Below are positions 1 through 42,740 of a stretch of 42,740 bases of DNA, piece by piece. The stretch is from IMG/VR virus record IMGVR_UViG_3300007346_000056, positions 1-42,740 of that record. The stretch is one strand, 5' to 3'. The position numbers and the translations under genes are program-made. Numbering within the stretch: the first letter of the stretch is position 1; each line of letters starts with the position of its first letter. The notes under the pieces are model-generated. The model had not been told where the DNA came from and searched no databases. It was given only the letters and a program-made list of their open reading frames with translations. The stretch comes from a virus.

Positions 1-43
1 AATCTGCATATGTATCAATGTTAAAAATATCATACGCACAAGG
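1..43. repeat. 43-bp exact direct repeat, copy 1
   Basis: Identical to 313-355 at an offset of 312 bp, which is exactly 104 codons. It lies inside the repeat-module gene and encodes the PCAYDIFNIDTYAD segment. Copy 1 may extend beyond the left edge of the window. Confidence 0.95.
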
Positions 44-691
44 GCCACTTGCAACTATGTCATGTTCTTTTCGATTTACAGGAAATCTATACTCTACTTC
101 TTTCTTGCTTAATGGAACATGTTTACTACACAGTAATACTCCGTTGTACAAATCTTCTTCGTTTACTCTATGAATAAAAGCATGGTTTTGTTTTCTGTCG
201 ATCTGATCATGATGTGATATGTAGAACGTGTTAACAAGCTCTATATCAATGCCAATATTAGCACTACTCATCCAAAACATATCTGTTTCACTAGTTTCTA
301 ATGCAGACAAATAATCTGCATATGTATCAATGTTAAAAATATCATACGCACAAGGTCTGCTTGCTTGTATATCAACTTCTTTTTTATTAACAAAAAATCG
401 ATGTTGTAACTCTTTAACTGACACTTCTGAAGACTTTGGTATTAGACAGACTCCATCATAATATTCATTGTTTTTGAATACATGTATGTACTCTGTACTC
501 CATGCATCTGGCTCGTAATCAAAGTTAAAGTCATTGTTTATTATAATGTCGGGCCAAACCACCCAAAACATTTTTGTTATACAAATACGCTTTGCATCAT
601 CTAGTGTGTTTGCATGTTTTAAAAGCGGAAATCGTTGTTTTGCAGACTTCCACTGTTTGTTTTTTTCGCCAATAAAGATTATATCATACAT
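1..691 (-). CDS. Repeat-module protein of marine myophages, 3' end outside window
   Basis: The frame runs from an ATG at 691-689 and is open through the left edge of the window, giving about 230 visible residues. It opens with MYDIIFIGEK and KQRFPLLKHA, a start resembling the glycosyltransferase-like proteins of marine T4-like phages. It continues with KMFWVVWPD and a module of roughly 104 residues. The module contains PCAYDIFNIDTYADYLSALE and is followed by a second copy (MFWMSSANIGIDIE, then VNRKEHDI, then PCAYDIFNIDTYAD). The second copy ends at the window edge, so more repeats may follow. No catalytic motif is certain. The DFNFDYEPDAW stretch resembles segments I associate with phage GT-like proteins. 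No Shine-Dalgarno site precedes the ATG, and the predicted sigma70 start point falls almost on the start codon. Function is unknown; a carbohydrate-related role is only inferred. Confidence 0.7.
   Translation of the reverse strand, partial: MYDIIFIGEKNKQWKSAKQRFPLLKHANTLDDAKRICITKMFWVVWPDIIINNDFNFDYEPDAWSTEYIHVFKNNEYYDGVCLIPKSSEVSVKELQHRFFVNKKEVDIQASRPCAYDIFNIDTYADYLSALETSETDMFWMSSANIGIDIELVNTFYISHHDQIDRKQNHAFIHRVNEEDLYNGVLLCSKHVPLSKKEVEYRFPVNRKEHDIVASGPCAYDIFNIDTYAD
313..355. repeat. 43-bp exact direct repeat, copy 2
   Basis: Second copy of the repeat at 1-43. The flanking sequence has diverged (gccacttgc against tctgcttgc just after the repeat), so only this core is identical at DNA level. 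Confidence 0.95.
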
Positions 692-697
692 ACAGTA

Positions 698-726
698 GTT
701 ATAACATATTTTAATCAACAAGTCAA
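698..726 (-). promoter_or_regulatory. sigma70-type promoter of the repeat-module gene
   Basis: On the minus strand TTGACT (726-721) is followed after 17 bp by TATAAC (703-698). The expected transcription start is near 692-691, which is the ATG itself. The message would therefore be leaderless or nearly so. The promoter is back to back with the late box at 738-745. Confidence 0.55.
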
Positions 727-737
727 GAACAGAATGT

Positions 738-748
738 GATAAATACTA
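738..748 (+). promoter_or_regulatory. T4-late-type promoter of the plus-strand tail-fibre gene
   Basis: GATAAATACTA differs from the T4 late consensus TATAAATACTA only at the first base. It lies 20 bp upstream of the ATG at 769, with the purine-rich ribosome site gaagaggaa between. It overlaps the alternative GTG start at 736, so that start would lie upstream of the transcription start. Confidence 0.75.
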
Positions 749-768
749 GAGAAGAGGAACCAACAAAA

Positions 769-2184
769 ATGACCGATTTTATACCAGGTGAAGCATACCG
801 ACTAGATATTATTACAGCAGACGAGACAGTGATTGTCGACAGCTGGCAGGGACAGATTAAAGCAAGTGTTGTTGATATCAATGGTATTATACTAGTCGAT
901 GTTGATACTGGAAAATTATACGGTACGTTGGTTGGTACCATTGAGGACGCTAACGGCAATACTGTTTTATCCTCAACAGGTGATCTAACTGGTAGTGTTA
1001 CTGGTAGTGTATACGACAACGACGGTGCTTTAGCATTTGATGGCGAAAACGGAACGGTTATTGCTAATGTTGTTGGCAATGTTGTAGATAGCGAAGGCGA
1101 TATTATTGTTAATACCGGAGCAAGATCTATTATAGCAGATAGTATTACTGGCTCATTTTATGGTGATTTAACAGGTAGTATCACAGCAGATAGTGTAATA
1201 TACGGTACATTTAATGGCGATTTTAACGGTACAAGTTATGGAGACTTTTTTGGGGATACTACAGGTACACACACAGGCGATGTAGTAGGTGATGTAGTAG
1301 GTGATGTAACAGGTAATGTCACAGGCAATCTTACCGGCGAACTACTTGCTATCCAGCCAGGCGATGATATTGCTACACGTCTTACCGGACATAACAACAC
1401 TGGCGGATACAATCAGTGGGAGTTTTACGGTGGACTTGCACACCCGGTGTATCCTGCAGAAGATGCAGTTGCACGTGGTCCTATAGTAAATATTGGTGCA
1501 ACTAGAGCCGACACAGAAGTAAGAGCCAACTTAAATCATTATGATGGCACGCCAGTGATGAGATTGTCTTTGGAGAGTTTGCCGACTTACAAAGCCGATT
1601 TCATAGGAAGACTTGTTGGAGCAGTTGCATACGATACACAAGGCGATAATGGTATTACTAATATTATATCCGGTGGAAACAATGGTACACTTATTAGTAG
1701 CGTAAATGATAAAATAAACATTGGTGGCGAAGATGACGAAGTAAATATTATTGCTGATAGTCTAACTATACAAACGGATTCAATAGACTCACTTTCGCAT
1801 AGAGGATCAAATAATAACAAAACATCTCTACTAAACAATGACGAACTTTTAAGTATTGAAAGTTGGGGTTACAACGGAACTGAATACAAACGCGGCGGAA
1901 TGTTTGGATTTAAAGTTGACGGCACACCTGATGCAAACGGAAATACCATACCAACAGGGTTTGGTGTTCAGCTGAGTACAGCAGCTAACACACATGTTAC
2001 TAATACAGCAAACAGACTAGAGTTTAATAACAAAGGTGTATTAGAAGTTCCAGTATTTAAAGCAAGAGGCACTACATTTGCTGACAGAGATAGTATGGCA
2101 GCAGAAGAAGGCATGATATTGTTTAATACTAGTAACAAAAAGTTTCAAGGTTATGACGGAACTTCTTGGGTTGACTTACACTAA
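769..2184 (+). CDS. Tail-fibre-like protein with Gly/Asp/Thr hexapeptide-type repeats
   Basis: A 471-residue protein begins MTDFIPGEAY. The frame is open back to a GTG at 736, but that codon lies in the late promoter. The ATG at 769 has GAGGAA at a good distance, so I choose it. The N-terminal half is a string of short beta-type repeats (LTGSVTGSVYD, GSFYGDLTGSI, GDVVGDVVGDVTGNVTGNL), as in phage fibre shafts. The middle has a 'YNQWEFYGGLAHPVYPAED' segment. The C-terminus, EEGMILFNTSNKKFQGYDG then TSWVDLH, is a typical end for marine T4-like fibre and structural proteins. It is the only virion gene in the window on the plus strand. Its role as an adhesin is inferred from the repeats and the promoter type. 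Which T4 fibre gene it replaces cannot be told. Confidence 0.75.
   Translation: MTDFIPGEAYRLDIITADETVIVDSWQGQIKASVVDINGIILVDVDTGKLYGTLVGTIEDANGNTVLSSTGDLTGSVTGSVYDNDGALAFDGENGTVIANVVGNVVDSEGDIIVNTGARSIIADSITGSFYGDLTGSITADSVIYGTFNGDFNGTSYGDFFGDTTGTHTGDVVGDVVGDVTGNVTGNLTGELLAIQPGDDIATRLTGHNNTGGYNQWEFYGGLAHPVYPAEDAVARGPIVNIGATRADTEVRANLNHYDGTPVMRLSLESLPTYKADFIGRLVGAVAYDTQGDNGITNIISGGNNGTLISSVNDKINIGGEDDEVNIIADSLTIQTDSIDSLSHRGSNNNKTSLLNNDELLSIESWGYNGTEYKRGGMFGFKVDGTPDANGNTIPTGFGVQLSTAANTHVTNTANRLEFNNKGVLEVPVFKARGTTFADRDSMAAEEGMILFNTSNKKFQGYDGTSWVDLH
1276..1335 (+). repeat. Five tandem 12-bp units in the fibre gene
   Basis: Units of the type ggtgatgtagta follow one another in frame (1276, 1288, 1300, 1312, 1324) and encode GDVV/GDVT/GNVT/GNLT tetrapeptides. 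The third-to-fourth junction carries aacaggtaatgt, a 12-mer that also occurs in the tandem repeat of the minus-strand fibre gene at 15384-15419. Confidence 0.85.
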
Positions 2185-2199
2185 AAAATATGCTATACT
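2171..2199 (+). promoter_or_regulatory. sigma70-type promoter of the ligase/acyltransferase cassette
   Basis: TTGACT (2171-2176), a 17-bp spacer and TATACT (2194-2199). The -35 box overlaps the last codons of the fibre gene. The predicted start near 2206 leaves a leader of about 30 nt with AGGAG at 2224-2228, 8 nt before the ATG. Confidence 0.7.
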
Positions 2200-2236
2200 A
2201 ACATCATAATAAAGTTTCTTTAAAGGAGTTTAAAAT

Positions 2237-2455
2237 ATGTTGTTTGAATGGAATCACTTGAAAAAAGCAAACGCTAACTATTTTACTCATTGTTTTATTG
2301 CAATATGTTATAGTTTTCTAGGACTTGGTGTTTTTGTAATGGGTATCCTACATGCATTTTTTCCATTTATGTTTGGATTTACACCTTACAAACTTGCTAA
2401 GAAAATAACCGACGGTACTGAAAAAAACTTTCCTGCTTGTATAAAAGAAGAATAA
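2237..2455 (+). CDS. Small membrane protein, DUF6356-like
   Basis: A 72-residue protein. A cytoplasmic-looking start (MLFEWNHLKKANANYFTHC) is followed by a hydrophobic region at about residues 19-50 (CYSFLGLGVFVMGILHAFFP). A charged tail (KLAKKITDGTEKNF) ends the chain. The HCF, LHAFFPFMF and TPYKLAKKI pattern fits my recollection of the DUF6356 family of small bacterial membrane proteins, whose function is not known to me. It has a strong ribosome site, and its stop codon directly abuts the ATG of the ligase gene, so the two are probably co-translated. Being first in the cassette, it may place or help the two enzymes at the membrane; that is inference. Confidence 0.65.
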   Translation: MLFEWNHLKKANANYFTHCFIAICYSFLGLGVFVMGILHAFFPFMFGFTPYKLAKKITDGTEKNFPACIKEE

Positions 2456-3517
2456 ATGAAAATATTTATAGATGGTGAACAAATATCTCAACAGTGGATC
2501 AGTGACTATACGTTAAGTAGTCCTGTAGATTGCTATAGTGATAAACCCGACTGGGAACAAAATGTACTAAAACTGTTGCACAACTGGTATTCAAATTCTG
2601 GATACAGCTACGGTTATAGAGGCGATAAGTTTTTAAATCTTAGTACAAGCGGAACAACCGGATTTCCACAACATATTGGTCATTCAAGAGAAACTATCGA
2701 ACAAGTTGTTGATTCTAATATTAAAATACTAGGCTTAAATAAAAATAGTAAAATACTCAGTTACTACAGCCCAAGAGGTATTGCGTTTAGTGTACTCAGT
2801 GTATACATAGCATTAAAGCTCGATTGTGATTTGTACATTGAAACGTTTAAAGGCATAGACTATATAAATCGTGTACACGATATACGTCCAACACATACAT
2901 TATTATTACCTAATGTTTGGAAAACGTTACACAAACATCCTAAATGGAACACATTAGATTACAGTAGTTTAGAAACTGTCATCACCGGCAGTGATTTTAC
3001 ACCAACTGGTATGTTGGACGAACTACGTGAACATAACCCTGGAAAAGTTTATAATGTATACGGTAGTACCGAGGTGCCGCCAATGGTGTTGTACAGCGAA
3101 GAAGAAAATACTTATACAATAAACAACATTGCAGAAGGTGCTGAGCTAGATATTGTAAATAGCCAGATTGCCTGTAAATGGAGTAGCCAATCAGATATCT
3201 GGATAAGTGGCGATTGTGTTGAAGGAGATAGGAATCGGTTTACACTAAATGGGCGTGTTCCAAATATGTTTAAACAAAATACAGTACGTGTGTATCCTGA
3301 ACAAATCGAAAAAGCAGCAGTTGCAGCAGGAGCAGAACTTGCACTGTGTCAACAAGTAGGAAATCATTGTATATTATACTATACCGGCAATATAGAAGAT
3401 ATAAAAACATTTAATGATAATCACAAATACATTCCACGATTTAGACTACGAGCAGTAAATAATATCGAGATAGACGATAATCTAAAAAAGATTATAAGGA
3501 CACAAAAGTTTGTATAA
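2456..3517 (+). CDS. Compact AMP-forming ligase (ANL superfamily, acyl-CoA synthetase-like)
   Basis: A 353-residue protein carrying the ANL adenylation motifs in order. These are the phosphate-binding loop LSTSGTTGFP (62-71), the VYGSTE motif (201-206), SGD (251-253), GRVPNMFKQNTVRVYPEQIE (266-285, the hinge and A8 region), and LKKIIRTQK near the C-terminus. K345 sits where the catalytic lysine of the GK(I/L)xR motif is expected. Family members usually have 500 or more residues. Here the region before the P-loop is only about 60 residues, so most of the N-terminal subdomain is missing or reduced. The P-loop lysine is Q72 and the usual hinge-loop glycine is N275. The known family reaction is activation of a carboxylate with ATP to an acyl-adenylate, followed by transfer. 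The acid and the acceptor here cannot be read. The gene abuts the membrane-protein gene upstream and overlaps the next gene by 8 bp. Confidence 0.8.
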   Translation: MKIFIDGEQISQQWISDYTLSSPVDCYSDKPDWEQNVLKLLHNWYSNSGYSYGYRGDKFLNLSTSGTTGFPQHIGHSRETIEQVVDSNIKILGLNKNSKILSYYSPRGIAFSVLSVYIALKLDCDLYIETFKGIDYINRVHDIRPTHTLLLPNVWKTLHKHPKWNTLDYSSLETVITGSDFTPTGMLDELREHNPGKVYNVYGSTEVPPMVLYSEEENTYTINNIAEGAELDIVNSQIACKWSSQSDIWISGDCVEGDRNRFTLNGRVPNMFKQNTVRVYPEQIEKAAVAAGAELALCQQVGNHCILYYTGNIEDIKTFNDNHKYIPRFRLRAVNNIEIDDNLKKIIRTQKFV

Positions 3518-4106
3518 ACTAGAGAAATATAGCAACCAAGATCTTACACAGTTTTACAAAGATGCAGAAGCTAAAGGATTCTATAATAATAGCAGCAAAG
3601 AAATGCTGCTTGATTATATTGAAAAATACAACGATACCCAAATGTTTTTATTGTACTGGAATGATAGAGTTGTCGGTACAAGTGTGTGTCACAGTTTAAA
3701 AGAACTTGGAATATTAGGCAAAAACGCATATCGTATTAGTGCTAGAACTTGTATAATCAATGACTACATAGGCGGCACACGGGCACACAGTGTACACAAC
3801 TACAGACACTCTCCTATGAACCACTGGACTAGCCAGATGCTTACCCCTGTTTGTATGTACGCTGTAGGGCTAGACAAGCCGCAATATATTAGTACTAATA
3901 CAAACGAAGTAGGTAGTCAAAGTAAAGTACACCGAATTTGGTCTAAAATTATGCACGATCAAGGATATTTAAAAGATCCAATCGAACTAGAATACAAAGG
4001 ATCTTTTCAAACATTCTGGCGTGTTGATGTAGAGTTTTATTTGAAGAAACTTAATGAAAACATTTGGCCTGAGACCAAAGAAGCCTTAGATATATTTCTT
4101 ACATAG
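3510..4106 (+). CDS. GNAT-like acyltransferase, TTG start
   Basis: A 198-residue protein. The start is TTG at 3510, supported by AAGGA at 3496-3500 and by the 8-bp overlap with the ligase gene; no in-frame ATG is closer. Residues 45-62 (MFLLYWNDRVVGTSVCHS) look like the central strands of a GNAT fold, where a side chain contacts the acyl donor. Later segments (STNTNEVGSQSKVHRIWSKI, then KGSFQTFWRVD) resemble phage proteins annotated as acetyltransferases. The classical R/Q-x-x-G-x-G/A pyrophosphate loop is not obvious, so the assignment is by overall pattern. Following an acid-activating ligase, it could move the activated acyl group to an acceptor. The end overlaps the convergent radical SAM gene by 21 bp. 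Confidence 0.5.
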   Translation: MYKLEKYSNQDLTQFYKDAEAKGFYNNSSKEMLLDYIEKYNDTQMFLLYWNDRVVGTSVCHSLKELGILGKNAYRISARTCIINDYIGGTRAHSVHNYRHSPMNHWTSQMLTPVCMYAVGLDKPQYISTNTNEVGSQSKVHRIWSKIMHDQGYLKDPIELEYKGSFQTFWRVDVEFYLKKLNENIWPETKEALDIFLT

Positions 4107-5459
4107 ATCAAAAAAGTCTGTCATTTCTGGAAACACTTCTTTGTGATTGACATTACGTCTACGTCCTTGCTCTTCAAAGAAGTTGTGAAAATCTCTACGG
4201 CCTTGAATAACTTTGTCTAATGGATATTCAGTAGACTCCATGTAATCAACAACACGTCTAAACTTTTCATACTCAATAGTACTAAACGCATCTTTGCGAT
4301 TATCATCTGTATTCTCTTTGATAAACTGCAAATGATCATGCATATAACTCATGTAGTTTTTAGGCAGGATATTAATATCGTACTGCAACGGTTCTTTCAA
4401 ATGCGGTGTGTCAAATCCTAATCGTTGCCATCTGTGCGTTTCTACATCATTATATTTTTTGCGCCATTCAAGAATCTTTTCAAGCAATGTACGGAATGTA
4501 GTGACACTGAAGATGTTAAATGTAATCATAATAACCATTGGTGCTTCGCAGTTGCGCATAAAATAATCCAAGTTGCGTTCAAACACTTCAATGTCTAATC
4601 CATCACGAATATACTCAGCACGTTTTCCCCAAGTATCAATACTTGTAAACATTTTAAAACGTCTAATCTTGTTGTTTGTCAACAAGTCATTCACACGATT
4701 TGTAAACTTTTCTAACTGTTTTGGTTTGCCGCCTAAGTTGCTGTTGCAGTTTAGTTCTAGTTCTGGTTTAGGGTCTGCATCCAGCATATCAAATAGTTTA
4801 TATGTGCTCTGCTGTATTGTAGGCTCGCCGCCTGTAATGCGTAAAATATGTAAGTCTTTACTTAACTCTGGCCACCACTTCCAAAATGCATCTAAATACG
4901 GATTGTTTTGTTCTTCGAATATTTCAAACCAGTCAATATCACATCTGTGATTCTTTACGTTTGTGTAAGGCCCGTGTTGCTTGATCTCTTGATGATATCT
5001 GCTGCTGGCTTTTGGATGACAATATCCACAGCGGAAGTTACATTCATTACCAAACGAGACTTCCAAATATTCTGGATTAACATCAAACTCTGCGCCACCT
5101 TCTTTGACAGCTTTCAAGCGTTCTTTAAAGAAGATAGTTTGGTTGCGTTGTTTTCTATCGCTAACATAATCTTTGCCCATTGCTTCAATCTTCCAGCAAT
5201 AGTTGCATCCACTAGGTTGCTCACCTTTCATCATAGCAGCACGTTCTGCTTTTTTCTGTACTGTATTATGAATAGCACTCGGATTAGTTAGAAGTGGCGC
5301 TGCATCAATCTTGTGCGGTGCAGGATGATAACAACTGTGTGTCTCTCCTGTTTGGAAATAAATGTTTGCGTGATACCATTTAGCAAAACAAAACGTAGGA
5401 GATATTTCCTGCGTGATTTTATCAATCCGCTTGATTTCTTCGCTTTCGCTGCGTTCCAT
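4086..5459 (-). CDS. Radical SAM protein with N-terminal cysteine region (twitch-type)
   Basis: A 457-residue protein. The radical SAM cluster motif CNFRCGYC is at 140-147 (C140, C144, C147), and the SAM-binding GGEP is at 210-213. Ahead of the core are four more cysteines: C24 and C43 (in THSCYHPAPHK) and C85/C88 (SGCNYCWKIE). They could hold an auxiliary Fe-S cluster. The radical SAM core runs roughly 130-360, followed by an Arg/Asp-rich C-terminal part. The family generates a 5'-deoxyadenosyl radical from SAM; the substrate is unknown. Marine phage homologues are, to my recollection, labelled 'twitch domain-containing radical SAM'. Its start codon overlaps the stop of the GT-like gene (TAATG), so it is the last gene of that operon. 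A role in modifying a sugar or a peptide is inferred from the neighbours. Confidence 0.85.
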   Translation of the reverse strand: MERSESEEIKRIDKITQEISPTFCFAKWYHANIYFQTGETHSCYHPAPHKIDAAPLLTNPSAIHNTVQKKAERAAMMKGEQPSGCNYCWKIEAMGKDYVSDRKQRNQTIFFKERLKAVKEGGAEFDVNPEYLEVSFGNECNFRCGYCHPKASSRYHQEIKQHGPYTNVKNHRCDIDWFEIFEEQNNPYLDAFWKWWPELSKDLHILRITGGEPTIQQSTYKLFDMLDADPKPELELNCNSNLGGKPKQLEKFTNRVNDLLTNNKIRRFKMFTSIDTWGKRAEYIRDGLDIEVFERNLDYFMRNCEAPMVIMITFNIFSVTTFRTLLEKILEWRKKYNDVETHRWQRLGFDTPHLKEPLQYDINILPKNYMSYMHDHLQFIKENTDDNRKDAFSTIEYEKFRRVVDYMESTEYPLDKVIQGRRDFHNFFEEQGRRRNVNHKEVFPEMTDFFDLCKKYI

Positions 5460-6382
5460 TATTGCTCTCTATCTAAGAATTGTTTGCTGTTATCTCGTGC
5501 TGGATTTTGATATACTGTTTTAAAGAATAGACTTTGATTTCCATCAAGTGGTTCAGAAGCAATGGGCAACTCAAGTTCATCTATTAGCGAATATCCAAGT
5601 TCAACAGTATTGGCTTCCATTTGATCTTCATCCATGTCTTTAGTATCCCAATACTCATTAAGCCACTCAAAATCACGTACATTTACAAAGTCCCAATCTG
5701 TACACATTGTTTTGTACAAGCCTTCTCGTGCGCCGTATATTGCCCAACGTCCGTTTTCTACATCTGCGCCTACCATCAGCCAGATATACAACCGATGCAA
5801 GTTCTTCCAGTGATTTTTATGGAAGTCTTCTACACTAACACGCATACCTTGGTCAAGTGCCATTTTAACACCTTCTCTAAATCCAGCACGCCATGCTTGA
5901 TGAGGTGTAGCATTATTCATAATAGTACTATATGTACCATTCATCTGAATATATTGTGTATCCCAACAAAAATCTACTTGTGCATGTGGGTTATTATCAG
6001 GCGCATTTTCGTGTGTACGCATGTTCAATACATGCTGTTTAGGCCAACACTTGATGCCACCATTTCCGTATGTGAGGTTATTGATAGTATTAAGTGCAGT
6101 CCAACTAATGACTTTATTAGTCAAGTCAGTGTTTTCATCAAAGTCCATTGTTTGAGACAAAAACTTTTCATCAATAATATTATCGCCGTCGATTGTAATA
6201 AACCTATCAGTAGTTGATTTGTTAGCGGCTGCTTTGTGTGCGCTGTCACTGCCTTTAACACCGTGTACACGTTCAGCCCATGGAACTTTCTTACACAAAT
6301 CTGCATAGTTTTGTTCTGCATTTGGCTCATCGTAGCTTAGATATATAATGTCACAATCTATAACTCTAAAAGTATTAACCAT
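5459..6382 (-). CDS. Glycosyltransferase-like protein (marine phage family)
   Basis: A 307-residue protein. The N-terminus IIYLSYDEPNAEQNYADLC and the segment ERVHGVKGSDSAHKAAA match a family common in marine T4-like phages. A DxD-type motif (FITIDGDNIIDEKF, D65/D67) is where a GT-A fold would bind the metal and nucleotide sugar. The pattern NTINNLTYGNGGIKCWPK follows. Later, VEDFHKNHWKNLHRLYIW and YGAREGLY are also family-typical to my eye. The reaction, donor and acceptor are unknown. It overlaps the upstream gene by 8 bp and the radical SAM gene by a TAATG. Another class of nucleotide-binding enzyme cannot be excluded. Confidence 0.65.
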   Translation of the reverse strand: MVNTFRVIDCDIIYLSYDEPNAEQNYADLCKKVPWAERVHGVKGSDSAHKAAANKSTTDRFITIDGDNIIDEKFLSQTMDFDENTDLTNKVISWTALNTINNLTYGNGGIKCWPKQHVLNMRTHENAPDNNPHAQVDFCWDTQYIQMNGTYSTIMNNATPHQAWRAGFREGVKMALDQGMRVSVEDFHKNHWKNLHRLYIWLMVGADVENGRWAIYGAREGLYKTMCTDWDFVNVRDFEWLNEYWDTKDMDEDQMEANTVELGYSLIDELELPIASEPLDGNQSLFFKTVYQNPARDNSKQFLDREQ

Positions 6383-6917
6383 TTATTTCCTCATAATGAT
6401 ATGTATCAAACCTACGCATAGTATATACGGAAACTTCCTCATTGTCAAACTCAAAATTATTTTCAAATGCAACTTCATCTGAATCAACAAATCTTATCAA
6501 TCTGTATAGTACATTAGGATCATCTTTTTTGGTTATACTAAAATAATAGTTTGAAAGATTTATGTTAACGTTTTTGTCTTTGAGATCTAATAAAAAATCA
6601 GAGTCTGCAGATATTCTCCAAACATTTTTTGTATTATCTTTTGAAAGGATTATCTGCGGGTTGTCTGGAATAGTTGCAGGGATTTGATATAAAAAACTCC
6701 ACATTAGTTTATCTTCATCAACCTGTGTTTGATTTTTAATATGATAAGTTTTATCAATAAAATCATATTCAACTTTATAGTCTAATAAACTCCAATGTCC
6801 TTCAATAAACTTTTTAACGTCTTCAAAATCGCATTCAATAAACTTGAATCTATCATCAGATTCTTTTGATATTTTATAGATGTTTCCGTCATCATCAAAA
6901 CATACAAATCTTTTCAT
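6375..6917 (-). CDS. Conserved-looking phage protein of unknown function
   Basis: A 180-residue acidic protein beginning MKRFVCFDDDGNIYKISKE. It is rich in aromatic and acidic residues and has alternating strand-like segments (LLDYKVEYDF, VWRISADSDFLL). No signal peptide, membrane segment, cysteine cluster or catalytic motif is visible. It looks like a small beta-rich domain. It lies between two GT-like genes, 1 nt after the upstream stop and with an 8-bp overlap into the next gene, so it belongs to the operon. I do not recognise a named family. Confidence 0.7.
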   Translation of the reverse strand: MKRFVCFDDDGNIYKISKESDDRFKFIECDFEDVKKFIEGHWSLLDYKVEYDFIDKTYHIKNQTQVDEDKLMWSFLYQIPATIPDNPQIILSKDNTKNVWRISADSDFLLDLKDKNVNINLSNYYFSITKKDDPNVLYRLIRFVDSDEVAFENNFEFDNEEVSVYTMRRFDTYHYEEING

Positions 6918-6918
6918 A

Positions 6919-7761
6919 TTATATTCCCAAACACTTTTCGTATTTTTTCATTAGATTAATATTTAAGAAATCTTTTTCAGTGTAATGAAAAATACCCGAC
7001 TGTTGATGATTTCCTATTTTTAGCCTCATGTCGCTATCAAAATAAACTCCAACTCTATCTTGCCAACGATATGCAAAGTTAACATCCCAACCTTGTATCT
7101 TTGGTTTCATATGTGTAAACGTAGGATTTTTAACTTTGCTATTTGTAATCAAATGTTCAATGTCCATTGTTTTACAAGCAACTGCTGCACTAACATCCAT
7201 GCTTGGCCGCAATGCAAACTTTTTGCCGTTGCCTGCGGATTTATAAAACTGTTGCCAGTTATTTGTTATCATTTCAAGCCAAGTATAAAACTCGTGTGCT
7301 AAATCTGATTTCTTAAACCAATGGAACCCACTATACAAGTTTGGAAGATTGTGTGTTTTAAATGCCTTGCGGTAATAGTTATCATCTACTAGTTCTCCGC
7401 GATATGTATAAACATTACTAGTATAAAATAAATCATAGTTTCTTAAAAAATCAAACCAACTGCTAATATCTTCAAGTATTAACATATCTGTGTCTATTAC
7501 CACAGTTTCATTATAAGGAATAGCATGATATATTTTCCAACGATTACTGATTTTCCAATCTTCGTCTTTGGCGTGATCTCCCCACGGTATTTCTACAATA
7601 TGATCAAACAAATGTTTGTATTTTGTAGGCACACTTTCATTGGTAATAAGACAAATACTAACATCTTTGTTTGTAGCATGAATACTCATTGCTGCTAAAC
7701 ATGCTTGTCTAACATAATCAAAATCACTATTTTGTGCCAACATTGTAAAGTTATTGGTCAA
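6919..7761 (-). CDS. GT-A-type glycosyltransferase-like protein
   Basis: A 280-residue protein. The first 60 residues have the Rossmann-like pattern of GT-A enzymes (DFDYVRQACLAAMSIHATNK, then ICLITNESVP). They lead to a DxD motif, VVIDTDMLILEDI (D90/D92), which normally binds the metal and nucleotide sugar. A short YSGFHWFKKSD segment follows, as in GT8-like enzymes where the chain returns to the active site. The C-terminal HYTEKDFLN with an adjacent GIFH may add the distal histidine. It is a paralogue of the next gene upstream by layout and motif spacing. It overlaps that gene by 11 bp. Substrate is unknown. Confidence 0.7.
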   Translation of the reverse strand: MTNNFTMLAQNSDFDYVRQACLAAMSIHATNKDVSICLITNESVPTKYKHLFDHIVEIPWGDHAKDEDWKISNRWKIYHAIPYNETVVIDTDMLILEDISSWFDFLRNYDLFYTSNVYTYRGELVDDNYYRKAFKTHNLPNLYSGFHWFKKSDLAHEFYTWLEMITNNWQQFYKSAGNGKKFALRPSMDVSAAVACKTMDIEHLITNSKVKNPTFTHMKPKIQGWDVNFAYRWQDRVGVYFDSDMRLKIGNHQQSGIFHYTEKDFLNINLMKKYEKCLGI

Positions 7762-8590
7762 TAATTCTCTCCAAACTAAACTTGTTCATCACATGACAGT
7801 TACTGCCTTTGAGATTTACACCAGTATATTCTCCAAGTCTTTTATTTTTTTGTACTAATATTTTTATTTCATCGTCTTTGATATCAACAGCTACATCTTT
7901 ATCTGTTGCATAAAACTTGGTACCTGGCAAACTTCCAACAAAGTTTCCTTTTTGATATCCATTCATAATATGTACTGCAATACTAAAAGCAAAATCGTTT
8001 CTATACACACTTGTTTTAAACTGATACATATTACGATAATGTATATAGTTTTCTTCAATATGTTTGATTAAGTTAAAGAATATTTTATTTTCTTCTGTTT
8101 TTCTAAAAAAGAAAACAGTAGCCCAATAAAAATCAATACTAGTATCACTTACTTTTTCAAACTCGGGTACTATTGTATGCATACCAATATGTGTAGCATC
8201 TTTGTATAGCAAAAGATCTTTTTGCTGTACAAAGCAATTGTTTAATAAATCATTGCTAATAATATAATCAGTATCCATTACAATAGTAGAATCATAAGGA
8301 GTTAAATCATATGCTGATGCTCTATTTTTATTATTAAACTTTAATGTTTTATCACTAAAGTCACCATCGGCATATCGCTTGTTAGTACTATTTCTGTTCA
8401 TATCATTGGAATGAATGACATAATCAAATACATCAACATCATTTGGATACATAGATTGAATATCTGTATCTGTAACAATCGAAGTGGGCAAATCCATATA
8501 CTTGCTTATACGTTTAGCAAGGAAAATAGCTTGCTTTACATAATCAATCGATTTATTATTACTTGCAAATAACAGTACACCTTTTGTCAT
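7751..8590 (-). CDS. GT-A-type glycosyltransferase-like protein, paralogue
   Basis: A 279-residue protein. GVLLFASNNKSIDYVKQAIF mirrors the N-terminus of its neighbour, and the DxD motif is in STIVMDTDYIISNDLL (D106/D108). ATVFFFRKTEENKIFFNLI matches the position of the neighbour's YSGFHWFKKSD. The C-terminus (GSNCHVMNKFSLERII) keeps a histidine that could be the metal ligand. The two genes probably arose by duplication. It begins with an ATGA overlap with the small upstream gene. Donor and acceptor are unknown. Confidence 0.7.
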   Translation of the reverse strand: MTKGVLLFASNNKSIDYVKQAIFLAKRISKYMDLPTSIVTDTDIQSMYPNDVDVFDYVIHSNDMNRNSTNKRYADGDFSDKTLKFNNKNRASAYDLTPYDSTIVMDTDYIISNDLLNNCFVQQKDLLLYKDATHIGMHTIVPEFEKVSDTSIDFYWATVFFFRKTEENKIFFNLIKHIEENYIHYRNMYQFKTSVYRNDFAFSIAVHIMNGYQKGNFVGSLPGTKFYATDKDVAVDIKDDEIKILVQKNKRLGEYTGVNLKGSNCHVMNKFSLERIIDQ

Positions 8591-8934
8591 AGATCCATAA
8601 TACTTTCAACTGTTCTATTTGTTTTTAACTTGTTGTATTCTGTTAAGTATTTGTTTGTTGATTGCCAATACACATTTACAAGTTCATTAGCAAAATCTTG
8701 TAATGCTTCTATTTCAATGGGTATACTACTATCATCAACTAAAATTGTTTCAGTTTGATGTAGTGCTAATAAACTTTGACAAAAACTTATAAGATCTTTA
8801 GTTACCGAAAACTGGCCGCCATTAAAATAATAAACAAGATTCTCGTGGTACTGTTCTTTTAGCAATCTTTTTTGATTATTTAATGTAATCATATAGTTGC
8901 TAAAATCTAATGCTTTTTCTAAGCGTTCGTCCAT
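8587..8934 (-). CDS. Small conserved marine-myophage protein, unknown function
   Basis: A 115-residue protein, MDERLEKALDFSNYMITLNN then QKRLLKEQYHENLVYYFNGG. It is mostly helical, charged and without membrane segments. I recall close relatives annotated only as hypothetical in cyanophages (ALEFSNYM...NNQKR...NGGQF...LISF). AGGAG lies 6 nt before the ATG, and it is the first gene behind the sigma70 promoter at 8958-8986. Being first in the GT/radical SAM operon does not by itself say what it does. Confidence 0.75.
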   Translation of the reverse strand: MDERLEKALDFSNYMITLNNQKRLLKEQYHENLVYYFNGGQFSVTKDLISFCQSLLALHQTETILVDDSSIPIEIEALQDFANELVNVYWQSTNKYLTEYNKLKTNRTVESIMDL

Positions 8935-8957
8935 AAATATCTCCTACTTGTAATAGT

Positions 8958-8986
8958 AGTATATATCCATTAGACTAGTTTGTCAA
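8958..8986 (-). promoter_or_regulatory. sigma70 promoter of the GT/radical SAM operon
   Basis: On the minus strand TTGACA (8986-8981), a 17-bp spacer and TATACT (8963-8958): perfect -35 and 5 of 6 at -10. The -35 begins one base after the stop codon of the upstream tail gene. No terminator hairpin is visible between them, so late read-through into this operon is also likely. Confidence 0.75.
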
Positions 8987-8987
8987 G

Positions 8988-10097
8988 TTAAAAATCGGAA
9001 TCTTTTGTTCCAGTTGGTGTAGGCAATGCAATAGCATTGTACGTAGTGCTATCCCATACAAAATCACTACTTGGAGTATAAGTGTATACTGTGCTGTTGA
9101 TAGTTGCAGTAACACTTTCGTCTACTAACTGGCCAGCTGGGCCGCCTGGTTCTGCTTGGCCGCCTGTTCCTGTATCGCCGTCGTCTAGTTCTATTTTAAA
9201 CTTTAGCTGTGTTGCAGTATTAAATGATGTATTAGTACTTGCATAAATTCTAAAAAAGTTATCGTCATAAATCTGTGCTACAGGTACATCTCCTGGATTA
9301 CCGCCTGCTCTGCCGCCACCTTGTTTTTCAAAAATCTTTGTAGTTGGGGCGCCAGTTGCAATAGTTGCATTACTAAATCCAGTTCCTGTACCTGTTACAG
9401 AATCACAACGCCAGGTATTTTGATTTACTCTACCAAATCGTATCTGTCCAGCATCGTTTAATACTTGAGCCCAATCCCAATCTTTTGTGTATTGGGTTGC
9501 TGTTGTGCCGCCAGTAGCATTTGCTGCAAAACGTATTTCGCCGCCTGCTGCTAAAAAATACAAAAAGTTTTGATGAGATCCAAAGTTAACTGTAACTTCG
9601 TGCGAGATGACTTTTTGTGCATCGGCTGAACCACCAAAACTTGTAATACGAGAACTAGATGTACTTGCTCCTCCTGATGTTTCTAAAGGATTCGGACCAT
9701 CGAAACTACTAGTTGGAAAATCTGTTGCTGTATGATTAAATGCTAAAATAGTATTTGCAGTAGTAGTTAAGTCAGTAATATGCTGTTCAGCAATTTGATC
9801 AACACCTTGTTCAAAATCAGTAGGATCAATGTCCGTTGCTAGTGCGCCAGTTTGATGGACATGTGCAGCTTGTATATCTAACCACAAATCAAAATATTGT
9901 TGTTCGGTTACTGTGTCACTTACACCTGGAGTATTGCCGCCAACAACTATACTACTACTAAAGTTTCTACCATAACCGCTTGTACTTGTTAACGGTGTTG
10001 TCAAAGATCCGTAGTCTGTCCAGACAGATTGATCGCCTATACGACCAGCAATCGATTCTCTAATATTATTATAGTTAATGGCTGTTATCTGTGGCAT
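8988..10097 (-). CDS. Tail/virion protein, paralogue of the next gene upstream
   Basis: A 369-residue Gly/Thr/Ser-rich protein without cysteine clusters or membrane segments. It shares several segments in order with the 305-residue protein encoded just upstream: FLAAGGEIRF, AGQIRFGR, DDGDTGTGGQAEPG and a terminal ...KDSDF (against ...KTSDL). The N-terminal part (ITAINYNNIRESIAGRIG, then EQQYFDLWLDIQAAHVHQTG) appears helical and differs. The family is typical of marine T4-like tail gene blocks, where the precise role is unknown to me. AAGGAA precedes the ATG. It is the last gene of the minus-strand virion block. Confidence 0.65.
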   Translation of the reverse strand: MPQITAINYNNIRESIAGRIGDQSVWTDYGSLTTPLTSTSGYGRNFSSSIVVGGNTPGVSDTVTEQQYFDLWLDIQAAHVHQTGALATDIDPTDFEQGVDQIAEQHITDLTTTANTILAFNHTATDFPTSSFDGPNPLETSGGASTSSSRITSFGGSADAQKVISHEVTVNFGSHQNFLYFLAAGGEIRFAANATGGTTATQYTKDWDWAQVLNDAGQIRFGRVNQNTWRCDSVTGTGTGFSNATIATGAPTTKIFEKQGGGRAGGNPGDVPVAQIYDDNFFRIYASTNTSFNTATQLKFKIELDDGDTGTGGQAEPGGPAGQLVDESVTATINSTVYTYTPSSDFVWDSTTYNAIALPTPTGTKDSDF

Positions 10098-10114
10098 CTA
10101 TATTCCTTTTTTAT

Positions 10115-10143
10115 AATGTAACACACTTTACATTGTATGTCAA
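10115..10143 (-). promoter_or_regulatory. Possible sigma70-type promoter
   Basis: TTGACA (10143-10138), a 17-bp spacer and TACATT (10120-10115), a perfect -35 with a weak -10. The predicted start would leave almost no leader before the Shine-Dalgarno site. A TATAAAAA sequence (10115-10108) overlaps and could instead be a poor late box. Confidence 0.3.
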
Positions 10144-11061
10144 TCATAAATCACTTGTTTTTGCATAGGACGGAGCCGGCGAGTTTACATACGAACCCGA
10201 TGCTCGTATATGCGAAACTGAACTAGTAAGAACTCCTGCTACATATTCGTCGGCGCCGCCGGTGCCTGTATCTAAATCATTAAACACAATATTAAAAGTA
10301 ATATCTGTATTGTTTGATTCTTTTTTTGCTTGAATATAATACTCGTTGTCTGAATATCCACCTGCAATACTACCTGTTTTTCTATATATAGTTTGATACG
10401 AGGTTGTTAAATCTTCATTGCCAATAGCATAGGAAGTACCAGATGGTTTTGTATTGGTAGTTACTGTTCGTCCAAACTTTATCTGGCCAGCATTAAATAT
10501 AATATCATACCAGTCTTGATTTTTTTGCAAGTTAGTATCTGCTGGAACATCATCGATATTAATCGATGAATCAAATCTAATTTCGCCGCCTGCGTTAAAA
10601 AAACATCTACGAGCAGCAATTGAAGAAAATGATATTTTAACAGTATGATTAACTGATTGAGGTTGAGATGTTCCTCCCCACGGAGATGTAGCACCATCTC
10701 TTACACTATTAACACCGCCTGATTCTATGTCAGCTTGGTTACCGTTTAAAATAAATCTATCGTCCTCAAGTTCAACTATTAATATTTCGTATGCATTAAA
10801 CAACGCATCTGCAATCTCTGCAGAGGTAGTAACTGTATTAATAGTAGCCGGTGCTGTATTATTAATGTGTACATACACCTTTTCAAAGTCAGTGAACAAG
10901 TTATTCATATCAGAAACTAACACTTCGTTTCCTTCGGCAACTGGATTACTCGATACAGTATTATTGTATCCTTTATCACCAGACCCAACTCCTAATAATG
11001 CTGAAATTTTTCCTTGTAGTTCGTTGTACCTTGATTGTGAGATAATGTCGCCGACTGCCAT
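10144..11061 (-). CDS. Tail/virion protein, paralogue of the downstream gene
   Basis: A 305-residue protein beginning MAVGDIISQSRYNELQGKIS. The SQSRYNELQGKI start recalls small tail proteins of marine T4-like phages. In the second half FFNAGGEIRF, NAGQIKFGR and NDLDTGTGGADEY match the downstream 369-residue protein in order and spacing, so the pair arose by duplication. No enzymatic motif is visible. It is preceded by a late-type box that overlaps the upstream stop codon, and by AAGGAAAAG before the ATG. I infer a structural role from promoter class and position. Confidence 0.65.
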   Translation of the reverse strand: MAVGDIISQSRYNELQGKISALLGVGSGDKGYNNTVSSNPVAEGNEVLVSDMNNLFTDFEKVYVHINNTAPATINTVTTSAEIADALFNAYEILIVELEDDRFILNGNQADIESGGVNSVRDGATSPWGGTSQPQSVNHTVKISFSSIAARRCFFNAGGEIRFDSSINIDDVPADTNLQKNQDWYDIIFNAGQIKFGRTVTTNTKPSGTSYAIGNEDLTTSYQTIYRKTGSIAGGYSDNEYYIQAKKESNNTDITFNIVFNDLDTGTGGADEYVAGVLTSSVSHIRASGSYVNSPAPSYAKTSDL

Positions 11062-11077
11062 AACTTTTCCTTTTTAG

Positions 11078-11085
11078 TATTTACA
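11078..11085 (-). promoter_or_regulatory. T4-late-type promoter box
   Basis: TGTAAATA followed by CTA on the minus strand, one internal mismatch to GATAAATACTA. The TAA in it is the stop codon of the upstream 511-residue fibre gene. It lies 16 bp before the ATG of the 305-residue tail protein. Confidence 0.5.
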
Positions 11086-12616
11086 CTTTTAAAACGCACT
11101 CAACCAACTTTTCTGAAGGATCGTCGCTTGATTCTAATGCAATACCAACTAATGCTTTGGTAGCAGTTTGAGAAGCAACTCCGTCTTCCCATGCATACAA
11201 TGCCATTCCTTTTTGAACTACACCTGTGCATCTTACTGGTACACGACCTTTTAATGCAATAGCTTGTCCGTCGATTTCTGAGTTCATTAAATAAGCTGGA
11301 TTTTCACTAATGACACCAATTGCAAAATCACTAGACTTTGCAGGTCTAGTTTCTGCACTAATATCACGTGCTTCTACAAACTTAGCACTAGATACTGCCA
11401 TTACTGTTCCAACTGGATGTGTTTCTTCTGTGGTATATTTTTCTGCAAGATCGGCATAACGAGCTTTAGTTGCGGTGCCATTAAATATTGTTGCAGTTAG
11501 ATTTCCACTGCTATCTCTTGCAGCAATAGTATTTGCGCCAGCAGTGGTTGATGCACTACGTGCCGTGCCGCCTACATCAAGTGCATTTGAAACTGTTGCA
11601 GTACCATTAAATGTAGTAGCATAAACTGTATTAAACTTTTCAGTTGCACTACCGATATTATATATGTTTGTTGTTTCAGGAAAAATTCCTTTATCAACTG
11701 CTGCGTTTCTTATTGAAACAATCCCTGTAGCAGATCCGGCAGCTGGTGCAGTTAGTGCAAACAACATTTTATTACTTGCATTATTTTGATTTACAAATCT
11801 TGGAACTGTACCATCGCTTACATCTATTTTTAGATCATTACTGGCGCCAACTGTAAATCCAGCATCACCTAATGCTAATGCATCTGTTGTTTTTAAATAA
11901 TCACTAGCTAAGAATCCACCTAACCGCAATGCATCATTTGCTGATCCCCAAATAATTGGTTCGTTAGTAGCACCTGTAACAGGTTGATCCAAACTATTTT
12001 TTGTAATACCTGTAGCACTATTAACTAATGTAATACCTTTTTTGATTAAACTAAATCCTGTTAACGATGGAACACCGGCTGCTTGTACACCGTTTAATGT
12101 AAACTCTTCTCCAGAGATTACATACAAACTAACATCATTTATTAGAGCAACAATAATAGTTTTTTCAACCGCTGGAACAGAGTTATCATTAACACTAACA
12201 CTAAGCATCTGTGTTGTTCCGCTTCCTGCACTCTGAGGACCTACTAGGATAAACTCGCCTGCGGCTGTTTTACCATATAGCTGATTACTTGTACTGCTCC
12301 ACCACAAATCGCCTTCGTCCAGTCCTGCTGGTTCAGAACTTGATACTTCGGTACCGCCTGCTGTTTTCCATGCACTACCAGTATAAAACTTTAGTTTAGT
12401 AGTTCCTGCATCATACCATACTTGTCCATCAATAGCTTTAGCAGGTGCAGTAGTTCCTCTAAAGTTTTCTAATAAATGAACTATGTTTTCGTTTTGTGCT
12501 TCGCCAAAACCACTATAGTTTTTACCAATAAGTTTTAGATCAGTTGTTTGATCTATTGTGCCGTCTTCAACGACTGTTATCTGTGTACCGTTATATCTAT
12601 TTACAATATAGGCCAT
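11081..12616 (-). CDS. Fibre protein, family member 3, with distinctive C-terminal domain
   Basis: A 511-residue protein. The N-terminus (LIGKNYSGFGEAQNENIVHL, then GQVWYDAGTTKLKFYTGSAW) is shared with the two fibre genes upstream. A second shared domain follows at about 140-215 (TLNGVQAAGVPSLTGF). The middle is a shaft-like region with FNGTATVSNALDVGGTA repeats. The last 130 residues begin KARYADLAEKYTTEE and contain IGVISENPAYLMN, ALKGRVPVRCTGVVQKG and LVGIALESSDD. This end resembles fibre C-termini in cyanophages and, more loosely, the self-cleaving peptidase_G2-type domain; cleavage is not shown. A late box and GAGGAGC precede the ATG. Probably a distal fibre or attachment protein. Confidence 0.75.
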   Translation of the reverse strand: MAYIVNRYNGTQITVVEDGTIDQTTDLKLIGKNYSGFGEAQNENIVHLLENFRGTTAPAKAIDGQVWYDAGTTKLKFYTGSAWKTAGGTEVSSSEPAGLDEGDLWWSSTSNQLYGKTAAGEFILVGPQSAGSGTTQMLSVSVNDNSVPAVEKTIIVALINDVSLYVISGEEFTLNGVQAAGVPSLTGFSLIKKGITLVNSATGITKNSLDQPVTGATNEPIIWGSANDALRLGGFLASDYLKTTDALALGDAGFTVGASNDLKIDVSDGTVPRFVNQNNASNKMLFALTAPAAGSATGIVSIRNAAVDKGIFPETTNIYNIGSATEKFNTVYATTFNGTATVSNALDVGGTARSASTTAGANTIAARDSSGNLTATIFNGTATKARYADLAEKYTTEETHPVGTVMAVSSAKFVEARDISAETRPAKSSDFAIGVISENPAYLMNSEIDGQAIALKGRVPVRCTGVVQKGMALYAWEDGVASQTATKALVGIALESSDDPSEKLVECVLKV

Positions 12617-12646
12617 TGTTGCTCCTCGTGCTTAGTGCTCTTATGT

Positions 12647-12654
12647 TATTTATC
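12647..12654 (-). promoter_or_regulatory. T4-late-type promoter box
   Basis: GATAAATA on the minus strand, one base from TATAAATA. It starts just after the stop codon of the 640-residue fibre gene and lies 30 bp before the ATG of the 511-residue fibre gene. Confidence 0.7.
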
Positions 12655-12655
12655 G

Positions 12656-14578
12656 TTAAAGTGCCGATGCTGCTATTGTACTTCCATTAACGTCCCATAT
12701 GCCGCTGTTTACTTGCATAGTTATTATCAATCTATTTGCTGTTAGATTAACTGTTGCTGTAGGAGCAGTGATTGTAAAGTCACCTATAACATTAACGTTT
12801 TGTGTACCAGCACTATCAACTGCTGTTAAAGATTTTACAACACCACTATTAACATCAATAGGATCTGATGAAGCTGTATAATAGTATGCATGTATTTTTG
12901 CAGTTTTTCCTTGAGTGTCAAACGGTGCTGCGGGTATTGGAGATATTTCTGTTAATAGTACAGCAATATTAGTAAGCAATCCGTCATCTGCAAAAGTGTC
13001 ACCATATGTTCCTGTTGCATAGGTAGTACCTAATCCAGTAACATCTACTCCCATAACTATTGTTGATGATGCTAGTTCGTCATCAACATATCTTTTAACT
13101 ACTACATCTTGATCAGCACCTTCTGTTAATAATGCATTGTCGGCTTTACGGCGTGGACTTACCGGAGTTTCTACATTTGTTATTTTTACTTTGTTTATTA
13201 AGTTTATACTACCAGTTGATGCAAACTCTAAGTTACTAGTTGTTGTAATGCGATCTTCAGTGAAGGTCATTGTATCACTTTGTAGGTTGTTTCCTACTAC
13301 TAGTGTATTAAGCTGACCTATTCCTGTTAGACTACTGTTTACAACCGTTGATCCTAACGTATCTAAAGACAATACATTTGTATTATCAATAGCATAGTTG
13401 TTTAACTCGTTGTCAATATTAATATTATGACTACTTGTCCAACTGTTAGTTGCATTTAACCAAGTCCAGCGTTTGTCGTCTCCCTGTACTCTTATAACAA
13501 TGCCGCCGTCATCTGCTTCGCTGTCAGTTGCTAATGTACTATCGTCTTTTATTGCAAGTTCAATTTGATGGTCTTCAACTCTAAGAGTAGCAATATCTAA
13601 ACTTACCGAGTTTCCTTCGATTAATAAATCTCCAGTAACACGCAAGTCTCCTGTAACATCTAACGTATATGCAGGATTTGTTTTAAATATACCAATCTTT
13701 TTAGTGTCAGCGTCAAAATACATAGCAGTGTATGTGCCCGAAACATCTTTAAGATCTACTCGCATGTCAGCATCTTGAATATTATTCTGCCAGACAGTAG
13801 TTTGTCCACTTACTTTTATTGTAAGATCTGTATCAAGTCCAATACTCAATCCAAGGTCATTAGCTATTGCCAATCTGCCTGTTGTGACATCATCAACTAC
13901 AGCACTTAAAAAACTGTTTTGATCAAATACATTTCCAAGCTCGTCTACAATTTGACCAGCACTAGAGGCTTTCCCATAAAATTCAAAATCAACAAACGCT
14001 GAGTTTATGTTTACACCTTGTTTTAAAGTAGTAAATCCTGTGATAGCCGGAAACGGGGTAAATGTTATATTTTCTTTTGAAACGATTGCATATAAACTGC
14101 CATTTAGATACTTTTTAATAATCACTCTATTTTGACTTGTAGTATCTCTAATAGTTGCAATCTCATCGCCTGATTTAAGTTGGTTTTTTGTATATGCCGG
14201 TCCTACTAAAACAGCATTAGTGCCGTTCCAAAATAATAGCTGATCCTTTGATGCATCAATCCATATGTCTCCAGGTATTAGTTCTGATGGCTGAGAACTG
14301 GCATATATTGTGCTATCGGTACTTCTAAATGTTGTACCATCATATATTTTTAATCTGCCTGTAGCAGTATCATACCAAAGTTGTCCTTTGAGTGGTTTTA
14401 CCGGTGCTGTACTATTACTAAAGTTTTCCAGCATCTTAATAAAGTTTTCATTTATACTTTCGCCAAATCCTTGATAGTTTTTTCCTATTAGTGCAATATC
14501 TGCACTGGATATATCTAACCTACCATCAACTAGTTCTACTAGTAACGATCCGTCTGTTTTGTTTAGTTTATAGGCCAT
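12656..14578 (-). CDS. Fibre protein, family member 2
   Basis: A 640-residue protein. Its first 130 residues (LIGKNYQGFGESINENFIKM, then KGQLWYDTATGRLKIYDGTT) are a clear paralogue of the N-termini of the genes on both sides. The second shared domain includes FPAITGFTTLKQGVNI. The central part has a GDLRVTGDLLIEGNSVSLD shaft repeat and DDGGIVIRVQGDDKRWTWL, both usual in phage fibres. The C-terminal 150 residues (VVKRYVDDELASSTIV onward, ending WDVNGSTIAASAL) are its own and could be the exposed tip. The ATG directly follows the stop codon of the upstream gene, with GGAG from that gene as ribosome site. No late box is visible, so it is probably read from 17187-17194. Confidence 0.75.
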   Translation of the reverse strand: MAYKLNKTDGSLLVELVDGRLDISSADIALIGKNYQGFGESINENFIKMLENFSNSTAPVKPLKGQLWYDTATGRLKIYDGTTFRSTDSTIYASSQPSELIPGDIWIDASKDQLLFWNGTNAVLVGPAYTKNQLKSGDEIATIRDTTSQNRVIIKKYLNGSLYAIVSKENITFTPFPAITGFTTLKQGVNINSAFVDFEFYGKASSAGQIVDELGNVFDQNSFLSAVVDDVTTGRLAIANDLGLSIGLDTDLTIKVSGQTTVWQNNIQDADMRVDLKDVSGTYTAMYFDADTKKIGIFKTNPAYTLDVTGDLRVTGDLLIEGNSVSLDIATLRVEDHQIELAIKDDSTLATDSEADDGGIVIRVQGDDKRWTWLNATNSWTSSHNINIDNELNNYAIDNTNVLSLDTLGSTVVNSSLTGIGQLNTLVVGNNLQSDTMTFTEDRITTTSNLEFASTGSINLINKVKITNVETPVSPRRKADNALLTEGADQDVVVKRYVDDELASSTIVMGVDVTGLGTTYATGTYGDTFADDGLLTNIAVLLTEISPIPAAPFDTQGKTAKIHAYYYTASSDPIDVNSGVVKSLTAVDSAGTQNVNVIGDFTITAPTATVNLTANRLIITMQVNSGIWDVNGSTIAASAL

Positions 14579-16561
14579 TTATGATACTCCGTGATAGATA
14601 ATAAAGTTAAGTGCAAGGAACGGATTTGTTATATTTAATGCATCGTTTGCTAAATCTACTACACCTCCTGATGTTCGCAGACGTGTTCCAGTTCCTGATA
14701 TGTCGCCGTCTCCTGGTACAACTTCTGATGCACTTGCTGTAGCTGTTGTAGTAGCATAGAACTGCTCTCCTGTACTACTTTTTAAGTCGTGCTCGTGTTC
14801 GGGTAAGTTAGATGCTGCTATTGTAACTTCTTCACTACCTGCTACACCACCCATAACACCTACAGTTGATGATGTAATTCTATTTGCTGATACTACTTGT
14901 CCTAGCCCTGCAGGCGTTCTTCCTCGCATATCTGGTATTTTAAACAATGTATTAGGATCACTCGGTGTTCCATGATACCATGTTGTTGGATCTGCTGAAA
15001 GATATCCCAATACTGTTGCCAAAGCACCGTATGTTGTTAATGATTTTTCTGTTCCGTCTAATATAAACCATCCATCAGGTGCAATCAATCCACCGTACAT
15101 GATTACTGTGCCAACTGGCATAGTATCGATAGAACCGATAATCTGTGCAGGCGTTGCTTTAACTAACGTTCCGCCTTGATTTAATAATACTTCATCTGTT
15201 GTTCTATTAATGCTCGATGCTGCTGATCTACTAGAAATAGCAGCTGATTGTATAGTAGATGTAAATGTTTTAGTAGAGCCGCCGGTCTGGCCGTCAAATA
15301 CAAAACTAGTTGCACTAACATCTCCTGCTAGTGAAAAAGTAGTTACACTGTTGAGTTTTGCTGTACTACCAGCTGTCCCGCTAACATTACCTGTTACATT
15401 ACCTGTTAAGTTACCTGTTATACGATTAGCATGTAATGTATCGTAAGGTAATACTGATGAGCCTATAGAATAAACATTTGCAGTATCAGGCAATATGCTA
15501 GTAGTAGTAAGGCTTCCATCAACATCAAAGTTTCCAGTTACAGTTAGATTTCCTGTTATACTAGTATTTCCTGTTAATGCTGTAGTACCAGTTACTGATA
15601 GGTTGCCGGTAAGTTTTTGATTTCCAACTACGTCTAAACTTTCTGTTGGAGACAGGTTGTTGATGCCTACATTAGTGTTTCCTTTAACTCTGATTGGTAT
15701 TGCAAAGTTGCCGTTGTTGTTAACTCTTAAATCTATCGGAGCACCTGGAACAGCGTTTTCAACAATGCTATTATTACCTTCAACTAACAAACTTAATGTT
15801 TTTGAAACACCAACTTCTAAGCCCTGATTGGTTTTTATTTGAAGTTTTTCTGTAAGTTGATTAACAATGTTGTTGCGCATAAATGTTGAACTTGGTATTG
15901 TTGCTCCACTAATAAGTAAGTTTTCTGCGTTAGTTGCAGTGCCATTAAACTTTGCTGCTGACAATGTTTGATTAAAGTTTGTTCCAACTTTTATCGGTGT
16001 TACACTATTAAATCCAGCAAATGCTGTTTTAGGTGAAAACTCAACTCTACTTGTAATACTAACTGGTATATTTTCAATGTAAACAACTACTACTGTTCTA
16101 GTTGTATCTGTAGTATCTACTAGCTCAACTGATTTAGCTCCGGTGGTGTTTCCATTGCTAAAATCAGGACCTACTAACAGCCACCCGCTGCCTGTATACA
16201 AATACAACTGACTAGTACTAGTATTAACCCAAAGATCGCCTTTGACACTGTTTGTACTATCAGGTTCTGAGGCATTCTTTTTTAAGCCGCCGGCTGCAAC
16301 CCAGTTTGTTCCGTCGTATATTTTTAACTGATCTATACTATCTGTAGTGTCATACCAGAGTTGTCCTTCAACTGGATTTAATGGTGGATTTGCATTTGCA
16401 AAGTTTTCTAATAACTTTAAAAAGTTTTCATTAATAGCAACACCATAATCTGATAATAGTCTACCTGGAAGTTTTAGACTAGTTTCTGTATTGATTGCGT
16501 TATCTTCAACAGTTATAATACCTTTATTAGATTGGTCAGTGAATGGAACTTCGTATGCCAT
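14579..16561 (-). CDS. Fibre protein with tail-collar domain, family member 1
   Basis: A 660-residue protein. It opens with the shared N-terminal domain (GVAINENFLKLLENFANANP, then EGQLWYDTTDS). A shaft of TGNLSVTGTTALTGNTSITG-type repeats follows. From about residue 480 a phage tail-collar domain is visible: MPVGTVIMYGGLIAPDGWFI, then LFKIPDMRGRTPAGLG near 540. An EHEHD motif lies near 588, which recalls the metal-binding HxH of T4 short-fibre and long-fibre tips. It ends with LALNFIIYHGVS, the usual end of collar-domain proteins. AGGAGGT precedes the ATG by a good distance. A role as a host-binding fibre is well supported by the domain order; the receptor is unknown. Confidence 0.85.
   Translation of the reverse strand: MAYEVPFTDQSNKGIITVEDNAINTETSLKLPGRLLSDYGVAINENFLKLLENFANANPPLNPVEGQLWYDTTDSIDQLKIYDGTNWVAAGGLKKNASEPDSTNSVKGDLWVNTSTSQLYLYTGSGWLLVGPDFSNGNTTGAKSVELVDTTDTTRTVVVVYIENIPVSITSRVEFSPKTAFAGFNSVTPIKVGTNFNQTLSAAKFNGTATNAENLLISGATIPSSTFMRNNIVNQLTEKLQIKTNQGLEVGVSKTLSLLVEGNNSIVENAVPGAPIDLRVNNNGNFAIPIRVKGNTNVGINNLSPTESLDVVGNQKLTGNLSVTGTTALTGNTSITGNLTVTGNFDVDGSLTTTSILPDTANVYSIGSSVLPYDTLHANRITGNLTGNVTGNVSGTAGSTAKLNSVTTFSLAGDVSATSFVFDGQTGGSTKTFTSTIQSAAISSRSAASSINRTTDEVLLNQGGTLVKATPAQIIGSIDTMPVGTVIMYGGLIAPDGWFILDGTEKSLTTYGALATVLGYLSADPTTWYHGTPSDPNTLFKIPDMRGRTPAGLGQVVSANRITSSTVGVMGGVAGSEEVTIAASNLPEHEHDLKSSTGEQFYATTTATASASEVVPGDGDISGTGTRLRTSGGVVDLANDALNITNPFLALNFIIYHGVS
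15384..15419 (-). repeat. Three tandem 12-bp units in the collar-domain fibre gene
   Basis: On the minus strand aacaggtaatgt occurs twice with a third near-copy (aacaggtaactt), encoding TGNLTGNVTGNV. The same 12-mer is present once in the plus-strand fibre gene at 1308-1319. Confidence 0.8.
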
Positions 16562-17163
16562 TAAGTATTACCTCCTGAAAGACTTTGTACTCTTACAGTA
16601 TAATCAATCTGTATTAATCTGTTGAGTGATTTTTGTACCGGATGGAAAATCACGTGAGTAAGAAGTCTTCCTGTTCCGCTTGCTGAATAACCTACTAAAC
16701 CAAGTTCATCAAATACAAACTGTTGTTCTGTATCGGCCGCAGTATCAAATGCATCCTGTCCTTCTGGTTCGCCGTAGTCTAACAAACAACTTACAACAAT
16801 ATCAGTATAGTTTGTACCAGTAACGTGACGTGTTTCTATTTTGTTTCGTTGTGGATCAACATTGTTTACACTGCGATCGTCTACCACTTTTGCATATGTT
16901 TGATTGTACAAACTAGCATTTGTACCAGTACTGTTTGGCGTTAAGTATGTAATAATACCTGTTGGGTCAACACTAGTGCCACCGTTGCCAAATGCCATTT
17001 GATATATATAACCTGAACCGGCATTGCCGAGGCTTTCTGCAAGGCTAATACTCATATTTTCATAATGAATAGCATTGCGCTTGTTAACAAATACATGCCC
17101 ACTTTCTGGATTGTGTATTTTTATGTGTCCTTCGAGGTGTACACCGCTTTGTTCGTTAATCAT
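16561..17163 (-). CDS. Virion protein of marine T4-like phages, role unassigned
   Basis: A 200-residue protein. The segments HVFVNKRNAIHYENMSISLA, YQMAFGNGGTSVDPTGIITY, TDIVVSCLLDYGEPEGQDAF and LTHVIFHPVQKSLNRLIQID recall a conserved structural family between the baseplate wedge and the fibre genes. It is beta-rich with no cysteine cluster and no membrane segment. It stands right behind a late box and directly before the three fibre genes, so it may be a fibre-to-baseplate connector. That role is inferred from position only. Its stop codon overlaps the ATG of the next gene by one base. Confidence 0.7.
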   Translation of the reverse strand: MINEQSGVHLEGHIKIHNPESGHVFVNKRNAIHYENMSISLAESLGNAGSGYIYQMAFGNGGTSVDPTGIITYLTPNSTGTNASLYNQTYAKVVDDRSVNNVDPQRNKIETRHVTGTNYTDIVVSCLLDYGEPEGQDAFDTAADTEQQFVFDELGLVGYSASGTGRLLTHVIFHPVQKSLNRLIQIDYTVRVQSLSGGNT

Positions 17164-17186
17164 GTTTCCATTCCGTTCCTATAATG

Positions 17187-17194
17187 TATTTATC
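17187..17194 (-). promoter_or_regulatory. T4-late-type promoter box
   Basis: GATAAATA followed by CATTATAGGAAC on the minus strand. The TAA inside the box is the stop codon of the giant 4545-residue gene. It should drive the 200-residue protein and the fibre genes downstream. Confidence 0.75.
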
Positions 17195-20100
17195 GGGGTA
17201 GCGATATTGTTTTGTCTGTTATAAATTTAGCTATTTGATTTGTACTATTTGCTAGGGATTTTCCTGTATCGTTCCATATTTTTCCTGTTCTGCGAACAAC
17301 TTCAATGAATATTCCATCTGCAGGAGCATCGATATAATCTGCAAGTGTTAACACTGTGATTGTACTACCGTCGACTGTTATTATATTTTCAATAGTATAC
17401 TCTGGATCTATTGTTACATCTGCTTCAGGCGAATCTTGATCTACTGTTTTGTCAAATGTTACAATATTATCTTTGCGCAACCTAGTGCCGGCTAAAAATA
17501 CATCAATCTCGTTTACACTAGTTGGAATAAAATCAAGTATAAACTCTTTGGTACTAGAATCACCAATAAACATAGTTTTAGCTGTTTCGTCTTTATAAGG
17601 AATATTTTCTTCTATGCCTTGTCCTTGTACCTTTGTTGCAACTGGATATTGCTCTTTTATACCTGTTCCTAGCGTTCCTCTTCTTAGTTGTCTAAGTAGA
17701 TTGCCGTCAACACTAAAGTATTCGATACGTTCTTTGTCAATCCAAACAACTCCCGGAGTGCCAAGTGCTTTATTTGGTTCTTGTATTCCTGTGCTGTCAA
17801 CTAACTGAATAGATAAATCATAATAGTTTAATGGTTGTTGCAACTTATACTCGTTATCTTTGTTTAAACGCTTGAAGTGGAATCTGTTTAACATATCTTT
17901 AAAGATACGATATCCAAACTTAGGATCGCTTGTTAATGCGGTAAACTGCAATACTTCAACTTTGTCATTTGATGTAACTTTGTTGTAAAGTTGAACGCCA
18001 GATCCACTTGCATCAAGTGAGTAATCGTTTTGTGGAGAAAGTAATATTCCGTTTTTAAATACCCAAACATAGTTTGCACTTAATGCAGGTTTTTCAAGTT
18101 TGATAAATCCTCTACTCAACAAGTTTTTATCAATATAAAACTGTGTTCCTGCTGGTGCTTGATTTGTATTCCAAACAATATCATACGAGTTTCTTTCAAA
18201 TCCGTTTATATCATGGTTACTGAATACATAGATATCAACTGTTTCCCAATCAGCAGGTGCTTCTGTTAATGATAATACATCAGTTTCAATAAGTTTAATA
18301 TCACCAATGATTGCCTTTGTGCTATCGTTTTCCCAACTTGCTACAATCTCTGGTGTATCATCAATACTTTTTAGCTGGAATAGTTCTCTAATATATCCTT
18401 GAAGTTCTATTGTTAACGTCGAACCCGATCTGCTAAACTTTTCAACACAAGCAATAACTGTAGTACTATCATCAGATAATTCAAAACTTATATCTTGTCC
18501 AACTGCTGGATCATTAACTTCTGAACCATTTTGTATTTGTACTGTTGTGTTTAAAAAGTAATATTCTGCATCTCTGATAATAAAGATTTCTAAAGTATCT
18601 CCAATCAATCCTACATTGTTGTTGAGAAGTTGTACTCTGCCATTTGCAGTGTCATAATAATAATCAAGTACATCGACAATAGAACCATTAATATATAATA
18701 CAACGTCAGTGTTTCTAACTGCTGTTGTATCTTCAAACTGCCATCTATCAATGTCGTAAGCACGGTTGCTATCTATTGTATATTTTTTTCTATAACCTGC
18801 ATTTAAGAATCTACCATCACCACGTTTTACTAAAATATTGTGCGATAAAGGTTTATCAATAACTGGTAGTGCAACATCATTTGTAAATCTATGAACTTTA
18901 TTTGTACCATCGGTTACAAAAGTATTGTCGATTACCATTTGACTGTATTGATTTACGCTGCCGTCATATATTGTATATCCAATGATTTTTCCAGCAGTTA
19001 CTTTGATAGGAAACTCTAGTTGGGCATTACCAGTATCTGATTCTGTAAGTCCGTAATCTGTTGTATCGTTTTGTAATACGCCATTTATTGTTACAAACGA
19101 ACTCAATCCAGACTTCCATGTGATTGGCAGGTTATATATAAACGTATCACCAGTAGAAACAATATTATCACTATCGATTAAATCTACACCGTTGGTTCCT
19201 ATTGTGAGTATCGAAAGATTTTTTCCTTCGTCTAATGCTGTACTATCGTTTAAACTTATGAACTTGTTTTCATAGTCGACATTTAAATCGTCATTATCAA
19301 TAATGTCGCCGTCAACTTTTACAACCAATGTAGTGTTTGTTTGTGGAAAGTTGTCAAACTCCCATTCAATAGTTGTACCATCTGTGATATAGTTTCTAAC
19401 ACTAATAACACCCTGGCCGTCTACACTTCTATTATAAACTTGTATGTCTACAGTATCAAGCACCTGTCCTGGTACTTGCTCTTCTGGACCACCACTGGTA
19501 GTTTCTGTAACAAAGCCGTCGCCGTCAACAACTATGTCGCCAGAGTCGATACCTTTAGCAGTTGTGTATTCAAAGTTTCCACCTTGTAAACTTACATCGT
19601 ATGCTGTTGATTCTGGAGTAAAGCTACCATCGCTTGTTGATTTTCTAATGATCACAACATCGCCGTCTTTGGTTTCAATAACATCGCTGTCTAAGAATAC
19701 GGTATTTGTAATATTATCGCCTTGCGGTGACACCATTTTTGCATTTGGATTGGCTGTTACACTACTTCCATCGTAAAACGGGTCGTCTATTCTTACATTA
19801 TTAAGATATACATTGTATGTTACACCCGATTCCAATACACTGCTCAATGATATTATTTGAGTACTGCCATCTAATGTAATGATTTCATCTTCATAGTTAG
19901 TGTCAAACGTATCAAAATCAATACCATAAGAGTTTGCATCAAACCCAGTATTTTCGCCAAAGCCGATACTATCCATTTGAACGCCACCGTAGTCAACACC
20001 ACTCATTAACTGACTTAGTTCTTTGCCTGGCATGTTTGTAGTAGGCTTGTAAAAGAAGTTTATTCTATCTTCAGCAGTTAACAGGTTGGATGATTTTTTA

Positions 20101-23100
20101 TAGTTTATAACAACAGCAGCATTATTTGCAGGTGCAGTAGTAAATGTTATTTTACCACGATATCTATCAAATGTCTTGGTTGTATCAATAATATTTGATG
20201 CTACAAAATCACTTATTAGCTGTGGCTCCCCTGCTACAGTTATTGATATATCTGCACTATTTGTACTCAGTGGCCATTTTAAACTAAACTCAGTTAAACC
20301 GCCATTACCGACAAATGTTTCTGTTTCATTTAATGTGGTAAAATAGTATGCACCAGCAACTCTATCAAACTTCATCAACATATGCGTGGATCTGATTACA
20401 CTGTTTCCTATCTGTGCATAAACAACTGCATCAACTCCGTCTTCTGTTAAACTTCCGTTTATTGTTACGGTTGGAGTTGTAAAGTATTTTGCTCCAACTG
20501 TATCAACTTCAATGTACTGAATTGATCCACCACCTATATACGCAAGTCCTTCGAGTGTTGGACCACCTCCTCCGCTAACTGTTACATTTGCTGTGTCAGT
20601 ATATCCACTGCCGCCATTGTAAACAACAAACTCTGTTATTTCAAATCCAACATTGTCTAACCAATGTTTTTGTGGGTATGTAGTTGTGGTATCATTTGTT
20701 CCAACAAGACCATTGTTGAAGAACTTGATAGTTTCGCTGATAATCTGGCCACGTTCTGCATCGTAACGAGGCGGCAAATCAAAATCAGTAACACTAGTTT
20801 GTGTTGGTTCTGTTCTATTATACGAACTGATATATTCTCTTATTTTAGTACTATATGGTTTTACTTCTTCAATATAGTCTTGATAGTTAGGAAGATTATC
20901 GTTTTGATAAGTTACTTTTTGTGTAAGCTCACCAACATTGTGTTTTGCAACTACAAAACTAGATTTAAAAATCCAGTCTAAATCAACCTGCTCACTCATT
21001 GCATATCTAATGCTACTAAAGAACAGTTTGTTCCATTCAACTTCTAGTTGATCAACAAACAAGTTATCTCTTAGTGCATATAATATTATTTTTATTTCAT
21101 CAGTTGGCTCACTGTCGTACAACGAAATGTCATAGATTATGTTATCAAATCCGACTGCATCATTTTGATACAATGTATTGCTAAACTCTACTGTGCCATT
21201 TTGTCTGCCTACAACTTTATAGTTAATAGTATAATCTACTTCTAGTTGATTGTCAATCTTTTCTAATAGCATCCAGCCGCCAGAACCGATATTTTCAATC
21301 TTAACAGTATTTCCTAGTTTATCGTCTAATCCAGCAAGTTCATAACTACCATTTATAACAAAATCAATAGATGTAACTTCGCTGTATCCAGTTGCATACC
21401 AGTCAACATACTTCCAATATCTATTAACATCATAGCTTTGAATGTAGTTTCTAAACCATTCTTGTGTGGATGATATCCAGTTGTACACTGCCCACAATCC
21501 GCCTACTCCTGTATCAGTTGTTACAAGAACACTAAACGGACGTACAATAAGTGTAGTATCACTTAAATAGTTTTTGCCGCCATTTACAACTTCAACTTCA
21601 ATAACTTGTCCAAGATTGTTGATGTAGGTTTTTATTTCTGCGTCAACACCCTTACCTTCTATAGTTACAGTTGGACCATGTCGCTTGCCAGATGTATAGT
21701 TACTGTCAATATACCCTCTGCCTGGTTCTGTAATAGTTGCGCCTGTAATAGTTCCGTCAACAATAATAGGTGTAAGAGTTGCTTGTTTAATTTTTGCAGT
21801 ACCGACAAATCTCAACAAACTTTCTGTATCAATCTGTGTGTCCCACTCATTGCTAAACTTGCTTGGTGCAGTCTCAGTTTGGAACAGCGGAGAAATATCA
21901 AAATCATCTACGATTGTATATTGTGATAATACTCCGTTTACTCTTTCAATAACTTGTTTTAGTGCTTCGGCTCTATTAACAAATATAGTTTGATTTGGAT
22001 TATTTAAAATGCCATAACGTTGAGCAACACTGATATTTAAATCAGGCAAAACTTTTCCGTTTTTATCATACCCTGCTAAACTGTCAACCCACTTGTCAAC
22101 AATGTCATTGTTTGGTTTGCTTGATGCTAACCCTTCGACAACCAATGCATATTCACTATGAATGTTTTTGTTTTCTGCATTATCTTGAATATAATAATCT
22201 ACGTGCAAGATAGTATCTTTGTCTTTTACTAGATTTTTTACATTGTGTAAGGCAAACTTTTTACCATCGAGTAATGTAATATGTCTGTAACCTTGACCTG
22301 AAGGATCTGCTATCAAGTTTGCAACATCAAACGAGCTGATCTTTCTGCCATATGTATCAGGCAATGTATTTTTATTTTTAACCCAGAAATAATACTTTGG
22401 TACAAAAACACTTGCTACACTATCGTACACTCTTGCTCTCACATATGAATCATCGCTGTATAAAGTTTTTCCACTTATACTGCTGGCTAATCCTTCAGTA
22501 GTGTCTGCTATTTCATCCCATTCACTTGGTAATAAATCACTTTCAACCCACTCGTACACATCTACACTAAATCCAGGAATAATCTGATTCCATGTATTGG
22601 ATTTATATTGTATACTTCCTTGATATGGATTGTACCATTTTATAGCATCAAGGTCCCACCATAGTTTTCCAACTTGCTGTTTACCCCAAAGATCTGCTAC
22701 ACCAGTGTCTCTAGTGCCAACATTATAAACCGCTGGATCATAATAAGTCTTATAACTAAGTTCTTGTTCTGCAGGGCCAGCAATCCTTCCTCTAATAGGG
22801 TCTATATAATCAAGGTATGTGATCAAATCATTTGTATTTGTATCATATAGCCACACACCTTTGATTTTATCAATATCAACATAGCTGTCGCCTTGGCTGT
22901 TGATATTCCAAGCGTTGGCATTTAAGTCTGTTCTATGATCCTGAATCAGTCCTGTTTTGTCATCAACTACTGTTCCTATCGAAATAACATACAAATGGTT
23001 TCTATTTAATACACTCAATATATCAGATGAATCTGATATATCTACTTGTGAGTAAAGTTTTTCAGCATATACCAACTTGTTGTTTAGTGTTTCGTAAACA

Positions 23101-26100
23101 TAAACTTGTCCGTTGTCTTTGATTGTATCATAAATGCTTGTTGCTTTATTATCAAAATCTGTAAGTTCATTATCAAATGTTACATATGATTCCGTATCAC
23201 CGTTGCGACTTGTTATAGCAAGTTTATTAGAATTAAAACTTACATTAGTACCAAATCTTTCATTCTTTTCACCATTAGGTGCAAGCAATATTTGATCTTG
23301 CACATATGTTCCGTTTGTAAGTTTATATACATATACTGCGCCATTGTAAATACCATTAGCATTTGATAACTGTGCGCCTATTGCTATTTTAGATCCATCA
23401 TCGTTTAGACTTAGTGTAGATCCAAATGCTTCTTCTTCGGTTGCAGGATCAATATTTTCATCAAATACAAATCTGCCATTTGTTTTTCTATATATTGCTA
23501 TACGATATTCGCCGCCAGTTTGAATGCCGCCTAATGCTAATACTTCGCCGTTTTTACTAATATCATAACTTGAACCAATAGCAAGTGCATTTAAAAACTC
23601 ACTACTATCGTCATCAAGTAAGCCGCCAGTGCTATCATCAGTTTGTGATGAATAAGGAACATAACCCAAATAATCAACATATGTATCAAGTACATCCCAC
23701 TGACTATTGTTAAAAGGATTTCCTGCAAGTACGGTTGTATTTGCTCGACGAAGTTCGCCTTCATAATAAACAATGTTATTAGGAATATATTTTGAAATAC
23801 TTTCCCATTCGCCTTTGTAGTTCGAATCTCTTGAATATACATAAGATGTTACATTAGATTGACCTTTGTTGTTAACAAAATAAACACGGCCGTTATCTTT
23901 TAAACTTCTAATGATAATGTTGTGTTGGAAATCGCTTGGTGAAGCTGATTTGATTGCAATACCAAACTGTTCGTTTGTTGACGGCTCTGGACTTAAAATA
24001 ATATCAACTAAAGTAAATGATCCATCGATAAGTTTTTTATAAATGTAAATCACACCTTGATTTGCATATCCAAGACTTGCTCCAGAAGTATCTGTAACTA
24101 TTAGATCTGCTAGTTCCCAATCTTGGCTTAATAGATTAATAGTACTACTTTCTGCTGTAACATCAACTAGAGCTCTCCATAGTGTTCCTCGCTGACTTAC
24201 ATAGTCTCCAGCTAGATAACTTTCGCCTTCAGTAAATACACCCTTGTATCTTGTTTTAACATTTGCAGCAGTTGGCGCACCAACATACAAATATTGTCCG
24301 TTGTCTGTTATTTCAACACTTGTACCAAATGCACCTGCATCATGATGATTAGATAATGGTTCTAATGTTTGCTTTAGTGTAAATGCACTAGCTTCACTTC
24401 CACGAGTGTATATATAAACTTTGCCATCGTCTATGTCTGGTGTTCCAACTGCCAAAGTAGTATTGTTGTTACTAACAGCTAAATCAGATCCAAACTCTCT
24501 ACTACCAGTTTCGGGTGCTACAATACTTTGTTTAAAGCTACGTATAATATCACTATCGTATACTCCAAATGTTCCAGTGCCAATATCGTCAATCCATACT
24601 CTGTCATTATCGTCTAAATCGTAAAGTTTTGTAATATTGTTTATACCCTCAGGTGACGATACTCTGCGTGACGATAGTTCTGATACTATTCCAATAGTAC
24701 TGTCTGACAAGTCAATAAAGTCTTCGGTTATTGGGTTATCCAGTTGTATTTCAAAATCAGTATATCCAATATTTTGTACAATCCAAAAGCCATTAACTTC
24801 TCCATTGACATTATTAAATCCAACAATATCACCTTCTGCAAATGTAATAGGCTTACTAAAGTTTGCTTTAAATCCTAGCTGTGTTTTTTCAATAGACTGA
24901 ATAGATACCGGAGATACAACATGCTTGTAAACATTCCACGATTGAGAATCTTTTGGTACCCATATGTAACTTCCAATATCAACACTATCGATATCTAGAA
25001 CCAATATATCATTTTTTGTAGTTGTTAAAAAGTTTACTTGGTCTAGTTTAACATACCCGGCAGTTTTAGTGTATTCTGCACTACCAGATGTTAATGGCAA
25101 AGATGTATGTGCATAATCAGTTGGAGAAAGATATACATCTTTTCTCGGATATTGATAAACCAAATCTGTGCGTGTTGAATCTACTGTTTCAACAAACTCT
25201 ACAAGTTGTGGCTCTATTCTAAACTGGCTTTCGTCTAGCTTAAATTCAACTTCGTCGTAACTTGTGGTTGCACCGTATCTACCAACACGTATTGCCCATT
25301 CTTCATACAGTTCAACACTATCGGAATCTGCTGAACCAAGTTTGTCAAATAGCTTTGTAACAGCATTTGATGTACCTTTGTCTTGTATAAATCCCTGATA
25401 GAACTTGTATTGACTAACATCGTCTTGAATAATATTAGCAAGATATTCACGCTTTTGATATCCGATAAGATGCTGAGCCAATCTTTGTTGTTCACTATCA
25501 AAGTTATCAGTATCTAAATCATAAAAATCTGCAAACTGATTTGCTCTATAATCCCAGTTTGGTTTTAATTCACTTACAGGTTTACTATCTAATCTGCTCC
25601 AGTTTCCATAAATGAAATCTTGTGTGCCACTGTGTGTAAATCTAGCTGCATAATAAAACTCTTTGTATTTTACTAGTTCTGCAGTTTTATAATCTTTATA
25701 GCTGGTCCATTCAGTAACTTTAGCGTCATCGTATATAAATCCTGGAATATTTAAACTACCATTCCAATCGTCTGTTCTATATCCAACAACTTTCAACCGC
25801 TCTTGTCTGTATCCTGTTTCAGGTACATAGATTGTATCGTTGAATACTGTTGTGTTATCAACTAACACAAGATGTTCTTTTTGTATCAGCGGTAGTTTGA
25901 GAAGATATATTCCGTCATCCTCTGATGTTAAACTAAATCTGTTGGTGTTGTCTCTGTAAATACTAGAACGGTTTTTACTAATCACATTTCCGTTTTCATT
26001 TAATACTGCAAATCCATAAAGATTGCTGTGTATATTATCAACTACATAAAAGTCTTTTTCAAACTCGACTTGATTTGCTAATGGTGATAATGTTAATGTG

Positions 26101-29100
26101 CTAGTGTTTGCCCAGTTTTGTGTTATCCAAAACAAAAACTCTTTACATGCTAGTTGCCAGTTTTCAACAGATTCGGTTGCTTTATTAAAATATTCAAACT
26201 TAAATCCAATATCTTTTAAATATTGTTGATAGCCCAAAAGAAAGTTAACCACTTGTTGTTCATCATTTAATATTGTTCCGTAATCAAGTGTTAGTATTTC
26301 ATTGGTAAATGACTTTCTAAAATAAGCGCCTCTGCCGCCATTTTCAGGTAGACTCGGCAATGGAGTGTACAGACTCAAATTAAAATCTGTTCCAGTTGTA
26401 TGGTTTGCATTTACTCTATAATATCTATCGTTGTATTCTACAAGTTTGCCAGCAACTAAAAACTTGTTTTCAGTCCACTGTATATAACTTTCGCTTATTC
26501 CTCCAATGTTTACAAACGGATCATTTGCATTTTCTCTTGGATTACGATATTTAAAAGATGGAAGATCTTTATCATATCCACTTATGCGATATCCTTTTGC
26601 AGTTCTTTCAACTATTACACCGCTATAAGTTGCTACATCTTGAGGACTAGAAGTTCTCAAAACAATATTATAGTTTTCATCAGGTACAAATATATTTCCT
26701 TTGTTTAACGGAGTCTTACTATCCAATACTAGTTTTAGTTTGTTCTTTTCAGCAAAGCCAGCAAGTTTAAATCCTATTTTATTGCTTAATAGTTTTAGAT
26801 TATTCACATATGTAGTATATGGATACAACGAGTCTGCATTGATATATTCACTAATATAGTTTAAAAATCCTGCACTTACAGCATTTTTTATCTTAGGAAA
26901 TATCAAATCTGTTGTGGTTATTCTTTTATTTGTAGCAGTATAAACCAAGTTTCCAGCAATATCGCGTTGAATTCTACTTCTATCAAATCCAATACCCATT
27001 GTGTGTGCAGGGCGTGTTATCAAAGCAGCAATCATCAAACTAAACGGATATCCGCTACTTCTTCTCCATGCTGCTTCAGTTGGTGCTTCGTCGCCAAACT
27101 TAAATAAGTTTTGACTTTGCGATGCATAACTGAAGTTACTTACATATCCGCTTTCTAAAGGCGATACTAACTGTCCGTTTTCGTTGACTGGAATATGTTT
27201 TAATAAGTTGTGTCTAATATATTTTTTGTTTCTTAGTACTGTTTTACCAGGTTCTCTAATAACTCCATTCTGTAAATCAGTCCAAAGTATCAAGTTGTTG
27301 TTTGTATAAGGTGCAGGTCCATAAACACTTTCCCACCAAGTTGGTTGTATTCCATAACCCAACATTTCCCACGGATGTGTGTGTGGCCGATCAGTATCAA
27401 ATGCTTGTCTGTAAATGCCTCTCCAAAATCCTGGTACTGCTTCGTTTCGGTCATTTGTACTTCCAGTGTAGTTATAAGTAAAACTTTCACCTTGTACTAT
27501 AAAGTCATTTTTAGTATAATCTGAAATCTTAGCAATATTGGTCCAGTCAATAAAATCTTTGATAATAATATTATTGATTTCTTGTGATGTAATCTTTGTA
27601 TTTCTATCAACACCTCCGATAATGTCGTTTATGTCAAATATGTCTGGATTGTAATCAACTTTTAGATTATTAAAAATACGCTTTTCCATTTCTAAAATCA
27701 AATCGTCTCTATAATCATCATAAGCAAGTGTAATACTGCCGTCGTGTCCTCTAATAACTTTTTGTGGAGTTTGATAACTTGAGTCAATAAATATTTCAGG
27801 AACGTATGCCGGGAACATACCTATTTTTGTAGGTGTTGGTGGAATAAAACTACCTTCAGTATTATCGTATTCGTGTATAGTTAATATATCGCCATCGGTC
27901 AGTGTTGCAGAAATGTCTACAAATCCAGTTCCAGTAAATGTATAATCTCTATTAAACACAAGTTGTTGATTATTTAAATACACATACAATGCTTTATTAC
28001 TGATAGCCGATTTATTAAAAACTGTTGAGAGAGCATAAACTGTTAATCTACTATCAAGTATTTCATATTCAATCTTTTTGCTGCCGCCGGTGGCTGCCAT
28101 ATCAGTACTGTAAAACGGAGTAGTTGTAGTCTTGGTACTATTAATCTCATTGAAGATAAAATCAACATATTCTTTTACTGTTCCGTTAAATGATGTTTCA
28201 GTTGCAGTTTGTAAAAACTGTCTTTTAAACTTGGTATATTCATTTAGTGCATATCTAATAGCTGCAACAACATTTGAGTTTTTATTAACCAGATGATAAA
28301 GTGATAGATTTAGAGGTCCGCTGTGTTGAACAAACTTTCTACCATATTTGGTAACTGGGCCTAAATCTCTTAGATTGTTTAAGCCAGGTTGAACTCCTGA
28401 AAATGCTGCAACCTCAGAAACAAGTCCTTCAACATGATCATTTACTTCGCCTAGTGTAAACTCTGTAATATTTTTATTAGACGGGTTTCTTTCAAAGTTA
28501 TGAGGAATCTCATAATAACCATTGTCATTTTTGTTTGCCGAGCTTTTGGTTTTAATAACAACAATATCAGTAAACCCAATATCCTTAGAAAGTACAACTT
28601 TGGTTGTTTTATTTTCATTGACTATTTGGTAATCAGGTTTATATTCATTGTTAACATATACTTTGATTTCTAAATCAGTTAACTCAGCACTATTATTGTA
28701 AACATCGACTGGAAATCTATTTGTATAATCTTCGCCTGTGTATTTTCTTATAACATATTGACTGCTTTTTATATTTGCTTTTTTCCAAGCATTAGTATAA
28801 GATATAACTTGATTATTATATTCTTGTAAAAAGAAAACATCACTGCTTATAGTTGTAAAAATATTATTAACTTTGTATTTGTAATCTTCTGCAAGCAATG
28901 CAAAATCAAAAACAATGTCGCCAATATTTACAAAGTTTTTGTATGTAAGAGGAAATCCAAGTTCGGTATCATTGGCACCTTCACCGACTCTATAACTAAA
29001 AAGTCTGTTTCCAGCAAAATCTGTACTGTCATAAACTGTATTATCTCCGAGGCTGTTTCCGTTGCTGTCAAACAAATCAAACTTTGGTGCTTGATTTAAA

Positions 29101-30827
29101 CCTATTTTATCTTGAGCTAGTTTCCATCCAGTTGTGTCATACCAATACATTTTTCCAGCATTTTTTACACCGTTTTTGACTAGTACGGTTTGATTTAGAA
29201 CAGGGTCAGTATCAGTTGTTTCAATCAAACTTATTTGAGTGGTGTTTGTATGAGTAATAAACTTGACTTCAAATATTTTATCTTTTACTAAACTATCTGT
29301 ATCTGCTACAAACAGTATACGCATTCCTTCAACTAAATCTATTCCATCAATGTTGTATCCGGCAGTGCCTTCGATTGTGCTAAATGCATCTTTTGTAAAT
29401 GTATCAACTAAATCAACATTAAGTTTAGCTGTATTGCCGTGATTCCACAAACGTAGATTTGGTTCAAACTCAATAATAGGACGTTTAGCTCGTGCTGTCT
29501 GATCTAGCTCGATTGGTTGATTATTAATATTTGCACTTTTTTCAATAACAGATTTATGGAACCAGCGATTGTATCTTGCCCATGCATTTCTACTAGTGTC
29601 TCTTCTGTTTATACAAATATAATCCTTGTATCCTGCATAACTTCTAGCATTACTCCAAGGAACACGGTCAAATCCGTTTACATCAAACGGTACTTGTGTG
29701 TCTTGTGTAAATATAGCCGGCACTTCAAGGTCACTAACTGGAACTAGTTTGATAGATGTGCCTACTCCTTCAACATAGTATAGTCCTTGTGCATATGTTG
29801 CTGGCGTTACATTGCCTTGAAAATACACTTTCATGCCATTTGACATATTCCAACCGTTGATAGTTGTGTATGTTTTTTTGCCTATGATTTCTTCGTCTAC
29901 ATTTATGTCACTATTTTCTTCAATATCGTATACATTAAACACACCACTGTTGTCAATATCGTTTTGACTAACATAATAAAGATTTTCAGGAGCGTCTCCT
30001 GGTACTGTAAATTCAATGACGCCGTTTTCAATAAATCCATCTTCTAAATAATCTTGTGGATTTATCAATGTGTCGTCTACATTTTCATGTGTTAGTACAA
30101 CACCTTCTCGGTACAATGTACTAACTAATGTACTATCTTTTGAATATTCAACTTTTTTCTGTCTGCTTGTTGCAAAACTAATAGGATGGCCTGGAACGTT
30201 AACTTCAAATCTATATGTTTGACCTCTAAACAACTTTATACTTTTATTACGTGTTACTCCATCAGGCGAAAATACATAGGCTGTATTATCATCGTCGACA
30301 ACAGTTTCAATAGTAAATGTACTAACTACTTGTCTACTCTGTCCTCTAATAGGAACTTCCTGCGGGCCGTTAGGTAGCCAGTAGTATTCTCTAAAGTTAG
30401 TAAACTTATCAAAATCAATATGTGGGTTCCAAGCATAAAACTCTTGAGCAAAAAGTTTGTCGTGATTTTTGATATTGCCGCCGAACGCACTTATCTGTCC
30501 TAGTATATCTACATAATCAGCATCAAACTCTACATTTCCAAGATTATCCTGAACAATAGCAAACGGTTCTAACTGATAGTTTTCTCTGTTAGAGTTAATA
30601 TCACTAATATAACTATCTTGAGTAGTAACTGCTTTAGCAGTTCTACTTCCAACAAATCCGTTAATCTTTTCGACAACACCTGGGTTGGTTAACTGATCAA
30701 CTGTACTACCTAAAAACTTTTTATTTGCATTAGTTCTAAAATATCTTGGAAGCAAAGAAGCCGAAGTTCTCTTTGCACTAGAACTTCCAGGTACAGGATA
30801 TTCATTTTGATCATCATTGTATGACAT
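17190..30827 (-). CDS. Giant baseplate/tail structural protein (4545 residues), in the gp7 position
   Basis: One uninterrupted frame of 13.6 kb. Near 175-290 is a cupredoxin-like segment (KSIKLFRGQTYRFEVNVPGH) without the copper-ligand pattern I would expect. Near 1150 is RPHTHPWEMLGYGIQPTWWE, a motif I associate with large marine-phage structural proteins. At about 2090-2590 is a run of FG-GAP-like beta-propeller blades (REFGSDLAVS, GAFGTSVEIT, EAFGSTLSLNDDGSKIAIGA, ERFGTNVSFN). Around 2800 comes YYFWVKNKNTLPD. The last 900 residues are repeated beta modules (VTINGVLQNDTTDYGL, VVLYINGSIVDVLDYYYD, FLAGTRLRKDNIVTF). It follows gp6 directly with a TAATG overlap, the place of T4 gp7 (about 1000 residues). 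I infer a wedge or peripheral baseplate role; homology to gp7 is not shown. A fusion of several ancestral genes is possible. Confidence 0.75.
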   Translation of the reverse strand: MSYNDDQNEYPVPGSSSAKRTSASLLPRYFRTNANKKFLGSTVDQLTNPGVVEKINGFVGSRTAKAVTTQDSYISDINSNRENYQLEPFAIVQDNLGNVEFDADYVDILGQISAFGGNIKNHDKLFAQEFYAWNPHIDFDKFTNFREYYWLPNGPQEVPIRGQSRQVVSTFTIETVVDDDNTAYVFSPDGVTRNKSIKLFRGQTYRFEVNVPGHPISFATSRQKKVEYSKDSTLVSTLYREGVVLTHENVDDTLINPQDYLEDGFIENGVIEFTVPGDAPENLYYVSQNDIDNSGVFNVYDIEENSDINVDEEIIGKKTYTTINGWNMSNGMKVYFQGNVTPATYAQGLYYVEGVGTSIKLVPVSDLEVPAIFTQDTQVPFDVNGFDRVPWSNARSYAGYKDYICINRRDTSRNAWARYNRWFHKSVIEKSANINNQPIELDQTARAKRPIIEFEPNLRLWNHGNTAKLNVDLVDTFTKDAFSTIEGTAGYNIDGIDLVEGMRILFVADTDSLVKDKIFEVKFITHTNTTQISLIETTDTDPVLNQTVLVKNGVKNAGKMYWYDTTGWKLAQDKIGLNQAPKFDLFDSNGNSLGDNTVYDSTDFAGNRLFSYRVGEGANDTELGFPLTYKNFVNIGDIVFDFALLAEDYKYKVNNIFTTISSDVFFLQEYNNQVISYTNAWKKANIKSSQYVIRKYTGEDYTNRFPVDVYNNSAELTDLEIKVYVNNEYKPDYQIVNENKTTKVVLSKDIGFTDIVVIKTKSSANKNDNGYYEIPHNFERNPSNKNITEFTLGEVNDHVEGLVSEVAAFSGVQPGLNNLRDLGPVTKYGRKFVQHSGPLNLSLYHLVNKNSNVVAAIRYALNEYTKFKRQFLQTATETSFNGTVKEYVDFIFNEINSTKTTTTPFYSTDMAATGGSKKIEYEILDSRLTVYALSTVFNKSAISNKALYVYLNNQQLVFNRDYTFTGTGFVDISATLTDGDILTIHEYDNTEGSFIPPTPTKIGMFPAYVPEIFIDSSYQTPQKVIRGHDGSITLAYDDYRDDLILEMEKRIFNNLKVDYNPDIFDINDIIGGVDRNTKITSQEINNIIIKDFIDWTNIAKISDYTKNDFIVQGESFTYNYTGSTNDRNEAVPGFWRGIYRQAFDTDRPHTHPWEMLGYGIQPTWWESVYGPAPYTNNNLILWTDLQNGVIREPGKTVLRNKKYIRHNLLKHIPVNENGQLVSPLESGYVSNFSYASQSQNLFKFGDEAPTEAAWRRSSGYPFSLMIAALITRPAHTMGIGFDRSRIQRDIAGNLVYTATNKRITTTDLIFPKIKNAVSAGFLNYISEYINADSLYPYTTYVNNLKLLSNKIGFKLAGFAEKNKLKLVLDSKTPLNKGNIFVPDENYNIVLRTSSPQDVATYSGVIVERTAKGYRISGYDKDLPSFKYRNPRENANDPFVNIGGISESYIQWTENKFLVAGKLVEYNDRYYRVNANHTTGTDFNLSLYTPLPSLPENGGRGAYFRKSFTNEILTLDYGTILNDEQQVVNFLLGYQQYLKDIGFKFEYFNKATESVENWQLACKEFLFWITQNWANTSTLTLSPLANQVEFEKDFYVVDNIHSNLYGFAVLNENGNVISKNRSSIYRDNTNRFSLTSEDDGIYLLKLPLIQKEHLVLVDNTTVFNDTIYVPETGYRQERLKVVGYRTDDWNGSLNIPGFIYDDAKVTEWTSYKDYKTAELVKYKEFYYAARFTHSGTQDFIYGNWSRLDSKPVSELKPNWDYRANQFADFYDLDTDNFDSEQQRLAQHLIGYQKREYLANIIQDDVSQYKFYQGFIQDKGTSNAVTKLFDKLGSADSDSVELYEEWAIRVGRYGATTSYDEVEFKLDESQFRIEPQLVEFVETVDSTRTDLVYQYPRKDVYLSPTDYAHTSLPLTSGSAEYTKTAGYVKLDQVNFLTTTKNDILVLDIDSVDIGSYIWVPKDSQSWNVYKHVVSPVSIQSIEKTQLGFKANFSKPITFAEGDIVGFNNVNGEVNGFWIVQNIGYTDFEIQLDNPITEDFIDLSDSTIGIVSELSSRRVSSPEGINNITKLYDLDDNDRVWIDDIGTGTFGVYDSDIIRSFKQSIVAPETGSREFGSDLAVSNNNTTLAVGTPDIDDGKVYIYTRGSEASAFTLKQTLEPLSNHHDAGAFGTSVEITDNGQYLYVGAPTAANVKTRYKGVFTEGESYLAGDYVSQRGTLWRALVDVTAESSTINLLSQDWELADLIVTDTSGASLGYANQGVIYIYKKLIDGSFTLVDIILSPEPSTNEQFGIAIKSASPSDFQHNIIIRSLKDNGRVYFVNNKGQSNVTSYVYSRDSNYKGEWESISKYIPNNIVYYEGELRRANTTVLAGNPFNNSQWDVLDTYVDYLGYVPYSSQTDDSTGGLLDDDSSEFLNALAIGSSYDISKNGEVLALGGIQTGGEYRIAIYRKTNGRFVFDENIDPATEEEAFGSTLSLNDDGSKIAIGAQLSNANGIYNGAVYVYKLTNGTYVQDQILLAPNGEKNERFGTNVSFNSNKLAITSRNGDTESYVTFDNELTDFDNKATSIYDTIKDNGQVYVYETLNNKLVYAEKLYSQVDISDSSDILSVLNRNHLYVISIGTVVDDKTGLIQDHRTDLNANAWNINSQGDSYVDIDKIKGVWLYDTNTNDLITYLDYIDPIRGRIAGPAEQELSYKTYYDPAVYNVGTRDTGVADLWGKQQVGKLWWDLDAIKWYNPYQGSIQYKSNTWNQIIPGFSVDVYEWVESDLLPSEWDEIADTTEGLASSISGKTLYSDDSYVRARVYDSVASVFVPKYYFWVKNKNTLPDTYGRKISSFDVANLIADPSGQGYRHITLLDGKKFALHNVKNLVKDKDTILHVDYYIQDNAENKNIHSEYALVVEGLASSKPNNDIVDKWVDSLAGYDKNGKVLPDLNISVAQRYGILNNPNQTIFVNRAEALKQVIERVNGVLSQYTIVDDFDISPLFQTETAPSKFSNEWDTQIDTESLLRFVGTAKIKQATLTPIIVDGTITGATITEPGRGYIDSNYTSGKRHGPTVTIEGKGVDAEIKTYINNLGQVIEVEVVNGGKNYLSDTTLIVRPFSVLVTTDTGVGGLWAVYNWISSTQEWFRNYIQSYDVNRYWKYVDWYATGYSEVTSIDFVINGSYELAGLDDKLGNTVKIENIGSGGWMLLEKIDNQLEVDYTINYKVVGRQNGTVEFSNTLYQNDAVGFDNIIYDISLYDSEPTDEIKIILYALRDNLFVDQLEVEWNKLFFSSIRYAMSEQVDLDWIFKSSFVVAKHNVGELTQKVTYQNDNLPNYQDYIEEVKPYSTKIREYISSYNRTEPTQTSVTDFDLPPRYDAERGQIISETIKFFNNGLVGTNDTTTTYPQKHWLDNVGFEITEFVVYNGGSGYTDTANVTVSGGGGPTLEGLAYIGGGSIQYIEVDTVGAKYFTTPTVTINGSLTEDGVDAVVYAQIGNSVIRSTHMLMKFDRVAGAYYFTTLNETETFVGNGGLTEFSLKWPLSTNSADISITVAGEPQLISDFVASNIIDTTKTFDRYRGKITFTTAPANNAAVVINYKKSSNLLTAEDRINFFYKPTTNMPGKELSQLMSGVDYGGVQMDSIGFGENTGFDANSYGIDFDTFDTNYEDEIITLDGSTQIISLSSVLESGVTYNVYLNNVRIDDPFYDGSSVTANPNAKMVSPQGDNITNTVFLDSDVIETKDGDVVIIRKSTSDGSFTPESTAYDVSLQGGNFEYTTAKGIDSGDIVVDGDGFVTETTSGGPEEQVPGQVLDTVDIQVYNRSVDGQGVISVRNYITDGTTIEWEFDNFPQTNTTLVVKVDGDIIDNDDLNVDYENKFISLNDSTALDEGKNLSILTIGTNGVDLIDSDNIVSTGDTFIYNLPITWKSGLSSFVTINGVLQNDTTDYGLTESDTGNAQLEFPIKVTAGKIIGYTIYDGSVNQYSQMVIDNTFVTDGTNKVHRFTNDVALPVIDKPLSHNILVKRGDGRFLNAGYRKKYTIDSNRAYDIDRWQFEDTTAVRNTDVVLYINGSIVDVLDYYYDTANGRVQLLNNNVGLIGDTLEIFIIRDAEYYFLNTTVQIQNGSEVNDPAVGQDISFELSDDSTTVIACVEKFSRSGSTLTIELQGYIRELFQLKSIDDTPEIVASWENDSTKAIIGDIKLIETDVLSLTEAPADWETVDIYVFSNHDINGFERNSYDIVWNTNQAPAGTQFYIDKNLLSRGFIKLEKPALSANYVWVFKNGILLSPQNDYSLDASGSGVQLYNKVTSNDKVEVLQFTALTSDPKFGYRIFKDMLNRFHFKRLNKDNEYKLQQPLNYYDLSIQLVDSTGIQEPNKALGTPGVVWIDKERIEYFSVDGNLLRQLRRGTLGTGIKEQYPVATKVQGQGIEENIPYKDETAKTMFIGDSSTKEFILDFIPTSVNEIDVFLAGTRLRKDNIVTFDKTVDQDSPEADVTIDPEYTIENIITVDGSTITVLTLADYIDAPADGIFIEVVRRTGKIWNDTGKSLANSTNQIAKFITDKTISLPR

Positions 30828-33800
30828 TAGTAATTATTTCCTTCAGTAATGGTGGTTGTCGAAGTTGTTGTACTTTGAACGCCTGTGTTTAAAACTTCGT
30901 TACTTGTAATAACATTTGCAGTTGCTTTAAGTCTTGATGCAGTAATACTATCAATAACTTCAACATCACTAACACTTGCACTACTAATCAATATTTCGTC
31001 GTTTTCACTTTTTAGTTCGTACATACTACCAAACGATTGTGTTTCACTTTTTGGTACTAGAACAATACTACTTATATCAGGTGCAGTTTGCTTCATAATA
31101 TATGCTGCTAATTCACTAAAATAAAATGTTTCGCCAAAGTCCCAGTTTTCTAATGCAAAGAACTCGTTGATACTATCAACAACTCGTGATTTTATATCAT
31201 TGTCATTTACAACACGATTTGTATTTTTTACTATTTTAAATGTTGCTTGCACATCAGTATCACTTTCAGAACCAAATAAAGATTTATATTTTACAGGATG
31301 ATATATTACTTCATCACTGATTGATTTAATCTTTTTAATATCATTGCCAAAATCTAAAAACAGTGAATCACTACTAGGTGGCAATGGCTTAGTTGTAATA
31401 TCGCCTTTGAGATATTTTCTGTATTCAATATCATAAGATTTTGTTAAAATATACAAGTCAATAATGTTACTACTACTTGGATCAATGCGACGATTTTCGG
31501 CAGCGGCATGTCTGCAATCAAATCTAATATTATCTCTGCCTTTGTATGCTTTGTAATCAATGGATAGTTCTAATCCTGTTTGTAGTGCATTAAACTTTTT
31601 AAATACATCAGTACTACTAATATAAAATATTGTTGCAGCATCATACGAACTGTATGCTCCGATTGCTGCTTCAGTTTGTTTTACTACAATATTTTCTGCT
31701 GCGGCACTAACATATTCATAAGTTTCGACATCATTTTTTTCAAACTTTTTAGAAAATATATATTTTGTGTCTGGCAAATAAGCAGGTGCAACAATATTTG
31801 TAAATAGATCAGGATCGTCAATCACTCCATCGGCATCACTATCAGTAAATCCTATTTCTAGTTTTTTACTATCTACATACCCATCTGCACTTCTGTATTC
31901 TTTAACAACTTGCCACTTCCAATCTTGGTTAAACGGTGTTAATAAATCAGGCTTATTATTATTACTTAAAATACTAATACTATCAGTAACAATCTTACCA
32001 ACTTTACTATCGTATATACGATCATTGCCATCAAAGTAAAAACGTATTTGTTTGTCACTTTCGAATACATATCTTACAGCACGGCTAGTTACTGTATATT
32101 TTTCACCATCAGTTTCAAATAAGAAAATCCAACTAGCATCTTGATTTGTGCCAGTAGCATCTCCAGTTTTTCCAGTATCAAATACACTGGTTGTATCAAG
32201 ATTGCTGTTTGTAATAACTTTCCAGTTGGTTGTTTCAACATCATAACGCAATCCAAATGTTTTAAATGCAAATGCCTGATCAACCATTTGTGATAATGTA
32301 TCATTTACAATAGTATTATTTAATACCGGAATAATTTCTGAAAGTTTACTAGTACTAGGAACTTCATCATTTAATATAATAGGTCCTAATGTACTATCAA
32401 CATTACCTATTGTTCCATTCTCATATACACTTATAATTTTAGTCCATATATATTCTTTATCACCTAGTGCAGATACTTCTCCTAAGACCAGTTTATTGTT
32501 TTTGTCGTAATGATATCCTGCTGGAGGAGTAAACTTAACCAAACTTCCAGCAGCAACAAACTTCATTGTTGTAGCAGTAAAACTTGATACTGCAACTGGT
32601 ATAGAAAACTGATCTTGGAATAGTCCACTACTTTGATTTGTTTCATTTGTTGTGGCATTCCATGTATAGTTTAAATCAACAATACTTGCATTTCTACTAA
32701 AGTTTTTATAATAAAAGTTTTTAGTTTGTGTATTCTTTATTATTTCTAATACTCGATTATTAATAACTGCTTCAATGTCTGTTTTTGAAACAAAGTTAAA
32801 ACTAAATTTGTTTGTAAGTTCTTCTGTAAAAATACTTCCGTCATCGCCAAACATCAAAGTGTTACTGTACTTTCCAGTTGCATCACGTAAATCGTAATAT
32901 CTACTAATACCACTACTTGTTCTGTTTACACTTTTTGTTTTAATAATCTGTTGGCTTACACCCAAAGGTCCAATATTATAATCTTCGCCAGTTATCAAAC
33001 GATTTTGTGTGTAATATGTACTAGGTGCATTTGTTTGAATACTTTCATTAGTTTCTGATTGATCTGCATTTGAAACAACTGATTGTAGTTCTAAAACTAT
33101 GTTAAGTGTTTCTGCTGAGTTATTTTTACTAATGTAAGGAACTTGAATTTGTATTCCTGTCATATCAGCTGGATTTATATTAAACTGTGCATTTGCTGAT
33201 ATTCTATAATAAACTTTAAAATCGCCCTTTGGTAATGTTCCAAAAGTTCCGTCACTAAACACAAGACTTATTCTATCGCTTACACGACTTAGAACACTAT
33301 ACAAATCACGAACACCTTTGGTAACACTGTTGTAAACAATGTTATTACCTTCTGTGCTTTCAACTTTTTGCCATAACGCTTCTTCGTTTCCGTTGCTGTC
33401 TAACTTGTAAAGCCAAACATCACTGTTGTTGATGTTATCGCTGTCAATGTTTACAGTTGTATTTGGAACAGGATTTAATATAGAGAATGTATTCTCTTGT
33501 ATACTACCTTGTCTAAAGTGCATAAAAAATCCACTGTTTGAACTTCCTGCACCTTGGCCGTTGTCTCTATATAAAAATGCTAGTTTATTTCCAGGAAACG
33601 GTTCTTCTTCGTATATTGTTGTAGTATCTGTATCAATATTAGTACTAACAATTTCAAACTTGCGTGAGGTGTCATCTATGTTTTTTGTAAAACTATATAT
33701 AGGCAACCCTGTATTATTTGCACTAAATCTATATTGTTCAGTTGTTACGCCATTTACAATAGCTTTTTTAATAGGGCGGCCAAATGTTGAGTTTGCTGGC

Positions 33801-34291
33801 AACGCAGCATTCATAATCTTAATAAACTGTTCGTACCAATCCGAGTTAGTAGGATCATTCCAAATAATACTTTGATTAGACAAATTGTTGTTATTAGCAT
33901 CGACTACATCCTCTGTGGTACTAACACTTTCAATTTTTAATAATCCGTTGGCTGGAATATTTCTATTTGCATTATAACTAATAAGCCTTGCCAAACGGAG
34001 AATACTTTCTCTACGGTCAGCAGTTTCAATAAAGTTTTCTCTAGCATTTAGGTCAGTACGGAAAGCAAGGTTTTGTCCTAGAAATGCAATAAGATCAATA
34101 AGTGCAAGATATTCACTGGATTCGATATAATCATTAAAATCTTCTGGATAGTTTTCACGGATATATGTAATCATAGTTCTGCGTAGATTATCAAAGTCGT
34201 AACTTTGGAAATCTGCGTATCTAAAACTTTGATATATTGTTTTCCAGTCTTCAGCTAGTAGAAGTCTGTTTTGCCTATCTGTCGTTGACAT
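30827..34291 (-). CDS. 6: Baseplate wedge protein gp6
   Basis: A 1154-residue protein. The N-terminus has the gp6/gpJ-type hallmark segments: ENYPEDFNDYIESSEYLALI, DLIAFLGQNLAFRTDLNARE and RESILRLARLISYNANRNIP (residues about 48-118). The C-terminus has FYFSELAAYIMKQTAPDISS and a terminal beta region. T4 gp6 is 660 residues, so about 500 residues are inserted, apparently in the middle, where beta-rich segments such as VYYRISANAQFNINPADMTG stand. In T4, gp6 dimers close the inner ring of the baseplate, contact gp25 and gp53, and change shape at contraction. GAGGAA precedes the ATG, and a late-type box is found 23 bp upstream of it. The gene lies between gp25 and the giant protein. Confidence 0.85.
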   Translation of the reverse strand: MSTTDRQNRLLLAEDWKTIYQSFRYADFQSYDFDNLRRTMITYIRENYPEDFNDYIESSEYLALIDLIAFLGQNLAFRTDLNARENFIETADRRESILRLARLISYNANRNIPANGLLKIESVSTTEDVVDANNNNLSNQSIIWNDPTNSDWYEQFIKIMNAALPANSTFGRPIKKAIVNGVTTEQYRFSANNTGLPIYSFTKNIDDTSRKFEIVSTNIDTDTTTIYEEEPFPGNKLAFLYRDNGQGAGSSNSGFFMHFRQGSIQENTFSILNPVPNTTVNIDSDNINNSDVWLYKLDSNGNEEALWQKVESTEGNNIVYNSVTKGVRDLYSVLSRVSDRISLVFSDGTFGTLPKGDFKVYYRISANAQFNINPADMTGIQIQVPYISKNNSAETLNIVLELQSVVSNADQSETNESIQTNAPSTYYTQNRLITGEDYNIGPLGVSQQIIKTKSVNRTSSGISRYYDLRDATGKYSNTLMFGDDGSIFTEELTNKFSFNFVSKTDIEAVINNRVLEIIKNTQTKNFYYKNFSRNASIVDLNYTWNATTNETNQSSGLFQDQFSIPVAVSSFTATTMKFVAAGSLVKFTPPAGYHYDKNNKLVLGEVSALGDKEYIWTKIISVYENGTIGNVDSTLGPIILNDEVPSTSKLSEIIPVLNNTIVNDTLSQMVDQAFAFKTFGLRYDVETTNWKVITNSNLDTTSVFDTGKTGDATGTNQDASWIFLFETDGEKYTVTSRAVRYVFESDKQIRFYFDGNDRIYDSKVGKIVTDSISILSNNNKPDLLTPFNQDWKWQVVKEYRSADGYVDSKKLEIGFTDSDADGVIDDPDLFTNIVAPAYLPDTKYIFSKKFEKNDVETYEYVSAAAENIVVKQTEAAIGAYSSYDAATIFYISSTDVFKKFNALQTGLELSIDYKAYKGRDNIRFDCRHAAAENRRIDPSSSNIIDLYILTKSYDIEYRKYLKGDITTKPLPPSSDSLFLDFGNDIKKIKSISDEVIYHPVKYKSLFGSESDTDVQATFKIVKNTNRVVNDNDIKSRVVDSINEFFALENWDFGETFYFSELAAYIMKQTAPDISSIVLVPKSETQSFGSMYELKSENDEILISSASVSDVEVIDSITASRLKATANVITSNEVLNTGVQSTTTSTTTITEGNNY

Positions 34292-34314
34292 TCGCGGTTC
34301 CTCACTTTATAGTA

Positions 34315-34322
34315 TATTTACC
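34315..34322 (-). promoter_or_regulatory. Possible T4-late-type promoter box for gp6
   Basis: GGTAAATA followed by TACTATAAAG on the minus strand, 23 bp before the ATG of gp6. It is a weaker match than the GATAAATA boxes (two mismatches to TATAAATA). It lies in the 52-bp gap after gp25, one of the few true gaps of this block. Confidence 0.45.
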
Positions 34323-34343
34323 TGAAGTAAAAAACTGCGTACT

Positions 34344-34781
34344 TTAAATTAATCCGTTGTCTTGATCAAACTTTATACGCATACTTTCGCTAATGCTGTA
34401 AGGAATGTAAGTCAACGAACAGTCAATCTGTATACCGCTTTCGTAACTGTCAACGATTACACTATCAACATTAACTCTTGGATCGTAGTTGACTATTTCT
34501 GTTACATCTTCAATAATAAGTTGTTTTAAGTCATCAGTAAATGGTTCAAACAACACATCCCATATAATAGTTCCAAACTCTGGATTCTCAAGTTTTTCAC
34601 CTTGACGAATATGGAAATGATTTATAATATCCTGCTTGATTATACTAATATCATACAAGTTAAATCCTTTAGGATTAGCTACTGTGCTAACTCCTCTGTA
34701 TTGTTTGGAAACCACAGGAGGACTAGTAATATCGTTTGATACTGTTACATTTTTGTATAAGGGTTTTTCATTTGTAGCCAT
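34344..34781 (-). CDS. 25: Baseplate wedge protein gp25
   Basis: A 145-residue protein (T4 gp25 has 132). The central helix and loop with IRQGEKLENPEFGTIIWDVL and the FEPFTDDLKQLI segment are the gp25/TssE-type core (NPEFG, then FEP). ANPKGFNLYDISIIKQDIIN precedes it and DYDPRV-like NYDPRVNVDSVIV follows. In T4, gp25 sits at the inner baseplate, binds gp6 and gp53, and helps start sheath assembly. No Shine-Dalgarno site is seen before the ATG. A late box ends only 4 bp before it, so the late transcript from that box would be leaderless. Read-through from the box at 36104-36111 would give a normal message. Confidence 0.9.
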   Translation of the reverse strand: MATNEKPLYKNVTVSNDITSPPVVSKQYRGVSTVANPKGFNLYDISIIKQDIINHFHIRQGEKLENPEFGTIIWDVLFEPFTDDLKQLIIEDVTEIVNYDPRVNVDSVIVDSYESGIQIDCSLTYIPYSISESMRIKFDQDNGLI

Positions 34782-34785
34782 ACTG

Positions 34786-34793
34786 TATTTATC
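34786..34793 (-). promoter_or_regulatory. T4-late-type promoter box immediately before gp25
   Basis: GATAAATA followed by CAGTATGG on the minus strand. The TAA in the box is the stop codon of the 432-residue gene. Only 4 bp separate the box from the gp25 ATG, so the expected transcript start lies at or just inside the start codon. Confidence 0.55.
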
Positions 34794-36087
34794 TTGCTAT
34801 CATATAGTTGAATGCGGCTTGGCTTTCGGCAGGTAATTTTATTAGTTCGGCAGATCTGTTACTAGGATTCAACTCTACTATTCTGTCAAAATCGTATGAT
34901 CCTATTTTAAAAACTTGTCCGTCTACTACAATACCTAATATCGTATCTTCTTTTGCTTTTTCTTCAATACTTATTCCGTATCCATTGTTCTTTTTAACAA
35001 GTTTAGTTCCAAACTTTTTAGCACATCTTTTACAAGCAGTTGCTACATTTGCAAATGTAGGATCGTTTGTTGTTTTAAATGTTTTCTTATCTATTTGTTT
35101 GGCTAAACTTGCCATGTTATTAAGTTGACCTACTGGATTATCATTGAATATAATATCTTTGGCTATTTGTTTGCCTGCTTTGCTAGTAACTCTCGGCTTA
35201 TTGAATATTTTTCCAACTAGATTTGCTCCTACTTGTGCAGCGGCGCCGCCTAATACTTTTTGTAAATCAGGTGGTAAACTGTTTAGTGCTCCTGAAAGAT
35301 TTTTTGTAAAATCACCAACACCACGACTAAACTGATCAAACACTGGGCCTACTCCTGGTATGCCTGAAATAGCTGCTCCTAGGCCGCCTGCTAGTTTTCC
35401 GGCCATATCTCCTAATGCACCAGATACTGCTCCAAGTGCATTTCCTATAGCACCATCGATAGCTCCTAAAGCACTCCCTAATGCACCGGACAATCCTGTA
35501 CTTGATAGTAAGTTACCCATTACACCAGGAAGTTTTCCTAGTATTCCTCCAAGTGCTGATCCTGCTATACTACTTAATCCGCCTTGTAGGCCTTGTAAAA
35601 AACTATCTTTTATGTAATCAACTGTGTTAGTAGTTGCATCTTGTATTTCTGTTCTAACCTCTGCTGGATTAGCTGCGTTTGTTCCGCCAGCGTAGGTATT
35701 AGTAACAGAAGAACTACCAGTAGGAGCACCAAAATTTCCGCCAGGTACTCTTATACCAGCAATAGCAGGAATATTACCAGCTGCAAGAGTAGCAGGACTA
35801 ACAAATCCTAAGTTTTCAACAAATGCAGCCGGGTTTGAAATACCTTGTAGTGCACCTGCTGCGCCAGCTAGTTGTCCTGATATTGACCCAAATACTGCTC
35901 CTGCTGCGCCTTGAAGCGCACCTTCTATATTACCAGACTGTATGCCGCCGGCTATGCCGCCAACAAGTGCTACTGTAGGCAATGGTGCATTAGCTAATGC
36001 TTGATTTATTCCCTGCACCCCTCGAGATATTGATTCTCTAACAATAGGCTCAGTCAACTGAGAGTTGTTTATTGCAAATGCTACCAT
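34789..36087 (-). CDS. Gly/Ala-rich virion protein between gp5 and gp25
   Basis: A 432-residue protein. Two long Gly/Ala/Ser/Leu stretches (about 37-85 and 160-295, e.g. GALGSALGAIDGAIGNALGA) alternate small residues in a way that suggests helical packing or membrane-compatible segments. The last 135 residues form a normal polar domain with a CKRCAKKFG cysteine pair near 352-355 and ILGIVVDGQVFKIGSYDFDR. No family is recognised. In related phages this place often holds a spike-associated or hub protein, so a hub role is inferred. AGGAGGG and a late box (overlapping the gp5 stop) precede the ATG. Confidence 0.65.
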   Translation of the reverse strand: MVAFAINNSQLTEPIVRESISRGVQGINQALANAPLPTVALVGGIAGGIQSGNIEGALQGAAGAVFGSISGQLAGAAGALQGISNPAAFVENLGFVSPATLAAGNIPAIAGIRVPGGNFGAPTGSSSVTNTYAGGTNAANPAEVRTEIQDATTNTVDYIKDSFLQGLQGGLSSIAGSALGGILGKLPGVMGNLLSSTGLSGALGSALGAIDGAIGNALGAVSGALGDMAGKLAGGLGAAISGIPGVGPVFDQFSRGVGDFTKNLSGALNSLPPDLQKVLGGAAAQVGANLVGKIFNKPRVTSKAGKQIAKDIIFNDNPVGQLNNMASLAKQIDKKTFKTTNDPTFANVATACKRCAKKFGTKLVKKNNGYGISIEEKAKEDTILGIVVDGQVFKIGSYDFDRIVELNPSNRSAELIKLPAESQAAFNYMIAR

Positions 36088-36103
36088 ACTGCCCTCCTAG
36101 TAG

Positions 36104-36111
36104 TATTTATT
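36104..36111 (-). promoter_or_regulatory. T4-late-type promoter box
   Basis: AATAAATA in the context GAATAAATACTACTAGGAGG on the minus strand. It matches TATAAATACTA except for the first base, and the TAA is the stop codon of gp5. It lies 16 bp before the ATG of the Gly/Ala-rich gene, with the ribosome site between. Confidence 0.7.
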
Positions 36112-37675
36112 CCTCTTTTCCTAGCTCGTTCATTGGTGTTCTATCGGTGTGTACTGGACGTTCATCCATATGAAGGTCTTGGCTTTCTGTATCAACTGCT
36201 TCTGTTTTATCTGGTGCTGTTTCTAGTGGGTTCCAGTTTTCGTGGCCTTGCCATGGTTCGTGTTGCGGAACACGCTGCGGGAACTTGGCTTTTATCGATA
36301 CTTCTGCTTCTTCTGCTTCCGGTGCAGCAGGCCCGTTGAGATGTATATCACCGCCTGATATTGTTGTGTTTGTTGCACCAATACTAAAGTCACCTCCGGC
36401 TGTTACTTTTGTTTCAGCACCGGACTTGAAGTTACTAGCGGCTGCTGACGTAATGTTTACACCGACTGCACTGTTTATATGTGTGTTACCTAATGTTGAA
36501 ATTTTGCCATCAACACCTACTAATACTTCCCAATTAACAGCAGCACTTTGATATATGCTTTCATTTACAATCATATTGATGTTTCTGCCGGCTTCAAAAT
36601 TTATATCTCTATCTGCTACAAAGTTGAAATCTGTTTCTGTATGAAAACTAATACTATCTTTAGCATAAACATCAAGTTTGCCATTACTTGACATTTCAAT
36701 CCATGCTGTTCCTCTGCTGTTATTGATATAGATTAGATCTTCACTGGTGTTGATCATTATTTGTGCACCAGTACGTGTTCTAAATCGTATCATTTCGTTT
36801 GCAGGGCGTGTAACATCGCCGCCAGTTTCGCTTGCTTCTTTGTTTATGTATTTGTAAGGAGTATCTTCAGGAGATCCTTCTCGTATAAGTTTGTCGTCAC
36901 CGTCATCAATAACAAAACTACTACTGCCTAAACGGTTTACATGCACTGTTGCTTGGCTTTCTTTTAAACCTATTCTGCCTTGCGGTGATCCTCCACGCTT
37001 GTCAACAGGCCCCGGACTACTTAATCCAAGTACTGCACTAGGAAATTCACGTTGCGCACTACTAGTTGTTATTCCTCTAATATCATCTTCAACTAATCCT
37101 TGTTCTTTTAGTTGATTGATAAAATCTTCATTAACAGGTCTTTTGTATTTTACAGGATTATTGGTTTGTATTTTTGTTATTTTTTTGTTGTATTCGCCAA
37201 CTGGTAGTTTTTTACCTTTTAATTCTTTTGGTACTGGGCCGCTGGTTTGTTCTGTACTAGGCTGGCCGCCAGGCAACATAAATGTCATACCTCTTTCAGG
37301 TACACATCCAAACCAATAACCAAACTCTCTGCTTCCTTCTACAAATGTACACAATACTAATGTGCCTGGGTCTGGCGGAATGGCCCAAAATCCATAACTT
37401 TTTTGTGTATTTGAATACGTATCGTTTTTTCCTAAATGTTGAGCACCTGTAACTCCATAAAATGGACTTGCATAATAAACTATCGACGTTTGACCTAAGG
37501 TTTCTCCAGCTGTTCCTGCTTCACTTATTTTTAAAAGTTCAACTTCTAGTGCTCCGAGATACAAAGGATCGGCATGTTTAATAACTCTAGCCAAATATGG
37601 GCCGGGCTTAGGAGCAGGTTGTCCGTTATCAACTGATCTTGTTTGTTCTGCTTTTATTGGTCCATTGTTTTGCAT
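36107..37675 (-). CDS. 5: Baseplate hub/spike protein gp5 without lysozyme domain
   Basis: A 522-residue protein. Residues about 25-130 form the OB-fold of gp5/VgrG-type spikes (PYLARVIKHADPLYLGALEV, then FWAIPPDPGTLVLCTFVEGS and YWFGCVPE). After a linker, residues about 310-455 are strand repeats of a spike beta-helix (INFEAGRNINMIVNES, VTAGGDFSIGATNTTISGGD). T4 gp5 has a lysozyme domain between these parts. Here that place holds a linker with no T4L-like catalytic pattern. The C-terminus after the helix (about 460-522, QRVPQHEPWQGHENWNPLE, then an acidic His-containing tail) is extra compared with T4. Its ATG directly follows the stop codon of the hub-like gene. The protein should form the trimeric cell-puncturing needle. 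Confidence 0.85.
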   Translation of the reverse strand: MQNNGPIKAEQTRSVDNGQPAPKPGPYLARVIKHADPLYLGALEVELLKISEAGTAGETLGQTSIVYYASPFYGVTGAQHLGKNDTYSNTQKSYGFWAIPPDPGTLVLCTFVEGSREFGYWFGCVPERGMTFMLPGGQPSTEQTSGPVPKELKGKKLPVGEYNKKITKIQTNNPVKYKRPVNEDFINQLKEQGLVEDDIRGITTSSAQREFPSAVLGLSSPGPVDKRGGSPQGRIGLKESQATVHVNRLGSSSFVIDDGDDKLIREGSPEDTPYKYINKEASETGGDVTRPANEMIRFRTRTGAQIMINTSEDLIYINNSRGTAWIEMSSNGKLDVYAKDSISFHTETDFNFVADRDINFEAGRNINMIVNESIYQSAAVNWEVLVGVDGKISTLGNTHINSAVGVNITSAAASNFKSGAETKVTAGGDFSIGATNTTISGGDIHLNGPAAPEAEEAEVSIKAKFPQRVPQHEPWQGHENWNPLETAPDKTEAVDTESQDLHMDERPVHTDRTPMNELGKEE

Positions 37676-40087
37676 TTAACTATTAAATCCTGTGTTTAAT
37701 TGACTTGCTTTGTTAGCATCTTGTACTTTGTTTGCTTGATCCGATGTTCCCGATGTTCTAGTATCTTCGGGCTGGCCTCGACGTCTTAGCAATGTAAGCT
37801 CTTGTGTGAAACGATTTCGTTGAATTTTGTTTTCAATAGCAGTTACTCTATATAATCCATTAAACTGAGATACAGGAACTGTATTTTCTGGGTAAATCAT
37901 TCCTCCGGTATCTGGATTGTAATCAATCGGAGTTCTAAAATTCAATATAACATCAACTTCACTACGTTGATAATCAACCTGGCCTCCTGCTGTAGTGTTT
38001 AGATCTCCTGGTTGATCTGTCCAGTTGCCCATTCCACTGTCAACTATAAAATAAGGATCACCGAATATTTCAAGTTTAACTTCGACTAAGTCAACACTAC
38101 CGTTGCCTAATATCTGATCATGAAACTTACGTGCCCATCTAATCTTACTATTATCAATCCCAGCTCCGCCGCCGCCTTGTGTGCTGCTTGAATTTACAAA
38201 TGCTTGTGTGGTTAAACCAGTTGAACTATTTGCACCCGAAGGCTGGATGTTCAATCCTAACTGACTCGGCTTTTGTTCAGTAAGATTAAACTGTGTGCCA
38301 CCAGTTTTTGCATCAATGCTTAACTGGCCGCTGTCAGGTTGTATAAATTGAAAGAATGCTGCTCTAAAGTTTATATCAAAACGAACAATATCAGTATTTT
38401 CTCCACTATAGATATAGTTGTATTCTTTTTTTGCATTTTGTCTTAGACTGTTGTAATCTACACCTGCTGCTCCAGCGTTCTGAAAGTGACTACTATGCAC
38501 CATATACTCTACAACTTTATAATGATTTACTTTTGCATCTTCGCCGAATACATTTTCCTGTTGTGCATTTGGTTTTAGGTAACTTTCTGCATCTATTCTA
38601 AACCACGGAACCATTCCGTTTGCATCAGGTGCTCGTTCTTTTATAGATTTGCCCCAGTCGCTTGTTAATATTACATCTTCGATGATTCTTAATATTGATG
38701 TACCCGAACTATAGCTAAAAACTCTTTCATCATTACTAACAGTATTTTTAGCACGAGTCATAACTTTATTTTTTTTGTCATAAACTTGACCAGTTTGTGG
38801 CATTGGTACTGTTCCACTTTCTTCAGCACCTTCAATGATACGTGCTTTTCCAAGATTGTTCAAACTAGTTGGGTCTTGTGCTATCGATGATAGCTGTTCA
38901 CCGATGCTGCTTTTTGTTAATATTTGTCCTGTTATCATACTTAAAAATGCTTCAAAGTTTTGAGGCGCTTGCGCTCCTAAAAACCCACTAATGTTTTCAA
39001 ACAATCCTTGCACATTACCCGATTTAAAGTTTGCTAACAATCCTCCAAGACTTTTGTCTAGGCCGCCAGCTAATCCACCTAACAATCCTCCAGCTGCGCC
39101 GCCTATGCCGCTAATAGATCCTCCTAATGCTCCAGCAACTGCTCCTGCTGCACTGTTTTGAAAACTATTTTTTAAACTATTGCCGTTTGCTAGGCCGCCA
39201 ATAACGCCGCCAACTACTCCGGCTGCTACAGCACCGAATAATCCGCCACCTTTGCTGCCGCCGCCTCCGCCGCCGCCGCCTCGAGATTTAGTTGTGGCGC
39301 CTGCATCAGTTGTATTTGGTATTCTTGCAGGATTTCCGCTAGAAGCAATATCTTTTGGAAATGTAATAACTATTTCTGAAGCTTCTGCTAGTTGATTTGA
39401 TTTTCTTAGTTCTTCGTAGTGCCCATTGATAATAGTTGTTAAACTTTGTTCACCGCTTTGTAGTAGTTTTTCTACAGTGTTGCCTGTTAATGCTATATCA
39501 ACTGGACTTGCAGTTGCATCATCAAGATATGCTTGTTCATTCCACGGTAGTGCTTCAACTGTGTAAGTTGTGCCACCTTGATTTACATCAAACTCTATGT
39601 TTGTTAGTTTTATTGGAACATCTCTACGAAGATTTAATCCTGATTCTGTAACAATAACATCTCCGTCGTCATCGTACCCTATAAACTCCATTGATAACAT
39701 AAACGGAGCATTAGCATAGTTTTGATATCCGCTAATAGTTGCAGCTATTTGACAAGTTTGTAAGAATAATCCCATACTATATGGTTCGTCAACAGTAAAT
39801 GTTATGAATGTAGCATTTGTACTGCGTGATTTTGAGTTTGGAACACACAATGCTTCAATATTAACATTATCAATAAAGTATTCTAGCTTGCCGCCTATAA
39901 TATCTTCATATTCAGTCGTAACTTTGTTATCGCCGGCACCGCCGCCGCTTCTAAGAATAACATTTTGAGGACCATATGCTCTATATGTTTCATTAGGTAC
40001 TGCAATCTCATCTCTTGTTAAACAAGACATTGTAAAAATAGTATTAAAACTAGAAAACTGATGTAGACTGTTTGTTTCGATAGACAT
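37676..40087 (-). CDS. Large baseplate hub-like protein (candidate gp27 equivalent)
   Basis: An 803-residue protein. The first 260 residues look like a beta-rich hub domain (KLEYFIDNVNIEALCVPNSK, PIKLTNIEFDVNQGGTTYTV). At 268-277 there is a run of eight glycines, then a Gly/Ala-rich stretch to about 350 (GAVAGALGGSISGIGGAAGG). The second half has RVFSYSSGTSILRIIEDVIL, DVVEVKL-type LVEVKLEIFGDPYFIVDSGM and LYRVTAIENKIQRNRFTQEL. The last of these is a pattern usual near the C-terminus of tail hub proteins. It lies between gp53 and gp5, where the gp5 partner gp27 (391 residues in T4) is expected. The link to gp27 is inferred from position and general pattern. It is joined to gp53 by a TAATG overlap. 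Confidence 0.6.
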   Translation of the reverse strand: MSIETNSLHQFSSFNTIFTMSCLTRDEIAVPNETYRAYGPQNVILRSGGGAGDNKVTTEYEDIIGGKLEYFIDNVNIEALCVPNSKSRSTNATFITFTVDEPYSMGLFLQTCQIAATISGYQNYANAPFMLSMEFIGYDDDGDVIVTESGLNLRRDVPIKLTNIEFDVNQGGTTYTVEALPWNEQAYLDDATASPVDIALTGNTVEKLLQSGEQSLTTIINGHYEELRKSNQLAEASEIVITFPKDIASSGNPARIPNTTDAGATTKSRGGGGGGGGSKGGGLFGAVAAGVVGGVIGGLANGNSLKNSFQNSAAGAVAGALGGSISGIGGAAGGLLGGLAGGLDKSLGGLLANFKSGNVQGLFENISGFLGAQAPQNFEAFLSMITGQILTKSSIGEQLSSIAQDPTSLNNLGKARIIEGAEESGTVPMPQTGQVYDKKNKVMTRAKNTVSNDERVFSYSSGTSILRIIEDVILTSDWGKSIKERAPDANGMVPWFRIDAESYLKPNAQQENVFGEDAKVNHYKVVEYMVHSSHFQNAGAAGVDYNSLRQNAKKEYNYIYSGENTDIVRFDINFRAAFFQFIQPDSGQLSIDAKTGGTQFNLTEQKPSQLGLNIQPSGANSSTGLTTQAFVNSSSTQGGGGAGIDNSKIRWARKFHDQILGNGSVDLVEVKLEIFGDPYFIVDSGMGNWTDQPGDLNTTAGGQVDYQRSEVDVILNFRTPIDYNPDTGGMIYPENTVPVSQFNGLYRVTAIENKIQRNRFTQELTLLRRRGQPEDTRTSGTSDQANKVQDANKASQLNTGFNS
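39256..39283 (-). repeat. Glycine-codon microsatellite in the hub-like gene
   Basis: On the minus strand a run of GGC/GGA triplets encodes eight consecutive glycines at residues 268-277. It stands out as a GC-rich triplet repeat in otherwise AT-rich DNA. Confidence 0.8.
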
Positions 40088-40389
40088 TAGATTCCTAACT
40101 CTGTTTTTAACTTTGATTTCTTAGGTAAAAATATTTTAGTGCCAGCTTCAAAATCAAATACAGGATCCTTTATTGTATCCATATTTCTTTGAGCAAAAAC
40201 CCACCATAACTTTGATGTATTATACAAATCATATGCTAACAAGTCAGGACGGTGTGAATATTGAGGCTCAATAGTGTAAAGAATATCGTCATCTTCTGCT
40301 GGAACTGGTCTAATAGAGAAGAAACCTAACTCTCCGCTGGTTGTAAGTTTTGTATTTCCGTAAGGACTAGTTTTTCCATAGTTTGCCAT
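40087..40389 (-). CDS. 53: Baseplate wedge protein gp53-like
   Basis: A 100-residue protein. The core is HRPDLLAYDLYNTSKLWWVF, then AQRNMDTIKDPVFDFEAGTK and IFLPKKSKL. This is the LysM-like pattern of gp53 and small baseplate proteins, in which the 'LWW' and 'D..AG..I..P' parts are conserved. T4 gp53 is longer (about 196 residues), so this form has mainly the conserved domain. In T4, gp53 clamps neighbouring wedges together. Both ends show TAATG coupling, upstream to the tail-tube cap-like gene and downstream to the hub-like gene. Confidence 0.8.
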   Translation of the reverse strand: MANYGKTSPYGNTKLTTSGELGFFSIRPVPAEDDDILYTIEPQYSHRPDLLAYDLYNTSKLWWVFAQRNMDTIKDPVFDFEAGTKIFLPKKSKLKTELGI

Positions 40390-41177
40390 TAGATAAATCC
40401 TTTATTTGCTATATTACCAGTGATAAACTGATCCATATTGAAGCTTGATACTTTGCTTCGACTGTATGTTGGTTTTAAACCTATCGAAAGCATACTATTT
40501 GTTGGAACCATTTGATAAGTTGAAGAATATTCTCCAAATGCGCCTGTATTTACTTTGATATAATCAATTTCATCAGCTAAATCAAAACTAAACTGTGTGA
40601 CTACAACCGGTACATTGTTTAAAACATAATCTCCATATCCACTTAGTTTTACAACAGGTGGTGGTGAACCTTTTTCACTACTTTCACCATAAAACATCTT
40701 GGTAAGACTTCTAAACAAGTGAACACAAGCAACCCAATACATTCCATCTTCTTCAGACTGTACTGGAAATCTTCCAGTGACAGTTATATCGTCATGTCTA
40801 CTGTTAACATATTGCGGAAAAGGATAATTACTATGTGTAGGAGCCATTTCCTCATATGCTGCCGATGATACAAGGTTTATTGTTGGAGTAACAGGAAAAA
40901 CGGCATACCAATCTGTTTGTGCTAAAGGAGCTAATATAGGACTATATCTATAAGATGATATTGTAGGAACTTTTATCTTGACTCGCCAATCTGGAACTGA
41001 ATCGTTTGTTGGAGCAAACCGTGCAGTTGTTGCAGAGCCTCTATCAGGTTCTGCGCCTGGAGGTAAACTTCTTGAACGTATCGATTTGCCAACATTTGAT
41101 CGATTTGCAAAGAACGTGTTATTAAGATTTCTAGTACCAACTGTGTTTGGTACTGATTGATTTGGATTGTTTGTCAT
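40389..41177 (-). CDS. Putative tail-tube cap protein (gp48-like)
   Basis: A 262-residue protein. After a polar N-terminus (about 70 residues) comes DWRVKIKVPTISSYRYSPIL, then ITVTGRFPVQSEEDGMYWVA, HLFRSLTKMFYG, YGDYVLNNVPVVVTQFSFDL and LSIGLKPTYSRSKVSSFNMD. This order of strands and one helix fits tail-tube-like proteins. The place at the head of the baseplate operon fits gp48 (tail-tube cap) of cyanophage-type clusters. Homology to gp48 rather than gp54 or another tube-like protein is not certain. AGGAG precedes the ATG, and a late-type box stands 19 bp upstream of it. It is divergent from gp55. Confidence 0.55.
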   Translation of the reverse strand: MTNNPNQSVPNTVGTRNLNNTFFANRSNVGKSIRSRSLPPGAEPDRGSATTARFAPTNDSVPDWRVKIKVPTISSYRYSPILAPLAQTDWYAVFPVTPTINLVSSAAYEEMAPTHSNYPFPQYVNSRHDDITVTGRFPVQSEEDGMYWVACVHLFRSLTKMFYGESSEKGSPPPVVKLSGYGDYVLNNVPVVVTQFSFDLADEIDYIKVNTGAFGEYSSTYQMVPTNSMLSIGLKPTYSRSKVSSFNMDQFITGNIANKGFI

Positions 41178-41195
41178 TGTAAACTCCTACACTAC

Positions 41196-41203
41196 TATTT
41201 AGT
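41196..41203 (-). promoter_or_regulatory. T4-late-type promoter box of the baseplate operon
   Basis: ACTAAATA followed by GTAGTGTAGGAG on the minus strand (two mismatches to TATAAATA), 18 bp before the ATG of the cap-like gene. Its upstream edge shares base 41203 with the -35 box of the divergent gp55 promoter. Confidence 0.5.
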
Positions 41204-41231
41204 TGACAAAATAATGTATGTATATTATAAT
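41203..41231 (+). promoter_or_regulatory. Consensus sigma70 promoter of gp55
   Basis: TTGACA (41203-41208), a 17-bp spacer and TATAAT (41226-41231): a perfect match in both boxes and spacing. The start near 41238 puts the Shine-Dalgarno AAGGAG (41238-41243) at the very 5' end of a leader of about 13 nt. Confidence 0.85.
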
Positions 41232-41250
41232 AAGTTAAAGGAGTCGATAA

Positions 41251-42081
41251 ATGGCTAGAAAAGTAAACTATCTTAATAACAAAGACATGTTGTTGGAGAT
41301 ACACCGAAGTAAGGCTACATTTTGTAGTTACATTGCACCAGAACATGCTGATTATGATATTATTTTGCCCAGTGTAGATAAAATCAACATAAGAACTATT
41401 GCCGAAGCAAAAAGAAACAAAGCAAAACTGCAAGGATCTCGTGCATACGAAGCTGCAAAGGCTGCTGGCAAAAAGGTAAAGATGGCAGAGTTTTCAGTAG
41501 ATTATAGAAAGATTGAAAAAAACGAACTAATCTTTCGTATTATGACATTTGATCATATTCCAGAAGAGCCTGGACGTAAAAAGAACCCTAAAACAGTTGC
41601 AGATCACAAAACCAAGCTAAACTTTCCTCCATTTCAGCACTATAAGTTTGATGACGATGATAATCTAGTATGTGTAGGCAAAAGTCACTGGGAAGGTGGC
41701 ATGGAAAACGGATATTTTAACAAAGGACACGGCATGGCGACCAATAAACTTGCTATGATGTGGTTAAAACTTGTTGATCGTTATGCTACCCGTGGTAATG
41801 TGCGTGGATATACTTACAATGACGAAATGAAAGGCCAGGCAATACTACAACTGTCGCAGATTGGACTACAGTTTGACGAAGCAAAGTCTAACAATCCGTT
41901 TGCATACTACACTGCTGTGGTTACTAACTCGTTTGTGCGTGTGATTAACATTGAAAAACGTGCGCAGAACATAAGAGATGACATTTTAGAGATGAATGAC
42001 ATGAATCCTAGTCATACTAGACTACATGCAGGCGAATGGGAAGCTGCTGTAAAGCGTGAAGAGAGTGCAACTAAAAAATAA
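41251..42081 (+). CDS. 55: Late-transcription sigma factor gp55
   Basis: A 276-residue protein (T4 gp55 has 185). The N-terminus VNYLNNKDMLLEI matches the T4 start (YVNNKELL...). Residues about 165-237 form the sigma region 2-like core (LAMMWLKLVDRYATRGNV, then YTYNDEMKGQAILQLSQIGL and NPFAYYTAVVTNSFVRVINI). Between these is a segment of about 140 residues with FPPFQHYKF and CVGKSHWEGGMENGYF, as in marine phage versions. The C-terminus is charged (AVKREESATKK). The hydrophobic tail by which T4 gp55 binds the sliding clamp is not visible. It directs host RNA polymerase to late promoters of the TATAAATA type. AAGGAG is 7 nt before the ATG. Confidence 0.9.
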   Translation: MARKVNYLNNKDMLLEIHRSKATFCSYIAPEHADYDIILPSVDKINIRTIAEAKRNKAKLQGSRAYEAAKAAGKKVKMAEFSVDYRKIEKNELIFRIMTFDHIPEEPGRKKNPKTVADHKTKLNFPPFQHYKFDDDDNLVCVGKSHWEGGMENGYFNKGHGMATNKLAMMWLKLVDRYATRGNVRGYTYNDEMKGQAILQLSQIGLQFDEAKSNNPFAYYTAVVTNSFVRVINIEKRAQNIRDDILEMNDMNPSHTRLHAGEWEAAVKREESATKK

Positions 42082-42083
42082 AG

Positions 42084-42113
42084 GTTGATCTTCCTAAAAA
42101 TCTAGTTTATAAT
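42084..42113 (+). promoter_or_regulatory. sigma70-type promoter of gp47
   Basis: TTGATC (42084-42089), an 18-bp spacer and TATAAT (42108-42113). It begins just after the gp55 stop codon, so gp47 can be made separately or by read-through from the gp55 promoter. Confidence 0.65.
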
Positions 42114-42135
42114 ATACAGGAAATGGAGAATATTC

Positions 42136-42740
42136 TTGTTTAACAAAGCAGCGGTGTTTACTGACATACATTTAGGTATGAAAGGCAACAGTCGAGTCCA
42201 TAATCAGGACTGCGAGGACTATATTGATTGGTATATTGAACAAGCCAAGGCTCACGGATGTGAAACTGGATTGTTTTGTGGTGACTGGCACCATAATCGC
42301 AACAGTCTTAACCTTACAACCATGGATACAACCATTAGGCTACTAGAAAAACTAGGTGCAGCCTTTGATAACTTCTATATGTTTGCTGGTAACCACGATT
42401 TGTACTACAAAGACAAGCGTGATATCAGTTCAACTGAGTTTGCAAGACACATACCAGGCATTACCGTAATAGATCAGATGATGGTCCAAGACGATGTTGC
42501 ACTGGTCCCGTGGTTAGTCGGCGATGAGTGGAAGAAGATCGAAAAGTTAAAAGCAAAATACTTGTTTGGTCACTTCGAACTCCCATCGTTCTATATGAAC
42601 GCTATGGTACAAATGCCCGACCACGGAGAACTAAAAGCTGAACACTTCAAGAATCAAGAGTATGTATTCAGCGGACACTTCCACAAGCGTCAGAAACAAG
42701 GCAAGGTACACTATATCGGCAATGCTTTTCCGCACAACTA
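42136..42740 (+). CDS. 47: Recombination nuclease subunit gp47 (SbcD/Mre11 family), 3' end outside window
   Basis: About 201 residues are visible before the right edge. All the front metallophosphoesterase motifs are present: FTDIHLG (D-x-H), CGDWHHNR (GD-x-x-H), AGNHDLYY (GNHD), FGHFELP and SGHFHKR (G-H-x-H). In T4, gp47 with gp46 forms the Mre11/Rad50-like complex that processes DNA ends for recombination-dependent replication; gp46 probably follows outside the window. No in-frame ATG exists upstream before a stop at 42103-42105. TTG at 42136 has GGAG (42125-42128) 7 nt before it, so I take it as the start. GTG at 42154 would cut into the first motif region. Confidence 0.88.
   Translation, partial: MFNKAAVFTDIHLGMKGNSRVHNQDCEDYIDWYIEQAKAHGCETGLFCGDWHHNRNSLNLTTMDTTIRLLEKLGAAFDNFYMFAGNHDLYYKDKRDISSTEFARHIPGITVIDQMMVQDDVALVPWLVGDEWKKIEKLKAKYLFGHFELPSFYMNAMVQMPDHGELKAEHFKNQEYVFSGHFHKRQKQGKVHYIGNAFPHN

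Follow-up and report, generated by a model that had tools for sequence, protein, structure and literature searches.

The window analysed here, a 42,740-nucleotide stretch of viral DNA (IMG/VR record IMGVR_UViG_3300007346_000056), contains at positions 2171-4106 a single tightly packed cassette, in which one promoter precedes genes for a DUF6356 membrane protein, a 353-residue adenylating enzyme and a GNAT-fold protein (Table 1). The cassette probably activates a small acid and then joins it to another molecule. The chances appear about even that it constitutes a phage-borne module for acid activation and transfer in which the GNAT-fold protein would form an amide, and in which the acid or product would be halogenated in cousin phages.

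Table 1. Features of the cassette in the window
Feature	Position	Strand	Basis
Extended -10 sigma70-type promoter, TTGACT-N17-TATACT	2171..2199	+	Motif; recurrence upstream of related cassettes
DUF6356 small membrane protein, 72 aa	2237..2455	+	Pfam
Mini ANL adenylating enzyme with a short N-terminal part, 353 aa	2456..3517	+	Pfam, motifs, structure matches
GNAT-fold protein, 198 aa, TTG start	3510..4106	+	Structure matches; overlaps ligase gene by 8 bases

Promoter and membrane protein

A first-pass annotation, made from the sequence alone, had proposed three coupled genes behind their own sigma70 promoter, and both the reading frames and the promoter were recovered as described. The -35 element overlaps the last codons of a tail-fibre-like gene, and a TG precedes the -10 element. 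Sites of the TTGACT-N17-TATACT type are not enriched in positions 1-6000 of the window (24 observed, 23.8 expected). The site is conserved in all 53 cassettes that directly follow a tail-fibre-like gene, each matching at least 10 of 12 positions and 52 carrying the TGn extension, versus 3.2% (at least 10 of 12) and 0.13% (TGn) of 3000 random 95-mers drawn from the window. The TTGACT copies of contigs L110 and L117 are intergenic.

The first gene product exceeds the Pfam cut-off for DUF6356 (33.5 against 24.4 bits) and contains a hydrophobic stretch at approximately residues 15-50, in line with the membrane protein that had been predicted. Its gene is located immediately 5' of the ligase gene in 22 contigs and 3' of it in 4.

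A minimal adenylating enzyme

The ligase scores 58.4 bits against the Pfam AMP-binding profile (cut-off 29.9), with residues 64-254 covering profile positions 170-378 of 384. The motifs listed in the first-pass annotation, i.e., A3 (STSGTTG, residues 63-69), YGSTE (202-206), SGD (251-253) and the C-terminal lysine K345, are all present, and most of their positions are invariant in an eight-row family alignment. Among 37 distinct ligases, the P-loop is retained in all, the A5, A7 and A8-type motifs in 36 each, and the catalytic lysine in its KIxR context likewise in 36, the sole exception being truncated by the contig end. The N-terminal part is indeed very short: the P-loop starts at residue 64 in the window ligase and at 34-36 in the short forms of the family, compared with 142 in MenE, so that the preceding region is about 78 and 106-108 residues shorter, respectively, than in E. 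coli MenE. The ligase family lacks the full-length ANL region before the P-loop, and the enzyme is unusually small, which could make it worth studying.

The predicted structures of the ligase and the GNAT-fold protein are of moderate confidence. The ligase model matches AlmE (Z 19.8, rmsd 5.5, 303 aligned residues) and MenE (5x8f_A; Z 19.3, rmsd 4.6, 296 aligned). It shares its fold and the A3, A5, A7, A8 and A10-type motifs with ANL enzymes such as MenE, 4-chlorobenzoate CoA ligase, FadD8 and the amide bond synthetase McbA, but is only 10-19% identical to them in the structural matches. Confidence is low for the lid domain (pLDDT below 50 for residues 268-314 and 319-353), and its assignment is suggested by the conserved motifs. 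The proposed ANL fold was matched in structure and motifs, with the lid as the weak part of the model. Two AMP-dependent ligases of uncultured Caudovirales (BFVD A0A6J5L770, 214 aa, and A0A6J7WHT9, 359 aa) are likewise short, viral and similar in fold, but share 16-27% identity with the window ligase when compared as proteins alone.

A GNAT-fold partner

No Pfam family matches the third protein above its cut-off; FeeM comes closest (E 0.03, 14.5 bits, cut-off 27), and the FeeM profile gives weak matches in 6 of 11 members of the GNAT group (best E 0.0047), insufficient for assignment to that family. The acyltransferase fold that had been suspected was found by structure. The model (pLDDT 68) matches 62 chains in Foldseek at E <= 0.001 (best E 1.4e-5) and aligns with PA3270 (8gxj_C; Z 12.1, rmsd 3.2, 155 aligned), the acyltransferase domain of NcdE (Z 10.4, rmsd 4.1, 162 residues) and FeeM (Z 9.3, rmsd 4.4, 158 residues). 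These proteins have the GNAT fold in common with the cassette protein, which differs from them in its sequence (6-11% identity) and in lacking the standard CoA-loop pattern. Matches to TALE repeats in the PDB were dismissed as chance, as the best stretches lie mostly in a variable loop and none passes alone.

The pattern [QR]xxGx[GA], which we take to be the standard CoA-binding loop of GNAT enzymes, occurs in none of 35 distinct GNAT proteins, in a region of low pLDDT. Its absence suggests that acyl-CoA may not be the donor. An acyl carrier domain, which the first-pass annotation had not seen in the window, was not detected in any of 21 records either, all of which may be fragments. Because no phage carrier was found, the acyl group is proposed to be kept as acyl-AMP, or else handed to CoA or to a carrier protein of the host. 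Both negative results would also fit a two-protein amide synthetase, in which ligase and GNAT-fold protein consume the acyl-adenylate without thioester, CoA or carrier, and McbA heads the Foldseek list of the ligase. We consider this version unlikely, since MenE and other CoA ligases match equally well, McbA is not known to require a GNAT, the records searched for carriers are fragmentary, and carrier proteins are available in the host.

Linkage and halogenases of cousin phages

The ligase gene was found in 68 contigs including the window, many of them near relatives, and a GNAT gene lies in the same gene run in 52; the linkage of these two genes is conserved in other genomes. Six of the 68 end directly 3' of the ligase gene, and ten have no recognised GNAT (L082, L084, L154, L155, L157, L159 and L170-L173; L154, L172 and L173 are cut). 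The 195-206-residue products encoded 3' of the ligase gene in L154, L155, L157 and L159 gained no support as GNAT proteins from profile comparison (probability 0.05%), nor did those of 146 and 157 residues in L170 and L171 (0.13%). Linkage persists through the orders DUF-LIG-GNAT, LIG-HAL-GNAT, GNAT-LIG-HAL and HAL-LIG-DUF (LIG, ligase; HAL, halogenase), across genomic settings and among ligases down to 42% identity. Neighbouring cassette genes abut or overlap and are under purifying selection.

Sixteen related contigs combine a full-length ligase with a homologue of FAD-dependent halogenases, encoded next to it in 15 and two genes away in L171; the window contains no halogenase gene. This association points away from plain lipid acylation. 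Contig L009 is 90-98% identical to the window in other genes, and carries a halogenase and a GNAT of only 57% identity. The halogenases score 240.8-260.9 bits against their family profile (cut-off 21). All 23 contain GxGxxG and, as judged from the alignment, the glutamate that is presumably catalytic, and 22 the lysine to which we likewise ascribe a catalytic role. The WxWxIP motif is replaced by GWxFxIxL in all 23; it is also absent from some characterised halogenases (PMC8407142). None carries the Trp4 motif or the EAT[IVF][PS] form of Trp1, motifs described for free-tryptophan halogenases of groups A and B (PMC8269204). The proteins belong with the cyanophage enzymes, including VirX1 of Syn10, to the FAD-dependent halogenases found in phages (PMC8407142, PMC10452541), but share only 24-28% identity with them among the matches listed. 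A gene cluster of the jumbo cyanophage S-SSM6a, combining a halogenase with oxygenases, is predicted to yield a small halogenated product; it differs in its carbamoyl transferases and methylase, and the section of the review treating it names no ANL ligase or GNAT (PMC7824862).

Ligase, GNAT and halogenase are separable parts. Ten contigs (L135-L144, with L144 cut at its end) carry the GNAT without ligase or halogenase; the ligase is missing from the whole records of L136, L139 and L143, and none is present in L141. Halogenase and GNAT occur without ligase in L182, L185 and L187, 13 contigs contain the halogenase alone, and in L132 the GNAT stands behind a TauD-family gene. The genes could accordingly be independent cargo sharing a variable site next to the tail-fibre-like gene, with a GNAT whose target for acetylation is a protein of host or phage, and a ligase of unrelated function; protein-modifying GNATs have been predicted in a jumbo-phage review (PMC7824862). 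This is rather improbable, given that linkage is kept in different orders, settings and overlapping frames and between divergent ligases, and that the halogenase co-occurs with a matching GNAT type between conserved neighbours.

Proposed pathway

In the favoured scheme of acid activation and transfer, the cassette would be transcribed from its own host-type promoter. The mini ANL enzyme would use ATP to convert a carboxylic acid into an acyl-adenylate, as its motifs and fold strongly suggest, and the GNAT-fold protein may then transfer the acyl group to an amine, yielding an amide. Amino acids, amino sugars and surface components are candidate acceptors. In cousin phages, the adjoining halogenase homologue probably adds halogen to either the acid or the product, and DUF6356 may, speculatively, anchor the enzymes or the product at the membrane. 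The phage-borne acylation pathway of the first-pass annotation is partly supported, namely as regards the ANL fold and motifs, the GNAT-fold partner, their conserved linkage, the conserved promoter and the lack of a carrier domain in the records searched, and none of the outcomes named there as refuting it was obtained; it was incomplete with respect to the halogenases, and the ten GNAT-only contigs do not conform to it. More tentatively, a minimal ligase, a GNAT without CoA loop, a membrane protein and an unusual halogenase in cousin phages might together make N-acyl products, in part halogenated, in the course of infection and without a carrier of their own, with phages swapping the halogenase-acyltransferase block and thereby altering the product. 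If the scheme is true, phages produce their own amide product in the infected cell and recombination alters its chemistry, while some phage halogenases gain a likely pathway partner and hence a route to their substrate.

In most contigs, the cassette is flanked by the tail-fibre-like gene on one side and by glycosyltransferase-like and radical SAM genes on the other, a setting that would suit decoration of the virion, e.g., of its tail fibres, instead of a free or host-surface product. This is very unlikely, as the cassette has its own conserved sigma70-type promoter, whereas the phage has a gene for a late sigma factor, and no tail-fibre-like gene was seen near loci that pair ligase and halogenase, e.g., L155 and L170. 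Mom-like acylation of a nucleic acid base by the GNAT is hardly credible: Mom-type GNATs have been reported from jumbo phages (PMC7824862), but no Mom family was listed when 11 members of the GNAT group were scanned against Pfam, and no base-modification gene was recognised beside the cassette.

Relatives in other genomes

In the literature within reach, which excluded most subscription papers and preprints, no paper was recognised as describing this gene set. Neither the GNAT nor DUF6356 has a match among 50,697 phage records. The ligase matched only two phage records, both from the human gut (19-21% identity), and none from cyanophages. A cyanophage link of the cassette was therefore discarded, although the halogenase is related. 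Pattern scans of bacterial genome contigs, which need short exact peptide matches, revealed nothing closely related to the ligase or the GNAT, and a bacterial origin was set aside on this basis; distant relatives could escape such scans. A plasmid search returned 49 records, and the ten listed are ligases at 21-28% identity.

Linkage of the cassette genes across viral contigs

Viral contigs were scanned with the ligase and GNAT of the window, two more distant ligases and a halogenase; loci (L numbers) were annotated by profiles and counted once per contig. The ligase occurs in 68 contigs, window included, and a ligase-like 222-residue piece in three further ones (L191, L192, L201). GNAT lies in the same gene run as the ligase in 52 of the 68, and 16 contigs, again including the window, hold the DUF6356-ligase-GNAT triplet without halogenase, among them L020, whose ligase is split into two ORFs. 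The three-gene cassette of the first-pass annotation, whose ORF and promoter positions were reproduced on re-checking, is conserved in other phages. Contig counts are not independent events, since the 58 ligases of more than 300 residues form only 11 single-linkage clusters at 80% identity (the two largest with n = 29 and n = 15).

Six of the 68 contigs stop just past the ligase, so that a partner cannot be judged (L028, L032, L158, L164, L166, L167), and six carry a halogenase and no recognised GNAT (L154, L155, L157, L159, L170, L171). L172 and L173 are cut inside the ligase, which is followed by DUF6356; DUF6356 is the sole partner in L082, and the ligase of L084 is found without GNAT, halogenase or DUF6356. 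GNAT occurs without ligase or halogenase in ten contigs (L135-L144, L144 being cut), and in L132 it follows a TauD-family dioxygenase gene (57.2 bits) at the place where related contigs have the ligase. L182, L185 and L187 have halogenase and GNAT but no ligase, and of the three genes 13 contigs have the halogenase alone. In 17 whole records of ligase-less loci, the ligase profile matched two L191-type records only. Ligase, GNAT, halogenase and DUF6356 are linked repeatedly and in changing order, and the occurrences of GNAT and halogenase without ligase speak against a fixed pathway. As in the window, where no acyl carrier protein had been seen, PF00550 was found in none of the 21 records searched, which may be fragments (11 of 14 genomes were positive for the control); a GNAT-profile match was present in 19 of these records, most of which had been chosen for carrying GNAT.

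Halogenase and GNAT appear to be exchanged as a block. L009 shares with the window the tail-fibre-like (97% identity), DUF6356 (90%), ligase (91%) and radical SAM (98%) proteins, but carries a halogenase and a GNAT just 57% identical to that of the window. L021 and L004 show the same contrast, and since the halogenases of L009 and L021 are nearly identical, both exchanges may reflect a single event. GNAT of a similar type is also found without halogenase, beside the shorter ligase (L117, L122).

Ligase, GNAT and DUF6356 proteins

The assignment of the ligase to the ANL enzymes is borne out by an AMP-binding family match, which starts at the P-loop and runs onward, and by a predicted model (pLDDT 67, pTM 0.67) that matches ANL enzymes (best Foldseek E 8.9e-13; Z up to 19.8). 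Its N-terminal part is indeed very short: residue 63 pairs with residue 141 of E. coli MenE in the profile alignment, therefore about 78 residues are absent before the P-loop. In shorter forms (322-336 residues) the P-loop begins at 34-36, and about 106-108 residues are absent. Among 37 distinct ligases, each longer than 300 residues, all carry the P-loop pattern, and each of the A5, A7, A8 and A10 patterns is kept by 36; three of these are missing from L184, and A10 from L078, which is truncated by its contig end. The ligase copies of L020 and L184 look interrupted.

Profile scans place the third protein in no sequence family with confidence, but its predicted model (pLDDT 68, pTM 0.70) matches GNAT structures, which supports the proposed GNAT-like fold. 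The first protein is a DUF6356 member with a hydrophobic stretch at about residues 15-50. DUF6356 is an optional cassette member, because the cut-off was reached in 8 of 30 hand-picked records; the L004 cassette has none upstream of its ligase. Simple pairwise Nei-Gojobori estimates of dN/dS, several with high dS, were 0.06-0.15 for the ligase, 0.03-0.08 for DUF6356 and 0.34-0.38 for the halogenase in divergent pairs, and 0.06-0.43 for GNAT (zero in two close pairs, not computable in one).

Adenylation by the ligase is the best-supported step of the inferred chemistry, and amide formation by GNAT would be the natural next step. Halogenases of phages are already known, as is a cluster of jumbo cyanophages proposed to make a halogenated metabolite (PMC7824862 and PMC10452541); no publication in the literature searched was recognised as describing the present gene set.

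Halogenase of cousin phages

The halogenase is a gene of cousin phages and not of the window, itself probably a fragment of a genome that may carry one elsewhere. Seven contigs carry a gene for 498-506 residues between ligase and GNAT; three of the proteins were scanned and matched Trp_halogenase (E 3.5e-71 to 3e-77), and one was compared with solved halogenases. The order is GNAT-ligase-halogenase in L087, L088 and L184 and halogenase-ligase-DUF6356 in L170, also in L171 but with two genes separating halogenase from ligase; in L154, L155, L157 and L159 the halogenase lies immediately upstream of the ligase. A more distant halogenase in L191, L192 and L201 adjoins a convergent pair encoding a 195-residue protein, whose alignment to the GNAT profile spans 170 columns with an hhalign probability of 88% (E 3e-7; 0.05% and 0.06% for two unrelated controls), and the 222-residue ligase piece (PF00501, 74.7 bits), for which adenylating ability is doubtful in L191.

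All 23 distinct halogenases have GWxFxIxL in place of WxWxIP, and none has the Trp4 motifs of free-tryptophan enzymes, as defined in PMC8269204. Since both are absent, the substrate of this putative halogenation is probably not free tryptophan.

Promoter and genome context

The sigma70-type promoter attributed to the cassette is recovered as an extended -10 promoter conserved upstream in relatives. Coding constraint could contribute to this conservation, because the -35 element overlaps codons of the tail-fibre-like gene in most examples shown, but in L110 and L117, whose coding copy is altered, a copy of TTGACT lies between the genes. A looser scan of both strands of the window gave eight sites of at least 10/12 with TGn, the cassette promoter among them.

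The window, a virus record of 42,740 bases, contains T4-type baseplate genes and a late sigma factor gene. Among the best 15 of 62 records matched by its large baseplate protein, the top matches (35-37% identity) come from jumbo phages such as Phosso, Atu_ph07 and SCTP-2, so the window probably represents part of a jumbo-type myovirus genome.

Coordinates of the cassette and of further features in the window and in related records
Record	Position	Strand	Feature
Window	2171-2199	+	Cassette promoter
Window	2237-2455	+	DUF6356 gene
Window	2456-3517	+	Ligase gene
Window	3510-4106	+	GNAT gene
Window	1-352		First 40 bases or more, repeated at position 313
Window	726-698	-	Second promoter-like site, TTGACT-N17-TATAAC, TG before -10; oriented toward the divergent glycosyltransferase-like gene (left end)
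Window	17190-30827	-	Single ORF, 4545 residues, adjoining the baseplate genes
L003	2393-4372		Repeated blocks in a protein related to the glycosyltransferase-like gene
L132	4929-6008		TauD-family dioxygenase gene
L191	7734-8402	-	222-residue ligase-like protein; P-loop and YGMTE region kept, C-terminal part absent
G015 (whole record of L004)	43354-43744		Two adjacent DUF6356 copies, distant from the cassette
G013 (whole record of L120)	23425-23913	-	Second, weak GNAT-profile match (E 7.5e-6), one internal stop

The repetition within window positions 1-352 may lie inside the glycosyltransferase-like gene, because related proteins, such as that of L003, hold repeated blocks.
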